Source of the DNA: Acrocarpospora corrugata
GTDB taxonomy: Bacteria > Actinomycetota > Actinomycetes > Streptosporangiales > Streptosporangiaceae
Direction of reading: 5' to 3'
NCBI RefSeq assembly: GCF_009687845.1
Contig: NZ_BLAD01000090.1
Coordinates: 1-56,613 of the forward strand
DNA length: 56,613 nt
Part shown: in pieces, positions 1 to 56,613 of the stretch
Layout: each line of letters begins with the position of its first letter
Position numbering within the stretch: the first letter of the stretch is position 1
Position numbers and translations under genes: made by a program
Notes under the pieces: model-generated
What the model saw: only the letters and a program-made list of their open reading frames with translations
The model's database searches: none
Told to the model about the DNA's origin: nothing

Positions 1-933
1 ATTTCGCAGAGTGGGGGGTTGGCGGGAGAGGTCATTCGGGTTGGGGAGAGGCGCGGGTTGCGGTTCAGTAAGGTGGTTACGGTGGGGAATTCTATTGATG
101 TGACGGCTGCTGAGTTGTTGCGGTACATGGCTGAGGATGGGGAGACGGAGGTGGTGGGGGTTTACTTGGAGAAGGCGGATGCTGAGTTGTTCTCTGTGTT
201 AAGGGAAGTTCGGGTGCCGGTGGTTTTGCTGGTGGGGGGACGGAGTGTGCAGGGGCGGCAGGCCGCGGCTTCGCATACTGGGGGGATGATTAGTGATGGA
301 CGGGTTTGGGAGGCGTTAGCAGTACAGACGGGGGTGGGGCTTGTTGAGAGTCAGGATGATTTGATTGGGGTGCTTGCTTTTTATCAGGCGCATGGGAGGA
401 AGGCGGTTGGGAGTGGGGGTGTGTTGGTGGTCGGGCCTAGTGGTGGGGCGAGTGTGCTTGCGGCTGATGTGTTCGATCGGGTGGGGGTGGAGTTGGAGTC
501 TTTGGCTGTGCCGGCGGAAATGTTGAAAGGGCTGGGGCTGGAGGTTGGGAGTTCTTCGGCGAATCCGTTGGAGATTCCGGTTGGGCCGGTGGGGAGGCCG
601 GAGCTGGTGCGTGACGTTATTTCGGCCATTGTCGGGGTGCAGGCGTATGCGGATGTGGTCGCGCATGTGAATGTGCAGAGTTTCTTCACGTATGGGACTG
701 AGGCCGAGCCGCTCTACGCGTACGCGCGGGCGGTGGCCGCGACGCAGGGAGAGCTCAGCGCGACCAGGATCACCTTGGTCACACGCAATGCGGAGTGCGC
801 ACCGGCCGGCGTCGAGGACGAGGTGCGGGCGATTGTCGGTCCAGCGGGAATTCCCGTTTACCGTTCGATGGAGTCGGCTGCGGTGGCGGTGGCCGCCGGA
901 CGGCGTTCTGGAGGTAGTCATGGGCTTGCTTGA
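1..933 (+). CDS. NDP-forming acyl-CoA ligase family protein, 5' end cut by window
   Basis: The frame is open from base 1, so the true start lies upstream; 310 residues are visible. It begins in ISQSGG, the conserved SQSG motif at the end of the CoA-binding domain of ADP/NDP-forming acyl-CoA synthetases. The succinyl-CoA-ligase-like flavodoxin domains follow, with ASHTGG at about residues 89-94, where family members carry the phosphorylatable histidine, and a second Rossmann domain with VVGPSGGASV. No ATP-grasp domain follows, so this is an alpha-type polypeptide or the C-terminal part of a rearranged one. Role by family: acyl-CoA formation from a carboxylate with ATP. It overlaps the next gene by 14 bp, implying one operon. 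The first 690 bases use G/T-ending codons, unlike the C/G-ending rest. Confidence 0.8.
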   Translation: MSQSGGLAGEVIRVGERRGLRFSKVVTVGNSIDVTAAELLRYMAEDGETEVVGVYLEKADAELFSVLREVRVPVVLLVGGRSVQGRQAAASHTGGMISDGRVWEALAVQTGVGLVESQDDLIGVLAFYQAHGRKAVGSGGVLVVGPSGGASVLAADVFDRVGVELESLAVPAEMLKGLGLEVGSSSANPLEIPVGPVGRPELVRDVISAIVGVQAYADVVAHVNVQSFFTYGTEAEPLYAYARAVAATQGELSATRITLVTRNAECAPAGVEDEVRAIVGPAGIPVYRSMESAAVAVAAGRRSGGSHGLA

Positions 934-1669
934 CGGGAAAGTCGCACTGGTCACCGGAGGCGCACGCGGAATGGGTGCGTCGCATGTGCGCCTGTTCCTG
1001 GAGGAAGGCGCCCAGGTGGTGTTCGGCGACGTACTCGACGACGAGGGCAAGGCCTTGGCGACCGAGACCGGAGCCGTCTTCACGCATCACGACGTCACGC
1101 AGGAAGATGATTGGAACCGGGCGGTCGCCGTAGCGGTGGACACGTTCGGCAAGCTCGACGTGCTGGTGAACAACGCCGGGATTCTCAAGTACCGCCGGAT
1201 CGCCGACATGTCCGTGGACGATTATCAGCGGGTGCTGGACGTCAATCTGAAGGGCACGTTCCTCGGCATCAAAGCCGTGATCGACCCGATGAAGGCCGCC
1301 GGGCGCGGTTCGATCGTGAACATCTCATCGATCGAGGGTTTCATGGCCGCCGAAGGCATGGCGGCCTACGCGGCCTCCAAGTTCGGCGTACGCGGCCTCA
1401 CCAAGGCAGCGGCCCGTGAACTCGCCCAATTCAAGATCCGCGTCAATTCCGTGCACCCCGGCGCGATCAACACAGCGATGGTCCTCGACCCGGAGATGAT
1501 GGCCGAGGTGGACGGAGAGGCTTTCATGCGCTCCATGGTCATCAAGCGTTTCGCCAAGCCGATCGAGGTATCGCACGTGGTCGCCTTTCTGGCGTCCGAC
1601 CGCGCCTCGTACTGCACGGGAACGGAAATGCTCGTCGACGGCGGCCTGCTCACCGGCGCAGGTTACTGA
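920..1669 (+). CDS. SDR family NAD(P)-dependent oxidoreductase
   Basis: A classical short-chain dehydrogenase of 249 residues, the usual length. Cofactor motif TGGARGMG lies at residues 12-19, NNAG at 84-87, and the catalytic Ser137, Tyr150 and Lys154 are in place (YAASK). An acidic residue (Asp37, after the second strand) suggests NAD(H). The end reads LVDGGLL, typical of 3-alpha/3-beta-hydroxysteroid and 3-oxoacyl dehydrogenases. The ATG at 920 is chosen because GGAGG sits 5 nt upstream; longer in-frame extensions run into the preceding gene. It overlaps the acyl-CoA ligase by 14 bp, so the two are probably co-translated. Likely role: oxidation of a hydroxyacyl or steroid-like alcohol in the catabolic cluster; the substrate cannot be read from sequence. 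Confidence 0.9.
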   Translation: MGLLDGKVALVTGGARGMGASHVRLFLEEGAQVVFGDVLDDEGKALATETGAVFTHHDVTQEDDWNRAVAVAVDTFGKLDVLVNNAGILKYRRIADMSVDDYQRVLDVNLKGTFLGIKAVIDPMKAAGRGSIVNISSIEGFMAAEGMAAYAASKFGVRGLTKAAARELAQFKIRVNSVHPGAINTAMVLDPEMMAEVDGEAFMRSMVIKRFAKPIEVSHVVAFLASDRASYCTGTEMLVDGGLLTGAGY

Positions 1670-2304
1670 GGGCGGATATTGGCGGGATCCAGCCAGCCTC
1701 TGGGCGTGATGAACAGCCCGGTGGCTTCGACCAGTGGCGTGCCCTCACGGTCGGCGATGACGGCGTCGGCCCAGGTCTTGCGGCCCTCCACGCGCGTGAC
1801 CATCCCGGTGGCGACGACCGGCTCGCTGTAGGGGATGCGCCCGCGATACCGAATAGTCAGCGTCCCCGTCATGCCCGGACGCCCTGAGGCCGCGACCGCG
1901 TCACCCAGGACATGATCGAGGATCATCGCGGTAACCCCGCCGTGCACGGTTCCCGGCGGGCCTTCGTGCGTCGGACGGAAGGTCAGTTCGGCACGCGTCC
2001 CTCCGGTCGGGGGCCGCTCGGGCCGGAGCGGCAGAGCGTGCGGATTGCACGCCCCCGTGACCGCGTTGCCCAGATGCCGGAAAGTCCCATCAGGTGCGAA
2101 CTCATGCGGAAGCGGAGTCTCCCGCCGTACCGCGCGTAGCCGTTCGGTCAGCGCGGCGAGTTCGCCGGTGACGGCCGCCAGTTCGGCGACGTCCACGTCG
2201 GTGAGGACGACGGCGTCGACCAGTTCCCGAGCCTGCTGCGCGAGCACCTCCAGGGCGCTGAGCTGGGCTTCCTCATCATGCGCGGCGGCAAGATCTGTGG
2301 TCAT
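1663..2304 (-). CDS. PaaI-type hotdog-fold thioesterase
   Basis: 213 residues. A helical N-terminal region (residues 1-65) precedes a hotdog domain with the family pattern GTVHGGVTAMILDHVLGDA near residues 118-136, where HGG plus the following acidic residue form the acyl-CoA thioesterase active region. The family hydrolyses short, medium or aryl acyl-CoA esters to release CoA. The gene converges on the SDR with a 7-bp coding overlap. Ten bases upstream of its ATG lies an exact TnnAACnnGTTnnA palindrome, so it is probably under a KstR-like TetR repressor. Which acyl-CoA it hydrolyses is unknown. Confidence 0.85.
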   Translation of the reverse strand: MTTDLAAAHDEEAQLSALEVLAQQARELVDAVVLTDVDVAELAAVTGELAALTERLRAVRRETPLPHEFAPDGTFRHLGNAVTGACNPHALPLRPERPPTGGTRAELTFRPTHEGPPGTVHGGVTAMILDHVLGDAVAASGRPGMTGTLTIRYRGRIPYSEPVVATGMVTRVEGRKTWADAVIADREGTPLVEATGLFITPRGWLDPANIRPQ

Positions 2305-2314
2305 GCGCCCATTC

Positions 2315-2328
2315 TAGAACATGTTCTA
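2315..2328. promoter_or_regulatory. KstR-consensus palindromic operator
   Basis: TAGAACATGTTCTA is a perfect 14-bp palindrome, extended to 16 bp (2314-2329) by flanking C and G. It fits the published KstR consensus TnnAACnnGTTnnA at every defined position. It lies 11 bp from the thioesterase ATG and 55 bp from the CHAP gene start, in the only intergenic gap between these divergent genes. The 2-bp centre excludes the actinobacterial LexA box, which has 4 bp between AAC and GTT. That a KstR homologue binds here is inference. Confidence 0.6.
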
Positions 2329-2382
2329 GCTTTTCGACCGGTTTGTTCATGTTTGGGTAAAGTACGTTGACTCTATGCATAG

Positions 2383-3975
<1,593 letters not shown>

Positions 3976-4059
3976 GACACCAACAGAATGGGCCGCGCCT
4001 TCTTGGCGCCGACGCGGTGAGAAACGTCACATGCCTGACCTGCCGAGAGCGCGTTCTGC

Positions 4060-4097
4060 TCTACGCGGGCACCAACGAGATCCAGCGGACCATCATC
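4060..4097 (+). pseudogene. Remnant of acyl-CoA dehydrogenase 3' end (38 nt)
   Basis: In the 178-bp gap after the CHAP gene, 38 nt are identical to the complement of 6135-6172, near the 3' end of the acyl-CoA dehydrogenase at 6105-7238. In frame this reads YAGTNEIQRTII followed by WARGW, against YAGTNEIQRTIIAERVLG in the intact gene. Sequence before and after the block does not look like an acyl-CoA dehydrogenase. It is therefore a short gene fragment left by rearrangement or by loss of a paralogue, on the opposite strand from its match. Confidence 0.6.
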
Positions 4098-4153
4098 TGG
4101 GCCCGCGGCTGGCGTACCGCCCGTAAACGCAGCCGAGTCGTGAGCGCCCGGGT

Positions 4154-4978
4154 TCAGGAATGTACGCCGTAGTCCGCCGCGAATTTGCTCAGCGCGGTCA
4201 ACGCGTCACGGGTGCCTTTCCACGGGCGGACGATCATGCGGTCTACGCCAAGAGTGGTCCAGGAGGGGATTTCTTCCGGGGTCGTCAGCGAATAGGCGTG
4301 GACGGTGATGGAGAAGTCTGGCGGGAGATCGGTGAGGCGAGCCAGATGGGGACGAATCGTGGCGAGGGAGTGCGGCATGCTGATCCAGCCGTCGCAGCGT
4401 TGGGCGGCGCGCCGGAGGGCGGCGGGGGATTCGCCGCCGGCCAGGATCGGAAGCCGGGCCTGGATGGGTTTGGGTTCGAAGGCGACTTCGGGGAAGTCGT
4501 AGAAGCGGCCTGAGTGGGCGATGACCGGTTCCGTCCAGAGGCGGCGGGCGATGTCGATGGATTCGTCGAGGCGGGGGCCGCGGGTGGCGAAGTCAAGGCC
4601 GGCGGCCAGCCACTCGCCCTCGTACCAGCCCGCGCCGACACCGCAGATCGCGCGACCGCCGGAAACGACATCCAAAGTGGCGAAGGCGCGAGCGGACACG
4701 AATGGATGCCGCAGGGCGAACAGGTGCACGGCGGTGCCGAGACGAATCCGGCGGGTGAGCCCGGCGAGCCAACATAAATAAGCGGGAGCGTCGAACAGCG
4801 GCGTCGTAGGCGAAATACCCGGCTTCTCGGTGCCGGGATAAACCGCCAGCGACAGGTCCGTGGCGAACACAAGGTGCTCAGGCAGCCAGAGCGACTCGAA
4901 CCCCAGCTCGTCAGCCGCGACCGCGACATCCGGCCAGGCCGCGGGGTGCAGCAGTCCAAGGGGAACACCGAACTTCAT
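4154..4978 (-). CDS. LLM-class F420-dependent oxidoreductase
   Basis: 274 residues of luciferase-like (beta/alpha)8 fold. It opens MKFGVPLGLL, followed by LGFESLWLPEHL, RIRLGTAVHLFALRHP and VSGGRAICGVGAGW, the strand and loop signatures of the TIGR03619-like F420 subgroup. Such enzymes transfer hydride with F420 or use FMN; the substrate is not predictable. Its ATG overlaps the stop of the upstream acyl-CoA dehydrogenase in a TGATG junction (4976-4980), so it is translationally coupled as last gene of a three-gene operon. That context suggests it acts on the same acyl-CoA-linked catabolic intermediate. Confidence 0.85.
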   Translation of the reverse strand: MKFGVPLGLLHPAAWPDVAVAADELGFESLWLPEHLVFATDLSLAVYPGTEKPGISPTTPLFDAPAYLCWLAGLTRRIRLGTAVHLFALRHPFVSARAFATLDVVSGGRAICGVGAGWYEGEWLAAGLDFATRGPRLDESIDIARRLWTEPVIAHSGRFYDFPEVAFEPKPIQARLPILAGGESPAALRRAAQRCDGWISMPHSLATIRPHLARLTDLPPDFSITVHAYSLTTPEEIPSWTTLGVDRMIVRPWKGTRDALTALSKFAADYGVHS

Positions 4979-6033
4979 CAGGGATGCCGACGGAGTTCCG
5001 GGTCGCCGAGAATCGCGGCGCGCAGGCGGGCTCGATGCAGGGCGGTGTCGCCGTAAGCGGAGGTGAGCGACCAGACGCGGGCAAGCCAGAGGCGAAGGTC
5101 GAGTTCCTCGGTGTAGCCGATCGCACCGTGCACCTGGAGAGCGGCTCGGGCCGCCAGAGCGGCGGCTTCGCCCGCAGCGGCCTTGGCGGCGCTGACGGCG
5201 CGGAGAATATCGGCTTCGCCTGCGGCCTTGGCGGCGCGGAGGTTGTCGGTTTCGCCCTGGCCGTCGGAGATGGCGACGGCGGCCGCGTAGACGTGAGGGG
5301 CGGCGAAGTCGATGGCGATAGCCACGTCGGCCAGTTGGTGTTTGACGGCTTGGAAGGAGCCGATGGGCGCACCGAACTGGGTGCGGGTCTTCGCATGGGC
5401 GACCGAGGCTTCCAGCAGGTGCCGGGCCAGGCCGATGAGCTGCGCGGCGACCGCGACGGTGGCGGCTCTCAGGACGGGTACGGCTTGCGCCCGCGACCGC
5501 ACCCCATCCCCCCGCGAAGAATCCCCCCGCGACGCTTTCGCGGCCACGCTGAACAGCCGGCGCACCGGATCCACCCCAGGCTGCGGCGTAAGCCGTACCT
5601 CATCGGACGACAGCACATGAATGGCACCGTCATGCTCGACGATGAGCAGATCGGCCAAGTCCGCGTCGGGCGCGTAAACCTGGTCTCCCAGCCGGACGGA
5701 GACCCGAAGCGACCCCTTGACCAGCCGGTCCTGCAGGTCATCCGGCAGCAGGCCGGGCGCGATCACCGCCGTCTCGACCACCGGCCCAGGCAGCGCGGCC
5801 CGCCCGGCTTCCTCGAAGGCGAGAATCGTGTCGGCGAGCCGCAGCCCCAGCCCGTCATGACGTTCCGCGACCAACATGCCGAACATCCCTATTCGCGCCA
5901 GCTGCGGCCATCCCGGGAGCCGCTCCCCGGTCCGGCCCGCCTCCCGTACGGCCCGAGCCGGACAGTGCTCGGCCAGCACCTGCCTGACGGTCGACCCGAG
6001 AACCAACTGGTCGTCGGTGAACGCAAAGTCCAT
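4978..6033 (-). CDS. Acyl-CoA dehydrogenase, short FadE type (second subunit)
   Basis: 351 residues beginning MDFAFTDDQLVLGSTVRQVL, a standard acyl-CoA dehydrogenase N-terminus, with LGLRLADTILAFEEAGRAALPGPVVETAVIAP (quoted as landmarks around residues 55-88), and a C-terminal domain with KTRTQFGAPIGSFQAVKH and LQVHGAIGYTEELDL. Length and divergence from its partner fit the alpha2beta2 FadE heterodimers of steroid catabolism, where two unlike subunits are encoded side by side. It is the middle gene of the operon, 71 nt after the first dehydrogenase and coupled to the LLM gene. FAD-dependent alpha,beta-desaturation of an acyl-CoA is expected. Heterodimer formation is inference from pairing. 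Confidence 0.85.
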   Translation of the reverse strand: MDFAFTDDQLVLGSTVRQVLAEHCPARAVREAGRTGERLPGWPQLARIGMFGMLVAERHDGLGLRLADTILAFEEAGRAALPGPVVETAVIAPGLLPDDLQDRLVKGSLRVSVRLGDQVYAPDADLADLLIVEHDGAIHVLSSDEVRLTPQPGVDPVRRLFSVAAKASRGDSSRGDGVRSRAQAVPVLRAATVAVAAQLIGLARHLLEASVAHAKTRTQFGAPIGSFQAVKHQLADVAIAIDFAAPHVYAAAVAISDGQGETDNLRAAKAAGEADILRAVSAAKAAAGEAAALAARAALQVHGAIGYTEELDLRLWLARVWSLTSAYGDTALHRARLRAAILGDPELRRHP

Positions 6034-6104
6034 CCTCACGCTCCGAGATGTACGGCGGGAGTTCGGTGAACGCCATGGCAGTTGCTGCCGAAGATCGGGG
6101 CCGA

Positions 6105-7238
6105 TCATCTCGGTAGGCCGAGCACCCGCTCGGCGATGATGGTCCGCTGGATCTCGTTGGTGCCCGCGTAGATGGGCCCGGCCAGGGAGAACAGGTACCC
6201 GTGCAGCCACGCGCCGCTGTCGGGCGCGTCCGGGGCGGCGGCGTCGAGCAGGCCGCGTTCGCCCAGTAACCGCAGGGCCAGGGTGTGCATCCGGACGTCG
6301 AGTTCGGACCAGAAGACCTTGCCCATGCTGGCAGCTGGCCCGAGGTCGGCCCCGGCGGCGACGGCGTGGTAGGTGTGCAGCCGGTAGGCCTCCGCGTCCA
6401 GCCACGCGCGGGCGATCTCGTCGGCGAGCACGGGGTCGGGGTCGAGGGTGCGGGCGAGCCGGACCAGCCGGTCGGCGGTGGCCATGAAGCGGCCGGGGCT
6501 GCGCAGGGTGAGGCCGCGTTCCGAGGAGGTGGTGGCCATGGCGATCCGCCAGCCTTCGCCGGGGGCGCCGAGGACCTGGTCGTCGGGGACGAAGACGCCG
6601 TCGAGGAAGAGTTCGGCGAAGCCGTGCCTGCCGTCGAGCTGGGCGATCGGGCGGACGTCGACCTGGTCGAGCGGGAACAGGAAGTAGGTGAGGCCGTGGT
6701 GCCGGGTGGCGGCGGGGTCGGAGCGGAACAGGCCGAAGGCCCAGTCGGCGTAGCTCGCTCGGGAGCTCCAGGTTTTCTGGCCGTGCAGCCGCCAGCCGCC
6801 GTCGACGCGTTCGGCGCGGGCGCGTACGGAGGCGAGGTCGCTGCCCGCCTCGGGTTCTGACCAGGCTTGCGCCCAGATGTCGTCGCCGCACGCCATCCGG
6901 GGCAGGAACCGGTCCTGCTGGGCGGTGGTGCCATGCGCGAAGAGGGCGGGGGCGAGCAGGAAGATGCCGTTCTGCCCGAGCCGGGCGGGCGCGCCCGCGG
7001 CCCAGTACTCCTCTTCGAAGATGAGCCATTCGATCAGGCTGGCGGCGCGTCCGCCGTAGCAGTGCGGCCAGGAGACGACCGAGAGGCGGGCGCCGGCGAG
7101 GCGGCGTTCCCAGTCGCGGTGGGCGGCGAAGCCGCCGGCGGTGTCCATGGACGGCAGCCGCGCGGGGACGTGTTCGGCCAGCCAGCCGCGTACGTAGGCG
7201 CGGAAGTCCTGCTCGGCTCGGGTGAACTCCAGATTCAC
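6105..7238 (-). CDS. Acyl-CoA dehydrogenase (FadE type, first subunit)
   Basis: 377 residues, GTG start giving MNLEFTRAEQDFRAYVRGWL. It has the middle-domain pattern WAQAWSEPEAGSDLASVRARA, the flavin-region YADWAFGLFRSD, and C-terminal YAGTNEIQRTIIAERVLGLP typical of the family. FAD-dependent desaturation of an acyl-CoA with an electron-transfer flavoprotein as acceptor is expected. It leads the operon dehydrogenase-dehydrogenase-LLM. Its start lies 24 bp from a KstR2-like palindrome shared with the divergent alcohol dehydrogenase. Substrate unknown; pairing with the adjacent unlike dehydrogenase is typical of actinobacterial steroid or branched side-chain degradation. Confidence 0.9.
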   Translation of the reverse strand: MNLEFTRAEQDFRAYVRGWLAEHVPARLPSMDTAGGFAAHRDWERRLAGARLSVVSWPHCYGGRAASLIEWLIFEEEYWAAGAPARLGQNGIFLLAPALFAHGTTAQQDRFLPRMACGDDIWAQAWSEPEAGSDLASVRARAERVDGGWRLHGQKTWSSRASYADWAFGLFRSDPAATRHHGLTYFLFPLDQVDVRPIAQLDGRHGFAELFLDGVFVPDDQVLGAPGEGWRIAMATTSSERGLTLRSPGRFMATADRLVRLARTLDPDPVLADEIARAWLDAEAYRLHTYHAVAAGADLGPAASMGKVFWSELDVRMHTLALRLLGERGLLDAAAPDAPDSGAWLHGYLFSLAGPIYAGTNEIQRTIIAERVLGLPR

Positions 7239-7261
7239 CCGTCCAAACTAGCACGACACCA

Positions 7262-7275
7262 AGCAACCGCTTGCT
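7262..7275. promoter_or_regulatory. KstR2-like operator in divergent promoter
   Basis: AGCAACCGCTTGCT differs at one position from the published KstR2 consensus AnCAAGnnCTTGnT. It sits between the divergent acyl-CoA dehydrogenase and alcohol dehydrogenase genes. Its right half overlaps the probable -35 of the rightward promoter, which would suit repression. A sister site is at 15510-15523. Confidence 0.6.
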
Positions 7276-7299
7276 TAAATCAAGCCGGCTCGCTACCGT
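7271..7299 (+). promoter_or_regulatory. Probable sigma70-type promoter of the alcohol dehydrogenase gene
   Basis: TTGCTT at 7271-7276 and TACCGT at 7294-7299 are separated by 17 bp, placing the transcript start near 7306 and the ATG at 7338. The -35 element is part of the palindrome described at 7262-7275. Confidence 0.4.
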
Positions 7300-7337
7300 G
7301 CGCCCAAGAGCAGGTGCCTCCCGGAGGGAACCACCGG

Positions 7338-8495
7338 ATGCTGATGCGGGCTGCCGTACTGACCGACTTCAAGGCCCCCATGGAGATCCTCGAAGTCGAG
7401 ATCGCCGAGCCGGGCCCCGGCGAGGTCCGCGTCAAGATCGCCGCCTCCGGCGTGTGCGGCTCCGACCTGAAGGCCATCGACGGCAAGAGCCCCGTGGTAC
7501 GGCAGCCGCCCTACGTCCTCGGCCACGAGAGCGCCGGCGTGGTGGAGAGCGTCGGCCCCGGCGTGACCACCGTCAGGCCGGGCGACCACGTGATCGTCGC
7601 CATGAACGGCCCCTGCGGCCGCTGCCGCAACTGCGGCCGGGGCAATCCGCACCTCTGCGCGGGCCCCGCCCGCCTGGCCGCCATCATGGGCACCCGGCCC
7701 GACGGCAGCACCCGCCTCACCGTGAACGGCACTCCCACGCGCACGTTCATCGGCATCGGCTCCTTCGCCGAATACGTCGTCGTGAACGAACCCATGTGCG
7801 TGAAGATCGCGAAGAACGCGCCGATGGACGTGCTGTGCCTGCTCGCCTGCGGCGTCGTCACCGGCGTCGGCGCGGTGCTCAACGTCGCCAGGGTCGAGCC
7901 CGGCTCCACCGTCCTGGTCGTCGGCTGCGGCGGCGTCGGCCTGAACGTCATCCAGGGCGCGGTCCTGGCCGGCGCGACCACGATCATCGCGGCCGACATC
8001 GCCACCGCCAAACTCCGCCTGGCCGAGAACTTCGGGGCCACCCACACCCTGCTCATCGGCACCACGACCGAGCAGATCGACGTCGAGGCCACGCCGACGG
8101 CTCCCTCGATCGAGGACCTGGCCGCCCAGGTCGGCTCGATCGTGCGCGGCGGCGTCGACTACGCGTTCGACGTGACCGGCGTCCCCGGCGTCCTGGCCGC
8201 CGCCTTCGCCGCCACCCAGCCCGGCGGCGGCACGGTCATGGTCGGCAGCCCCCCGCAGGGCCGGCCGATCACCATCGAGCCCGGCCAGCTGTTCGCCTCG
8301 CGCCGGCTCATGGGCACCCAGGGCGGCGACGCGGCCCCCCTCCGCGACCTGCCGATGCTGGTCGACCAGTACCTGCTCGGCCGCCTCGACCTGGACGGCC
8401 TGATCAGCGAACGCCTCCCGCTTGAGCGCATCAATGAGGCCGTGGACCATATCCGCCGGGGCACTGTCGCCCGCAGCGTCATCGTCTTCGATTAA
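7338..8495 (+). CDS. Zinc-dependent medium-chain alcohol dehydrogenase
   Basis: 385 residues. The catalytic zinc region has CGSDLKAIDG (around residue 38) and GHESAGVVESVGPGV; the structural zinc ligands form CGRCRNCGRGNPHLC near residues 95-109. The Rossmann motif GCGGVGLNV is followed by an aspartate (AADIATAKL), favouring NAD(H). Family III of zinc dehydrogenases, acting on primary or secondary alcohols or mycothiol adducts. ATG 7338 is preceded by GGAGGG at 7323-7328; a second ATG at 7344 is possible. It is divergent from the acyl-CoA dehydrogenase operon and shares the KstR2-like operator region, so it is probably co-regulated. Likely oxidises an alcohol intermediate of the same pathway. 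Confidence 0.92.
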   Translation: MLMRAAVLTDFKAPMEILEVEIAEPGPGEVRVKIAASGVCGSDLKAIDGKSPVVRQPPYVLGHESAGVVESVGPGVTTVRPGDHVIVAMNGPCGRCRNCGRGNPHLCAGPARLAAIMGTRPDGSTRLTVNGTPTRTFIGIGSFAEYVVVNEPMCVKIAKNAPMDVLCLLACGVVTGVGAVLNVARVEPGSTVLVVGCGGVGLNVIQGAVLAGATTIIAADIATAKLRLAENFGATHTLLIGTTTEQIDVEATPTAPSIEDLAAQVGSIVRGGVDYAFDVTGVPGVLAAAFAATQPGGGTVMVGSPPQGRPITIEPGQLFASRRLMGTQGGDAAPLRDLPMLVDQYLLGRLDLDGLISERLPLERINEAVDHIRRGTVARSVIVFD

Positions 8496-8656
8496 TCACG
8501 GCTATTAATCCGATACGCACCTACATGACCCGCGTGACACGAAGAATCGCGCAATAACTTCTCGTATCAGCCCGGTACGGCTCTTCGACTAGACGTCCGA
8601 CCCGTTGTTACGCTCCGTAGTCGTGCGAGTGTGCACCGAGATCGGGGGATTTCTAG

Positions 8657-10345
8657 ATGATCATTACTCGGAGGGGTCGGCGTTCATTTTTGCCGGTATT
8701 GCTTGGGTGCCTGCTCGTAGGGCTGGCAGTCGGCCTGGTGATGCCGGCGTCAGCCTCCCGGGAGGCGCAGTTGACGGTGCGCGTCACCGACAACAGGACC
8801 TACGTGGCCCCCTCCGCCACAGTGAACTACACGGTCACCGTCATCAACGAAGGAGGCGAGGAAGCCGGCTCCATCGAAGCCGGGATTGAGCTCGGCGCCG
8901 GACTGACCGTCGTGTCGGCCTCGGACGGCGGCACCGCCAGCGGCGCCACCGCGAAGTGGCCCGACTTCGCACTCGCCGGCGGCGCACAGCGGGTCTTCCG
9001 GGTGGTCGCCCGGGTGCCCGACCAGGCCGCTCCGGGCAACCGGTACGAGTCGAAGGCCACCGCCACCGACGACGGGACCATCGCGGAGGCCACCGACGAG
9101 AGCTTCGTCGGCGCGGCCCAGTTGAACGTGCGCAAGACCGACGGCGTGCAGGAGGCACTCCGCGGCGACACGCTCACCTACAAGATCACGGTGGGCAACC
9201 CGGGCACCCTGCCGATCGCCCAGGTCAACCTGGTCGACTCGGCCGGCAACGGGCTGGAGTTCGAGTCGGCGAACCGGGGCGGCTCCTGGAACCAGGGGCA
9301 CCGCCAGATCACCTGGCCGGGCTTCGAACTCGCGGCCGGCGCGGAAGAGGTGTTCACGGTGACCGCCAAGGTGCCGTCCGACGCCAAGTCCGGCCAGGTG
9401 CTGCGTAACTCGGCGAGCGTGACCGCGCCGGGGCTGAGCGACCAGGCCATCGACGAGACGCTGGTGACGGTGGCTACCGGCCTGGCGCTGAGCAAGAGCG
9501 ACGACCGCACCGACGCCAAGCCGGGCGAGGTGCTGACCTACACCATCACCGTCCGCAACACCGGCGAGACGGACCACTCCTCGGTCTCGCTGGTGGACCG
9601 CTTCGGCGACCGGCTGGAGTACGTCTCCCTCTCCCCCACCGACGGCTCCTACGCCGACCGCGAGATCAGGTGGCCCGACTTCCCGCTGAAGTCCGGCGAG
9701 CGCCGGGTGTTCTCGGTGGTGGCCCGGGTGCTGAAGACCGGTGAGACCGATCTGATCAGGAACGAGGTGATCGCCACCACGTCCGACCGCCGGATCGCCC
9801 GCGCCGAGGATGTGACCGGCCTGATCCTGCCTCCGCCGCCGCGGATCGCCCCGCCGCCCAGCCCCAGCCCCTCGCCGTCACCGACGCCGTCACCGACGCC
9901 GCCGGCCTTCGTGCCGCCGACGACCCCGCCCACGACCCCGCCGACCACCCCGCCGACCACGCCCACCCCGCCGCCCGTCCCGCCGATCGTCGTGACCCCG
10001 CCCCCGGCGCCGGCGCCGGAGATCGACCGTGGCGAAGGCGAGACTGAGACGGGCTGGCCCGGCAACCGAACTCCCGGAGGAGACATCGACCGCGACTGGT
10101 GTCGCGACCGGCCGTGCGTGCACCACCCGCGCGACCACCACATCCACCATCCCTGCGACGACGACCACGACTGTGACCACCCGGACGTCATCGAGGAGCC
10201 TCCGCACGACTGGGGCGACCTGGCCCGGCGGGTGCTGCCGTACACCGGCGCGGTCATGTTCCCGGTCCTCGGCGCGGGCGTGCTCCTGCTCTCCCTGGGC
10301 GGCGGCATCCTGCTGATCACCCGCCGCCGGCGTCGCCGGATCTGA
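8657..10345 (+). CDS. DUF11-repeat surface protein with LPYTG sortase signal
   Basis: 562 residues. A signal peptide (RRGRRSFLPVLLGCLLVG, cleavage after about PASAS) is followed by three DUF11-type beta-sandwich repeats at about 36-150, 152-272 and 273-390, each with a TYTITV-like core and a WPDF motif. A Pro/Thr stalk (about 395-460) leads to a His/Asp/Cys-rich segment (about 478-520) with four cysteines and at least eight histidines. The C-terminus carries LPYTG at 527-531, a hydrophobic span and an RRRRRR tail: a complete cell-wall sorting signal. ATG 8657 has GGGGGA 7 nt upstream. Likely a wall-anchored adhesin or envelope protein; the histidine-rich patch may bind metal. No sortase gene is in this window. 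Confidence 0.88.
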   Translation: MIITRRGRRSFLPVLLGCLLVGLAVGLVMPASASREAQLTVRVTDNRTYVAPSATVNYTVTVINEGGEEAGSIEAGIELGAGLTVVSASDGGTASGATAKWPDFALAGGAQRVFRVVARVPDQAAPGNRYESKATATDDGTIAEATDESFVGAAQLNVRKTDGVQEALRGDTLTYKITVGNPGTLPIAQVNLVDSAGNGLEFESANRGGSWNQGHRQITWPGFELAAGAEEVFTVTAKVPSDAKSGQVLRNSASVTAPGLSDQAIDETLVTVATGLALSKSDDRTDAKPGEVLTYTITVRNTGETDHSSVSLVDRFGDRLEYVSLSPTDGSYADREIRWPDFPLKSGERRVFSVVARVLKTGETDLIRNEVIATTSDRRIARAEDVTGLILPPPPRIAPPPSPSPSPSPTPSPTPPAFVPPTTPPTTPPTTPPTTPTPPPVPPIVVTPPPAPAPEIDRGEGETETGWPGNRTPGGDIDRDWCRDRPCVHHPRDHHIHHPCDDDHDCDHPDVIEEPPHDWGDLARRVLPYTGAVMFPVLGAGVLLLSLGGGILLITRRRRRRI

Positions 10346-10374
10346 GAACCCAAGGAAACCGAACGAGATACGGT

Positions 10375-10411
10375 CGAAGAGCTCCCGGAAACCCGGGAGC
10401 TCTTCGCTTTT
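10375..10411 (+). terminator. Rho-independent terminator
   Basis: A perfect 14-bp stem (10375-10388 with 10393-10406), AAAC loop and a CTTTT tail lie 30 nt after the DUF11 gene. Confidence 0.9.
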
Positions 10412-10458
10412 CCCCCTGGTCACCGCCGCTTCGGCCATCTACGATTCCTAGGCCCGCT

Positions 10459-10498
10459 GGGTGAACGTTCAACCGGATCGCGGCGTCACTTCTGTGAC
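10459..10498. promoter_or_regulatory. Two inverted repeats upstream of the LuxR gene
   Basis: GGGTGAACGTTCAACC (10459-10474) is a 14/16 palindrome with a perfect TGAACGTTCA core. GTCAC-TTCT-GTGAC (10485-10498) is a perfect inverted repeat. Both lie just ahead of the regulator coding region and are candidate operators; the bound protein is unknown. Confidence 0.35.
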
Positions 10499-10516
10499 AC
10501 GCGTGAAAGGGGGTGA

Positions 10517-13186
10517 CGTCAGGTCGACAGGGTCAACGGAAGCCGGGCCCGGCTCGTCGACGAGCTGGCGTCGGTCATCCGCGACACGCCGAAGACGGTC
10601 CTCATCGTCGGTGCGGCCGGCATCGGCAAGACCCATCTCCTGGGCGAGGTGACCGCCAGGGCGACGGGTTTCCGCGTGCTGCGCGGACGGGCCCGCGAGT
10701 TGGACGAAGGTCTGGCGTACGCGCCGCTGGTGGACGCGATCGAGTCGCTCGGCCGCGACAAACGCTCCCAGACCGGCCTGTGGGAGCTCTACGACGCGAT
10801 CGACCGCGCCGCGCTCGGCCATCCCGCCAAGAAGGCCCCAGGCAACCCGGTGGCCGCCCCCGCCGTGCTCGCCGCCCAGCTGCTGGAGTCGCTGCCCGGC
10901 CGCACCCTGCTGGCCATCGACGACATCCACCACGCCGACGCCGACACCCTCCGCCTGCTGACCGCGCTCCCCCGCAGCGCCCCCAGCCTGGCCATCCTCT
11001 GCACGGCCAGGCACGTCCCCGCCCTCGACGTCGACCAGACCGTCCGGCTGGAGCCGCTCACCCGCCAGGAGGTGAGCGCCCTGATCACCTCGCTGCTGGA
11101 CCGCACGCCCAGCGACAACATGATCGACCGGGTGCACCGGGAGAGCGGCGGCAACCCGTGGTTCGTCCGGGAGTCGGTGCTGGCCCTGGTCCAGGGCGGC
11201 GCGGTCCGCTCCCCCGACCCGGACGCCCGGCGCGGCGCGATCCTGTCCCGGGTCTTCCAGCGCGACCGGGCCGGCCGCGACCTGGCCCGGGTGCTGGCCA
11301 CGCTGGGCCGGACCCGCGACACCACCGCGATCGACACCCCCGGCACCCTGGAGGCCGTCGCCCAGGTGGCCGGTCTGGACGCCCGCGCGGGCGAGCGCGC
11401 CCTGGTCGGCCTGGTCCGCGACGGCGTGCTGGTCTACACCGGCGACGGGTACGCCTTCGCCCACCCGCTGGTCGCCGAGGCTCTCTACGACGACCTGAAC
11501 GCGGGCGAACGCCGCCGCCTGCACGCCCGCATCGCCGAGCTGCTGCAGCGGCAGGGCCTGAACGGCGCGCGCCGGGTGCTGGAGTGGGCCACCCACCTGG
11601 CCGAGGGCGGCCCGCCCGCCGACGCGCTGGCCGCGATGCTGCGCGCCGCCGAGCTGACCCGCTGGACCGCGCCGCTGTCGGCCGCGCACTGGTACGGCCG
11701 CGCCGCCGAGGTGGCCGACAGCGTGCCCGACGCGGCCGGGCGGCGCGGCGACCTGCTGGCCCGCCAGTCGCTGTGCTACTGGAAGGGCTCCCGCCCGGCG
11801 CTGGCCCTCAACTCCGGGCAGCGCGCACTGGCGGTGCTGCCGCCGGGGCGCCGGCACACCAGGACCGCGTACACGGTGGTGGGCGCGGCGCACGCGATGG
11901 GCTGGTACGACGTGGGCCTGACCATCGCCGCCCAGCAGATCCCGCGCGCCGACGACCCGACCGCGCTGGTCGCCCAGCGCGCCCTGCTGCTGGCCGAACT
12001 GGGCCGCCCGCTCGGCGACCATGTGGCCCGCGCCTGGGACGGCCTGCCCGGCTGCCCGCCGGAGGACCGGATCATCACCGCGGGCTGCCTGGCCCTGCGC
12101 GCGTTGATCGACGGCGACTGGGCGGAGGCGCAGCGCGCCGTCGACGACCTGCTCGGCTTCGCCGCCGCGCTGCCGCCGGGGGCCAGGCTGGCCGCGCTGG
12201 AGTCGGCCGCGCACGTGATGAGCACCGGCGGGCTGCGGACCCGTTCTGCCGCCCTGCTGGAGCAGGCCGAGCAGATCCACCGCGGCCTGGGCTGGCACGA
12301 CATCGCCGGGCAGAACGTCCGGGTGACCGCGGTGGTGCGGCGGCTGGCCGGGGAGTGGGACCGCGCGCTCACCGGCATCAGGGCGGGCGCGGGCCCGCTC
12401 GCCGAGGCCGGCCTGCTGGAGAACCACGGCCTGCTGCGCAACATCGAACTGGACATCCTGCTGGACCAGGGCCGGTACGAGGAGGCGGCCGCCGTGCTGG
12501 ACGATCCGCCGCCGGACTGCGCCACCCAGACCGGGCTGCGGCACACCTTCCGGGCCAGGCTCGCCCTCGGCCTGGGCGACCGGGCGGCGGCGCGGGCCTG
12601 GGTGGATCGGGCGCTGGCGACCGGGATCGCCGACGTGGCGCACCGGGCGCTGACCGTCCAGGTGCTGATCCACGCGGCGGCCCGGGACCGTGAAGGCGGG
12701 AAGCTGGCCGCCACCCGGCTGGACGAGCGGAGCGCGACCGGCACCCCGCGGGCCAGGATGGCCGCCGACCTGGCCATGGGCTGGGCCTTCGAGGACACCG
12801 ACCGGGCCGGGGCCGCGCTGGACCGGGCCCGCGCCGACGGGCTGCCGTTCGAGGAGGCCAGGGCCCGGCTGGTGCTGGGCACGATCGGCGACCACGCCCA
12901 GCTGAGCCGGGCCCACAACGCGTTCAACGCGCTCGGCGCGATCCCGTGGCGAGAGCGCGCCGCCATGCTGATGCGCGAGGCGGGCCTGGCCCCGGCGGGC
13001 GCGCTGACCCCGGCCGAACGCCGCGTGATCGAACTGGTCGCCGGCGGCCTGAGCAACCCGCAGATCGCCGACGAACTCCACTACAGCCGCAAGACCGTCG
13101 AGGTCTACCTGACCCGCGTCTACGCCAAAACCGGCTTCAAATCCCGGGTAGAACTGGCGCTAGCGGTCGAGCGCGGAGAGCTGTGA
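10517..13186 (+). CDS. LuxR-family transcriptional regulator with AAA/NACHT-like ATPase (LAL type)
   Basis: The reading frame is open from 10517, after an in-frame TGA at 10514, to 13186: 889 codons. Walker A (GAAGIGKTHL, near residue 33) and Walker B (LLAIDDIHHAD) mark the N-terminal ATPase; a long alpha-helical TPR-like region follows; the C-terminus is a LuxR/GerE helix-turn-helix (LTPAERRVIELVAGGLSNPQ through SRKTVEVYLTRVYAKTGFKS). This is the MalT/LAL architecture: a large ATP-binding transcription activator. The start is a problem: no ATG, GTG or TTG occurs in frame before GTG 10649, which would cut off the P-loop; only CTG 10565 precedes it. The given start is therefore only the first open codon. 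It probably controls nearby catabolic or exported genes. Confidence 0.8.
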   Translation, partial: RQVDRVNGSRARLVDELASVIRDTPKTVLIVGAAGIGKTHLLGEVTARATGFRVLRGRARELDEGLAYAPLVDAIESLGRDKRSQTGLWELYDAIDRAALGHPAKKAPGNPVAAPAVLAAQLLESLPGRTLLAIDDIHHADADTLRLLTALPRSAPSLAILCTARHVPALDVDQTVRLEPLTRQEVSALITSLLDRTPSDNMIDRVHRESGGNPWFVRESVLALVQGGAVRSPDPDARRGAILSRVFQRDRAGRDLARVLATLGRTRDTTAIDTPGTLEAVAQVAGLDARAGERALVGLVRDGVLVYTGDGYAFAHPLVAEALYDDLNAGERRRLHARIAELLQRQGLNGARRVLEWATHLAEGGPPADALAAMLRAAELTRWTAPLSAAHWYGRAAEVADSVPDAAGRRGDLLARQSLCYWKGSRPALALNSGQRALAVLPPGRRHTRTAYTVVGAAHAMGWYDVGLTIAAQQIPRADDPTALVAQRALLLAELGRPLGDHVARAWDGLPGCPPEDRIITAGCLALRALIDGDWAEAQRAVDDLLGFAAALPPGARLAALESAAHVMSTGGLRTRSAALLEQAEQIHRGLGWHDIAGQNVRVTAVVRRLAGEWDRALTGIRAGAGPLAEAGLLENHGLLRNIELDILLDQGRYEEAAAVLDDPPPDCATQTGLRHTFRARLALGLGDRAAARAWVDRALATGIADVAHRALTVQVLIHAAARDREGGKLAATRLDERSATGTPRARMAADLAMGWAFEDTDRAGAALDRARADGLPFEEARARLVLGTIGDHAQLSRAHNAFNALGAIPWRERAAMLMREAGLAPAGALTPAERRVIELVAGGLSNPQIADELHYSRKTVEVYLTRVYAKTGFKSRVELALAVERGEL

Positions 13187-13211
13187 CATTGGCCGCGCCT
13201 CCGGCACGGCG

Positions 13212-13303
13212 AGCTCGGCCGCTCCTTAGCCTGTGTCTTCCCTCGTCTCTCCGGCCGCTCCGCGACCTGCGTTCCTCAGTCCAGACACAGGCGCGGCCGA
13301 GCT
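13212..13303. repeat. Long interrupted inverted repeat after the LuxR gene
   Basis: AGCTCGGCCGC (13212-13222) and GCCTGTGTCT (13229-13238) pair with AGACACAGGC (13283-13292) and GCGGCCGAGCT (13293-13303): 21 bp of stem with a 6-nt bulge and a 44-nt loop. It lies in the 170-bp gap before the metallo-beta-lactamase gene. It may be a terminator of the LuxR transcript or a 5' leader structure; no strong T-run follows. Confidence 0.5.
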
Positions 13304-13356
13304 TTAGGGATCTCCCTACTGGGCCCGGCGGGGGCCGGAGCGACAGGATTCTCGGC

Positions 13357-14682
13357 ATGGGGATCCTGGAGTATGCCGACAAGGTGTGGCGAGGCTCGGT
13401 GCAGGCCTACGAGGTGCCGCTCGCCGACTTACGCGCCGGCGGCGCCCAGGAGGTCGCCGAGGGTGTGGCCATGTGGCCCGCGTTCGGCAACGTGTACGCC
13501 ATCCGGGGGGAAGCCGGTCTAGCACTTTTCGACACAGGTAACGCGGTGGACGCCCCGGCCATGCACCGGGCCGTACGTTCCTGGTCGGACGAGCCGGTCC
13601 GGTACGCGATTTTCTCGCACGGGCACTTCGACCATGTGGGGGGAATGGAGTGTTTCGACGAGGAGGAGGGGTCACGGCCGGTCGTCGTCGCGCACGAGGG
13701 CGTGGCGAATAGGTTCGCCCGATATGCCAGGACCGCCGGGTACAACTCGGTGATCAACCAACGGCAGTTCGGGTTCGCCCAGATGCACTGGCCGGCGACG
13801 TATCGCGTACCGGACCTGACCTACCAGGAGCGGCTCACCCTCTCGCTCGGCGACGTCACCTTCGAGCTGCGCCACGCGCGCGGCGAGACCGATGACGCCA
13901 CCTGGGCGTTCGTCCCCGAGCACGGCATCCTGCTGACCGGTGACCTGTTCGTCTGGGTGACGCCCAGCGCCGGGAACCCGCAGCGGGTGCAGCGCTACCC
14001 GGACGAGTGGGCGGTCGCGCTCCGGACGATGGCCACCCTGGACGCGGAGCTGCTGCTCCCCGGCCACGGGCTGCCCATCTCCGGGTCGATCAGGGTTCGG
14101 CGCGCCCTGGTCGACACGGCCGACTACCTGGACAGTCTGGTCGAGCAGACGCTGGACCTGATGAACGCGGGCGCTCGCCTGGACGAGATCCTGCACACCG
14201 TCAAACCACCCCTGGAGCTGTCGCAGCGGCCCTATCTGCAGCCGTACTACGACGAGCCCGAGTTCATCGTGCGGAATATCTGGCGGCTCCACGGGGGCTG
14301 GCACGATGGCAACCCGGCCAACCTGAAACCCGCGCCGGACGCGGTGTTCGCGCGCGCGATCGCCGAACTGTCGGCCGGAGCGGGCCCGGTGGCCGGGCGG
14401 GCGGTGGTGGCCGCGGCGGAGGGCGATCTCCGGCTCGCCTGCCAACTGGCCGAACTGGCGGTGCAGGCGGAGCCGGACGACCACAAGATCCACGAGATCC
14501 GGGCCAGGGTGTACGCGCTGCGGGTGCAGGAGGAGCCGGGGGCGATGGCCCGGGGGGTGTACGCCTGGGCGGCGGCCGAGTCCCGGAGCAAGGTCACCGG
14601 GAGTGACCTGCTGGACGTCTACCACGAGGTGACCGACGGGCGGATGTGGTGGATCCCGGCGGGCACCGCGGACCGGAACTGA
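13357..14682 (+). CDS. Metallo-beta-lactamase-fold hydrolase with alkyl-sulfatase-like dimerisation domain
   Basis: 441 residues. The metal-binding motif SHGHFDH gives His88, His90, Asp92 and His93; further MBL motifs are LLTGDLFVW and LLLPGHGLPI. The second half (about 285-410, including WRLHGGWHDGNPANLKP and a helical repeat LACQLAELAVQAEPDDHKIHEIRARVY) matches the alkyl-sulfatase dimerisation domain of SdsA1-like enzymes. The SCP2-like C-terminal domain of full SdsA1 (over 600 residues) is missing, so this is the short form. It may hydrolyse alkyl or sterol sulfate esters, or another ester; function beyond hydrolase is inference. The ATG at 13357 starts at the conserved N-terminus. It ends head-to-head with the next gene with no spacer. 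Confidence 0.85.
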   Translation: MGILEYADKVWRGSVQAYEVPLADLRAGGAQEVAEGVAMWPAFGNVYAIRGEAGLALFDTGNAVDAPAMHRAVRSWSDEPVRYAIFSHGHFDHVGGMECFDEEEGSRPVVVAHEGVANRFARYARTAGYNSVINQRQFGFAQMHWPATYRVPDLTYQERLTLSLGDVTFELRHARGETDDATWAFVPEHGILLTGDLFVWVTPSAGNPQRVQRYPDEWAVALRTMATLDAELLLPGHGLPISGSIRVRRALVDTADYLDSLVEQTLDLMNAGARLDEILHTVKPPLELSQRPYLQPYYDEPEFIVRNIWRLHGGWHDGNPANLKPAPDAVFARAIAELSAGAGPVAGRAVVAAAEGDLRLACQLAELAVQAEPDDHKIHEIRARVYALRVQEEPGAMARGVYAWAAAESRSKVTGSDLLDVYHEVTDGRMWWIPAGTADRN

Positions 14683-15498
14683 TCACAGGTATCGGGCGTA
14701 GTCGTCGAGAGTGGCCCGCACGTCGCGGTCGGCCGGGACGTGCAGGATGACCTCCTCGATGCCTAGGCTCGCGAAATACTCCAGTTTCCCCGGGTCTGGG
14801 TAGGAGCCGAAGGGGATCACGGAGGCGATTGGCCGTCCCCGCTCGGCACACGCCTCGGCCAGAGCGGGGAGGGCCTTGCCGACGCCTTTGCCGCCGAACG
14901 GCATCCAGCCGTCGGCGTACTCGGCGATCTGGGCGAAGAGTCCCGGGCCGGCCGCGCCGCCCAGGTAGATCGGCACCCGGCCGACCGGCTTCGGCCAGGA
15001 CCAGGACGGCTCGAAGGCGACGTGCGCGCCGTCGAAGCCGGCCTCGTCCCGCTCCCAGAGCGCCCGCATGGCCAGCACGTGCTCGCGGCCGACTGCCCGG
15101 CGGTCGGCGAACGGCACGCCGTGGTTCTCGATCTCCTCGACGTTCCAGCCGAAGCCGACGCCGAGGCTGACCCGGCCGCCGGACAGGTGGTCCAGGGTGG
15201 CGATCGCCTTGGCGGTCACGATGGGGTCCCGCTGGGCGGCCAGCAGGATGCCGGTGCCGAGGGTGATCCTGCTGGTGACGGCGGCGGCGAAGGAGAGGGC
15301 GACCAGCGGGTCGAGGGTGCGGCTGTAGTCCTCCGGGAGGGTCTGCTGTCCGGCGGCGGGGGGCGTGCGGCGGGAGACCGGGATATGGGTGTGCTCGGGG
15401 AGGTACAGCCCGGAGAACCCCCGGGCCTCGACTTCCCTGGCCAGTTCGGGGATGGGCGTGGTGAGGTCGGTCGCGAACGTCGTGACGGCCAGCCGCAA
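14683..15498 (-). CDS. LLM-class F420-dependent oxidoreductase
   Basis: 271 residues; TTG start giving MRLAVTTFATDL, with AGGAG 5 nt upstream. Fold landmarks are ARGFSGLYLPEHTHIPVS, RITLGTGILLAAQRDPI, LSGGRVSLGVGFGWNVEE and VPIYLGGAAGPGL, all typical of the TIGR03619-like F420 family. Reaction class: F420- or flavin-dependent redox, substrate unknown. It is divergent from an alpha/beta hydrolase, and the 75-bp gap holds a KstR2-like palindrome, tying it to the other catabolic genes. Its stop abuts the stop of the metallo-beta-lactamase gene on the other strand. Confidence 0.88.
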   Translation of the reverse strand: MRLAVTTFATDLTTPIPELAREVEARGFSGLYLPEHTHIPVSRRTPPAAGQQTLPEDYSRTLDPLVALSFAAAVTSRITLGTGILLAAQRDPIVTAKAIATLDHLSGGRVSLGVGFGWNVEEIENHGVPFADRRAVGREHVLAMRALWERDEAGFDGAHVAFEPSWSWPKPVGRVPIYLGGAAGPGLFAQIAEYADGWMPFGGKGVGKALPALAEACAERGRPIASVIPFGSYPDPGKLEYFASLGIEEVILHVPADRDVRATLDDYARYL

Positions 15499-15509
15499 AT
15501 CGACTCCTA

Positions 15510-15523
15510 AACAAGCGATTGCT
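15510..15523. promoter_or_regulatory. Second KstR2-like operator
   Basis: AACAAGCGATTGCT matches AnCAAGnnCTTGnT except at one position. It lies between the divergent LLM and alpha/beta hydrolase genes. As at 7262-7275, the right-hand TTGCT doubles as a possible -35 (TTGCTC 15519-15524, 18 bp, TAGCTT 15543-15548) for the rightward gene. The shared arrangement suggests one repressor for both promoters. Confidence 0.55.
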
Positions 15524-15573
15524 CGGTTACCGGTTCCTAGGATAGCTTGCTCGCGAGAGGACGGGAGGGCTTC

Positions 15574-16368
15574 GTGGGGTTCGCGGATCTCGGCGACGTG
15601 CGGCTATTCCACACCGACGACGGCGAAGGCGACGGTGCGCTGCTGCTCGTGCACGGCTGGGGCTCCGACTCGCACGAGTGGATCCACCATATCCCCGCAC
15701 TACGCGCCCGGCATCGGGTGATCGCGGTGGATCTGCGCGGCCACGGGCACTCCTCGATCCCCGAAGCAGGGAACACCCCACAGCGGATGGCGGACGATCT
15801 CGCCCGGCTCTGCGCGGCCCTCGGGGTGCCCCGGGTGATCGCGGTCGGGCACTCGATGGGCGGCCAGGTGGTGTCCCATCTCGCCGTCGAACGGCCGGAA
15901 CTGGTCGCGGGGCTGGTCACCATCGATCCGGGGTACGGATTCGACGGGCCCGTGGCGGACGGCTTCCCTGCGCTCATGGCGGCGCTCCGCGACGGGGACA
16001 CGCACGCGACCGCCGTACAGATGGATCAGTGGACGTACACGCCCGCCTCGCCCGGGTGGCTGCGGGAGTGGCATCGGCGGCGGATCCTGGCCACGCCGCC
16101 GCACGTGCTCGCCGAGGCGTTCTCGGCCATGTTCGGCCCGGACGGGATCGGGGTCCGGCCCCGGTCGGACGAGTATCTGGCCCGGCGGGAGTGCCCGGTG
16201 CTCGGGTTCTGGTTCGACCCGGCCAAAGCGGCCTGGGAGCGCGGCCTGTTCAAGGAGCCGAGGTCGCGGACCGTGCTCTGGGAGGGCAGCGGGCACCGGC
16301 TGCACGAGGAACGGCCCGGGGAGTTCCTGCTCGTCGTCAATAAATGGGTGAAAGAGGTCATGCGGTGA
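15574..16368 (+). CDS. Alpha/beta-fold hydrolase
   Basis: 264 residues. The oxyanion region LLLVHGWGSDSHEW, the segment VIAVDLRGHGHS, the nucleophile elbow GHSMGG (Ser about 96) and a late histidine in GSGHRLHEERP define the fold. GTG 15574 is chosen over the TTG at 15547 because GGGAGG lies 5 nt upstream. The stop overlaps the start of the next LLM gene (GTGA), so hydrolase, LLM and LLM form one operon. Candidate roles are C-C hydrolase, esterase or lactonase of the pathway; meta-cleavage-product hydrolases have a similar layout, but nothing here is specific. Confidence 0.88.
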   Translation: MGFADLGDVRLFHTDDGEGDGALLLVHGWGSDSHEWIHHIPALRARHRVIAVDLRGHGHSSIPEAGNTPQRMADDLARLCAALGVPRVIAVGHSMGGQVVSHLAVERPELVAGLVTIDPGYGFDGPVADGFPALMAALRDGDTHATAVQMDQWTYTPASPGWLREWHRRRILATPPHVLAEAFSAMFGPDGIGVRPRSDEYLARRECPVLGFWFDPAKAAWERGLFKEPRSRTVLWEGSGHRLHEERPGEFLLVVNKWVKEVMR

Positions 16369-17615
16369 AGTTTTCGATCATGCTCAATCCGCAGATCCCG
16401 GGGTCCGGGTACAGCCAGGAGGCGAACGCGGTGGCGCGGCGGCCGATCGGCCGGGACACCGAGTCGTACCAGAGGCTGCTGGACGAGGTGCGCGAGATCG
16501 CGGTGCACGCGGACCGGCTCGGGTTCGACGCGCTGATGATGACCGAGCACCACTTCCACTCCGAGGGCTTCGAGTTCTCGGTCAACCCGCTGATGTTCCT
16601 GACCGACCTGGCCGCCAGGACCGAACGCATCCTGCTCGCGCCGCTCGGCCTGGTGTTGCCGGCCTGGGATCCCATCCGGGCGGCCGAGGATGTGGCGCTG
16701 CTCGACCAGTTCTGCAAGGGGCGCCTCCGGCTGGGGGTGGCGCGGGGTTACCAGAACCGGTGGATGAACGTGCTCGGGCAGCGCTGGAAGGCGTCGGCGG
16801 CCCGGTCGGACGGCTCCTCCGCCGACAACCGGAACTTCGACGTGTTCGGCGAGGTCCTGCACATCATGAAGATGGCCTGGACGCAGGAGACCCTCCGCTA
16901 CAAGTCCGACGTCATCGACTACGAGGTGCCCTCGCCGTACGAGGGGATCGAGGGCTGGCCCGCGCAGGAGTGGACCAAGACCTTCGGCGCGCCCGGCGAG
17001 CTGGACGCGGACGGCAGGATCCAGGCGGTGTCGGTCTGCCCGCGGCCCTACCAGAATCCGTATCCGGAGCTCTGGCAGCCGTTCACGATCTCCGACCGGT
17101 CGGTGCTGCGGGCCGCGCAGGAGGACATCCTGCCGTGGATGTTCACCCCGAACCCCGATGAGCACGCCGCCAAGGCCCGGCTCTACCAGGAGGAGTCCGC
17201 CAAGTGCGGGCGGGACTACAAGCTGGGCGAGCACACCGGCATCCTGAAGATCGTCGGCATGGCCGACACCCGCGAGGAGGCCATCGCCACCTACGGCAAG
17301 GCCATGGCGAAGGACTTCGCGGCCTTCTTCGGGCCGTTCGGCTATCTGGAAGTGCTCCGCCAGAAAGAGGACGATCGCAAAAAGCCAATTTCTCCGGAAA
17401 AGGGCGACTACAAGCGGATGAACGAGGTCGAGATGGCCCTGCTCGGCGGGCCCGACGACGTCAAGCGCGGTATTCAGCGGCTACTCGACCGGATGCCCGA
17501 CCTGGAATGGTTCGGCCTGTTCATGCAGGGTCAGCAGGGCGTGCTCCCCCTCGACACGGTCAAACGGAACCTGGAGCTGTTCGCCACCAAGGTCATCCCG
17601 GAATTCGCGGACTGA
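16365..17615 (+). CDS. LLM-class flavin-dependent oxidoreductase, long form
   Basis: 416 residues starting at GTG 16365, within the GTGA overlap, with AAAGAGG 7 nt upstream. Landmarks are LGFDALMMTEHHFHSEGF, LLAPLGLVLPAWDPIRAAED, GRLRLGVARGYQNRW and a C-terminal LFMQGQQGVLPLDTVKRNL. The TEHHF motif and greater length place it with bacterial-luciferase/alkanal-monooxygenase-like FMN enzymes rather than the short F420 group. It probably works with O2 and a reductase as a monooxygenase. It is central in a three-gene operon with the hydrolase and a further LLM protein, both joined by overlapping stop-start codons. Confidence 0.88.
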   Translation: MKFSIMLNPQIPGSGYSQEANAVARRPIGRDTESYQRLLDEVREIAVHADRLGFDALMMTEHHFHSEGFEFSVNPLMFLTDLAARTERILLAPLGLVLPAWDPIRAAEDVALLDQFCKGRLRLGVARGYQNRWMNVLGQRWKASAARSDGSSADNRNFDVFGEVLHIMKMAWTQETLRYKSDVIDYEVPSPYEGIEGWPAQEWTKTFGAPGELDADGRIQAVSVCPRPYQNPYPELWQPFTISDRSVLRAAQEDILPWMFTPNPDEHAAKARLYQEESAKCGRDYKLGEHTGILKIVGMADTREEAIATYGKAMAKDFAAFFGPFGYLEVLRQKEDDRKKPISPEKGDYKRMNEVEMALLGGPDDVKRGIQRLLDRMPDLEWFGLFMQGQQGVLPLDTVKRNLELFATKVIPEFAD

Positions 17616-18481
17616 TGGAATTCTGGCTGGGCGCGTCCTTCACGGACACGGGCGAGTTCCTGGAGCTCGCCCGCGCGTCAGAACGCTGCGGGATCCACAC
17701 CCTCACCCTCTCCGACCACATCTTCTACACCGACTTCGCCACCCCGTACCCGTACGGCCGGATGCGCTGGACCGAGACGACCCACTGGCCCGACCCCTGG
17801 GTGACCATCGGCGCCATGTCGGCCGTCACCACCACCCTGCGCTTCGCCCCGAACGTCTACGTGGCCCCGGCCCGAGACCTGTTCACCGTCGCCAAACAGG
17901 TCTCCACAGCCGCCGTGCTCTCCGGCGACCGGGTCACCTTCGGCGTCGGCGTCGGCTGGTGCGCCGAGGAGTTTGCCCAGACCGGGCAGGACTTCCACAC
18001 TCGGGGGAAACGCCTGGACGAGATGATTCCGGTGCTCCGCGATCTGTGGGGCGGCGGCCGGGTCGAACACCACGGCCGGTTCTACGACTTCGCCCCGCTC
18101 TCGATCGCCCCGACCCCCGCCGCCCCGATCCCCGTCTACATCGGCGGCGACAGCGACGCGGCCCTGCGCCGCGCGGCCCGGCTGGGCGACGGCTGGGTCG
18201 GCAACCGGATCTACACCGAAGCCCAGCTGGACGAGGTCCTCGGCCGCCTGAGCGGCTACCTCAAGGAGGAGTCCAGGGGCCCGATCGAGATCGTCGCCCC
18301 GCTCGCCGTCATGCCCGACGCCTCGGTCTACCGCCGTTTCGCCGACAAGGGGGTCACCGGCACGTTCACCGCGCCCTGGTGGCTGGCCACGCCCGAGGAG
18401 AAGGCTCTCCACGGGGACGGCCTCGAACTCAAGCTCGCCACCATGGAGCGCTTCGCCGAGGAGATCATCGCCAAGATGTGA
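17615..18481 (+). CDS. LLM-class F420-dependent oxidoreductase
   Basis: 288 residues. The ATG at 17615 overlaps the previous stop as TGATG, so translation is coupled. Landmarks are MEFWLGASFTDTGEFLELA, LTLSDHIFYTDFATPYPYG, FAPNVYVAPARDLFTVAKQ, GDRVTFGVGVGWCAEEF and IPVYIGGDSDAALRRAARL, fitting the F420-dependent LLM group. It is the fourth LLM enzyme in 14 kb. It may be the hydride-transfer step following the monooxygenase-like gene before it. The gene ends 2 bp from the convergent GNAT gene. Confidence 0.88.
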   Translation: MEFWLGASFTDTGEFLELARASERCGIHTLTLSDHIFYTDFATPYPYGRMRWTETTHWPDPWVTIGAMSAVTTTLRFAPNVYVAPARDLFTVAKQVSTAAVLSGDRVTFGVGVGWCAEEFAQTGQDFHTRGKRLDEMIPVLRDLWGGGRVEHHGRFYDFAPLSIAPTPAAPIPVYIGGDSDAALRRAARLGDGWVGNRIYTEAQLDEVLGRLSGYLKEESRGPIEIVAPLAVMPDASVYRRFADKGVTGTFTAPWWLATPEEKALHGDGLELKLATMERFAEEIIAKM

Positions 18482-18482
18482 G

Positions 18483-19325
18483 TCAGAACAGCACCGAGGT
18501 GAAGGTGTCGACCTCGCGGAAGCCGACCTTCTTGTAGGCGGCGCGGGCCGGGAGGTTGTAGTCGTTCACGTACAGGGTGACGATCGGCGCGAAGTACTTG
18601 AGCGCCTGCTCGACGACGGTGGCCATGCCGGCGGCGGCGTGGCCGCGGCCCCGGTAGAGCGGGTCCACCCAGACGCCCTGGATCTGGCAGGCCTGCGGCG
18701 TCACCGCGCCGATCTCGGCCTTGAAGATGACCTGGCCGTCCTCGATGTGGGCGTAGGAGCGGCCGATCCGGATGAGTTCCGCCACGCGGGAGCGGTAGAG
18801 CGCGCCGCCGTCCCCGTTGTCGGGCGAGACGCCGACCTCCTCGGTGAACATGGCGACGCAGGCGGGCAGCAGGGTGCCGAACTCTTCGGGCCTGACCCGG
18901 CGCACCTCGGGGTCTGGGGCGACCAGGGGGGCCGAGGAGGTGGCCATCACGGGCTGGGCCCAGCGGATCGCCCTCGCCCGCCCCCAGTGGGGTTCCAGGC
19001 GCTCCCAGAGCAGTTCCACCGCGGCCGACGGGCCGACGATGGACGAGCAGCGGCGGCCCTGCTTGCGGGCACGGTCGGCGAACGCGTGCACGGCCTCGCG
19101 ACCGGCGTTGACGGGGACCAGGTTGGCTCCCGCGTAGCACAGGGAAATCAGCCCGCCGCGCGGGCCGTATCCCCACATCTGACCGCCGAGCCGGGCGGGG
19201 TTGAGGCCGACGGCTCTGACCCGTGAGGCGACGAAGACGTTGGCGACCGGATCGGAATCGAGGAGCCCCAGCACCTCATCTCGATCGTTGTCGTCCAGCA
19301 CGCGCGACGCCGAAGTGCGCAGCAT
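18483..19325 (-). CDS. GNAT-family N-acetyltransferase with DUF4081-type N-terminal domain
   Basis: 280 residues. The N-terminal half (LGLLDSDPVANVFVASRVRAVG, quoted as landmark) matches the domain found in actinobacterial acetyltransferases related to mycobacterial Rv2867c. The C-terminal half is a GNAT domain with acetyl-CoA motif VDPLYRGRGHAAAGMATVV and the closing YVNDYNLPARAAYKKVGF. In other actinobacteria this gene follows ispG; here it is separated from ispG by 4 kb carrying secreted enzymes. GTG 19328 directly precedes ATG 19325. Acceptor substrate unknown. Confidence 0.88.
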   Translation of the reverse strand: MLRTSASRVLDDNDRDEVLGLLDSDPVANVFVASRVRAVGLNPARLGGQMWGYGPRGGLISLCYAGANLVPVNAGREAVHAFADRARKQGRRCSSIVGPSAAVELLWERLEPHWGRARAIRWAQPVMATSSAPLVAPDPEVRRVRPEEFGTLLPACVAMFTEEVGVSPDNGDGGALYRSRVAELIRIGRSYAHIEDGQVIFKAEIGAVTPQACQIQGVWVDPLYRGRGHAAAGMATVVEQALKYFAPIVTLYVNDYNLPARAAYKKVGFREVDTFTSVLF

Positions 19326-19391
19326 CACGGGCCCAAGCCTACGCGACGACCTCGATTTTGGTAGTCACCCCGGAAGCTGGGAGTTATCCCC

Positions 19392-20975
19392 TCAACTCGG
19401 CACAGGACTCCCGTACAGCACGGTGGCCAGCGAACCGCGCCGGACCGAGCTCCCGTCCGCCATCTTGGCCATCGGGCGCGGCGCCGGCAGCGCCGGGCAG
19501 CTCAGATCGGCCTGCCGGCCGGCCCGCCGCTGCGGCGCCAGCGTGCCCTCCCGCAGATACGTGATGACCTGCCGGTCCACGCACGCGTTCCCGTTGAAGG
19601 CGACCCCGTGGTTCCCGCCGGGCTCGGCCACCAGCCGCGCCGTCGGGAACGCCTCCCGCAGGCTCAGCGCCCCGTTGTACGGCGTCGCCGCGTCCTTCTC
19701 CGCCTGCACCAGCAGCACCGGCGGCAGATCCTTGGCCCCCACCTGGACCGGTTTGCCGCCCGGCTCGCCCCAGAAGGCGCACGGCGCGTTGTACATCGTG
19801 TTCGGCCAGGCCATGAACGGCGCCTTGGCGTGCACCCGGGCCGCGTCGGCGTGCCAGCGGGCCCAGCTCCGGGGCCAGGCCGCGTCCCGGCACTGCACGC
19901 CCAGATACACGGCGTAGCCGTTCTCGTCGGCGGCGTCCTTCTCTCCGTGCTGGTGGTAGGCCTGGATCAGGCCGGTCGTGTCGCCCGCGCGGACGTAGTC
20001 GGAGAAGGCCTGGGCCAGCTGCGGCCAGACGGTGTCGGTGTAGCCGCCGACCGTGTAGATGTCGTCGAGCTCGCTCGGGCCGACGATCCCGCCGGCCGGG
20101 CGGCCGCTCAGCCGCTCGCGCATGGCATACCAGGCGTATTCCACGGCCTTGCGGGTGTCGCCGATCCGATAGACGGAGTGGTTGCTCGCTATCCACGTCA
20201 TGAAGTCGCGGTGCCGCCGGTTGAAGGCGTAGTTCTGGGCGAGGTTCGCGTCATACCAGACGCCCTTCGGGTCCACCACGCTGTCCAGCACCAGCCGCCG
20301 GATCCGCTGCGGGAACAGGCTGGCGTAGACGGCGCCGAGGTAGGTGCCATACGAGTAGCCCAGGTAGCTGATCTTCTCTTCGCCCAGGGCCTGACGGACC
20401 ACGTCCAGGTCGCGGGCGGTGTTCTCGGTGGTGAGATACGGCAGGAACCAGGCCCAGCGGTGGGCGCAGCCCTCCGCGTATTCCTGGGCCCGGCCGAGCA
20501 GCGCGCTCTCCTCTGCGGCGTTGAGCGGGATGCTGTCCGGGCGCGGCGCCGCGTAGTAGCGCTTCACGTCCAGGCAGGTGAGCGCGGGCTCGCTGGCCCC
20601 GACGCCGCGCGGGTCGAAGCCGATCACGTCGAACCGGGCGGACACCTCCTTCGGCAGCTTCGCCGCGATGAACTCGGCCAGGTTCAGCCCGGACGCGCCG
20701 GGCCCGCCCGGGTTCACCAGCAGCACCCCGAGATGGTTGTGATCCCGCAGGGCCGTGCCCTTGATCCGATTCACCGCGATGTTGATCTGCTGCCCGTACG
20801 GCGAGGCCGGATCGAGCGGCACCCGCACGGTCCCGCACTCGGCCTTGCTCGCGGTGCCGCAAGCCCGCCAGACGATCGACTGCGGCCGGGCCGACGCCCC
20901 CTCCGGCCCGAGCCCCACGACCAGCCCGGTGCAGAGCACCGCCACCCCTGCGACCGCCCCGACGACCCGCTTCAC
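19392..20975 (-). CDS. Secreted S33-family alpha/beta hydrolase, tripeptidyl aminopeptidase-like
   Basis: 527 residues from GTG 20975: VKRVVGAVAGVAVLCTGLVVG is a signal peptide ending near EGASA. Further upstream starts would add about 30 non-signal residues. Catalytic landmarks are NPGGPGASGLNLAEF, GFDPRGVGASEP, the nucleophile elbow GYSYGTYLG, an aspartate in QAEKDAATPYNGAL and the histidine in GGNHGVAFNGNACVD. The last segment is a TAP-like C-terminal domain. Family members remove N-terminal tripeptides or prolyl residues extracellularly. The promoter lies in the 437-bp gap shared with the divergent LPMO gene. Confidence 0.9.
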   Translation of the reverse strand: MKRVVGAVAGVAVLCTGLVVGLGPEGASARPQSIVWRACGTASKAECGTVRVPLDPASPYGQQINIAVNRIKGTALRDHNHLGVLLVNPGGPGASGLNLAEFIAAKLPKEVSARFDVIGFDPRGVGASEPALTCLDVKRYYAAPRPDSIPLNAAEESALLGRAQEYAEGCAHRWAWFLPYLTTENTARDLDVVRQALGEEKISYLGYSYGTYLGAVYASLFPQRIRRLVLDSVVDPKGVWYDANLAQNYAFNRRHRDFMTWIASNHSVYRIGDTRKAVEYAWYAMRERLSGRPAGGIVGPSELDDIYTVGGYTDTVWPQLAQAFSDYVRAGDTTGLIQAYHQHGEKDAADENGYAVYLGVQCRDAAWPRSWARWHADAARVHAKAPFMAWPNTMYNAPCAFWGEPGGKPVQVGAKDLPPVLLVQAEKDAATPYNGALSLREAFPTARLVAEPGGNHGVAFNGNACVDRQVITYLREGTLAPQRRAGRQADLSCPALPAPRPMAKMADGSSVRRGSLATVLYGSPVPS

Positions 20976-21412
20976 CCGCCCACTCCCTCTGTTCGCACAG
21001 TAACGACCAGCTTCTCCTCTGTGACGGCTCGAATACCACCCACCCCGCGCGATCACTAACACCATGTAGTCAAAACATTGCTCTGTGTAATCAGATTCAC
21101 CGTGTCCGCGCCGGTGAAAGTGATGAATGTTTCAACGGGTTCACCAGCCAATATTCCCCCGGGGCGCGATCTTCGCCGGGGTGTCTGCGCACGTTGTCCC
21201 GGGCTCACGCCCCCTGCGCGCCACGCCCGACCTGTCCGATTTGGGCGGCCCGCAGGGGCCTGTCCTGTACGCCCCCGAAAATCACCCGCACCATCAAGGC
21301 ACTGCAGGGGAGTCGGCGTCGCGGCCGGGGCCCGCAGCGAATCCAGACGCCCGCTTCTCAGGCTGGACTACGACCAACCCCCGCTACACCCGGGCTGGCC
21401 GGAAGGGAATTC
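20976..21412. other. 437-bp non-coding gap between divergent secreted-enzyme genes
   Basis: No gene is supported here. It must contain promoters for both flanking genes and leaves a long leader for the LPMO gene. I see a weak GGTGAA/TTCACC pair around 21109-21151 and a CCCCGG/CCGGGG pair near 21160-21182, but no recognised riboswitch: the conserved elements of the c-di-AMP (ydaO) motif were looked for and not found. Confidence 0.5.
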
Positions 21413-22582
21413 ATGGTGAACTCGACAGGCAACGTGGCTCTGCGAGCCCCGCTGGAACAAGGAAAGAGAATCAGGAGACGTCTGACCGTCTGGGCCGCCG
21501 CGCTGCTCCTGGCGCTCGGTACTGGCCTCGTGGTCACCCCCACCCAGGCGACGGCACACGGCGTCAACATGTTCCCCGGCGCTCGGACGTTCCTGTGCTG
21601 GCAGGACGGACTCCGTGACAACGGGCAGATCCAGGCGTACAACCCGGCATGTGGCCAGGCCATCGCCGCCAACGGCACCACCCCGCTGTACAACTGGTTC
21701 GCCGTGCTCCGCTCGGACGCCGGCGGCCGGACCACCGGTTTCATCCCCGACGGTCAGATCTGCAGCGGCGGCAGCGGCGGCCCCTACAACTTCTCGGGCT
21801 ACAACGCGGCCCGCACCGACTGGCCCACCACGCACCTGACCTCGGGCGCCAGCTACCAGTTCCGGTACAGCAACTGGGCGGCCCACCCGGGCACCTTCCA
21901 GCTGTACATCACCAGGAACGGCTGGAACCCGAGCGCGCCGCTGGCCTGGAGCGACCTCCAGTCCTTCGGCAGCGTCACCAACCCGCCGATGAACGGCGGC
22001 CCCGGCGCGCTGAACTACTACTTCTGGAACCAGCAGCTGCCCACCGGCAAGACCGGCCGGCACATCATCTACATCCAGTGGGTGCGCTCGGACAGCCAGG
22101 AGAACTTCTTCAGCTGCTCGGACGTCGTCTTCGACGGCGGCACCGGCCAGGTCACCGGCGTCGGCCCGAACCAGAGCTCGCCGTCCAACCCCGGCAGCCC
22201 GTCGCCGAACAGCCCGAGCCCCAACAGCCCGAGCCCGAACAGCCCGTCGCCGAACAGCCCGTCGCCGGGCAACGGCGCGTGCACCGCGACGTACGCCAAC
22301 AACCCGATCAACTGGCCGGGACACTTCCAGGGCACGGTGACCGTGCGCAACAACAGCGGCAGCACGCTGAACGGCTGGACGGTGCGCTGGAACTTCAGCG
22401 GCGGCCAGACGTTCGAAGGCCAGCCATGGAATGCGACGGTGACCACCGGGCCACCCAATGTGGTGGTGCGTAACGCGCCCTACAACGGCAATGTGGCAGC
22501 CAACGGGACAACCTCGTTCGGCTTCAACGGCGCCGGTAACACGCCCAGCCCGATTCCGACGCTGACCTGCACCAGCCCGTAA
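21413..22582 (+). CDS. Secreted AA10 lytic polysaccharide monooxygenase with CBM2
   Basis: 389 residues. A signal peptide (AAALLLALGTGLVV) ends at TA|H so that His49 becomes the mature N-terminus, as the copper histidine brace requires; the second ligand is His158 in NWAAHPGTF. The AA10 domain ends near residue 245 with ENFFSCSDVVF. A Ser-Pro-Asn repeat linker (about 255-285) leads to a CBM2 (ACTATY to TLTC), a cellulose/chitin-binding module. It oxidatively cleaves crystalline cellulose or chitin outside the cell; which one cannot be decided. GGAAGGGA 4 nt before ATG 21413 supports the start. Confidence 0.93.
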   Translation: MVNSTGNVALRAPLEQGKRIRRRLTVWAAALLLALGTGLVVTPTQATAHGVNMFPGARTFLCWQDGLRDNGQIQAYNPACGQAIAANGTTPLYNWFAVLRSDAGGRTTGFIPDGQICSGGSGGPYNFSGYNAARTDWPTTHLTSGASYQFRYSNWAAHPGTFQLYITRNGWNPSAPLAWSDLQSFGSVTNPPMNGGPGALNYYFWNQQLPTGKTGRHIIYIQWVRSDSQENFFSCSDVVFDGGTGQVTGVGPNQSSPSNPGSPSPNSPSPNSPSPNSPSPNSPSPGNGACTATYANNPINWPGHFQGTVTVRNNSGSTLNGWTVRWNFSGGQTFEGQPWNATVTTGPPNVVVRNAPYNGNVAANGTTSFGFNGAGNTPSPIPTLTCTSP

Positions 22583-22596
22583 CCGGATAAATCCCT

Positions 22597-22623
22597 GGGG
22601 CCCGGCGCGACGCGCCGGGCCCC
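22597..22623 (+). terminator. GC-rich hairpin terminator after the LPMO gene
   Basis: GGGGCCCGGCG (22597-22607) pairs with CGCCGGGCCCC (22613-22623) around CGACG, 15 nt after the stop. The T-run is short (TT), so efficiency is uncertain. Confidence 0.65.
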
Positions 22624-22661
22624 TTCCGGCTGACATCCGCCGTCTCGGTCAGGAGGACCCG

Positions 22662-23338
22662 ATGCTCGAAACCCCGGCATCCGAGCAGCTCAGCGAGGAC
22701 CGCCCAGCGGAGACCGGCGTGCGTGACGTCGCCCGCGAGCGCCTGCTCTGGACGATCGGCGCGACGACCCTGGTCGTGGTGATGGTCTTCCTGTTCCTGC
22801 GCGGCGTGAACTCCTCGACCGGCCCGGGGAACGGGTCGGCCTACGGGCTGCCCCAGACCCGGCCGTCCCCCGTCTACGACCTCTCCGAGGAGCTGCGCGC
22901 CCGGCTCTCGATCGAGGTGACCGCCATCCTGGAGAAGTCCTCCCCCGCCCAGCACCACGCCCACGGCCACGACTTCGGCGACGAGTACGAGAAGCAGGAA
23001 CTCCGGGTCGTCTGCGCCGTCGACCCGTTCGGCGTCGAACCGGTCACCGCCACCACCCTGGCCGAGGTGAAGACCGTCTACGCCCAGCACATGTGCGCCG
23101 TCGACGAACTGGGCGACCCCTGGGCCAAGTCGATCCGGGTGGCAGGCCCGCTCGCCGTCACCCTCACCGGCAAGGAGCCCAAGGTCGAGGTCCCGCTGTC
23201 CGGCGAGGGCTACCCGGAACACGTCCGCGAACTGATCCCGCCCTACTTCCTGGAATCCGCCTTCAGCAACTACTTCGACCCGGACACCCTGGAGAAGGCC
23301 CGCCAACGCTTCGAGGACGGCCAGCAGCCGGTGCAGGG

Positions 23339-23342
<4 letters not shown>
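22662..23342 (+). CDS. Hypothetical single-span membrane protein
   Basis: 226 residues. A charged cytoplasmic N-terminus is followed by one membrane span at about 29-46 ([18 protein letters not shown]), then an extracytoplasmic domain with a His-rich stretch ([13 protein letters not shown]) and two cysteines (VVCAVD, QHMCAVD). I do not recognise the family. GGAGG at 22651-22655 precedes the ATG. The stop codon shares the CTAG at 23339-23342 with the stop of convergent ispG. Confidence 0.75.
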
Positions 23343-24505
<1,163 letters not shown>

Positions 24506-24651
24506 TTCAGCACCTTGCGCTCATGGCATGTTCCCGACAGGGCCAAGTCTAGGCAGTGCCATGAACACGCCAACCCGAGCGCCCACCAGTCACTCCAGCT
24601 TCATCACCGAGCGTACGCGACCGGTGCGCGGCGATGTCGTCGATAGGCCGG

Positions 24652-25824
24652 CTAACGGGTGAGTTCGCGGGCCCGTGCCCTGGCCCACTCGTCGGCGCCG
24701 AGCACCTCGGCCACCGATTCGGCCTGGCCGGGGATGTGCTCGCTGACCACCCTGGCCACCGTGTCGACGATGCCGAGAAACGGCAGGAAGCCCTTCATGA
24801 AGGCGTCCACGCAGACCTCGTTGGCGGCGTTGTAGACGGCGGGCGCCGTGCCGCCCTGCTCGCCGACCTGGCGGGCCAGCGCGACCGAGGGGAAGGCCTG
24901 GTCGTCGAGGGGCTCGAAGGTCCAGGTGTGGGCCCGGGTCCAGTCCACGGCCGGGGAGACCTCCGGCAGCCGGGACGGATGGCCCAGAGCGAGGGCGATG
25001 GGCAGCCGCATGTCGGGCGGGCTGGCCTGGGCGACGGTCGAGCCGTCCACGAACTCGACCATGGAGTGGATGATCGACTGCGGGTGCACGACCACCTCGA
25101 TGCGGTCGAACGGGATGTCGAACAGCAGGTGCGCCTCGATCACCTCCAGGCCCTTGTTGACCAGGGTGGCCGAGTTGATGGTGATCACCGGGCCCATCGA
25201 CCAGGTGGGGTGGTTGAGCGCCATCTCCGGCGTGACGTCGACCAGATCCGCCCGGTCGCGCCCGCGGAACGGCCCGCCGCTGGCGGTCACCACCAGCCGC
25301 CGGACCACCCGCAGGTCGGCCCCGGACGGCCCGGACGCCCACAGGCACTGGGCCAGCGCGGAGTGCTCGGAGTCCACCGGCAGCAGCTGACCCGGCTTGG
25401 CCAGGCGTTTGACCAGCGGGCCACCGATGATCAGCGACTCCTTGTTGGCCAGCGCGAGCACCCGCCCGGCCTCCAGCGCGGCCAGCGTGGAGGTGAGCCC
25501 GAGCGCGCCGGTGATCCCGTTGAGCACGATGTCGCAGGGCCAGACGGCCACTTCGGCGACGCCTTCCGGCCCGGCCAGCACGACCGGGTCGGCCCCGTGC
25601 GCCGCCAGCGCCTCCTTCAGGGCCGGTACGGCCAGCGGATCGGCCACCGCCACCGCGGCCACCTCGAACTGCGCGGCCTGCCGCGCCAGCAGGTCGACCC
25701 GCCCCCCTCCGGCGGCCAGCGCGGCCACCCGGAACCGGTTACGGGCGATGACATCGAGCGCCTGAGTGCCGATCGATCCGGTCGAGCCGAGCAGCACGAC
25801 CGATCGCGGGGTTTCGGAATCCAC
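24652..25824 (-). CDS. dxr: 1-deoxy-D-xylulose-5-phosphate reductoisomerase
   Basis: 390 residues from GTG 25824 ([19 protein letters not shown]); GTGs further upstream (25842, 25887) would add residues not expected in the family. NADPH-binding [11 protein letters not shown], the LANKESLI motif, the metal ligands in VDSEHSA and the flexible-loop region with [18 protein letters not shown] are present. It makes methylerythritol phosphate, the committed MEP step. It is followed by ispG on the same strand. Confidence 0.96.
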
Positions 25825-25989
25825 CCGCCCATTGTCATGCACCAACCCGGAACCCCCACCACTGGGACCCACGAGAAAACAGAACATCTGTGTCCGAGTC
25901 CCGCCATATCCGTATCTGCATGTGAAGAGAAATAGCGGACCAGTGCTCGCTAATTTCGCACGTCAGGACATCCGACTCGGAGGTACGCA

Positions 25990-27024
25990 ATGCACCGCTC
26001 GGCGCGTCGCCACTTCGCCCGCCTGGCTCCTCTTCTCGCCTTACCCGCCCTCGCCGTCGCACTGCTGCCCGCCTCCCCCGCGCACAGCGCGACAGCCGCC
26101 GCGCCCAAGCCGATCACCTACGGCGCGGCCGACACCAAGACCGAGCAGCGCTCGGTCGCCACCTACTGGACCGCGGCCAGGATGGCGGCGGCCAAGCCGC
26201 TGGACGCCCCCGCCGCGACCACGCACCGGTTCGTCAGCTCCACCCTGCTGGACCTGCCCGACGGCGCCCCCACCACCGTCAAGCCCACCCAGACCCTCAC
26301 CGCGGCGGCGGCCGTCTCGCCGCGCAGCACCGGCGAGGCGTGGGACTCCGACGGCGCGGTGGTCAAAACCGTCGGCCGGGTCTTCTTCACCCTCACCGGC
26401 GGTTCCAGCGCCGGCCGGAACGCCTCCTGCTCCGGCAGCGCCGTGACCAGCTCCAACCGGAGCGTGGTGATGACCGCGGGGCACTGCGTGAAGAACGGCG
26501 GCTCCTTCCACAGCAACTGGGTCTTCGTGCCCGGCTACGACCAGGGCAACCGGCCGAACGGCACCTGGGTGGCCACCAGCCTGCTCACCACGCCGCAGTG
26601 GAACGCCCGCGAGGACATGAACTTCGACCTGGGCGCCGCCGTGGTCGCGCCGCTGGACGGGCGGCTGCTCACCGAGGCGGTCGGCGGGCAGGGCATCGCG
26701 TTCAACCAGAGCCGGGGCCGGCAGATGTACTCGTTCGGGTATCCGGCGGCTTCGCCGTACAACGGATCGAGGCTGATCTACTGCAGCGGGCGGGCCTTCG
26801 ACGACTTCCTGATGTCGGAAGATGTCGGGCTCAACTGCGACATGACCGGTGGGTCCAGCGGCGGGCCGTGGTTCATCAACTTCAACGAGAACAGCGGGCT
26901 CGGGCTGCTGAACTCGGTGAACAGCTTCAAGTACAACTTCGCGAACTACTGGATGTTCGGGCCCTACTTCGGTTCCGAGGCGCAGGCGCTCTACAACGCG
27001 GCGCAGCGCACCTCGCTCACATGA
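25990..27024 (+). CDS. Secreted trypsin-like serine peptidase
   Basis: 344 residues. A Tat/Sec-like signal peptide (HRSARRHFARLAPLLALPAL) ends near AHSA. The triad lies in MTAGHCVKN (His), NFDLGAAV (Asp) and TGGSSGGPWF (Ser), with paired cysteines (SCSGS/GHCV and YCSG/LNCD). A propeptide with YWTAARMAAAKPL precedes the domain. It belongs to the V8/glutamyl-endopeptidase-like S1 branch common in actinomycetes. GGAGG 6 nt before ATG 25990 supports the start. A paralogue follows 51 bp later. Confidence 0.93.
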   Translation: MHRSARRHFARLAPLLALPALAVALLPASPAHSATAAAPKPITYGAADTKTEQRSVATYWTAARMAAAKPLDAPAATTHRFVSSTLLDLPDGAPTTVKPTQTLTAAAAVSPRSTGEAWDSDGAVVKTVGRVFFTLTGGSSAGRNASCSGSAVTSSNRSVVMTAGHCVKNGGSFHSNWVFVPGYDQGNRPNGTWVATSLLTTPQWNAREDMNFDLGAAVVAPLDGRLLTEAVGGQGIAFNQSRGRQMYSFGYPAASPYNGSRLIYCSGRAFDDFLMSEDVGLNCDMTGGSSGGPWFINFNENSGLGLLNSVNSFKYNFANYWMFGPYFGSEAQALYNAAQRTSLT

Positions 27025-27075
27025 TTTACCCAAAGTAGCCACTGGAACACGTTTAGTGGTCCAGACTCGGATGTC

Positions 27076-27978
27076 ATGACCCCGAGCATCCCCCTGCTTG
27101 CCGTTTCGCTCGCACTCCTCGGGCCGTCCGGCCCGGCCAAACTGCCTGACGTGATCGAGCACACGGCGGCCGTGGCCCCCGTCCGCTACTGGACGGCGGA
27201 GCGCATGGCCGCCGCGCTGCCGATCGACCCGCGGCCGGTGCTCTCCCTGGCGAGCGGCCCGGCCCGGCCGACGGCGGCGCACCAGCGGAAGGCGAGCACC
27301 AGCGGGGCGCGGTGGAGTTCGGGGGGCGTGGTGGCCAGGACCACCGGGCGGGTGTTCCTGACCATGGACGGCGTCGACTTCGTCTGCTCGGCCGGGTCGG
27401 TGCAGGCGGCGAACAAGGATCTGGTGGTCACCGCCGGTCACTGCGTCAAGGACGGCACCGGGTCATGGGCCGAGAACTGGACGTTCGTCCCGGGATACGA
27501 CACGGGCCGGGAGCCGTTCGGGACCTACCCGGCGCGGCGGATGTTCGTGGCCGGGCCCTGGTCGCGGAGTTCGGACGACAGCTACGACGTCGGCATGGTG
27601 GCGGTGGCCAAGCAGGGCGGCAAACACCTGGCCGAGGTGGTCGGCGCCCAGGAGATCGGCTTCAACGCGCCGCGCGGCAAGGCCGCCCACGGTTTCGGGT
27701 TCCCGGCGGATCCGCCGTACGACGGGGAGAAGCTCATGTACTGCGCGGGCGGCACGAAACCCGACCCGAACGAGCTGACCTACGACCAGGGCCTGCGCTG
27801 CGACCTGACGGCGGGGGCCAGCGGCGGCCCGTGGCTGTCGGGATTCGACCAGGCGACCGGCAGGGGCACGGTGACCTCGGTGAGCAGCTTCAAGTACAGC
27901 AACGACCACAACACCATGTACGGCCCGTATTTCGGCAGCGCCACCAAGACGCTGTACCAGACCGCGGAGCGCGCCTGA
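27076..27978 (+). CDS. Secreted trypsin-like serine peptidase, tandem paralogue
   Basis: 300 residues, same layout as the gene before it: short signal peptide (IPLLAVSLALLG), propeptide with the shared RYWTAERMAAALPI motif, then the triad in VTAGHCVKD, SYDVGMVAV and AGASGGPWL. The paralogues share the closing TSVSSFKYSND/NSVNSFKYN and PYFGSATKTLYQTA/PYFGSEAQALYNAA, so they arose by tandem duplication. Probably co-transcribed. The ATG gives a short basic-free signal peptide; export is likely but weaker than for the first copy. Confidence 0.9.
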   Translation: MTPSIPLLAVSLALLGPSGPAKLPDVIEHTAAVAPVRYWTAERMAAALPIDPRPVLSLASGPARPTAAHQRKASTSGARWSSGGVVARTTGRVFLTMDGVDFVCSAGSVQAANKDLVVTAGHCVKDGTGSWAENWTFVPGYDTGREPFGTYPARRMFVAGPWSRSSDDSYDVGMVAVAKQGGKHLAEVVGAQEIGFNAPRGKAAHGFGFPADPPYDGEKLMYCAGGTKPDPNELTYDQGLRCDLTAGASGGPWLSGFDQATGRGTVTSVSSFKYSNDHNTMYGPYFGSATKTLYQTAERA

Positions 27979-27979
27979 C

Positions 27980-28900
27980 CTACAGCTCGTAGGCGTGGCC
28001 GCTGTGGTCCTCTTCCATGCTCTCCGCGGCCGACAGCACGATCTGCGGGTCGGGCGTGCCGACGACCTGATTGTCCTTGTTCTCGTAGTCGAACAGGGAC
28101 AGCACGTGGCGCATCGCCTCGACCCTGGCGCGCTTCTTGTCGTTGCTCTTGATCACTGTCCAGGGCGCTATGTCGGTGCTGGTGTTGAGGAACACGTCCT
28201 CCTTGGCCGCGGTGTAGTCGTCCCAGCGGTCCAGCGAGGCGATGTCCATCGGCGACAGCTTCCAGCGCCGGACCGGATCGACCTGGCGGATGATGAACCG
28301 GGTGCGCTGCTCCGAGCGCGACACCGAGAACCAGAACTTGATCAGCGTGATGCCGTCCCGGACCAGCATGCGCTCGAACAGCGGCGCCTGGAACATGAAC
28401 TCCTCGTACTCGGCCTGGGTGCAGAAGCCCATCACCCGCTCGACACCGGCCCGGTTGTACCAGGACCGGTCGAACATCACGATCTCCCCGGCGGCCGGCA
28501 GGTGTGCGGTGTAGCGCTGGAAGTACCACTGGGTGCTCTCGCGCTCACTGGGCTTCTCCAGCGCGACCACGGTGGCGCCGCGCGGGTTGAGGTGCTCCAT
28601 GAACCGTTTGATGGTGCCGCCTTTACCGGCCGCGTCCCGCCCTTCGAACAGGATCACGACGCGGGCGCGCGAACGCTTGACCCAGTACTGAAGCTTCAGC
28701 AACTCGATCTGGAGCAGCCGTTTATCCCGGTCATACCGGGGACGGTCCATCCGGTCGTGGTACGGGTAGTGCTCGCGCCAGGTGTCGACCGGCCGGCCGT
28801 CGGCCCGGACCAGGACGGGGTCGTCGTCATCGTCATCGTCGACCCAGAGTCCAGGAGTATGGCCCAGAAGGTCCACCACATCATCCGGTTTCGGGATCAT
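27980..28900 (-). CDS. ppk2: Polyphosphate kinase 2
   Basis: 306 residues from ATG 28900; GTG 28918 would add six. Walker A is FEGRDAAGKGGTIKRF, the catalytic aspartate and lid region include VMFDRSWYNRAGVERVMGFC, and RDGITLIKFWFSVSRSEQ is typical PPK2. It transfers phosphate between polyphosphate and nucleoside diphosphates (class I-like). The acidic run near residue 20 (VDDDDDDDP) is unusual but outside the core. It is convergent with the peptidase gene, 1 bp apart, and 36 bp downstream of an aldehyde dehydrogenase on the same strand. Confidence 0.94.
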   Translation of the reverse strand: MIPKPDDVVDLLGHTPGLWVDDDDDDDPVLVRADGRPVDTWREHYPYHDRMDRPRYDRDKRLLQIELLKLQYWVKRSRARVVILFEGRDAAGKGGTIKRFMEHLNPRGATVVALEKPSERESTQWYFQRYTAHLPAAGEIVMFDRSWYNRAGVERVMGFCTQAEYEEFMFQAPLFERMLVRDGITLIKFWFSVSRSEQRTRFIIRQVDPVRRWKLSPMDIASLDRWDDYTAAKEDVFLNTSTDIAPWTVIKSNDKKRARVEAMRHVLSLFDYENKDNQVVGTPDPQIVLSAAESMEEDHSGHAYEL

Positions 28901-28936
28901 TAGTCCAGGATTGCACACCTAAATGAACGGGCCAGA

Positions 28937-30382
28937 TCAGAGGGATAGTCCTGTGATGACCATGACCTTTTCATAGGTCAAATCAGCCATCGCGGAGCGC
29001 AGACCCTCCCGTCCGACGCCGGATTCCTTCACCCCGCCGTACGGCATCTGGTCGGCCCGGTAGGACGGCACGTCGCCGATGATCACGCCGCCGACCTCCA
29101 GTTCGCGGTTGGCCCGGAAGGCGGTGTCGAGGCTGCGGGTGAACACCCCGGCCTGCAGGCCGTAGCGGGAGTCGTTGACGGCGGCGAACGCCTCGTCCAC
29201 GCCGGAGACCCGCTGGATCACCAGCACCGGCCCGAAAACCTCCTCGCAGACGACCTTGGCGCCAGCCGGCACGTCGGCCAGGACGGTGGGGGCGACGGTC
29301 GCGCCGTCCCTGGTCCCACCGGCCAGCACCCGGGCCCCCGCGTCCACGGCCTCGGCCACCCAGGCTTCCACCCGCTCGGCGGCCTGCACCGAGACCAGCG
29401 GCCCGACCTGCGTCTTCTCGTCGCCGGGGTCGCCGGTGACCAGGCCGCCGACGGCGGCGACCAGCTTGCCGGTGAAGGCGTCGGCGATCGTGTCCTCGAC
29501 GATCACCCGCTGCACGGCGATGCAGCTCTGCCCGGCCTGGTAGTTGGAGAACAGCGCGATCCGCCCGGCCGCCCAGTCCAGGTCGGCGTCGGCCAGCACG
29601 ACCGCGGCCGCGTTGCCGCCGAGTTCCAGCGTGACGTGCTTGCGCGGCACCCGGTCGATGATCGCGTACCCGACCGGCCCAGAGCCGGTGAACGAGACGA
29701 CGGGCAGGCGCGGGTCCTCCACCAGCGACCCGGCGCGGTCGTTGGGCACCGGCAGGATCGAGAACATGCCCTCGGGCAGGTCGGTCTCGGCCAGGATCTC
29801 GCCCAGCAGCAGCGCCGACAGCGGGGTCGCGGGGGCGGGCTTCACGATGATCGGCGCGCCGACCGCGATGGCGGGGGCGACCTTGTGCGCGACCAGGTTG
29901 AGCGGGAAGTTGAACGGCGTGATCGCCAGCACCGGCCCGTACGGCACCCGGGTGACATAGGCCAGCCGCCCCTGCGCGGCCGGTTCGGTGTCCAGCCGCT
30001 GCACGTCGCCGCTGAACCGGCGGGTCTCCTCGGCCGCGAACCGGAAGGTGGCCACCGCCCGGCTCACCTCGCCACGGGCCCAGAAGATCGGCTTCCCGTT
30101 CTCACCGCTGATCACCCGGGCGATCTCGTCGGACCGCTCGGCGAGCCGGCGCGACACGTGCGCGAGCGCCTCGGCCCGCACGTGGATCGGCAGCGCCGCC
30201 GCCTGCTTACGCACCGCGTGGGCCGCGTCGAGCGCCTCCTCCACCTGCTCCTCGGTGGGTACGGCGTGCACCCCGACGACCCGCCCGTCATGCGAGTTGG
30301 TGACGGTCAGCTCGGTCTCACCGGTCGCCGGACGGCCGGCCAGCCAGAAGGGGCGAATGGGGTTATCCGGCGAAATAGTCAT
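28937..30382 (-). CDS. Aldehyde dehydrogenase family protein
   Basis: 481 residues. Landmarks are ITPFNFPLNLVAHKVAPA, the cofactor-binding VKPAPATPLSA, SFTGSGPVGYAI, the general-base glutamate in VTLELGGNAA and the nucleophile cysteine in YQAGQSCIAVQRV. It oxidises an aldehyde to an acid with NAD(P)+. The subgroup resembles GapN/lactaldehyde-type enzymes. It is divergent from a TetR regulator and lies near gabT, so an amine-derived semialdehyde is a reasonable but unproved substrate. Confidence 0.92.
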   Translation of the reverse strand: MTISPDNPIRPFWLAGRPATGETELTVTNSHDGRVVGVHAVPTEEQVEEALDAAHAVRKQAAALPIHVRAEALAHVSRRLAERSDEIARVISGENGKPIFWARGEVSRAVATFRFAAEETRRFSGDVQRLDTEPAAQGRLAYVTRVPYGPVLAITPFNFPLNLVAHKVAPAIAVGAPIIVKPAPATPLSALLLGEILAETDLPEGMFSILPVPNDRAGSLVEDPRLPVVSFTGSGPVGYAIIDRVPRKHVTLELGGNAAAVVLADADLDWAAGRIALFSNYQAGQSCIAVQRVIVEDTIADAFTGKLVAAVGGLVTGDPGDEKTQVGPLVSVQAAERVEAWVAEAVDAGARVLAGGTRDGATVAPTVLADVPAGAKVVCEEVFGPVLVIQRVSGVDEAFAAVNDSRYGLQAGVFTRSLDTAFRANRELEVGGVIIGDVPSYRADQMPYGGVKESGVGREGLRSAMADLTYEKVMVITGLSL

Positions 30383-30610
30383 ACTTTCAAGCTATGCCAA
30401 CCCACCCGGACGCCTCTTACTCCGGGCCGCACAATCTCCTGTCCCAGACCTGCCACGCTGGACAACTTCCGATGTGTCAGATTGATGTCACGGATGCGCA
30501 GCAATTTCAGGATGTTTTCCGTTGCGAGACAGTTTGAAGCGTTCGTGGCGTGGTTAAGTCAAGACGCGGGTCCATGCCAGGGCCCACTCGACCAGAAGGG
30601 CTAGTGGCTC

Positions 30611-31237
30611 ATGGGGACCCCGGCGCCGCTCGGACTTCAAGGTGCCTACGCCCTCGGCCAGCGGAGCGGATACGACGAGCTCCGCACCCGGCTTCTCGAC
30701 GTGGCCAGTGAGCTGCTGATGGCCTCAGGACCGGAGAGCCTCACCGTCCGGCGGATCGCCGCGGAGGCGGGCTGCGCCACCACCGTCATCTACACGATGT
30801 TCGGCAGCAAAGAAGGCCTCGCCGAAGCGCTCTACCTGGAGGGTTTCGAGCGGTTCCGGCGGCGGCTGGCCTCGGTCACACCCCGGCCCGATCCGTACGA
30901 GTACCTGGTCGCGCTCCAGCCGATCTACCGCGAGGCGGCACTGGCCGAGCCCGGCTACTACAGCCTGATGTTCGAGCGCGCCATCCCCGGCTTCGTGCCG
31001 AGCGAACGGGCCAGAACCCTGGCCAGGGCGGCGCTGAACATCATCGACCGGGTGATCGCGGACTGCATCTCGGCCGGCTACCTGACGCCGACGCAGCCCC
31101 GGAAAGTGGCGGACGCGCTGTGGGCGGCGGCCCAGGGCGCCATCAGTCTGGAACGTGCCGGGCACCTGTCCGACAGCAGCACCTACGACGCCGTCACGCT
31201 CGCGACGATCAGCCATTACCGCCTCAAGCGGGATTGA
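30611..31237 (+). CDS. TetR/AcrR-family transcriptional regulator
   Basis: 208 residues. A helix-turn-helix spans about residues 25-68 (RTRLLDVASELL, LTVRRIAAEAGCATTVIYTM). The C-terminal ligand domain (YEYLVALQPIYREAALAEPG onward) is of the WHG type. It lies 228 bp from the divergent aldehyde dehydrogenase and probably represses it or itself. It overlaps the end of the convergent PucR gene by 14 bp. AAGGG lies 10 nt before ATG 30611. Confidence 0.9.
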   Translation: MGTPAPLGLQGAYALGQRSGYDELRTRLLDVASELLMASGPESLTVRRIAAEAGCATTVIYTMFGSKEGLAEALYLEGFERFRRRLASVTPRPDPYEYLVALQPIYREAALAEPGYYSLMFERAIPGFVPSERARTLARAALNIIDRVIADCISAGYLTPTQPRKVADALWAAAQGAISLERAGHLSDSSTYDAVTLATISHYRLKRD

Positions 31238-32666
31238 ACATCAGCGCGATCCACAGTTCGGCCCGTACGGCCGGATCGTCCAGGTCCCGGCCAAGGAGCT
31301 CACTGACCCGCCGCATCCGGTAACGCAGCGTGTGCCGATGCACGCCCAGGCGCTGCGCGGCCGCGTCCCAGTGGCCGTTGCAGGCCAGGTAGGCGTGGAG
31401 CGAGGTGACCAGGTCGGCGCGGGAGCCGTACGCGTGCAGCGGGGCGAGCAGGGCGGCGGCGAAGGCGCGGGCGGCCTCGGGGTCCACCAGGGAGAGCAGG
31501 CCCTGCCCGGCCAGGTCGGCGAACCTGGCCACCGGAGCGGCCGTGACCAGCGCCTGACCGGCCTGGTCGAGGGCGGCGCGCAGGTCGTCGGCGGCGGTGC
31601 TCGCGGGGTTGCTCAGCCCGACCCGGCCGTGCGCGGCGGCCAGCGCGGCCAGCTCCTCGGCTTCTGCGGCCGGTGCGAGGGCGACCGTCAGCTCCTCGTG
31701 CGGCGCGGTGAAACAGGGCAGCCGGGCGACCAGCGCGTCGGGGTCGGCGGTGTCGCAGGCGAGGACGACCAGCGGTCCTTCGGGGAGTTGCGCGCCGAGT
31801 TCGGCCACTGTCTCATTCGCACCACGGAGTTCGCCGGCCAGCAGCAGGCGCAGCACGGCGGCGCGGACGCGACGGCCGCCCGCCTTTGGAGCGCTCCCCT
31901 GCTCCAGGCCGAGCGTCAGCAGCGAGGTGGCGGCGTTGATGATGGTGTGCCCGATGGCGGTGAACGGCCGGGCCGAGCCGACCGCGACGAAGCCGCGCCG
32001 CCCGAGCGGCTGCACGACCACGTGCTCGTCGGGGGCGGCGAGGGACAGACTCGCGGGCGCGCCGGCCGCGCGCAGCCGGGCGACCTCGGGGGCCAGCGTG
32101 GCGGCGCGTTCCGCGGCGCCATTCCCCCCAGCCGCATGCCGGATATTTCCGGCTTCGTCGAGGAGTAACACCCAGCCGCCCAGTTCGCGGGCCAGCCGGT
32201 CCACGACCGCGTCCATGCCCTCCGGCTGGAGCGCCGCCCGGGTCAACCGGCCCTGCGCGGCGAAAGCACCCCTGATCTGCTCGTACCGCTCCGCCGCCAG
32301 CAGGTCGCTGACCGCTTTGCCGATCGCGATGAACGGCGTGTCGCGCGGCACCTCCACCAGCGGCAGCCCGGCCTCCTCGGCCGCCTGCACGAACCCGGCC
32401 GGGATCTGCGCGTGCGTCAGCCCGACCCCGAACCCGAGCCCCGCCACCCCCCGGGTGACCAGCCGCGACACATACGCCTTCGCGTCGTCGGAGCCCAGCC
32501 GCATGCCCGTGGTCAGCACCAGCTCGTCGCCTTCGAGGAACGGCGTCGGATCCTCCAGCTCGCTGACCGCGACCCAGCGCACCGGGCGTTCCAGCGCGCC
32601 CGCGCCGGCCAGCAGCCGCAGGCGCAGCGCGTCCAGCCCCGCCACCCTGCGCAGACTCGGCGCCAC
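31224..32666 (-). CDS. PucR-family transcriptional regulator
   Basis: 480 residues. The N-terminal PucR domain (LRLRLLAGAGALERPVRWVA, GDELVLTTGM) is followed by a GGDEF-like middle and a C-terminal helix-turn-helix (YLACNGHWDAAAQRLGVHRH, RYRMRRVSELLGRD). GTG 32666 has GGAGG 6 nt upstream and starts at the conserved domain. It is divergent from gabT with 100 bp between; in streptomycetes and relatives such a pair controls GABA use, so it is probably the gabT activator. Confidence 0.92.
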   Translation of the reverse strand: MAPSLRRVAGLDALRLRLLAGAGALERPVRWVAVSELEDPTPFLEGDELVLTTGMRLGSDDAKAYVSRLVTRGVAGLGFGVGLTHAQIPAGFVQAAEEAGLPLVEVPRDTPFIAIGKAVSDLLAAERYEQIRGAFAAQGRLTRAALQPEGMDAVVDRLARELGGWVLLLDEAGNIRHAAGGNGAAERAATLAPEVARLRAAGAPASLSLAAPDEHVVVQPLGRRGFVAVGSARPFTAIGHTIINAATSLLTLGLEQGSAPKAGGRRVRAAVLRLLLAGELRGANETVAELGAQLPEGPLVVLACDTADPDALVARLPCFTAPHEELTVALAPAAEAEELAALAAAHGRVGLSNPASTAADDLRAALDQAGQALVTAAPVARFADLAGQGLLSLVDPEAARAFAAALLAPLHAYGSRADLVTSLHAYLACNGHWDAAAQRLGVHRHTLRYRMRRVSELLGRDLDDPAVRAELWIALMFNPA

Positions 32667-32766
32667 CCGCCACCTCCGGTGTTGTGCATTCCGGCCAAGC
32701 CGGGAGCCCCAATTGTTCCATGGCGGAGCATCGGCAGTCGGGAGCGGGAGCCGTACGGTCGAAAGT

Positions 32767-34122
32767 ATGACCACCACCACAGCTGAGGGCGGCCCCGGGC
32801 TTCCGCAGGAGCGCCGCCTCGTCACCCAGATCCCCGGGCCGCGCTCGCGCGAGCTGTTCGCGCGCAAGCAGGCCGCCGTGCCACCGGGCATCGGCACCAC
32901 CCTGCCGGTCTTCGTGACCCACGCGGGCGGCGGGGTCGTGGTGGACGCGGACGGCAACTCGCTGATCGACTTCGGCTCCGGCATCGCGGTGACCAGCGTC
33001 GGCAACGCCGCGCCGCGGGTGGTCGAGCGGGTGCGGCGGCAGGCGGGCGAGTTCACCCACACCTGCTTCATGGTCACGCCGTACGAGTCGTATGTGACGG
33101 TCTGCGAGAAGCTCAACGCGCTCACCCCCGGCGACCACGAGAAGCGCACGTTCCTGGTGAACAGCGGCGCGGAGGCCGTGGAGAACGCGGTCAAGGTGGC
33201 CAGGAGCGCCACCGGGCGGCAGGCCGTGGTGGTGTTCGACCACGGCTACCACGGGCGCACGCTGCTGACGATGACGCTGACCGCCAAGAACATGCCCTAC
33301 AAGCAGGGGTTCGGGCCGTTCGCGCCGGAGGTGTACCGGGTGCCGCTGGCCTACCCGTACCGCTGGCCGACCGGGCCGGAGCACTGCGCGGAGGAGGCCG
33401 CCGAACAGGCCATCGACATGATCAGCAAGCAGGTGGGGGCGGCGAACGTGGCCGCCGTGGTGATCGAGCCGATCGCGGGCGAGGGTGGGTTCATCGTGCC
33501 GGCCCGCGGGTTCCTGCCCAGGATCCTGGAGTTCTGCAAGGCCAACGGGATCGTGTTCATCGCCGACGAGGTGCAGACGGGCTTCGCCCGTACCGGGTCG
33601 TTGTTCGCGTGTGAGGACGAGGGGCTGGTGCCCGACATCATCACCACGGCCAAGGGCATCGCGGGCGGGCTGCCGCTCGCGGCCGTGACCGGGCGCGCCG
33701 ACCTGCTGGACGCGGTGCACGTGGGCGGGCTCGGCGGCACCTACGGCGGCAACCCGCTGGCCTGCGAGGCGGCGCTGGGCGTGCTGGAGACGATCGAGGC
33801 CGAGGACCTGGTCGGCAAGGCCGCCAGGATCGGCGAGATCATGCTGCCCCGGCTGCGGTCGCTCCAGGAGCGTTTCGAGATCATCGGCGATGTCCGCGGG
33901 CGCGGCGCGATGACCGCGATCGAGCTGGTGACGCCCGGGACCAAGGACCCGCACCCGACCGCCGCCGCTGAGATCGCCAAGCGCTGCCACGCGGAGGGCC
34001 TGGTCGTGCTGACCGCGGGGACCTACGGCAACGTGCTGCGGTTCCTGCCGCCGCTGGTGATGCCCGAGCACCTGCTCGAGGAGGGTCTCGGCATCCTCGA
34101 AAAGGCGGTCTCCGAGCTCTGA
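32767..34122 (+). CDS. gabT: 4-aminobutyrate aminotransferase
   Basis: 451 residues, class III aminotransferase. It has LVNSGAEAVENAVKVAR, FDHGYHGRTLLTMTLT, the PLP-binding aspartate in IADEVQTGFARTG and the Schiff-base lysine in ITTAKGIAGGLP, followed by GGTYGGNPLACEAAL. It transfers the amino group of GABA to 2-oxoglutarate, giving succinate semialdehyde. The mature start ATG 32767 fits family length. The divergent PucR regulator supports inducible amine catabolism. Confidence 0.93.
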   Translation: MTTTTAEGGPGLPQERRLVTQIPGPRSRELFARKQAAVPPGIGTTLPVFVTHAGGGVVVDADGNSLIDFGSGIAVTSVGNAAPRVVERVRRQAGEFTHTCFMVTPYESYVTVCEKLNALTPGDHEKRTFLVNSGAEAVENAVKVARSATGRQAVVVFDHGYHGRTLLTMTLTAKNMPYKQGFGPFAPEVYRVPLAYPYRWPTGPEHCAEEAAEQAIDMISKQVGAANVAAVVIEPIAGEGGFIVPARGFLPRILEFCKANGIVFIADEVQTGFARTGSLFACEDEGLVPDIITTAKGIAGGLPLAAVTGRADLLDAVHVGGLGGTYGGNPLACEAALGVLETIEAEDLVGKAARIGEIMLPRLRSLQERFEIIGDVRGRGAMTAIELVTPGTKDPHPTAAAEIAKRCHAEGLVVLTAGTYGNVLRFLPPLVMPEHLLEEGLGILEKAVSEL

Positions 34123-34130
34123 GAAGCACG

Positions 34131-34166
34131 AAGGGGCACCCGGCTTGCGGTCGGGTGCCCCTTTTG
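34131..34166 (+). terminator. Rho-independent terminator after gabT
   Basis: AAGGGGCACCCG (34131-34142) pairs with CGGGTGCCCCTT (34152-34163) around a 9-nt loop, followed by TTTTGTTGTT. Confidence 0.9.
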
Positions 34167-34202
34167 TTGTTGCGCGTTCCCGTCATTTAACCGCCCCTTG
34201 AC

Positions 34203-34255
34203 ACCTCGCTAGTCGATCACGCGAGGTAACCGCGTTATAACGGTTCCGGTATACG
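34203..34255. promoter_or_regulatory. Inverted repeats upstream of the zinc-ribbon gene
   Basis: ACCTCGC (34203-34209) and GCGAGGT (34221-34227) form a perfect spaced inverted repeat, followed by the palindrome CGTTATAACG (34233-34242) and a TATACG (34250-34255) that could be a -10. TTGACA at 34198-34203 overlaps the left arm. Probably a regulated promoter for the small gene at 34298. Confidence 0.4.
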
Positions 34256-34297
34256 ACCGAAGGGGTGGCCACGGATGGACCGGGAAGCGGGCGGATC

Positions 34298-34510
34298 ATG
34301 TTGACATTCGATCCCGTCGGCCTCACTCCGATTCAGCGTGACGGCGACGCCTGCGTGGTCTGCCACAAGAAGTGGCCCCGGCCGCGCGTGCTGGTCGGGC
34401 GGCTGCCCAACTCGGCCCCCGTGCACGCCTGCGACGAGTGCGCCGAGGCGCTGCTGCCGCCGCAGGACGGGCCGGTCCCGGTGCCCCGGCACTTCCGCGC
34501 GTTCTCGTGA
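34298..34510 (+). CDS. Small CxxC-CxxC zinc-ribbon-like protein
   Basis: 70 residues from ATG 34298; GTG 34265 would add 11. Two CxxC pairs, CVVC (residues 19-22) and CDEC (about 50-53), are spaced as in a small zinc ribbon. A GT-start from 34265 would be nearly leaderless relative to the TATACG upstream. It has its own terminator-bounded unit and ends 4 bp before the convergent dehydrogenase. Function unknown. Confidence 0.65.
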   Translation: MLTFDPVGLTPIQRDGDACVVCHKKWPRPRVLVGRLPNSAPVHACDECAEALLPPQDGPVPVPRHFRAFS

Positions 34511-34514
34511 CCGG

Positions 34515-35717
34515 CTACTGGTCCCGCATGCTCCACGGCGAGCCGTACGCGGTGAGCAGTTCCAAAAACGGCACCGAGTCGAACGCCTCCGGGCCGAGCA
34601 CCCCGGTGCCGCGCCAGACCCCGGTCGCGACCAGTTCCAGCGCCACCACCGGGTGCACGGCGGTCTGCCAGACGACGGCCTGGCAGCCGTACTCGCGCAT
34701 CGACCACTCGTTGTCGACCACGTGGTACAGGTACACCTCGCGGGGCGCGCCGTCCTTGCCGACGCCCTTGACCCAGGTGCCGGCGCAGGTCTTGCCGGTC
34801 ATCCGGGAGCCGAGCGTGGACGGGTCGGGCAGGCTGGCCGCCACCACGTCGCGCGGCGAGACCTGGACGCCCTTCACGGTGAGCGTCTCCGCCGAGTCCA
34901 GGCCGAGCTTGTGCAGCGTCTTGAGCACCTCGATGAACTCGTTGCCGAGGCCGTACTTGAAGGTGACCCGCCGGGCGTCCACCCAGCGCGGCACCAGCAG
35001 CACCTCCTCGTGCTCCACGTTCACGCACTCCACCGGGCCGATGCCGGCCGGGAAGTCGAACACCTCAGGCTCGCTGAACGGCTCGGTGGTGTGCCAGTCG
35101 CCGTCCTCCCAGACGATGGGCGGGTTGAGGCACTCCTCGATGGTGGTCCAGATGGAGAACGTGGGCGCGAAGGCGTAGCCGTCGACGGTGAGGTTGCCGC
35201 CGTCCCTGATGCCGATCTCGTCGATGCTCTGGAACAGGTGGTCGGCCGCGTACCGGGCGAACACGTCGGCCAGGCCGGGCTCCACGCCCATCCCGACCAG
35301 CGCCAGCCGGTCCTTGGCCCGCCACTGCTCGGCCAGCGCGAACTGCTCGTCGCCGAGCTTCACCCCCGGCAGCTCGTACGGCCTGGCCGGATGTTTCACC
35401 GACAGCGACATGGCCATGTCCAGGTAGTGCGCCCCCGCGTTCAGGGCGGCCCGGAACAGCGGCATGTCGAAGCGCGGATCGACGGCGTTGAAGAGCACGT
35501 CGCACCGGTGGTCGCGGAGCGCGGCGGCCACGGCGTCGGCGTCCGAGGCGTCAAGCGCGATCGCGCTGAACCTCGGGTCTGCCACCTTCTCGACCACGGC
35601 GGCCGCCCGGTCCTTGTCGTAATCGGCGACGACGATGTGCTCGAAGAAGTCACGACGAGCGGCGATGGGGACCACGGCGGAGCCCACGCCACCTGCGCCG
35701 ACCAGCAGGATTCGCAT
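34515..35717 (-). CDS. Saccharopine dehydrogenase-like NAD(P)-binding protein
   Basis: 400 residues from ATG 35717 (MRILLVGAGGVGSAVVPIAA), a Rossmann nucleotide-binding start; the 11 upstream residues are not part of the fold. Landmarks are VLFNAVDPRFDMPLF, AHYLDMAMSL and LVGMGVEPGLADVFARYAA, as in saccharopine and carboxynorspermidine dehydrogenases. It probably catalyses an NAD(P)H-linked imine reduction or oxidation in lysine or polyamine metabolism. Its upstream region holds 30-bp-spaced repeats suggesting specific control. Confidence 0.87.
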   Translation of the reverse strand: MRILLVGAGGVGSAVVPIAARRDFFEHIVVADYDKDRAAAVVEKVADPRFSAIALDASDADAVAAALRDHRCDVLFNAVDPRFDMPLFRAALNAGAHYLDMAMSLSVKHPARPYELPGVKLGDEQFALAEQWRAKDRLALVGMGVEPGLADVFARYAADHLFQSIDEIGIRDGGNLTVDGYAFAPTFSIWTTIEECLNPPIVWEDGDWHTTEPFSEPEVFDFPAGIGPVECVNVEHEEVLLVPRWVDARRVTFKYGLGNEFIEVLKTLHKLGLDSAETLTVKGVQVSPRDVVAASLPDPSTLGSRMTGKTCAGTWVKGVGKDGAPREVYLYHVVDNEWSMREYGCQAVVWQTAVHPVVALELVATGVWRGTGVLGPEAFDSVPFLELLTAYGSPWSMRDQ

Positions 35718-35740
35718 GCGTGTGACGGTATCAGTTGACT

Positions 35741-35785
35741 GACTGACCATTCAATAAAGGAACCAGTCTCGACTGGTCGTTCAAT
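35741..35785. promoter_or_regulatory. Direct-repeat operator candidate upstream of the saccharopine dehydrogenase-like gene
   Basis: GACTGACCATTCAAT (35741-35755) recurs as GACTGGTCGTTCAAT (35771-35785), 12 of 15 bases identical and exactly 30 bp apart. The perfect palindrome ACCAGTC-TC-GACTGGT (35762-35777) overlaps the second copy. It lies 24 bp upstream of the gene start, a promoter position. Confidence 0.55.
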
Positions 35786-35825
35786 CAACGAAATCCGTCG
35801 TGCGGGTGGGGTCCCGACATGCGGC

Positions 35826-35864
35826 GGGGCGTTCCGAGGTCGGGGGGAGCACTCGAAACGCCCC
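35826..35864. terminator. Stable hairpin, probable terminator of the lipoprotein gene
   Basis: GGGGCGTTCCGAG (35826-35838) pairs with CTCGAAACGCCCC (35852-35864) at 12 of 13 positions, loop 13 nt. It lies 100 bp beyond the stop of the minus-strand lipoprotein gene; no T-run is obvious. Confidence 0.45.
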
Positions 35865-35963
35865 TGTTGGCAAGCGCCTCCCCGCGGGGGACGGGCGCGC
35901 TCGCAGCCCAGAGAGGGCCCGTCGCGGGGGCCCTTCGGACAGCCGTATTAAGGGTTCGCGCGG

Positions 35964-37142
35964 TCAGTTCACCAGCTGTGTCCAGCGTTCGACCCACTGC
36001 GCGTAGTCAGTGCATTCCCCGTCCCGGCCCGGGCAATCCTTTGCCGGGTAATCAGCAAAGGAAAGCCCCTTGAAGGCGCGGGAGGTGCCGACGCCGTACA
36101 GGCCGCAAATCCGGTCGGCCCGGTCCGCCACCGCCGGCTCCACGTCCTCCGGCGCGCCCTCGCACACATCCGGGTTGGCCGGGGCCAGGCCGGTCCAGGC
36201 GACCACCTTGCGCTGCGTCTCCGCCGAGGTCATCCAGTTCAGCCACTGGTAGGCGCACTCCGGATGGGCGGCCTCCGCCGACACCTGCCAGACGTCCACC
36301 CACCCGGTGACCCGCGACTCGGCGACCGCCCTGACCGGCTTGCCCGCCCGGTCGAGCACGTCCAGCAGATACGGCGAGCCCTGCCCGAACCGCGCCGACC
36401 CGGCCGCGAGCCCGGTCACCACCCGCAGCGGATCCCGCCAGTACACCCGCTCAGACTCCGCCGCCAGCAGCTTCACCGCGTCGTCGAGCTGCGCCGGCGT
36501 CAACTGGAACGGCTCCTCGACCCCCTGCCGGAGCGCCGCGTCCGCGATGCTCAACGGCGTGTCCCGCAGGAACACCGGACCCTCGTCCGCGTACATCGCC
36601 GCCGCGTCCTTCGGCTTCGGCAGCCCGCTGTCGTAGAGCAGCACGTTCCGCTCCCACAGGAACGGCACGCCGTGCGTGCCCGCCGCGTCGCGGAGCCGCT
36701 TCGGAATGTCGTGATAGAGCGCCACCCGGTCGGTGTCGACGGGCGCCACCCGCTTCTCGGCGCGCAGCCGCCCGGCCAGGTCCGGCGGGGCCGCGATCAC
36801 GTCGAACGCCTCCGGGTCCAGGTCCTCGCTCTGGTCGGCGGCGGGGCTGTAGCTGAACGGCCGGTAGTTGACCTTGCAGCCGCTCGCCGACTCGAACGCG
36901 GCCACCCAGTTGACCTGCGGATCGGTGCCGCCCCACTCCACCTGGCCGACGGGCGCCCGCACGACGAGCGCGCCTTCGCCGGCGCCGGTGGGAGTGGGAG
37001 TGGGACTGGGACTGGGGCTCGGGGACGGGGATGGGCTCGGCGTTTTACTCGCCGAAGCCGAAGGTGACGCGCTTCCGGCCGCCTGGCCGCAGCCGGTGGC
37101 GAGCACCACCGAGACGACGGCCACCAGGCGCGCGATCCGCAC
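35964..37142 (-). CDS. Extracellular solute-binding lipoprotein, polyamine/spermidine type
   Basis: 392 residues. The lipobox LATGC puts the lipidated cysteine at residue 18; a Ser-Pro/Thr-Pro repeat linker (about 25-52) tethers the domain to the membrane. The body resembles PotD-like periplasmic binding proteins (VNWVAAFESASGCKVNYRPF, FDVIAAPPDLAGRL, GVPFLWERNVLLYDSG, YQWLNWMTSAETQRKV). No permease or ATPase gene is adjacent, so it is an orphan binding protein that must share a transporter or act as a sensor. GTG start. Confidence 0.85.
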   Translation of the reverse strand: MRIARLVAVVSVVLATGCGQAAGSASPSASASKTPSPSPSPSPSPSPTPTPTGAGEGALVVRAPVGQVEWGGTDPQVNWVAAFESASGCKVNYRPFSYSPAADQSEDLDPEAFDVIAAPPDLAGRLRAEKRVAPVDTDRVALYHDIPKRLRDAAGTHGVPFLWERNVLLYDSGLPKPKDAAAMYADEGPVFLRDTPLSIADAALRQGVEEPFQLTPAQLDDAVKLLAAESERVYWRDPLRVVTGLAAGSARFGQGSPYLLDVLDRAGKPVRAVAESRVTGWVDVWQVSAEAAHPECAYQWLNWMTSAETQRKVVAWTGLAPANPDVCEGAPEDVEPAVADRADRICGLYGVGTSRAFKGLSFADYPAKDCPGRDGECTDYAQWVERWTQLVN

Positions 37143-37240
37143 GGCACCCTCCCTGAGCTAGACGCTCAGAGCCTACTGGTGGCGGCCGGGGCCCAAAACC
37201 CGGCGGCGGATTGTCGCCGGGCCTGCGTACAGTCGTGGCC

Positions 37241-38656
37241 ATGACCGCCCAGCTCCCCCGGCCTTCGCTTGCCCCCACTCCCCCGCCACCCCTCAGCCGT
37301 AAAGCGACCGCCGTCCTCGTGCTCGCCTGTTTAGGCCAGTTCGTGGGGGTTCTGGACGCGTCGATCGTGAACCTGGCGCTGCCGTCCATGGGCGCGGAAC
37401 TGGGCCTGTCCAGCACCGGCCTGCAGTGGGTCGTCAACGCCTACGTGCTGGCCTTCGGCGGTCTGCTGCTGCTCGGCGGCCGGGCCTCCGACCTCTACGG
37501 CGAGCGGCGGGTCTTCGTCGTCGGCGCCTCGCTGTTCACGGTGGCCAGCCTGCTGGGCGGGATCGCCACCACCCCCACCGCGCTGATCATCGCGCGGGCG
37601 GTGCAGGGCATGGGCGTGGCCGTGCTGGCCCCGACCACGCTGACCATCCTCACCACCACCTTCCCGAAGGGCCGCCGACGGACGAAGGCGATCGCCAGCT
37701 GGACGGCCGTCGGCGCCGCGGGCGGCGCGGTCGGGGCCGCGCTGGGCGGGCTGATCACCCAGTACCTGTCCTGGCGCTGGACCCTGCTGGTCAACGTGCC
37801 GATCGGCGTCGCGCTGGTGATCACCGCGCTGGTGGTGATCGGCCGCAGGCTGCCCGGCGAGACCCGGCGGCTCGACGTGCTCGGCACCATCCTGGTCACC
37901 ACCGGGCTCACCGCGCTGGCATACGGGACCGTGCAGACCCACGAGCACGGCTGGGTGTCGGTCCCTGCGCTGCTGCCGCTGGGGTCGGGCGCGCTGGCGC
38001 TGGCCGCGTTCCTGCTGGTGCAGTCCCGCACCGCGCAGCCGCTGGTGCCGCTCGGGCTGCTCCGCAACCGGCTGGTGGCCGGGAGCAGCATCGCGACCTT
38101 CCTGATGGGCGCGATCTTCATGTCGATGTGGTACTTCCTCACCCTGCACATGCAGGACGACCTGGGCTACAGCCCGGTGCAGGCCGGGTTCGCCTTCGTG
38201 CCGCACGCGCTGATGCTGGTCGCCGCGTCCAGGGCCGCGCCGTGGCTGCTGCACCGGATGGGGAACCGGACCCTGATCGTGGCCGGGGCGGTGCTCGGCC
38301 TGGCCGGCCTGCTCTGGCAGGCCAGGATGACCGAGGACTACGTCGGCGGCATCCTCATCCCCGGCCTGCTGATGTGCGCGGGCGCGGCCGTCTCCCAGCC
38401 GCCGATCGCCATCGTCGGCACGGCCGGCATCGACCGCGCCGACTCCGGCCTCGTGTCCGGCCTGCTCACCGCCTCGCGCACGGTCGGCGGCTCGCTCGGC
38501 CTGGCGGCCCTGGTCACCTTGGCGGCCACCCAGGCGAACCCCGTCCAGGGGGCCAGCGCCGCCTTCCTGGTGGGCGCCGGCCTGATGGTCGTCACGATCG
38601 CCGTGGTGCTCCTGGTGCTGCCCCGAGGAGCGGGCGGCACCCCCGCCACCGCCTAG
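37241..38656 (+). CDS. MFS transporter, DHA2 (EmrB/QacA) 14-span family
   Basis: 471 residues with about 14 predicted spans. LDASIVNLALPSMGAELGL and VVNAYVLAFGGLLLLGGRASD at the first spans, GERR in the motif-A loop and RAVQGMGVAVLAPTTLTIL are DHA2 signatures. Proton-driven efflux of drugs or metabolites is expected; substrate unknown. It starts at ATG 37241 and is followed 54 bp later by a SARP regulator on the same strand. Confidence 0.92.
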   Translation: MTAQLPRPSLAPTPPPPLSRKATAVLVLACLGQFVGVLDASIVNLALPSMGAELGLSSTGLQWVVNAYVLAFGGLLLLGGRASDLYGERRVFVVGASLFTVASLLGGIATTPTALIIARAVQGMGVAVLAPTTLTILTTTFPKGRRRTKAIASWTAVGAAGGAVGAALGGLITQYLSWRWTLLVNVPIGVALVITALVVIGRRLPGETRRLDVLGTILVTTGLTALAYGTVQTHEHGWVSVPALLPLGSGALALAAFLLVQSRTAQPLVPLGLLRNRLVAGSSIATFLMGAIFMSMWYFLTLHMQDDLGYSPVQAGFAFVPHALMLVAASRAAPWLLHRMGNRTLIVAGAVLGLAGLLWQARMTEDYVGGILIPGLLMCAGAAVSQPPIAIVGTAGIDRADSGLVSGLLTASRTVGGSLGLAALVTLAATQANPVQGASAAFLVGAGLMVVTIAVVLLVLPRGAGGTPATA

Positions 38657-38710
38657 GGACGCGACCCGCCACCCGGCGGTACGCTGACCCGGACGATCAG
38701 AGGGAGAGTC

Positions 38711-41700
38711 ATGGATTTCCGGCTCTTCGGGCCTTTCACGGTGATCGGCGACGACGGCGCGCCCGTGGATCTCGGCCCCCGCCAGCAGCGTGCCGTGCTG
38801 GCCATGCTGGCGACCGAGCCGGGCCGGATCATGTCGCTGGACCGGATCATCGACGAACTGTGGACGGGCGAGCCGCCGTCCGGCGCGACCGGAACACTCC
38901 AGTCCTACATCTCCCATCTGCGCCGCTCGCTGGAGCCCGGCCGCGCCCCGCGCACCCCGGCGCGCGTGCTGCTCACCCGGGAGCCCGGCTACCTGCTGGC
39001 GATCGCGCCCGGCCAGGTGGACCTGGGCAGGTTCGCGGCCTGGGCCGAGGACGGCCGCCGGGCGCTGGCCCGGGGCGCGCACGCGGAGGCGCTGGAGGCG
39101 CTGGACCAGGCGCTCGCGCTGTGGCGCGGCCGTCCACTGCCGGAGTTCGCCGGGTACGCCTTCGCCGAGCAGACCGTCGGGCACCTGACCGAGGTGCACG
39201 GCTCGGCCACCGAGGACCGGTTCGACGCCAGGCTCGCGCTGGGCGACAGCGCGTCCTGCGTGGCCGACCTGGAGCGGGTGATCGCCGTCTATCCGTACCG
39301 GGAGCGGCTGTGGAGTCTGCTGGTGCTGGCGCTCTACCGGTCCGGGCGGCAGGCGGACGCGCTCGGGGCGCTGCGCCGGGTCAGGAGGCTGCTCGCCGAC
39401 GAACTGGGCCTGGAGCCGGGGCCTGAGCTGCGCCGGATCGAGCAGGCCGTGTTCGACCAGTCCGCCGACCTGCCGGGGCCGCCGGTGCCGGCGGCGGCCC
39501 CGGTCGTGCCCGGTCCGCCGGTGCCGGCCGGGCGGCTGATCGCGCGTGCGCCGCAGCTGGCGCGGGTGGCGGCCCGGCTGGGCGAGGTGCGCCGGGGACG
39601 GGGCGGGGTACTGCTGTTCACCGGGGAGGCCGGGATCGGCAAGACCCGGCTGGCGCAGGCCGCGGCCGAGGAGGCCGAGGCGCAGGGGGTGATCGCCGTG
39701 TGGGCGCGCTGCCTGGAGAGCGAGGGCGCGCCGGCGTTCTGGCCGTGGCTTCAGGTGATGCGCGCGCTGGGGCGTACCGAGGCGGGGAGCCTGCTCGCCG
39801 GTGAGCGGGCCGATCCTGGCGTGGATCCGGGGGCGGCGCTGTTCGCGCTGCACGAGCGGGTGCTGGACGCGATCGGCGCCGGCGACCCCATCCTGATCGT
39901 CCTGGACGACCTGCACTGGGCCGACGCGGCCTCGCTGCGGCTGCTGTCGTTCGCGGCAGGGGAGCTGGGGCGGCGGCCGGTCCTGGTGCTGGCCACGCTG
40001 CGGCCGGAACCCGGCCGTGACCCGGAGCAGCTCCGCGACACGCTGGCGGCGCTCACCCGGGAGCCGGGCACCGAGCGGCTCGCGCTCCCGCCCTTCACCC
40101 CCGGCGAGGTGCACGCCTTCCTGGGCCAGCGGGACGTGGCCGGCCAGGAGCTGGCCGAGGCGCTCTACCGGCGCACCGGCGGCAACCCGTTCTATCTGGG
40201 CGAGCTGCTCCGCCTGCTGGACAGCGAGCACCGGCTGGGCGCGGCGGCGGCCTGGGTCGCCGCCGCCGTACCGGAAGGGGTGCGCGAGGTGATCGAACGG
40301 CGGGTGGCCCGGCTGCCTGAGCAGACCAGGGAGCTGCTCAGCACGGCGGCCGTGCTCGGCCGCGACGTCAGCCTGGACGTGCTGGCGGCGGCCACCGCCG
40401 TCCCCGCGGAAGAGGTCATGTCCGCGCTGGAACCGGCCATCGCCACCGGCCTGCTGGTCGAGCCGCCGGACGGCCACGACTACCGGTTCTCGCACGCCCT
40501 GGTCAGGGACGCCCTCTACGCCGGGCTCGGCCGGCTCAGGGCGGCCCGACTGCACCTGAAGGCGGGCGAGGCGCTGGAGTCGCTGCCCGGCGAGGACGCG
40601 ACGCTGCGGCTGCCGCTGCTGGCCCACCACTTCGGCATGGCGGCCCGGGTCGGCGGGGCCGCCCGCGCGGTGGAGTACGCCACGGCGGCGGCCCGCCAGG
40701 CCGGCGCGCAGCGCGCCTACGACGAGGCCGTGGAGCTGTGGCGCAGGGCGCTGGCCGTGCTCGGCGGACACGATCCCGGCCGCCGCTGCGACCTGCTGGT
40801 GGAACTGGGTCTGGCGCACCGCGATGTCGGCTCCATCGACGGCGCGCTGGCCGCGGTCGAGGAGGCGATCGAGCTGGCCTCCTCGAACGGCCTGCGGGAC
40901 CGGCTGGTCGCGGCCGTCACCGTGTTCGGCGGGCTCAGCGTCTGGTTCGTCCGCGCGCACGGCGTCGTCGACGGCCGGCTGGTGACGATCCTGGAGGAGC
41001 TGCTCGCCGGTCCGCTCAAGGACGAGGAGCGGGCCGCCCTGCTCGGCACGCTCGGCGTCGAGCTGGTCTTCGGCCCGCGCCGGGAGGAGGGCGAGCGGCT
41101 GGCCGCCGAGGGCGTCGAACTCGCCCGCAGGATCGGCGACCCCGCCCTGCTGGTCCGGCTGCTCAACAACTACGTGCTCACCGCGTGGGTGCCGTGGCGG
41201 CACCGGGAGCGTGCGGCGGCCGGCGACGAGATGCTGTCCACCCCCGGCATCCGGCCCGCGGCCGAGATCGTCGGCCTGGTGATGCGGATGGACGAACGGC
41301 TGAAGAACGGCGAACTCGCCGAGTGGGCGGCCCACCAGGCGCGGGCCGAGGCCCTCGCCCGGGAGGTCAGGCGGCCGGAGCTGACCGCCATGCTGCGAGT
41401 CGCCCAGGCGGCGCACGCCAGCATGCACGGCCGGTGGGACGCCGCGGAACGGCTGGCCGCGGAGGCGACCGCGCTGCTCAGCGCTACCACGATCTGGGGG
41501 TACGCCGCCCCGGAGATGATCACCGTGTACAGCTGCCGGCGGGCTCAGGGCCGGGTCGGCGAGATCCTCGACCGGCTGGTGAGCTGGGCCGGCGAGCCCG
41601 ACATGTACCTGCTGCGGGCCATCGCCGTGCTGGGCGCGCTCGACGTCGGCGACGAGGCGCTGGCCAGGGAGCTGATCGCCCGCTGGGGCACCGAGATCAG

Positions 41701-42013
41701 GGACGACTGGTCGGTGGAGTTCAACATGGTCGTCTGGGGCTACGTGGCCGCCCGGCTCGGCACCCCGGACCGGGCCGAACTGTACCGGCGGATCGCCCCG
41801 TTCGGGGACCGGCTGATCAGCATCGGCACCGGCATGACCTGCTGGGGCTCCACCCATCAGGTGCTGGCCGCGCTGGCCGAGGCGATGGGCGACCGCGTGC
41901 GCGCGCTCGACCACGCCGAGCGCGCGCACGCCTGCCACGAACGCCTGGGGCTGACCTACTGGTCGGCCCGGAGCGCCGAACTGCTCAGCGGTTGGTCGGG
42001 AAGCCCAGGTTGA
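38711..42013 (+). CDS. SARP-family regulator with BTAD and AAA ATPase domains (AfsR-like)
   Basis: 1100 residues. The OmpR-type winged helix (residues 1-95, FRLFGPFTVIGDDGAPVDLG, SYISHLRRSLEPG) is followed by a bacterial transcriptional activation domain (about 100-245), an ATPase with Walker A GEAGIGKTRLA near residue 304 and Walker B LIVLDDLHWAD near 397, and a long TPR-like C-terminus. The RBS GAGGGAGAG precedes ATG 38711. This is the AfsR/large-SARP architecture of pathway activators. No biosynthetic gene cluster is adjacent; MFS pump upstream and mmsA downstream are candidates for control. It overlaps convergent mmsA by 29 bp. Confidence 0.93.
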   Translation: MDFRLFGPFTVIGDDGAPVDLGPRQQRAVLAMLATEPGRIMSLDRIIDELWTGEPPSGATGTLQSYISHLRRSLEPGRAPRTPARVLLTREPGYLLAIAPGQVDLGRFAAWAEDGRRALARGAHAEALEALDQALALWRGRPLPEFAGYAFAEQTVGHLTEVHGSATEDRFDARLALGDSASCVADLERVIAVYPYRERLWSLLVLALYRSGRQADALGALRRVRRLLADELGLEPGPELRRIEQAVFDQSADLPGPPVPAAAPVVPGPPVPAGRLIARAPQLARVAARLGEVRRGRGGVLLFTGEAGIGKTRLAQAAAEEAEAQGVIAVWARCLESEGAPAFWPWLQVMRALGRTEAGSLLAGERADPGVDPGAALFALHERVLDAIGAGDPILIVLDDLHWADAASLRLLSFAAGELGRRPVLVLATLRPEPGRDPEQLRDTLAALTREPGTERLALPPFTPGEVHAFLGQRDVAGQELAEALYRRTGGNPFYLGELLRLLDSEHRLGAAAAWVAAAVPEGVREVIERRVARLPEQTRELLSTAAVLGRDVSLDVLAAATAVPAEEVMSALEPAIATGLLVEPPDGHDYRFSHALVRDALYAGLGRLRAARLHLKAGEALESLPGEDATLRLPLLAHHFGMAARVGGAARAVEYATAAARQAGAQRAYDEAVELWRRALAVLGGHDPGRRCDLLVELGLAHRDVGSIDGALAAVEEAIELASSNGLRDRLVAAVTVFGGLSVWFVRAHGVVDGRLVTILEELLAGPLKDEERAALLGTLGVELVFGPRREEGERLAAEGVELARRIGDPALLVRLLNNYVLTAWVPWRHRERAAAGDEMLSTPGIRPAAEIVGLVMRMDERLKNGELAEWAAHQARAEALAREVRRPELTAMLRVAQAAHASMHGRWDAAERLAAEATALLSATTIWGYAAPEMITVYSCRRAQGRVGEILDRLVSWAGEPDMYLLRAIAVLGALDVGDEALARELIARWGTEIRDDWSVEFNMVVWGYVAARLGTPDRAELYRRIAPFGDRLISIGTGMTCWGSTHQVLAALAEAMGDRVRALDHAERAHACHERLGLTYWSARSAELLSGWSGSPG

Positions 42014-43460
42014 CGCCGCCGTGCGAGGGGTCCGGCCAGCGTGAGGTGACGACCTTGCCCCGGGTGTAGAAGTGCACGCCTTCCGCGCCGTGCACGTGGG
42101 TGTCGCCGAACAGGGATGACTTCCAGCCGCCGAAGCTGTAGAAGGCCATCGGCACCGGGATGGGCACGTTCACGCCGACCATGCCGACCTCGACCTCGTT
42201 CTGGAAGCGCCGGGCGGCGCCGCCGTCGTTGGTGAAGATCGCGGTGCCGTTGCCGTACTCGCCGGTGTTGATCAGGTGCAGGCCCTCCTCGTACGAGGCG
42301 ACCCTGACGATCGACAGCACCGGCCCGAAGATCTCCTCGCGGTGCACCCGCGACCCGGCCGGGACGTGGTCGAGCACGGTCGGCCCGAGCCAGAACCCGT
42401 CCCCCTCCGGCAGGTCCTCGCGCCCGTCCACGACGAGTTTGCCCTCGCCGAGGTCCAGGTAGGAGGCGACCTTGTCGCGGTGCTCGCGGGTGACCAGCGC
42501 GCCCATCTCGGCGGCGGGGTCGTCCCCGGGCCCGACCTTGATGGCGCGGGTCCGCGCAACGATCTTCTCGACCAGTTCGTCCCCGATCGGGTCGACCGCC
42601 AGCACGACCGAGATGGCCATGCAGCGTTCGCCCGCCGAGCCGAACCCCGCCGACACGGCCGAGTCTGCGACCAGGTCCAGGTCCGCGTCCGGCAGCACCA
42701 GCATGTGGTTCTTGGCGCCGCCGAGGGCCTGCACCCGCTTGCCGTGCGCGGTGCCGGTCTCGTAGACGTACCGGGCGATGGGGGTGGAGCCGACGAAGCT
42801 GACCGCCTTGACGTCCGGGTGGGCGAGCAGCCGGTCGACGGCGACCTTGTCGCCCTGGACGACGTTGAACACGCCGTCCGGCAGGCCCGCCCGCCGCCAC
42901 AGGTCGGCGATCAGCAGCGACGCCGACGGGTCCTTCTCCGACGGCTTCAGCACGAAGGTGTTGCCGCAGGCGATCGCGACCGGGAACATCCACATCGGCA
43001 CCATGGCCGGGAAGTTGAACGGGGTGATCCCGGCGACCACGCCGAGCGGCTGGCGGATGCTGAAGGAGTCCACACTGGTGGAGACGTTCTCGGAGAAGCC
43101 GCCCTTGAGCAGGTGCGGGATGCCGCAGGCGAACTCCACCACCTCCAGGCCGCGGGCCACCTCGCCGAGCGCGTCGGCGTGCACCTTGCCGTGCTCGGCG
43201 CTGATCAGCGCGGCGATCTCGTCCTTGTGGCCGGCCAGCAGTTCGCGGAACCGGAACAGCACCTGGGCGCGCTTGACCAGGGACGCGTCCCGCCAGGCGG
43301 GGAAGGCGGCGAAGGCGGCGGCCACCGCTGCGTCGACCTGGCCGATGTCGGCCAGCGCGACCCGGCCGGTCTCCGCGCCGGTGGCGGGGTTGAAGATCGG
43401 GGCCGTGCTCCCCGCGCTGTCCGCGGGGGCGCCGTTGATCCAGTGGGTGACGTGCTTCAC
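41985..43460 (-). CDS. mmsA: CoA-acylating methylmalonate-semialdehyde dehydrogenase
   Basis: 491 residues from GTG 43460. It has GVVAGITPFNFPAMVPMWMF, SFVGSTPIARYVYETG, the cysteine in GSAGERCMAISVV, EEIFGPVLSIVRV and GWKSSLFGD, the standard MMSDH pattern. It converts malonate or methylmalonate semialdehyde plus CoA and NAD+ to acetyl- or propionyl-CoA with loss of CO2. Its start overlaps the aminotransferase stop as GTGA, so the pair is translationally coupled: amine to semialdehyde to acyl-CoA, fitting beta-alanine, beta-aminoisobutyrate or valine/pyrimidine catabolism. Confidence 0.95.
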   Translation of the reverse strand: MKHVTHWINGAPADSAGSTAPIFNPATGAETGRVALADIGQVDAAVAAAFAAFPAWRDASLVKRAQVLFRFRELLAGHKDEIAALISAEHGKVHADALGEVARGLEVVEFACGIPHLLKGGFSENVSTSVDSFSIRQPLGVVAGITPFNFPAMVPMWMFPVAIACGNTFVLKPSEKDPSASLLIADLWRRAGLPDGVFNVVQGDKVAVDRLLAHPDVKAVSFVGSTPIARYVYETGTAHGKRVQALGGAKNHMLVLPDADLDLVADSAVSAGFGSAGERCMAISVVLAVDPIGDELVEKIVARTRAIKVGPGDDPAAEMGALVTREHRDKVASYLDLGEGKLVVDGREDLPEGDGFWLGPTVLDHVPAGSRVHREEIFGPVLSIVRVASYEEGLHLINTGEYGNGTAIFTNDGGAARRFQNEVEVGMVGVNVPIPVPMAFYSFGGWKSSLFGDTHVHGAEGVHFYTRGKVVTSRWPDPSHGGVNLGFPTNR

Positions 43461-44740
43461 GAGATGTTCTCCAGGGCGGTCACCAGGATGGCGAGGCCTT
43501 CGCGGGCCTCGTCCTCGGTGAGGGTGAGCGGCGGGGCCATCCGCATGGCGTGGCCGTACAGGCCGCCCTTGCCGGCCAGCAGGCCGAGGCTTCTGGTCTC
43601 CTCCATGTAGCGGGCGGCGAGGGCGGGCGACGGCGCGCCGGAGGCCGGGTCGACGAGTTCGATGGCGAACATCAGGCCCTTGCCGCGGACGTCGCCGACG
43701 ATCGGGAAGCGGGGGGCGGCTTCGCGCAGGCCGTCCAGGATGATCGCGCCGGTCCTGGCCGCGTTGGCCTGCAGGTCGTGGCTGAGCACGTAGTCGAGGG
43801 TGGCGTTGGCGGCGGCCATCGAGATCGGGTTGCCGCCGAAGGTGGCCAGGCCGACCGCGTGCGGGGCGTCCATCAGGTCGCCGCGGGCGACCACGCCGCC
43901 GACCGCGAAGCCGTTGCCGAGGCCCTTGGCGAAGGTCATCATGTCCGGCGTGACGCCGTGGTTCTGGATGCCGAAGAAGGCGGAGCCGGTCCGGCCCCAG
44001 CCGGTCTGCACCTCGTCGGAGATGAACAGGACGCCCTGCTCGGCGAGGACTTCCTGGTAGGCGGCGAACAGCCCGTCGGGGGCCATGGTGAACCCGCCGA
44101 CGCCCTGGATCGGCTCCGCGATCAGCGCGGCCACATCGTTGGAGACCACGGTGGCCAGCACGTGCCGCAGGTCGTCCACGCAGGCGGCGATGTAGTCGGC
44201 GTCCGACAGGCCCCTGAACTGGACCAGCTGCCGGTCCGCGCCGTGCAGGAAGTGCACGTTCAGCGGGGAGAGCGAGTTGTTCTTCCAGGACCGGTTGGAG
44301 GTCACCGAGATGGCGCCGAACGAGCGGCCGTGGTAGCTCTGCCGCATCGCCAGGACCTGGTCGGACTTGCGGGCGTAGGTGGCCAGCAGCAGCGCGGTCT
44401 CGTTGGCCTCGGTGCCGGAGTTGGTGAAGAACACCTTGGCGTCGGGGATGCCGGACAGCCGGGCGATCTTCTCCGCGAGCTCGATCTGCCCGCGGAGCAG
44501 GTAGACGGTGGAGGTGTGCACCACGCCGGTGGCCAGCTGCCGCTCCACCGCCTCCCTGACCTCGGCGACGTCGTACCCGATCATGTTGGTCAGGATGCCC
44601 GCGAAGAAGTCGAGGTAGCTCTTCCCGGCCGCGTCGACGACGCGGTTGCCCTTGCCGCTGACGATCTCGATGGGGTCGTTGTAGTACAGAGCGAGCCAGT
44701 TGGGCATCACCGCACGATGGCGGGCAAGAAGGTCCGACAT
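43457..44740 (-). CDS. Class III (omega) aminotransferase, beta-alanine type
   Basis: 427 residues. FFTNSGTEANETALLLATYA, RQSYHGRSFGAISVTSN, the PLP aspartate in ISDEVQTGWGRTG and the Schiff-base lysine in TFAKGLGNGFAVGG are present. It is close to AGXT2-like beta-alanine/3-aminoisobutyrate:pyruvate aminotransferases; the coupled mmsA gene supports a beta-amino acid substrate. ATG 44740. It is the second class III aminotransferase of the window and clearly distinct from gabT. Confidence 0.92.
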   Translation of the reverse strand: MSDLLARHRAVMPNWLALYYNDPIEIVSGKGNRVVDAAGKSYLDFFAGILTNMIGYDVAEVREAVERQLATGVVHTSTVYLLRGQIELAEKIARLSGIPDAKVFFTNSGTEANETALLLATYARKSDQVLAMRQSYHGRSFGAISVTSNRSWKNNSLSPLNVHFLHGADRQLVQFRGLSDADYIAACVDDLRHVLATVVSNDVAALIAEPIQGVGGFTMAPDGLFAAYQEVLAEQGVLFISDEVQTGWGRTGSAFFGIQNHGVTPDMMTFAKGLGNGFAVGGVVARGDLMDAPHAVGLATFGGNPISMAAANATLDYVLSHDLQANAARTGAIILDGLREAAPRFPIVGDVRGKGLMFAIELVDPASGAPSPALAARYMEETRSLGLLAGKGGLYGHAMRMAPPLTLTEDEAREGLAILVTALENIS

Positions 44741-44780
44741 ACTTCCGAGTATCGCGGCTGCCCCGCCGGACTCCTACCAA

Positions 44781-46262
44781 TCAATGTGTCGGCATAGGCG
44801 AAACTTCCGTTACACGCTGACGGGGGAGGACGAGCAGCGCGACGACCGCGGCGGCGACCGCGAAGCCGAGCCCGACCAGCGAACCCACCGACATCGCGGA
44901 CAGGAACGCCTCCTTGCCCGCCTCGGCCAGCGCCGGCACGCCGCTGTCCAGGGCCACGTTCACCGACTCGCGGGCCGCGGCGGGGGCCGACTCCGGCATC
45001 GCGGCGGTGTACCCGCTGGCCAGCACACTGCCCAGGATGGCGATCGACAGCGCCATGCCGACCTGCTGCACGGTGTCGTTGAGCGCAGAGCCGACGCCCG
45101 CGTGCTCCGGCGGCACCGCCCCCATCAGGGTCGTGTACGCCGAAGGTCCGGCCAGCCCACCGCCCACGCCCATCACGATCAGGCTGGACACCAGCAGCAG
45201 ATACCCATCCGAACTGTCCAGCGTGGACAGCAGCCCGAAGCCGCCCGCCATCACGGCCAGCCCGGTGGTGATGAGCGCCCGGTTGCTGACCTTCTTGCCC
45301 AGCCCCGCGCCGACGCCGTTGAAGACCATCGCGGCGAACACGTACGGCAGCAGCGCGATCCCGGCCCGCAACGGGTCGTACCCGAGCACGAACTGCAGAT
45401 ACTGCGTGAGCGCCAGCATCAGCGCCCCCGACCCGAAGGCCAGCAGCACGATCGACGCGCAGGCCCCGCTGAACGCCCGATCCCGGAACAGCGCCAGCGG
45501 CAGCATCGGGTGCGCGGTCCGCAGCTCCCACACCACGAAGCCGCCCAGCCCGAGCACGGCCGCCGCGACCAGGCCGAGGTTCCAGCCGTCCGCGGGGAAG
45601 GTGATGACCGCCCAGACCAGCGAGCTCATCCCGACGACGGACAGCACCACGCCGACCGGGTCCAGGCGGCGGCTCGACCCGTAGGTCTCCGGCATCAGCA
45701 CCAGCGCGGCGATCACGGCCACGATCGCGACCGGCACGTTCAGCAGGAAGACCGAACCCCAGTAGTAGTGCTCCAGCAGCACCCCGCCCAGGGTCGGCCC
45801 GGCGATCACGCCGACCATGGCCACCGAACTCCACGCGGCGATGGCCTTGCGGCGTTCGTCCTCGTCGAAGACGGTGATCAGGATCGACAGGGTGGACGGC
45901 ATCAGCACCGAGCCGCCGACGCCCATCAGCGCGCGGGCGCCGATCAGCTGCCAGGGCTCGGTGGCCAGCGTGGCCAGCCCGGAGGCCAGGCCGAACACGA
46001 CCAGGCCGGCGATGAGGGCACGGCGGCGGCCGTACCGGTCGGAGAGGGAGCCGACGGTGAGCAGCAGACCGGCGAAGACCAGGACGTAGGAGTCCAGGAT
46101 CCACTGGATGTCGGCGGGGGTGGCGCCCAGGTCGCGCATGAGCGCGGGGATCGCCAGATTGAGCACCGTGCTGTCCACGACGAGCACGAGCAGAGTCAGA
46201 CAGAGAACGAGAAGAATCCACCAACGACGGGGGTCTCGTACGGTGTTCGAGGTCACCCGCAC
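44781..46262 (-). CDS. MFS transporter, DHA2 (EmrB/QacA) family
   Basis: 493 residues, about 14 spans. LVVDSTVLNLAIPALMRDLG, WILDSYVLVFAGLLLTVGSL, DRYGRRR in the motif-A loop and GARALMGVGGSVLMPSTLSI mark the family. GTGs at 46262, 46256 and 46241 are all possible starts; the first is listed. It is divergent from a TetR regulator with 47 bp between, the usual pump/repressor layout. Two copies of a 17-bp pseudo-palindrome lie in this junction. Confidence 0.93.
   Translation of the reverse strand: MRVTSNTVRDPRRWWILLVLCLTLLVLVVDSTVLNLAIPALMRDLGATPADIQWILDSYVLVFAGLLLTVGSLSDRYGRRRALIAGLVVFGLASGLATLATEPWQLIGARALMGVGGSVLMPSTLSILITVFDEDERRKAIAAWSSVAMVGVIAGPTLGGVLLEHYYWGSVFLLNVPVAIVAVIAALVLMPETYGSSRRLDPVGVVLSVVGMSSLVWAVITFPADGWNLGLVAAAVLGLGGFVVWELRTAHPMLPLALFRDRAFSGACASIVLLAFGSGALMLALTQYLQFVLGYDPLRAGIALLPYVFAAMVFNGVGAGLGKKVSNRALITTGLAVMAGGFGLLSTLDSSDGYLLLVSSLIVMGVGGGLAGPSAYTTLMGAVPPEHAGVGSALNDTVQQVGMALSIAILGSVLASGYTAAMPESAPAAARESVNVALDSGVPALAEAGKEAFLSAMSVGSLVGLGFAVAAAVVALLVLPRQRVTEVSPMPTH
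46235..46251. promoter_or_regulatory. Operator copy 1 for the MFS/TetR pair
   Basis: CTCGTACGGTGTTCGAG, a 17-bp pseudo-palindrome sharing CTCGTACGnnGTnCGAG with the second copy. It lies inside the first codons of the listed MFS start. Confidence 0.5.
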
Positions 46263-46276
46263 ACTGTACGGGACTC

Positions 46277-46293
46277 CTCGTACGCCGTGCGAG
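46277..46293. promoter_or_regulatory. Operator copy 2 for the MFS/TetR pair
   Basis: CTCGTACGCCGTGCGAG, 42 bp (about four helical turns) from copy 1, and 16 bp before the TetR gene start. Autoregulation by the neighbouring TetR protein is the simplest reading. Confidence 0.55.
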
Positions 46294-46309
46294 CCAATAT
46301 GGTGGAAGC

Positions 46310-47089
46310 GTGTCCGACAAGGAGTTCACCTCGGTCTGGACCCGGAAACCGCGCGTCCGCCGGGAGCCGGGCCTCAGCCGCGACCAGATCGTCAAAGCCG
46401 CCATCGACCTCCTGGACGCCGACGGCCTCGACGCCCTGAGCATGCGCAAACTCGGCGCCAAACTGGGCTCAGGAGCCACCAGCGTCTACTGGTACGTGGC
46501 GAACAAGGACGAACTCCTCGAACTAGCGATGGACGAGGCGTACGCGGACGTGGTCCTGCACCGGGATCGCCAATGGCGGGAGACGGCCAGCGACTACTCC
46601 TACGGCCTGCGCGGCACGATCCTGCGGCACACCTGGCTGGCCCAGCTGATCGGCGTGGTCCCCAGCCTGGGCCCGGAGGCGCTGCGCTGCTCGACGATCC
46701 TGCTGGACGCCTTCGCCCGCGGCGGGTTCCGGGGCCTGGACATCGACTACGCGGTGTCCGCGGTGATGTCGTACACGCTGGGCTCGACCCTGCCGGAAGC
46801 CTCCTGGCGCAACGCGGGCGCCAAGGCGCAGTCCACCGAGAAGGCCCAGGTGGACGGCATGTCCCGGGTGATCGAGCAGGTCACCCAGGAACATCCGGCG
46901 CTGCAGGAGCGCTACCGGCTCTACAACACCCCCGGCTTCGACCCGCGACTGGCCAGGCAGATCGGCTTCGACTACGGCCTGGTGGCGATGCTGGACGGCT
47001 TGGCCGTCCGCCTGCGCCAGGCCGAATCGCGGGAGGCCCAGGCCAGCCCGGCCACCCCGGCGACGAGCAGCACCGACCAGCGGACGTGA
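46310..47089 (+). CDS. TetR/AcrR-family repressor with TetR_C domain
   Basis: 259 residues from GTG 46310. The helix-turn-helix spans about 24-70 (RDQIVKAAIDLLDADG, LSMRKLGAKLGSGATSVYWY). The rest matches the tetracycline-repressor C-terminal ligand domain (NKDELLELAMDEAY, HTWLAQLIGVVPSLGPEALR). It sits divergent to the MFS pump and most likely represses it. Its last 118 bp overlap the reconstructed end of the convergent ABC permease gene. Confidence 0.92.
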   Translation: MSDKEFTSVWTRKPRVRREPGLSRDQIVKAAIDLLDADGLDALSMRKLGAKLGSGATSVYWYVANKDELLELAMDEAYADVVLHRDRQWRETASDYSYGLRGTILRHTWLAQLIGVVPSLGPEALRCSTILLDAFARGGFRGLDIDYAVSAVMSYTLGSTLPEASWRNAGAKAQSTEKAQVDGMSRVIEQVTQEHPALQERYRLYNTPGFDPRLARQIGFDYGLVAMLDGLAVRLRQAESREAQASPATPATSSTDQRT

Positions 47090-47791
47090 GCGACCGTCCA
47101 GTCGACGGTCCGCAGTCCCAGCAGGGTCCACTCGCCGGGCGCCGCCAGCGCGCCCAGCGTGAGCACCACCAGCTCCGTGGCCGCGAGCACCCCCGGCTCG
47201 GGCCCGCCCCTGCCCCGGCCGAGCAACGCCGCGAACGCCAGCCCGCCGATGAACAAAGCGGCGAACTCCAGGCTGAGCCAGAGCAGCCACACGCCGGGCA
47301 GCCGCGACCGTTCCACCAGAAGCGAGACGATCCACACCGGCAACGCCACCAGCGACGCCAGCCCGGCCCGGGTTCCGACCCTGACCCACCGCGGAGCCGG
47401 AACCGGCGCGGTCACCTCGGCGGAGGCGTCGTCCAGGAAGAACAGCGCCCCCATCGTGAGCACCAGCGCGACCGCCCGCAGCGACCAGAGACTCCCCTTC
47501 CAGTCCCCATCCGGGACATCGGCAGCGCGCCGAACAGCTTGTCGCCGCCGGCCCGCCGGGACGCGCTCGCGACCAGCTCGGCGGCGAAGAACACCGGCAC
47601 CCCCGGCCACATGACCATCCCGTTGGTGAGCAGGCTGAACGGCGGCCGTGGCCCCCAGTAGTCACGCAACTCCACCACCGACGCGACCACGAACAGCGCG
47701 AACCCGGCCAGCACCAGCGGATGCCGCAGCAGCCGCCACGCCTCGGCCACCGCCAGCGCGGGCACGTCGGTTTCACCACGCCGACGGTCAT
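46972..47791 (-). pseudogene. ABC transporter permease, frameshifted
   Basis: The permease must be pieced together from different frames. ATG 47791 (MTVGVVK) overlaps a TGA in the ATGA arrangement seen at the other two junctions of this operon. From 47768 the protein (DVPALAVAEAWRLLRHPLVL) reads in the frame of the ATPase; at the G run 47505-47508 it passes to a third frame (GDWKGSLWSLRAVALVLTMG) that ends at 46972. Each switch is explained by one missing base. The joined product has several membrane spans and would be about 270 residues. As sequenced it cannot give a full protein. Either a true pseudogene or sequencing error. Confidence 0.65.
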
Positions 47792-48632
47792 GACCCCACC
47801 CCACGGCGGCGTCCCCGAGCAGCAGCAGATACCCGTCCTCGATGGTCGGCTCGACCAGCCGCGCCGCCTCCGGCGCGGGCCCGATGTTGCGGAACAGCCC
47901 CTTCCCGGTACGCCACGACAACATCCCCGAACGTTCCGGCGACAACCACACCTGCCCTTCTGCGACCCGCCGCAACTCCTCCGGCGTGCCCTCGAACGCG
48001 GCCCGGCCCTCGTCGAACACCACGACCCGCCCGCACAGCGCGGCCACGTCCTCGGTCTGGTGGGTGGACAGCACCACCGTCCGGCTCTCCCCGTTCCGGG
48101 AGATCAGCTCGCGAAACCGCAGCCGCTGCTCGGGATCGAGCCCGGCCGTCGGCTCGTCAAGCAGGACCAGCTCCGGCTGCCCCAGCAGCGCCTGGGCGAT
48201 CCCCACCCTCCTCCGCATGCCACCGGAGAGCGCGCGGATCCGCTTACCGCCCAGCTCCGTCAGCCCGACCTCGGCGAGCACCCGGCGCACATCGTCGTGG
48301 CGTTCCCGGCGATCCACCATCTCCTTCAGGATCGCCACGTAGTCCACGAACTCGAACACGGTGAAAGCCCGATGGAAGCCTGGCTCCTGCGGCAGATAGC
48401 CGAGCCGCCGCCGGATCCGCAGCCGCTCGGCAGCCGGATCACACCCGAGCAGCCGCAGTGTGCCGGAGTCGGCGGCGAGCACGGTGGCCAGCATCCGGAT
48501 CAGCGTAGTCTTGCCGGCTCCGTTCGGCCCGAGCAGCCCGGTCACCCCCGGCCCCGCCGTGAACGACAGGCCGTCCAGAGCTCGATGCCGACCATACGAT
48601 TTCACGACATCGGTGACGACGACGGTGTTCAT
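47412..48632 (-). CDS. ABC transporter ATP-binding protein, reading frame runs into permease
   Basis: The ATPase domain spans residues 1-220: Walker A GPNGAGKTTLIRML, signature LSGGMRRRVGIAQALL, Walker B LVLLDEPTAGLD and the switch histidine in STHQTED. It belongs to the CcmA/drug-exporter group. ATG 48632 overlaps the upstream stop (ATGA). The domain's natural end is near 47790, where TGA overlaps ATG 47791 if one base were restored in the G-rich run just before it; as sequenced the frame continues into the permease and stops at 47412. It powers export by the adjacent permease, probably of a toxic or antimicrobial compound. Confidence 0.85.
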   Translation of the reverse strand: MNTVVVTDVVKSYGRHRALDGLSFTAGPGVTGLLGPNGAGKTTLIRMLATVLAADSGTLRLLGCDPAAERLRIRRRLGYLPQEPGFHRAFTVFEFVDYVAILKEMVDRRERHDDVRRVLAEVGLTELGGKRIRALSGGMRRRVGIAQALLGQPELVLLDEPTAGLDPEQRLRFRELISRNGESRTVVLSTHQTEDVAALCGRVVVFDEGRAAFEGTPEELRRVAEGQVWLSPERSGMLSWRTGKGLFRNIGPAPEAARLVEPTIEDGYLLLLGDAAVGWGHDRRRGETDVPALAVAEAWRLLRHPLVLAGFALFVVASVVELRDYWGPRPPFSLLTNGMVMWPGVPVFFAAELVASASRRAGGDKLFGALPMSRMGTGRGVSGRCGRSRWCSRWGRCSSWTTPPPR

Positions 48633-49443
48633 CGTGATCCCTCGTTCTGGTAGCGGTCGCGGCGCAGGAACAGCAGGGCCGCCGAGATCAGGACCACGGC
48701 CAGCGCGGTGACCTGCCCGGCCGTGCCGAACAGGGCCAGCGGCTGGTCCCTGACCGCGAACGCCGAGACGCCGCCAGCCAGAGCAGCGTGAGCGCCGCCC
48801 CGCCGTACGCGGGCTCGAACCGGCTGGGCAGCAGCGTGAGCGCGGTCAGCGCCAGCGCCGGCAGCAGCCACGCCACCACCGCCCAGTCCCGGCCGAGCGC
48901 CGCGAACCCGGCCACGAACGCCAGCCCGGCCGAGGTGACCAGCACCGCCGCCGCCCGCGCCAGCATCAGCCGGAACGCCGAATAGGGCGCGGCCAGCCCG
49001 ATCTCATGCGCCGGATCGGCCCCCCGCCCGAACGCCAGCGCCACCCCCGCCACCGGCAGCACCGGCGCCAGCCCGAGGAACCAGAGCATCCCCCACCGGT
49101 CGTCCACCCCCGCCGCCAGCACCGCGAACAGCAGCGCGACCGCGTTGGCCGCCAGCCACGGCAACCGCAGCGAGTGCGCCGCCGCCAGCAGCCGCGCGGT
49201 CGGCTCGTCGATCCCGGCCCACCGCGGCAGCCGCTCGAACGGCCCCGGCCCCGGCGCGTCCACCGCGTCCGCGACCTCCCGCCACAGCCGCCCCAGCCGA
49301 TCGGCCGGTACGGCTCCCGCCACCGAACCCCGGCAGCGCTCGCAGGCCAGCAGATGCGCCTCCACCGACGCCGCGGCGGTCCCGCCCAGGTCACCCCCGG
49401 AGTACCGGGTGGCCAGCTCGTCGTCGACATGCCAGTCCGTCAT
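48629..49443 (-). pseudogene. Zinc-finger (zf-HC2) membrane anti-sigma-like protein, frameshifted
   Basis: ATG 49443 overlaps the sigma gene stop (ATGA). The N-terminus carries the anti-sigma zinc motif HLLACERCRG (His-x3-Cys-x2-Cys), followed by about six membrane spans. At 48770-48776 the frame breaks: GGAALTLLWLA continues as GVSAFAVRDQPLALFGTAG only after a +1 correction, ending at 48629 as ATGA with the ATPase start. One missing G in GGCGGCG explains it. The intact product would be about 271 residues. It presumably holds the ECF sigma factor at the membrane until a signal arrives. Confidence 0.75.
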
Positions 49444-49949
49444 GCCAGTCCCTCCCGCAGTTGGGCCTTCGCCCGCATCATCCGGGTCTTCACCGTTCCC
49501 GAGGGGAGGCCGAGCAGCTTCCCGGCCTCCCTGGTGGTCAGGCCGTCCAGCACCGTGGCCTGGACGACCGCGCGCAGCTCCGGCGACAGGCGAGCGAGCG
49601 CGCCGCCCAGGTCGCCGTACTCGATGCCGAGCAGCACCTGCTCCTCGGCCGACACCACCACCTGCTCGTAGGCGGGCAGCACCGCCAGCGGGCGGCGGCG
49701 CAGCTGGTCGAGCAGGCGGCGGATGCCGATGCCCCAGATCCAGGCGGCCACCTCGCCCTTGGCGTTCCAGCGGGCGGCCGTGCGCCAGACCGCGACGAAG
49801 GTGTCCTGGACCGCCTCGTCCACCAGGGTGGCGTCGGCGCAGCGGCGGGTCAGGCGGAGGATGAGCCAGGGGGCGTGCCTGGCGTAGAGGATCTCCAGGG
49901 CGCGCCGGTCTCCCTCGGCGATCGGCCCAGCAGTCGGGCGTCCGGCCAC
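49440..49949 (-). CDS. ECF-type RNA polymerase sigma factor
   Basis: 169 residues from GTG 49949. Region 2 has ALEILYARHAPWLILRLTRR and DEAVQDTFVAVW; region 4 has LSPELRAVVQATVLDG and LTTREAGKLLGLPSGTVKTR. The N-terminus looks damaged: in another frame, ATG 49966 starts MNEHEAWPDARLLGR, which would join IAEGDRRALEIL perfectly with one extra base near 49923. It leads the operon sigma, anti-sigma, ABC ATPase, permease, with overlapping stop-start codons throughout. Confidence 0.85.
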   Translation of the reverse strand: MAGRPTAGPIAEGDRRALEILYARHAPWLILRLTRRCADATLVDEAVQDTFVAVWRTAARWNAKGEVAAWIWGIGIRRLLDQLRRRPLAVLPAYEQVVVSAEEQVLLGIEYGDLGGALARLSPELRAVVQATVLDGLTTREAGKLLGLPSGTVKTRMMRAKAQLREGLA

Positions 49950-50025
49950 GCCTCGTGCTCATTCATACCCCTCTGTCGGGGGCCGGGCGGGAACCGGTTC
50001 ACGGTGAGCGCCCGACAGAGAGGGC

Positions 50026-50871
50026 ATGAAGCGCATCCTCCCCCTGCTCCTGGCCGGCACGTTGACGGCGTGCGCCCCGGCCACGCACCCACCCGAAGCA
50101 CGAAAAATCATTGTTGATACGGACATGGGGCACCTGAATGACGATGCGCTCGCCACGCTGCTGGTCGCCGGTTCCGGCGCGGAGATCCTGGGGGTGACCA
50201 TCGTGGGGGGGCAACACCTGGCCGGAGGACGGCCTGGAACACACCCGCCGCCTGCTCGCCACCCGCCCGGACATTCCGGTCATTCTTGGCGATACCACTA
50301 CACCTGAACGCCGTGCCGGATATTCGGGGGCGGTCGAACACCGGCGGACGAATCCCCGCCGGGGCCCGGCCGCCGGCTTCATCGCCGAGCAGGTCACCGC
50401 GCATCCGGGCGAGGTGACGATTCTCGCGCTCGGCCCGGCGACCAATCTGGCGAAGGCAGTACAGACCACCCTGGCATGGTCCCGCTGGTTGAACAGGTCG
50501 TCTATCTGGGCGGAGGCACCGGCGGCGAACAGGAGTTCAACTGGTGGTTCGACCCCGAAGCCGCTCAGATCGCCGTCAACACCCCATTTCCACATAGGAC
50601 GGTCGTTCCCTTGGATGTGGGGATCTCGGTGCTCAAAACGGACCTGAAGCCCAGCCTGGGCCGTTTCTTCGCCCGGAGCCCGGAACTCCCGGCCTGGGAC
50701 GCGGTCGCCGCCGCCATCGCCCTCGATCCGGCCCTGGCGACCGACCGCGCGGACGTCGGCGTCACCGTCGGCGGATCCGGCACGATGAACCTCGGCCCCG
50801 GTTCGATCTCCCTCGTGCTGGCCCTAGACCAGGAACGATTCCGGCAAACCCTGCAAAGTGTCAGGGATTGA
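50026..50871 (+). pseudogene. Nucleoside hydrolase-like lipoprotein, two frameshifts
   Basis: The start MKRILPLLLAGTLTACAP is a lipoprotein signal with lipobox LTAC. The metal/ribose motif VDTDMGHLNDDALATLL matches the DTDxGxDD pattern of IunH-type hydrolases. At the seven-G run 50205-50211 the frame moves by +1 (GGNTWPEDGLEHTRRLLA, then GEVTILALGPATNLAKA), and at 50474-50476 it moves back (MVPLVEQVVYLGGG, EFNWWFDPEAAQIAV). The two errors compensate, one base gained and one lost. A whole protein would be about 281 residues. As sequenced, it stops at 50307. Confidence 0.75.
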
Positions 50872-50909
50872 TGCCTCATACTTACACCCTGATCCGGTAG
50901 CCTCCCTAC

Positions 50910-52520
50910 ATGCTCCCCACGGTCGCGGACGTGCTCTCGCTTGATGCCGTCCGGCGCGGAAATCCGCGCGTCGTCGCGGGCGCCGATCGGCTCGACACCC
51001 GGGTTCGCTGGGTGCATGTAGGGGAAATCAGCGACATCGCCCACCTGCTCAGAGGTGGCGAACTGGTGCTGACCACCGGCGTGGCCTTGCCGTCGGAGCC
51101 CGACAAACTCGCAGAATACGTCGCCGACCTCGCCGCGGTCGGCGCCTCCGGGCTGGTCGTCGAGCTGGGCCGCAGGTTCGTCAAGGAGCTGCCGGGGGCC
51201 GTGATCCGGGCCGCCGAAGAGCACGGGCTGCCGCTGGTGACGCTCACCAGGGAGACCCCGTTCGTCCAGATCACCGAATCCGTGCACGCCCGCATCATCG
51301 ACATCCAGCTGGAGGAGCTCCGCGCCTCCGAGCAGCTGCACGAGGTCTTCACCGAACTCTCGGTCGAGGGCGCCTCCCCCGCCGAAGTGCTCGGCCAGGT
51401 GGTCCGCTTCTCCGGCCGGCCCGCGCTGCTGGAGAACCTGGCCCACCAGGTGCTCGCCTGCGACGCCGCCGGGCAGGACACCGGCGTGCTGCTGGCCAGC
51501 TGGGAGAGCCGCTCCCGGGCGGTCGCCACCGAGGGCCGCACCGCCTACGACAGCACGTCCGGCTGGCTGGTCACCACCGTGGGCGCGCGCGGCCAGGACT
51601 GGGGGCGGCTGATCCTGCTCTGCGACGGGACGCCCAGCCCGCGTGACATCGTGCTGGCCGAACGCGCGGCCACCACGCTCGCCCTCGGCCGCCTGCTCGA
51701 ACGCCACCAGGAGTCGCTGGAACGCCAGGCCCACGGCACGATCATCACCGGCATCCTCACCCACGCCTACGCCGACCCCGACGAGGCCGCCGCCCGCGCC
51801 CGCGCCGTCGGCGTGCCGCTCACCGGCCGCAAGTTGATCAGCGTCGTGCTGCGGCCGATCGCCGAGGGCGACACCGCGCTGGACGAGCAGGTCCGCCTCG
51901 GCGACCTGGCCGAGGCCACCGCCTCCGCCTGCCGCGACGCCCGCCTGCCCGCCCTCGTCGGCGCCCTCGACCAGGCCCGCGTCGGAGTGCTGCTGCCGCT
52001 CCCGCCGCGCACCACCGCCGAGACCGCGCTGGCCGCCCTCGCCGACCGGCTGCGCGCGTCCTTCCCCAACCCGTTCGTGCTGGCCGCCGGTTCGATCGTG
52101 GAATCGGTCCGGGACGTACGGCGCAGCTTCCTGGAAGCCGAGCAGGTCGCCGACGTGGCCGTCCGCCAGCCTGACGGCCGGCCCTACTACCGCCTCCCCG
52201 ACCTGCGCCTGCGCGGCCTGCTCCACCTGCTCAGGGACGACGCCCGGCTGCAGACCTTCGCCGAACGCGAGCTGAGCCCGCTGCTGGCGCACGACGCCCA
52301 GCGCAACGGCGACCTCACCCGCATCCTCGGCATCTACCTCGACGCCGGCCGCAACAAGGCGGTCGCCGCGCAACGGGCGCACCTGTCCAGGCCCGCCTTC
52401 TACGACCGCCTCCGCCGCCTGGAGCGCATCCTCGACACCGACCTCGACGACGTCGAATCGTGCCTGTCCCTGCACGTCGCGCTGCTCGCGCTGGAGTCGT
52501 TCCGAAGGGAGACGCGGTGA
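50910..52520 (+). CDS. PucR-family transcriptional regulator
   Basis: 536 residues. PucR N-terminal domain (TVADVLSLDAVRRGNPRVVA, GGELVLTTGVALPSEPDK), GGDEF-like middle and C-terminal helix-turn-helix (YLDAGRNKAVAAQRAHLSRP, YDRLRRLERILDTD). It is coupled by GTGA overlap to the P1 peptidase gene and therefore most likely senses a peptide or amide substrate and controls that enzyme. PucR proteins usually activate purine or amine catabolism. Confidence 0.93.
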   Translation: MLPTVADVLSLDAVRRGNPRVVAGADRLDTRVRWVHVGEISDIAHLLRGGELVLTTGVALPSEPDKLAEYVADLAAVGASGLVVELGRRFVKELPGAVIRAAEEHGLPLVTLTRETPFVQITESVHARIIDIQLEELRASEQLHEVFTELSVEGASPAEVLGQVVRFSGRPALLENLAHQVLACDAAGQDTGVLLASWESRSRAVATEGRTAYDSTSGWLVTTVGARGQDWGRLILLCDGTPSPRDIVLAERAATTLALGRLLERHQESLERQAHGTIITGILTHAYADPDEAAARARAVGVPLTGRKLISVVLRPIAEGDTALDEQVRLGDLAEATASACRDARLPALVGALDQARVGVLLPLPPRTTAETALAALADRLRASFPNPFVLAAGSIVESVRDVRRSFLEAEQVADVAVRQPDGRPYYRLPDLRLRGLLHLLRDDARLQTFAERELSPLLAHDAQRNGDLTRILGIYLDAGRNKAVAAQRAHLSRPAFYDRLRRLERILDTDLDDVESCLSLHVALLALESFRRETR

Positions 52521-53581
52521 GAGCGCGCGACCACGGCATCATCGTCGGCTCCGGCACCCCTGGCCCGCACAACGCGATCACCGACGTCCCCGGCGTCCGG
52601 GTCGGGCACACCACACTGATCAGCGGCGAGGGACCCCGCGTGGTCGGCGTCGGCCCGGTGCGCACCGGCGTCACCGTGGTGCTCCCGCACGAGGGCTCCG
52701 CCTTCGACGAGCCGGTCTACGCCGGGCTGCACTGGCTCAACGGCAACGGCGAGATCACCGGCATGGCCTTCCTGCGCGAGTACGGCATCCTCGGCTCGCC
52801 CATCGGGCTGACCAACACCGGCTCGGTCGGCGTGGTCAGGGACGCGCTCGTCGAGATCGAGGTCGGCGCGCTGCGCAAGGGCTCGGTGTCCTGGTCGCTG
52901 CCGGTGGTCGGGGAGACCTGGGACGGCTCGCTCAACGACATCGACGGCCAGCACGTGACGGCCGCGCACGTCCGGGAGGCGTACGCGCGCGCCGGCGGCG
53001 GCCCGGTCGAGGAGGGCGCGGTCGGCGGCGGCACCGGCATGATCTGCCACGGCTTCAAGGGCGGCATCGGCACCGCCTCCAGGACCGTCGACGGGTACAC
53101 GGTCGGGGTGCTCGTCCAGGCCAACCACGGCGCGCGGGAGCGGCTCACCGTCAACGGCGTCAACGTCGGGCGGCACCTGCCCGAATCGCTTGCGCCGTAC
53201 GAAGGGGCCGGGTCGATCATCGGGATCGTGGCCACCGACGCGCCGCTGCTGCCGCACCAGTGCCGGCGGCTCGCCCAGCGGGCCGGGCTCGGCGTGGCCA
53301 GGACCGGCGGAGCCGGGGAGAACTCCAGCGGCGACGGCTTCCTCTGCTTCGCCACCGGCAACCGCAACCTGCCCGCCAACGCGCTGGACGCCGTTCCCCC
53401 CAGGACCTACCAGGTAACCGTGCTCGCCGACGAGTACATCGACCCGCTCTACTACGCGGTGATCGAGGCCACCGAGGAGGCCATCGTCAACGTGCTGGTC
53501 GCCGCCGAGACCATGACCGGCGCGGACGGGCTGACCATCCCGGGGCTGGACGGTTCCACGCTGGCAAACCTGCTCACCTGA
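52517..53581 (+). CDS. P1-family peptidase (DmpA-like aminopeptidase)
   Basis: 354 residues from GTG 52517, in the GTGA overlap with the PucR gene, with GAAGGGA 6 nt upstream. It matches DmpA/BapA N-terminal-nucleophile hydrolases: NAITDVPGVRVGHTT, GSPIGLTNTGSVGVVRDAL, GAVGGGTGMICHGFKGGIG and the self-cleavage region GENSSGDGF, where the new N-terminal serine is expected. These release D-/L-amino acids or beta-alanine from peptides, amides and esters. Cytoplasmic, no signal peptide. Confidence 0.93.
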   Translation: MRARDHGIIVGSGTPGPHNAITDVPGVRVGHTTLISGEGPRVVGVGPVRTGVTVVLPHEGSAFDEPVYAGLHWLNGNGEITGMAFLREYGILGSPIGLTNTGSVGVVRDALVEIEVGALRKGSVSWSLPVVGETWDGSLNDIDGQHVTAAHVREAYARAGGGPVEEGAVGGGTGMICHGFKGGIGTASRTVDGYTVGVLVQANHGARERLTVNGVNVGRHLPESLAPYEGAGSIIGIVATDAPLLPHQCRRLAQRAGLGVARTGGAGENSSGDGFLCFATGNRNLPANALDAVPPRTYQVTVLADEYIDPLYYAVIEATEEAIVNVLVAAETMTGADGLTIPGLDGSTLANLLT

Positions 53582-53657
53582 GCCCGCAGGTCACAAGGGC
53601 GGGGGAGAAATCACCCCCCTCCGGGTGTAACACCAACCCCACCCGAATACTCTCCGT

Positions 53658-53954
53658 ATGCTCGCCATCACGGATACGACGTGCTTGGCTACACGGGTGA
53701 CCCCAACCGAGCAAGAGATCACGAATGGGATCGCCCGCCGCTCGATCCCCGCGCCCGACCCGGCCCTCACGGTCCGCGCGCTCTCCTGCCGCTTCCCGCG
53801 CTGGACGATCTGGTGGGGGGAGTCCACCACCCGCTACTGGGGCATGTCCCGCCGAGCCGGGGGCGCGTTCGTCTACGTAGAGGCACAATCCGCCCAGGAA
53901 TTCGTACAAAAGGCGCGAGACATCGAATACCGCGCACCGCAAAACAACCCTTAA
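53658..53954 (+). CDS. Hypothetical small protein
   Basis: 98 residues; family not recognised. A conserved-looking core has LTVRALSCRFPRWTIWWGES and YWGMSRRAGGAFVYVEA, a Trp-rich pattern similar to small actinomycete proteins of unknown role. No strong RBS; TACTCT a few bases upstream could be a -10 for a leaderless message. No signal peptide or membrane span. Confidence 0.6.
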   Translation: MLAITDTTCLATRVTPTEQEITNGIARRSIPAPDPALTVRALSCRFPRWTIWWGESTTRYWGMSRRAGGAFVYVEAQSAQEFVQKARDIEYRAPQNNP

Positions 53955-54060
53955 AAGGCAGACAACGCCGAATTCTCATACTCTTTGGCGTGTTTCGCTC
54001 TCCTTGATCGAACATTCTCGACACGATGGTCTCTTAGGCCATTAATCGGGAGAGAACCTC

Positions 54061-55545
54061 ATGCGACGCCGCCTGACCGTCGGGACCGCCGCGATGATCG
54101 TCACAGTCACCGCTGTGTCGGCACCGGCCCTGTCCGCGACAGCCGCATCAGCGGAATCCATACCGGCTGGACTGCCCTCGACCAAGTTCCCACTAGGGGT
54201 CCCGGGCATCCCCAAATCAGCCGGCAAAATACTCGGCGCCGGAATCGAGTACTTCACCCTCAAGCACGGCACCTCGGAGGACGGCTACACCGTCAGCCTG
54301 CTCTCCGCCGGCAAGGACGCCATGTCCGCCACCACCGCCCAGAACCTCGCCGTCGCCGCCCAGACGGCCGGCTTCGAGCCGACCGTCGTGCAGTTCACCC
54401 GCCCCGCCATCGCCGACTACCCCGCCCAGGACTACTGGATGGTACGGATCGGCAACTGGACCCTCAAGCAGAAGGGCGACGCGGCCAAGGTCGTCGACGA
54501 ACTCAAGGACGCCCAGCTCAGCGCCAAGGTCGACTACCTCGGCGACGACGGCTTCCTGACCTCGGGGCCCTGGTCGATGCGGGTCGTCACGGTCGACCCG
54601 CGCAGCTTCCGCGGCACCTTCGCCTCCTCGCTCGGCGCCAGCACCGCCAAGCGGGAGAAGGTGTCCGCGATGGCGAAGGCCGGCGGCGCGTCGATCGCGG
54701 TCAACGGCGGCTTCTTCGACATCCACACCTCCGCCGCCTACCGCGGCGACCCGACCGGCATCTCGGTCGTCGGCGGCAAACTGCTCAGCGAGGCCGTCGC
54801 CGGACGCACCGCCGTGGTGATGAAGGGGCGCACCGCGCGCATCACCGAACTGTCCTCGAAGGTGACCGCCTCCGCCGGCGGTCAGAACGCGCCCGTCGCC
54901 GGGGTGAACCGGGTGGCCAAGCCCGACGAACTCGTCCTCTACACCGAGGAGTTCGGCACCAAGACCCCCTCCACCGGCGGCGCCGAAGCCGTGCTCGACG
55001 CGACGGGCAAGGTGCTGGGCGTGCGGACGGCCGGCGGCAAGGTCACCAAGGGCCGGCGCGTCCTGCACGGCGTCGGCGCGGCCGCCGACTGGCTGCGCGC
55101 CTACGCCGCGAAAGGGCAGACCGTCAGCGTCAAGACCACCGTCAGCGACCTGCGCAAGAAGCGCACCATCCCGCTCACCCCCGACACCTACATCGTCGGC
55201 GGCGGGGTCGGCCTGGTCCGCAACGGCAAGACCTGGATCACCGCGTCGGCCGACGGCATGGCGAACGTCAACATGATCCTGCGCCGCCACCCGCGCACCC
55301 TGGTCGGGGTGACCAAGACCGGGAAGCTGATCCTCGCGGTGGTCGACGGACGCGCTCCCGGCGTCACGGTCGGGGCCTCCTTCCTGGAGGCGGCGCAGGT
55401 GATGCGCTGGCTCGGCGCCCGCGACGCGATCAACCTGGACGGCGGCGGGTCGAGCGCCATGATCGTCGGCGGCAAGGTCGTGAACAAGCCGTCCGACGGT
55501 TCGGAGCGCGCGGTCGGTGACGCCCTGCTGGTGAAGCTCGGCTGA
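54061..55545 (+). CDS. Secreted phosphodiester glycosidase-domain protein (NAGPA/DUF2233)
   Basis: 494 residues. Signal peptide (RRRLTVGTAAMIVTVTAV, cleavage near ASA). Residues about 60-150 resemble a SPOR-like repeat (GYTVSLLSAGKDAMSATTA), then the phosphodiester glycosidase domain: SIAVNGGFFDIHTS, HGVGAAADWLRAY and the closing AINLDGGGSSAMIV near residue 457. In the human enzyme this fold removes GlcNAc from a phosphodiester; bacterial members probably act on envelope polysaccharide linkages. GGGAGAG precedes the ATG. Confidence 0.9.
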   Translation: MRRRLTVGTAAMIVTVTAVSAPALSATAASAESIPAGLPSTKFPLGVPGIPKSAGKILGAGIEYFTLKHGTSEDGYTVSLLSAGKDAMSATTAQNLAVAAQTAGFEPTVVQFTRPAIADYPAQDYWMVRIGNWTLKQKGDAAKVVDELKDAQLSAKVDYLGDDGFLTSGPWSMRVVTVDPRSFRGTFASSLGASTAKREKVSAMAKAGGASIAVNGGFFDIHTSAAYRGDPTGISVVGGKLLSEAVAGRTAVVMKGRTARITELSSKVTASAGGQNAPVAGVNRVAKPDELVLYTEEFGTKTPSTGGAEAVLDATGKVLGVRTAGGKVTKGRRVLHGVGAAADWLRAYAAKGQTVSVKTTVSDLRKKRTIPLTPDTYIVGGGVGLVRNGKTWITASADGMANVNMILRRHPRTLVGVTKTGKLILAVVDGRAPGVTVGASFLEAAQVMRWLGARDAINLDGGGSSAMIVGGKVVNKPSDGSERAVGDALLVKLG

Positions 55546-55554
55546 CCGGGCGGG

Positions 55555-56433
55555 CTAGGCGCGGAGGTTCGCGATCGTGTCGTCGTCGCAGGTGGCCCAG
55601 AAGGAGCCGACCACGTCTTCGAGATGGTCCAGCGAGGCCGCCGCGAACAGCACGTCCTGATATTTCGTGATGTCGTACTGCGTGGCGCCCATCGCGGCGA
55701 GGTCGAGGGGACGGATGTCCATCCCCCGGAACTCCTCGATCTCGCCGTACGAGCTGAGGATCCCGGCGCCGTACACCTTGAGTTCGTCGTTCTCGTGCAT
55801 GACGCCGAACTCCATGGTGAACCAGAAGATCTTGGAGACGAACTCCAGCGCCTCTTCCGTCTCGACGTGCTGGGCGGCGCGGCCGGCCAGGCGGTAGAGG
55901 TCGGCGAAGCGGCGGGACGCGAGCGTGTTGCCGTGGCCGATGACCTCGTGGATGACGTCGGGCTCAGGCGTGTAGAACGGGACCGAGTGGTGGCGGATGT
56001 ACTGGGTCGAGTGGAAATATCCGTCGGCCAGGACGCCGTAGAACTCGCGGAGCGGGACCAGGCCCGCGGCCGGGAGGTAGCGGAAGCCGGTCAGCGGGGC
56101 GAGCAGGTCGCCGACCTCCTCCAGCTGGGGGATGTGGTCGGCCGGCAGGCCCAGTTCCTCGGTGGCGTTGACATACTCGGTTACCGCGTACTTGTGGTGT
56201 TTGGCGGCCAGTTCCCTGGTCACCAGCGCCCAGACCTGGTGCTCCTCATCGGTGTACTCGGCGTGCGGGATCGGATCGCCCTTGTGGTGACCGATGGCCA
56301 GGGCGGCGATCGCGTTGCGTCGGGCGCGGTAGACCGGATCAGCGAAGCCGGGATGATTGGCCGCGAGCTGCACGACGACGGAACCGTCCTCGTTGGCCGC
56401 GACCGGAGCGAAATACTGAGCTTCCTCGAACAT
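55555..56433 (-). CDS. phhA: Phenylalanine 4-monooxygenase
   Basis: 292 residues, normal for bacterial phenylalanine hydroxylase. The iron ligands are the two histidines in HEVIGHGN and the glutamate in FTMEFGVMHE; RYLPAAGLVPLREFYGVLAD and the HSTQYIRHHSVPFYTPEPD region are typical. It hydroxylates phenylalanine to tyrosine with tetrahydropterin and O2, feeding homogentisate catabolism. The 180-bp upstream region contains paired TGCCCA/TGGGCA elements that suggest specific control. Confidence 0.95.
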   Translation of the reverse strand: MFEEAQYFAPVAANEDGSVVVQLAANHPGFADPVYRARRNAIAALAIGHHKGDPIPHAEYTDEEHQVWALVTRELAAKHHKYAVTEYVNATEELGLPADHIPQLEEVGDLLAPLTGFRYLPAAGLVPLREFYGVLADGYFHSTQYIRHHSVPFYTPEPDVIHEVIGHGNTLASRRFADLYRLAGRAAQHVETEEALEFVSKIFWFTMEFGVMHENDELKVYGAGILSSYGEIEEFRGMDIRPLDLAAMGATQYDITKYQDVLFAAASLDHLEDVVGSFWATCDDDTIANLRA

Positions 56434-56472
56434 CTACAAATGACATCAACTCGGGTGCGGTACTGGCAAGTG

Positions 56473-56543
56473 TGCCCAGCTCAGGCTGGGCAATCCGTCC
56501 ATCCGGGCGGGGGTTCGCGGCGTGCGGGTGGGCAATCTGCCCA
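56473..56543. promoter_or_regulatory. TGCCCA/TGGGCA repeat array upstream of phhA
   Basis: TGCCCAGC-TCAG-GCTGGGCA (56473-56492) and TGGGCA-ATC-TGCCCA (56529-56543) are two perfect inverted repeats with the same half-site in opposite orientation, 40-96 bp from the phhA start. They look like an operator array, perhaps for an Lrp/AsnC-type regulator; no such gene is in the window. Confidence 0.5.
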
Positions 56544-56580
56544 GCGTCGTTGCCAGGTCTGGAACAAGCCCTGAAAACAC

Positions 56581-56610
56581 GAAAGCCCCAGCCGAATGGC
56601 TGGGGCTTTC
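56581..56610 (-). terminator. Rho-independent terminator at window edge
   Basis: GAAAGCCCCAGCC (56581-56593) pairs perfectly with GGCTGGGGCTTTC (56598-56610) around GAAT. On the minus strand it is followed by GTGTTTTC, so it probably ends a leftward gene beyond the window; it could work in both directions. Confidence 0.8.
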
Positions 56611-56613
56611 GAT

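Follow-up and report, generated by a model that had tools for sequence, protein, structure and literature searches.

In mycobacteria and rhodococci, the published regulon of the TetR-family repressor KstR2 comprises 15 genes and, in each genome, three motifs, all close to kstR2 (PMC3068626, PMC5380842). The M. tuberculosis protein bound all three probes used in electrophoretic mobility shift assays (EMSA) (PMC3068626). A predicted KstR2 regulon in Nocardioides simplex comprises sites in 29 operons, and the main text of that study contains neither 'luciferase' nor 'LLM' (PMC7807495). Rv3520c, a coenzyme F420-dependent oxidoreductase, appears among mycobacterial cholesterol genes and, as an F420-type LLM near steroid genes, resembles the LLM proteins considered here (PMC6429209).

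We analyzed a 56,613-nt stretch of Acrocarpospora corrugata DNA (GCF_009687845.1, contig NZ_BLAD01000090.1; hereafter the window) and scanned the whole 9.27-Mb genome. The two 14-bp sites proposed in the first-pass annotation are both present in the sequence, each one mismatch from the published KstR2 motif AnCAAGnnCTTGnT, and the flanking gene starts place both in divergent promoters as it had claimed: operator 1 between the starts of FadEa (7238, minus strand) and ADH (7338, plus strand), and operator 2 between those of LLM2 (15498, minus strand) and the hydrolase (15574, plus strand) (Table 1). With up to one mismatch, AnCAAGnnCTTGnT occurs at four places in the window, the other two being 23937 and 28329, against a shuffle mean of 0.38; four were reached in 0 of 100 shuffles. 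The relaxed pattern ANCAANCGNTTGNT, allowing no mismatch, picks out exactly operators 1 and 2 within the window and 19 places across the genome, compared with one for the reversed pattern. The genome scan suggested earlier, for which a random frequency would have spoken against a regulon, therefore returned a frequency that is not random.

Table 1. Operators, promoter-like elements and adjacent genes in the window
Feature	Position	Strand	Details
Operator 1	7262..7275	.	AGCAACCGCTTGCT
Operator 2	15510..15523	.	AACAAGCGATTGCT
Promoter-like element, ADH side of operator 1	7271..7299	+	TTGCTT-17-TACCGT; -35 (7271-7276) overlaps operator 1
Promoter-like element, hydrolase side of operator 2	15519..15548	+	TTGCTC-18-TAGCTT; -35 (15519-15524) overlaps operator 2
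LLM1, TIGR03619 F420-type LLM oxidoreductase	4154..4978	-	197.1 bits, cut-off 166.9
FadEb, acyl-CoA dehydrogenase, small-subunit type	4978..6033	-	IpdE2 model 89 bits, under cut-off (computed on shorter piece 4978-5886)
FadEa, acyl-CoA dehydrogenase, large-subunit type	6105..7238	-	pimC_large 177 bits, under cut-off
ADH, zinc-type (MDR) alcohol dehydrogenase	7338..8495	+	NCBIfam NDMA-dependent ADH subfamily 285 bits, cut-off 440 not reached
LLM2, TIGR03619 F420-type LLM oxidoreductase	14683..15498	-	241.9 bits, cut-off 166.9
ABH, alpha/beta hydrolase	15574..16368	+	Pfam Abhydrolase_1
LLM3, long (416 aa) luciferase-like protein	16365..17615	+	PF00296; no NCBIfam model over cut-off
LLM4, TIGR03619 F420-type LLM oxidoreductase	17615..18481	+	201.2 bits, cut-off 166.9

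Domain and family models bear out the gene contents first described: two acyl-CoA dehydrogenases with an F420-type LLM, an ADH, another LLM, and a hydrolase-LLM-LLM set. Three of the four LLM proteins pass the TIGR03619 cut-off and are predicted by family score to use F420. LLM3 scores 72.1 bits on this model, and its predicted cofactor is probably FMN; an AlphaFold model of it had a mean pLDDT of 42.9, too low to be of use. Rv3520c belongs to a different LLM subfamily, as LLM1, LLM2 and LLM4 score 71, 76 and 32 bits on its model (cut-off 335).

For the rightward genes, the spacing between -35 and -10 elements at both sites agrees with the proposal that the right half of each operator doubles as a -35 element. 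A -10-like TANNNT lies 17-18 bp further on in 72 of 74 loci carrying site 2, compared with 6 of 1600 random positions. On the leftward sides of both window sites, no -10 element was found at the same spacing (16-19 bp), and a scan with the strict sigma-70 consensus detected no promoter in the region of either site.

Site 2 is strongly conserved. Among 80 retained LLM3 loci (LLM3 72-93% identical), which come from related species and do not represent 80 independent events, 74 carry the exact pattern upstream of LLM3; the reversed control and the 2 kb downstream each gave 0 of 80. Across the 75 aligned rows, the pattern's four free positions are nearly fixed (C in 72, G in 75, A in 75 and C in 74), as are the three bases that follow (C in 73, G in 75 and G in 72), while the flanks vary. 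An M. tuberculosis KstR2 EMSA oligonucleotide contains ACCAAGCGCTTGCTCGG, one base off this consensus (PMC3068626). The hydrolase is less constant: many Nonomuraea loci have none called between operator and LLM3, and no clear ortholog was found in four genomes of the same genus (G001-G004).

Across the genome, sites precede genes that include LLM, ADH, hydrolase, PhyH, TauD and P450 genes. By our reading, 14 of the 19 sites (11 promoters) have a counterpart at the orthologous promoter in one or more other genera. Conversely, of 69 exact sites in six relatives we inspected 57, reading 36 as promoter-orthologous to A. corrugata sites and 21 as not. The five sites for which no conserved counterpart was seen (on contigs C46, C61, C82, C94 and C109) are likely due to chance; among the 17 sites outside the window, those on C46, C82 and C94 fall inside called genes. 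A fourth site within a gene call, C70:82246 (L032 8247), overlaps the first bases of an LLM gene; since relatives carry sites in that promoter, we retained it. Its position beside a heparinase-like gene made the site at C35:87932 look spurious, a view we dropped because relative G047 carries one at the orthologous location (L176). Used as the query of a structure-sequence search, the fused acyl-CoA dehydrogenase of C62 had no match at E 1e-40. In contrast to the published KstR2 regulon, then, the A. corrugata sites are scattered over the genome and extend to gene classes such as LLM, ADH, hydrolase, PhyH, TauD and P450; in being large, the set resembles that predicted for N. simplex (PMC3068626, PMC5380842, PMC7807495).

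The first-pass annotation had noted the absence of a KstR2 homologue from the window and proposed looking for a TetR gene carrying the same site. Both points held: a PF17932 search gave six matches in the genome, none on the window's contig (C90), where the two TetR genes seen in the window carry different C-terminal domains, and a KstR2 homologue over the PF17932 cut-off is encoded at C43:20628-21320 (L025:8629-9324). This protein scores 174-181 bits against KstR2-type PDB chains, and its recognition helix, AGILSGSLYHHF, is identical to that of 2ibd, a solved KstR2-type protein. Its own promoter contains an exact site (L025 8541), ~75 bp from the gene start, and a one-mismatch site (8603). 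The arrangement parallels the mycobacterial and rhodococcal system, with a TetR repressor of closely similar DNA-binding region and a nearly identical 14-bp operator that occurs both in divergent promoters and at the repressor gene (PMC3068626, PMC5380842). For KstR, the 16 genomes tested contained homologues under the cut-off only.

HIP-type ring C/D genes, too, lie behind operators of this class, as they do in mycobacteria and rhodococci (PMC3068626, PMC5380842). A fadA6-like thiolase accompanying kstR2 and an ipdE2-like gene each have an exact site in front, while echA20-ipdABC is preceded by AGCAAGCGTTAGGT, with one mismatch, in both A. corrugata and relative G007. Gene order and similarity are the basis for these HIP gene names, with the IpdE2 and FadD3 models under cut-off and a general acetyl-CoA C-acetyltransferase as the best model over cut-off for the thiolase. 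In addition, the FadEa-FadEb pair of the window has orthologs inside HIP-type clusters of relatives. The suggestion that these genes serve a pathway unlike the known HIP pathway is therefore not supported as worded. Markers of the classical aerobic 9,10-seco steroid pathway were not detected in A. corrugata: the best HsaA score is 231 bits (cut-off 450), and no HsaD match was found at E <= 1e-40. Among 16 genomes, HsaA exceeds its cut-off in three (G019, G031 and G041), while HsaD matches occur in four and exceed their own cut-off in none. A CYP125-like P450, the type that marks the classical sterol side-chain pathway, is encoded at L024:8290-9492 (500 bits to CYP125MRCA and 367 to CYP125 chains), and an operator lies 37 bp ahead of the gene start.

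Could the two sites be chance palindromes within A+T-richer intergenic DNA? Taken alone, the window gives this some room, as the three matches to AGCAANCGNTTGCT with up to two mismatches were equalled in 8 of 100 shuffles. The genome count, the 80-locus comparison with its two empty controls and the ADH promoters nonetheless rule chance out for practical purposes: ADH promoters within LLM3 loci carry a site with at most one mismatch in 16 of 21 cases (one exact, 15 with one mismatch), against 0 in the reversed control. It is a distinct possibility, though one we favor less, that site 1 serves ADH only and that FadEa-FadEb-LLM1 are unregulated neighbors joined by rearrangement. Upstream of the ADH ortholog, operator 1 is identical in relative G007 (L201) and present as variants in G031 (L100) and G047 (L115); the FadEa promoters of G031 and G007 have no site, and in G047 the two genes are separate, each with its own. 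The leftward side of site 1, lacking a suitably spaced -10 element, fits this reading too. Against it, FadEa starts just 23 bp from the site in the window, A. atramentaria (L241) has two one-mismatch sites in a FadEa/ADH gap of the same divergent layout, and at 8 of 20 FadEa ortholog loci a site with one mismatch or none lies upstream of the gene or its operon. We thus regard site 1 as chiefly an ADH operator, with the FadE side less certain.

The operators might instead belong to another TetR paralogue with a similar helix, leaving the LLM genes in a separate pathway unlinked to HIP. Relatives carry a second KstR2-like gene, within HIP-type clusters in the loci examined, which counts against treating the C43 repressor as a settled KstR2 ortholog; since this clade has its own operator variant (e.g. 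AACAACTGTTTGGT), related TetRs do have related operators. Two genomes are also rich in sites without a close repressor ortholog (G017, 14 sites and a best match of 43%; G021, 28 sites and no match at 1e-25), while G008 and G009 have two sites each despite the repressor. We nevertheless consider a paralogue improbable, as the C43 protein is its own sole homologue in the A. corrugata genome at E 1e-25, its gene bears such sites in its own promoter, and site number across the family follows its presence. The 23 family genomes with the repressor (at least 62% identity) hold 179 sites (control 38), compared with 75 (control 43) in the 26 without it at that identity, the latter including G016 (63%, part of the protein only) and five genomes with 47-58% matches (Mann-Whitney p 2.8e-6, uncorrected for genome size or relatedness).

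Sites 1 and 2 are thus very probably operators of the C43 KstR2-type repressor controlling the LLM, ADH and hydrolase genes, and the window appears, from its sequence, to hold an outlying portion of a large KstR2-type regulon. The sites, their conservation, the -35/-10 geometry and the repressor with its recognition helix are seen in the sequence itself; from these features we infer repressor binding, repression, the effector, the enzyme roles and the substrate as follows. A repressor dimer on the 14-bp palindrome would mask the rightward -35 element, that of ADH at site 1 and of hydrolase-LLM3-LLM4 at site 2; it would probably also block leftward LLM2 and, less surely, FadEa-FadEb-LLM1. Release may be triggered by a late intermediate of ring degradation in CoA-thioester form, either HIP-CoA or a close analogue. 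Derepression would then bring three LLMs of F420 type, a fourth probably of FMN type, the ADH, the hydrolase and a two-subunit acyl-CoA dehydrogenase into the polycyclic-isoprenoid degradation that also employs the HIP-type genes behind this operator class. Tentatively, in bacteria of the Streptosporangium, Nonomuraea and Actinomadura type, F420- and FMN-type LLMs in a large regulon run by a KstR2-type repressor might, with ADH and hydrolase, degrade a polycyclic isoprenoid without HsaA or HsaD, ending in HIP-type ring opening by IpdABC; as a whole, this scenario is possible but doubtful.

In the open-licence literature we found no report of steroid or terpenoid breakdown for this bacterial family, a search that does not establish absence in print, nor any that brings KstR2 together with the LLM class, Actinomadura or Streptosporangium, or luciferase-like proteins together with IpdA and steroids. 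Orphan LLM oxidoreductases, members of a large and mostly uncharacterised class, would here be linked to a defined regulator, and through it to an inducer and a pathway that can be tested. The operator further yields candidate genes for steroid or terpenoid breakdown, including P450, PhyH, TauD, Rv3169-family and LLM genes.

Both 14-mers that the first-pass annotation placed in divergent promoters are present (table), each one mismatch from AnCAAGnnCTTGnT, the motif in print (PMC3068626) for KstR2, the TetR repressor of steroid HIP (ring C/D) catabolism. With at most one mismatch allowed, AnCAAGnnCTTGnT matches four places in the window, against a shuffle mean of 0.38. The only exact matches in the window to the relaxed pattern ANCAANCGNTTGNT are sites 1 and 2; because this pattern was picked after both were known, the tests that count are those outside the window. 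Across the 9.27-Mb assembly (170 contigs, of which the window is C90), the relaxed pattern occurs at 19 places and its reversed form at one, so that the motif does not appear at random frequency; the strict published pattern gives 11 places against 4 for the control. Using a codon model made for this analysis to call genes around the sites, we find that 4 of the 17 non-window sites fall within called genes (on C46, C82 and C94, and at C70:82246, in the first bases of a luciferase-like oxidoreductase (LLM) gene as called). By inspection, 14 of the 19 sites (11 promoters, table) have a match at the promoter of the orthologous gene in one or more other genera. The sites on C46, C61, C82, C94 and C109 had no conserved counterpart in the other genera's loci examined. 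Six relatives (G005, G007, G029, G031, G041, G047) carry 69 exact sites, and the 57 inspected divide into 36 at promoters orthologous to this genome's sites and 21 elsewhere. A wide KstR2 regulon is not in itself new: a large one, covering 29 operons, is predicted for Nocardioides simplex (PMC7807495).

Features under or near the operator class, with neighbouring genes
Feature	Location	Strand	Remark
Site 1	7262-7275		conserved promoter; between FadEa and ADH
FadEa (acyl-CoA dehydrogenase)	6105-7238	-	
ADH (zinc-type alcohol dehydrogenase)	7338-8495	+	
Site 2	15510-15523		conserved promoter; between LLM2 and hydrolase
LLM2	14683-15498	-	
Hydrolase-LLM3-LLM4	15574-18481	+	
Metallo-beta-lactamase/alkyl-sulfatase-dimerisation gene	13357-14682		beside LLM2
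CHAP-like stretch	2464-2940		
KstR2-type repressor gene	C43:20628-21320		
KstR-like gene	G000:C42:172547-173089		146 bits, cut-off 280
Heparinase-like region	C35		conserved promoter
P450	C42		conserved promoter
kstR2/thiolase	C43		conserved promoter
Flavin reductase/lipid-transfer thiolase	C43		conserved promoter, two sites
ipdE2-like	C43		conserved promoter
TauD	C57		conserved promoter
Enoyl-CoA hydratase/FadD-ChsH2-thiolases	C62		conserved promoter, two sites
LLM/PhyH-PTE-P450	C70		conserved promoter, two sites
Rv3169 family	C81		conserved promoter
LLM/PhyH-phosphotriesterase-P450 divergent unit	L032:7355-11230		the C70 unit above; orthologues L179, L185, L196, L207
Rv3169-family gene	L033:8139-9212		452 bits, cut-off 150; counterparts L171, L184, L198

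A TetR gene under the same site, which the first-pass annotation proposed to look for, lies on contig C43, with an exact and a one-mismatch site in its own promoter. Its product scores over cut-off for PF17932, the C-terminal domain of KstR2-type proteins, and its top PDB matches are 2ibd_A (181 bits) and KstR2 4w97/4w1u (174 bits). The helix AGILSGSLYHHF is common to this repressor and 2ibd, which we take to be R. jostii RHA1 KstR2. A further KstR2-like gene is present in relatives, with 39-47% identity to the C43 repressor. The eight loci examined (L105, L107, L108, L109, L110, L112, L113, L114) place it beside HIP-type clusters, with a fadA6-like thiolase and an SDR as its neighbours. At these eight loci the recognition helix is altered to AG(M/I)L(G/A)GSLYYHF, and seven, all but L112, have an operator variant (for instance AACAACTGTTTGGT) that departs from the pattern at one position at most. 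Helix and operator thus seem to change together. A 36-row tree separates a clade of the C43 repressor and 2ibd (support 95/97, including the G017 and G055 rows) from the clade of that further gene, with an unsure root because the outgroup branch is very long.

Site number follows repressor presence within the family. Of 49 genomes, 23 (this one among them) encode a C43-type repressor of at least 62% identity and together contain 179 sites (control 38; 2 to 19 each); the 26 lacking it contain 75 (control 43; 0 to 28 each). The difference has a Mann-Whitney p of 2.8e-6, or 4.5e-6 when this genome is left out, both ignoring genome size and relatedness. Two genomes run against the trend: G017, with 14 exact sites and a best repressor match of 43%, and G021, with 28 exact sites and no repressor match at 1e-25 in an assembly of 89% completeness. 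Their many sites may be due to another regulator or to a repeat.

At site 2, conservation is extensive. An LLM3 orthologue search of GTDB genome contigs found 98 stretches encoding a relative, from which the best 80 loci were taken (Streptosporangium, Planobispora, Nonomuraea, Actinomadura, Actinoallomurus, Nocardiopsis and others). An exact match stands in the 2 kb before LLM3 in 74 of these best 80, or in 75 with one mismatch allowed (L282); the reversed pattern upstream and the operator pattern in the 2 kb downstream each gave 0/80. The other loci without an exact match are L285 and L286, from Nocardiopsis, and L258, L281 and L289, which hold LLM3 copies in other gene context (homologues 72-87% identical, no operator match in 2 kb upstream). 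In an alignment of the 74 exact loci and the window, the pattern's ten fixed letters cannot vary, as the rows were selected with it. The free positions are nonetheless nearly constant (C 72, G 75, A 75 and C 74 of 75), as are the three following bases (C 73, G 75, G 72; consensus ACCAAGCGATTGCTCGG), and the flanks hold low information except for a TAGCTT-like box. TANNNT stands 17 or 18 bp past the TTG half in 72 of 74 loci, compared with 6 of 1600 random positions, which indicates that the operator covers the -35 element of the rightward gene, in line with the first-pass annotation. The hydrolase is uncalled in many Nonomuraea loci, where the site directly precedes LLM3, leaving LLM2, LLM3 and LLM4 as the most constant part. 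The metallo-beta-lactamase gene is kept near LLM2 or the hydrolase in L217, L222, L278 and L283.

The distance from site 1 to the start of FadEa is 23 bp, and to that of ADH 62 bp. Upstream sites occur at the ADH orthologues of G007 (identical), G031 and G047, and among the 21 ADH promoters examinable in the 80 LLM3 loci, 16 carry one (1 exact, 15 one-mismatch; reversed control, 0). Of 20 fetched FadEa orthologue loci, 8 have a site (no more than one mismatch) upstream of the gene or its operon; the FadEa promoters of G031 and G007 have none. The divergent FadEa/ADH pair of the window recurs in A. atramentaria (L241), where two one-mismatch sites occupy the gap. These comparisons make site 1 a well-supported candidate operator of ADH and a moderately supported one for the FadE side.

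As worded, the proposal that these genes form a pathway unlike the known HIP pathway is not supported by their context. The same operator class precedes a fadA6-like thiolase and an ipdE2-like gene, and a one-mismatch form precedes echA20-ipdA-ipdB-ipdC; in several relatives, FadEa-FadEb orthologues lie within HIP-type clusters. The HIP gene names rest on gene order and similarity: the IpdE2 model scores 220 bits (cut-off 450), the FadD3 model scores 501 (cut-off 657), IpdB matched no NCBIfam model, and the best over-cut-off model for the thiolase is a general acetyl-CoA C-acetyltransferase, the steroid thiolase model falling below cut-off. IpdC matches FabK below cut-off, in agreement with a FabK note in a published table. 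The reported effector of KstR2 is HIP-CoA (PMC5380842). Given the shared operator class and the placement of FadEa-FadEb, the window genes are best read, from sequence, as probable detached members of a KstR2-type regulon rather than a HIP-independent pathway. The one-mismatch 14-mer of echA20-ipdA-ipdB-ipdC recurs in G047 beside a different gene (L150). The CHAP-like stretch is 62% identical to part of a 726-aa CHAP-domain protein from the orthologous cluster at L100.

LLM1, LLM2 and LLM4 score over cut-off for the F420-dependent LLMs of TIGR03619 (NCBIfam); LLM3 has no NCBIfam model over cut-off and looks FMN-type. Further LLM genes lie under or near operators on C70 and C43. Of 16 genomes tested for HsaA, three have it over cut-off, this one not among them. 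HsaD appears at E 1e-40 in four of the 16, again not here, a weaker test because it exceeds its cut-off in 0/16. An operator also stands at a CYP125-like P450 gene, with the KstR-like gene ~10 kb away; each of the 16 genomes has at least one below-cut-off KstR-like homologue. Among open-licence papers, we found none linking KstR2 to LLM oxidoreductases in Streptosporangiaceae. Thermomonospora, with growth on cholate shown, is listed in a published overview of steroid degraders, whose main text lacks words beginning Streptosporang-, Actinomadura, Nonomuraea and Planobispora (PMC4810484).

The LLM/PhyH-phosphotriesterase-P450 unit has one or two exact operators and is conserved in five genomes. 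The substrate could be either a classical steroid, with diverged enzymes acting on rings A and B, or a different polycyclic isoprenoid. In four genomes an operator lies directly upstream of the Rv3169-family gene, a hint to the function of that family.
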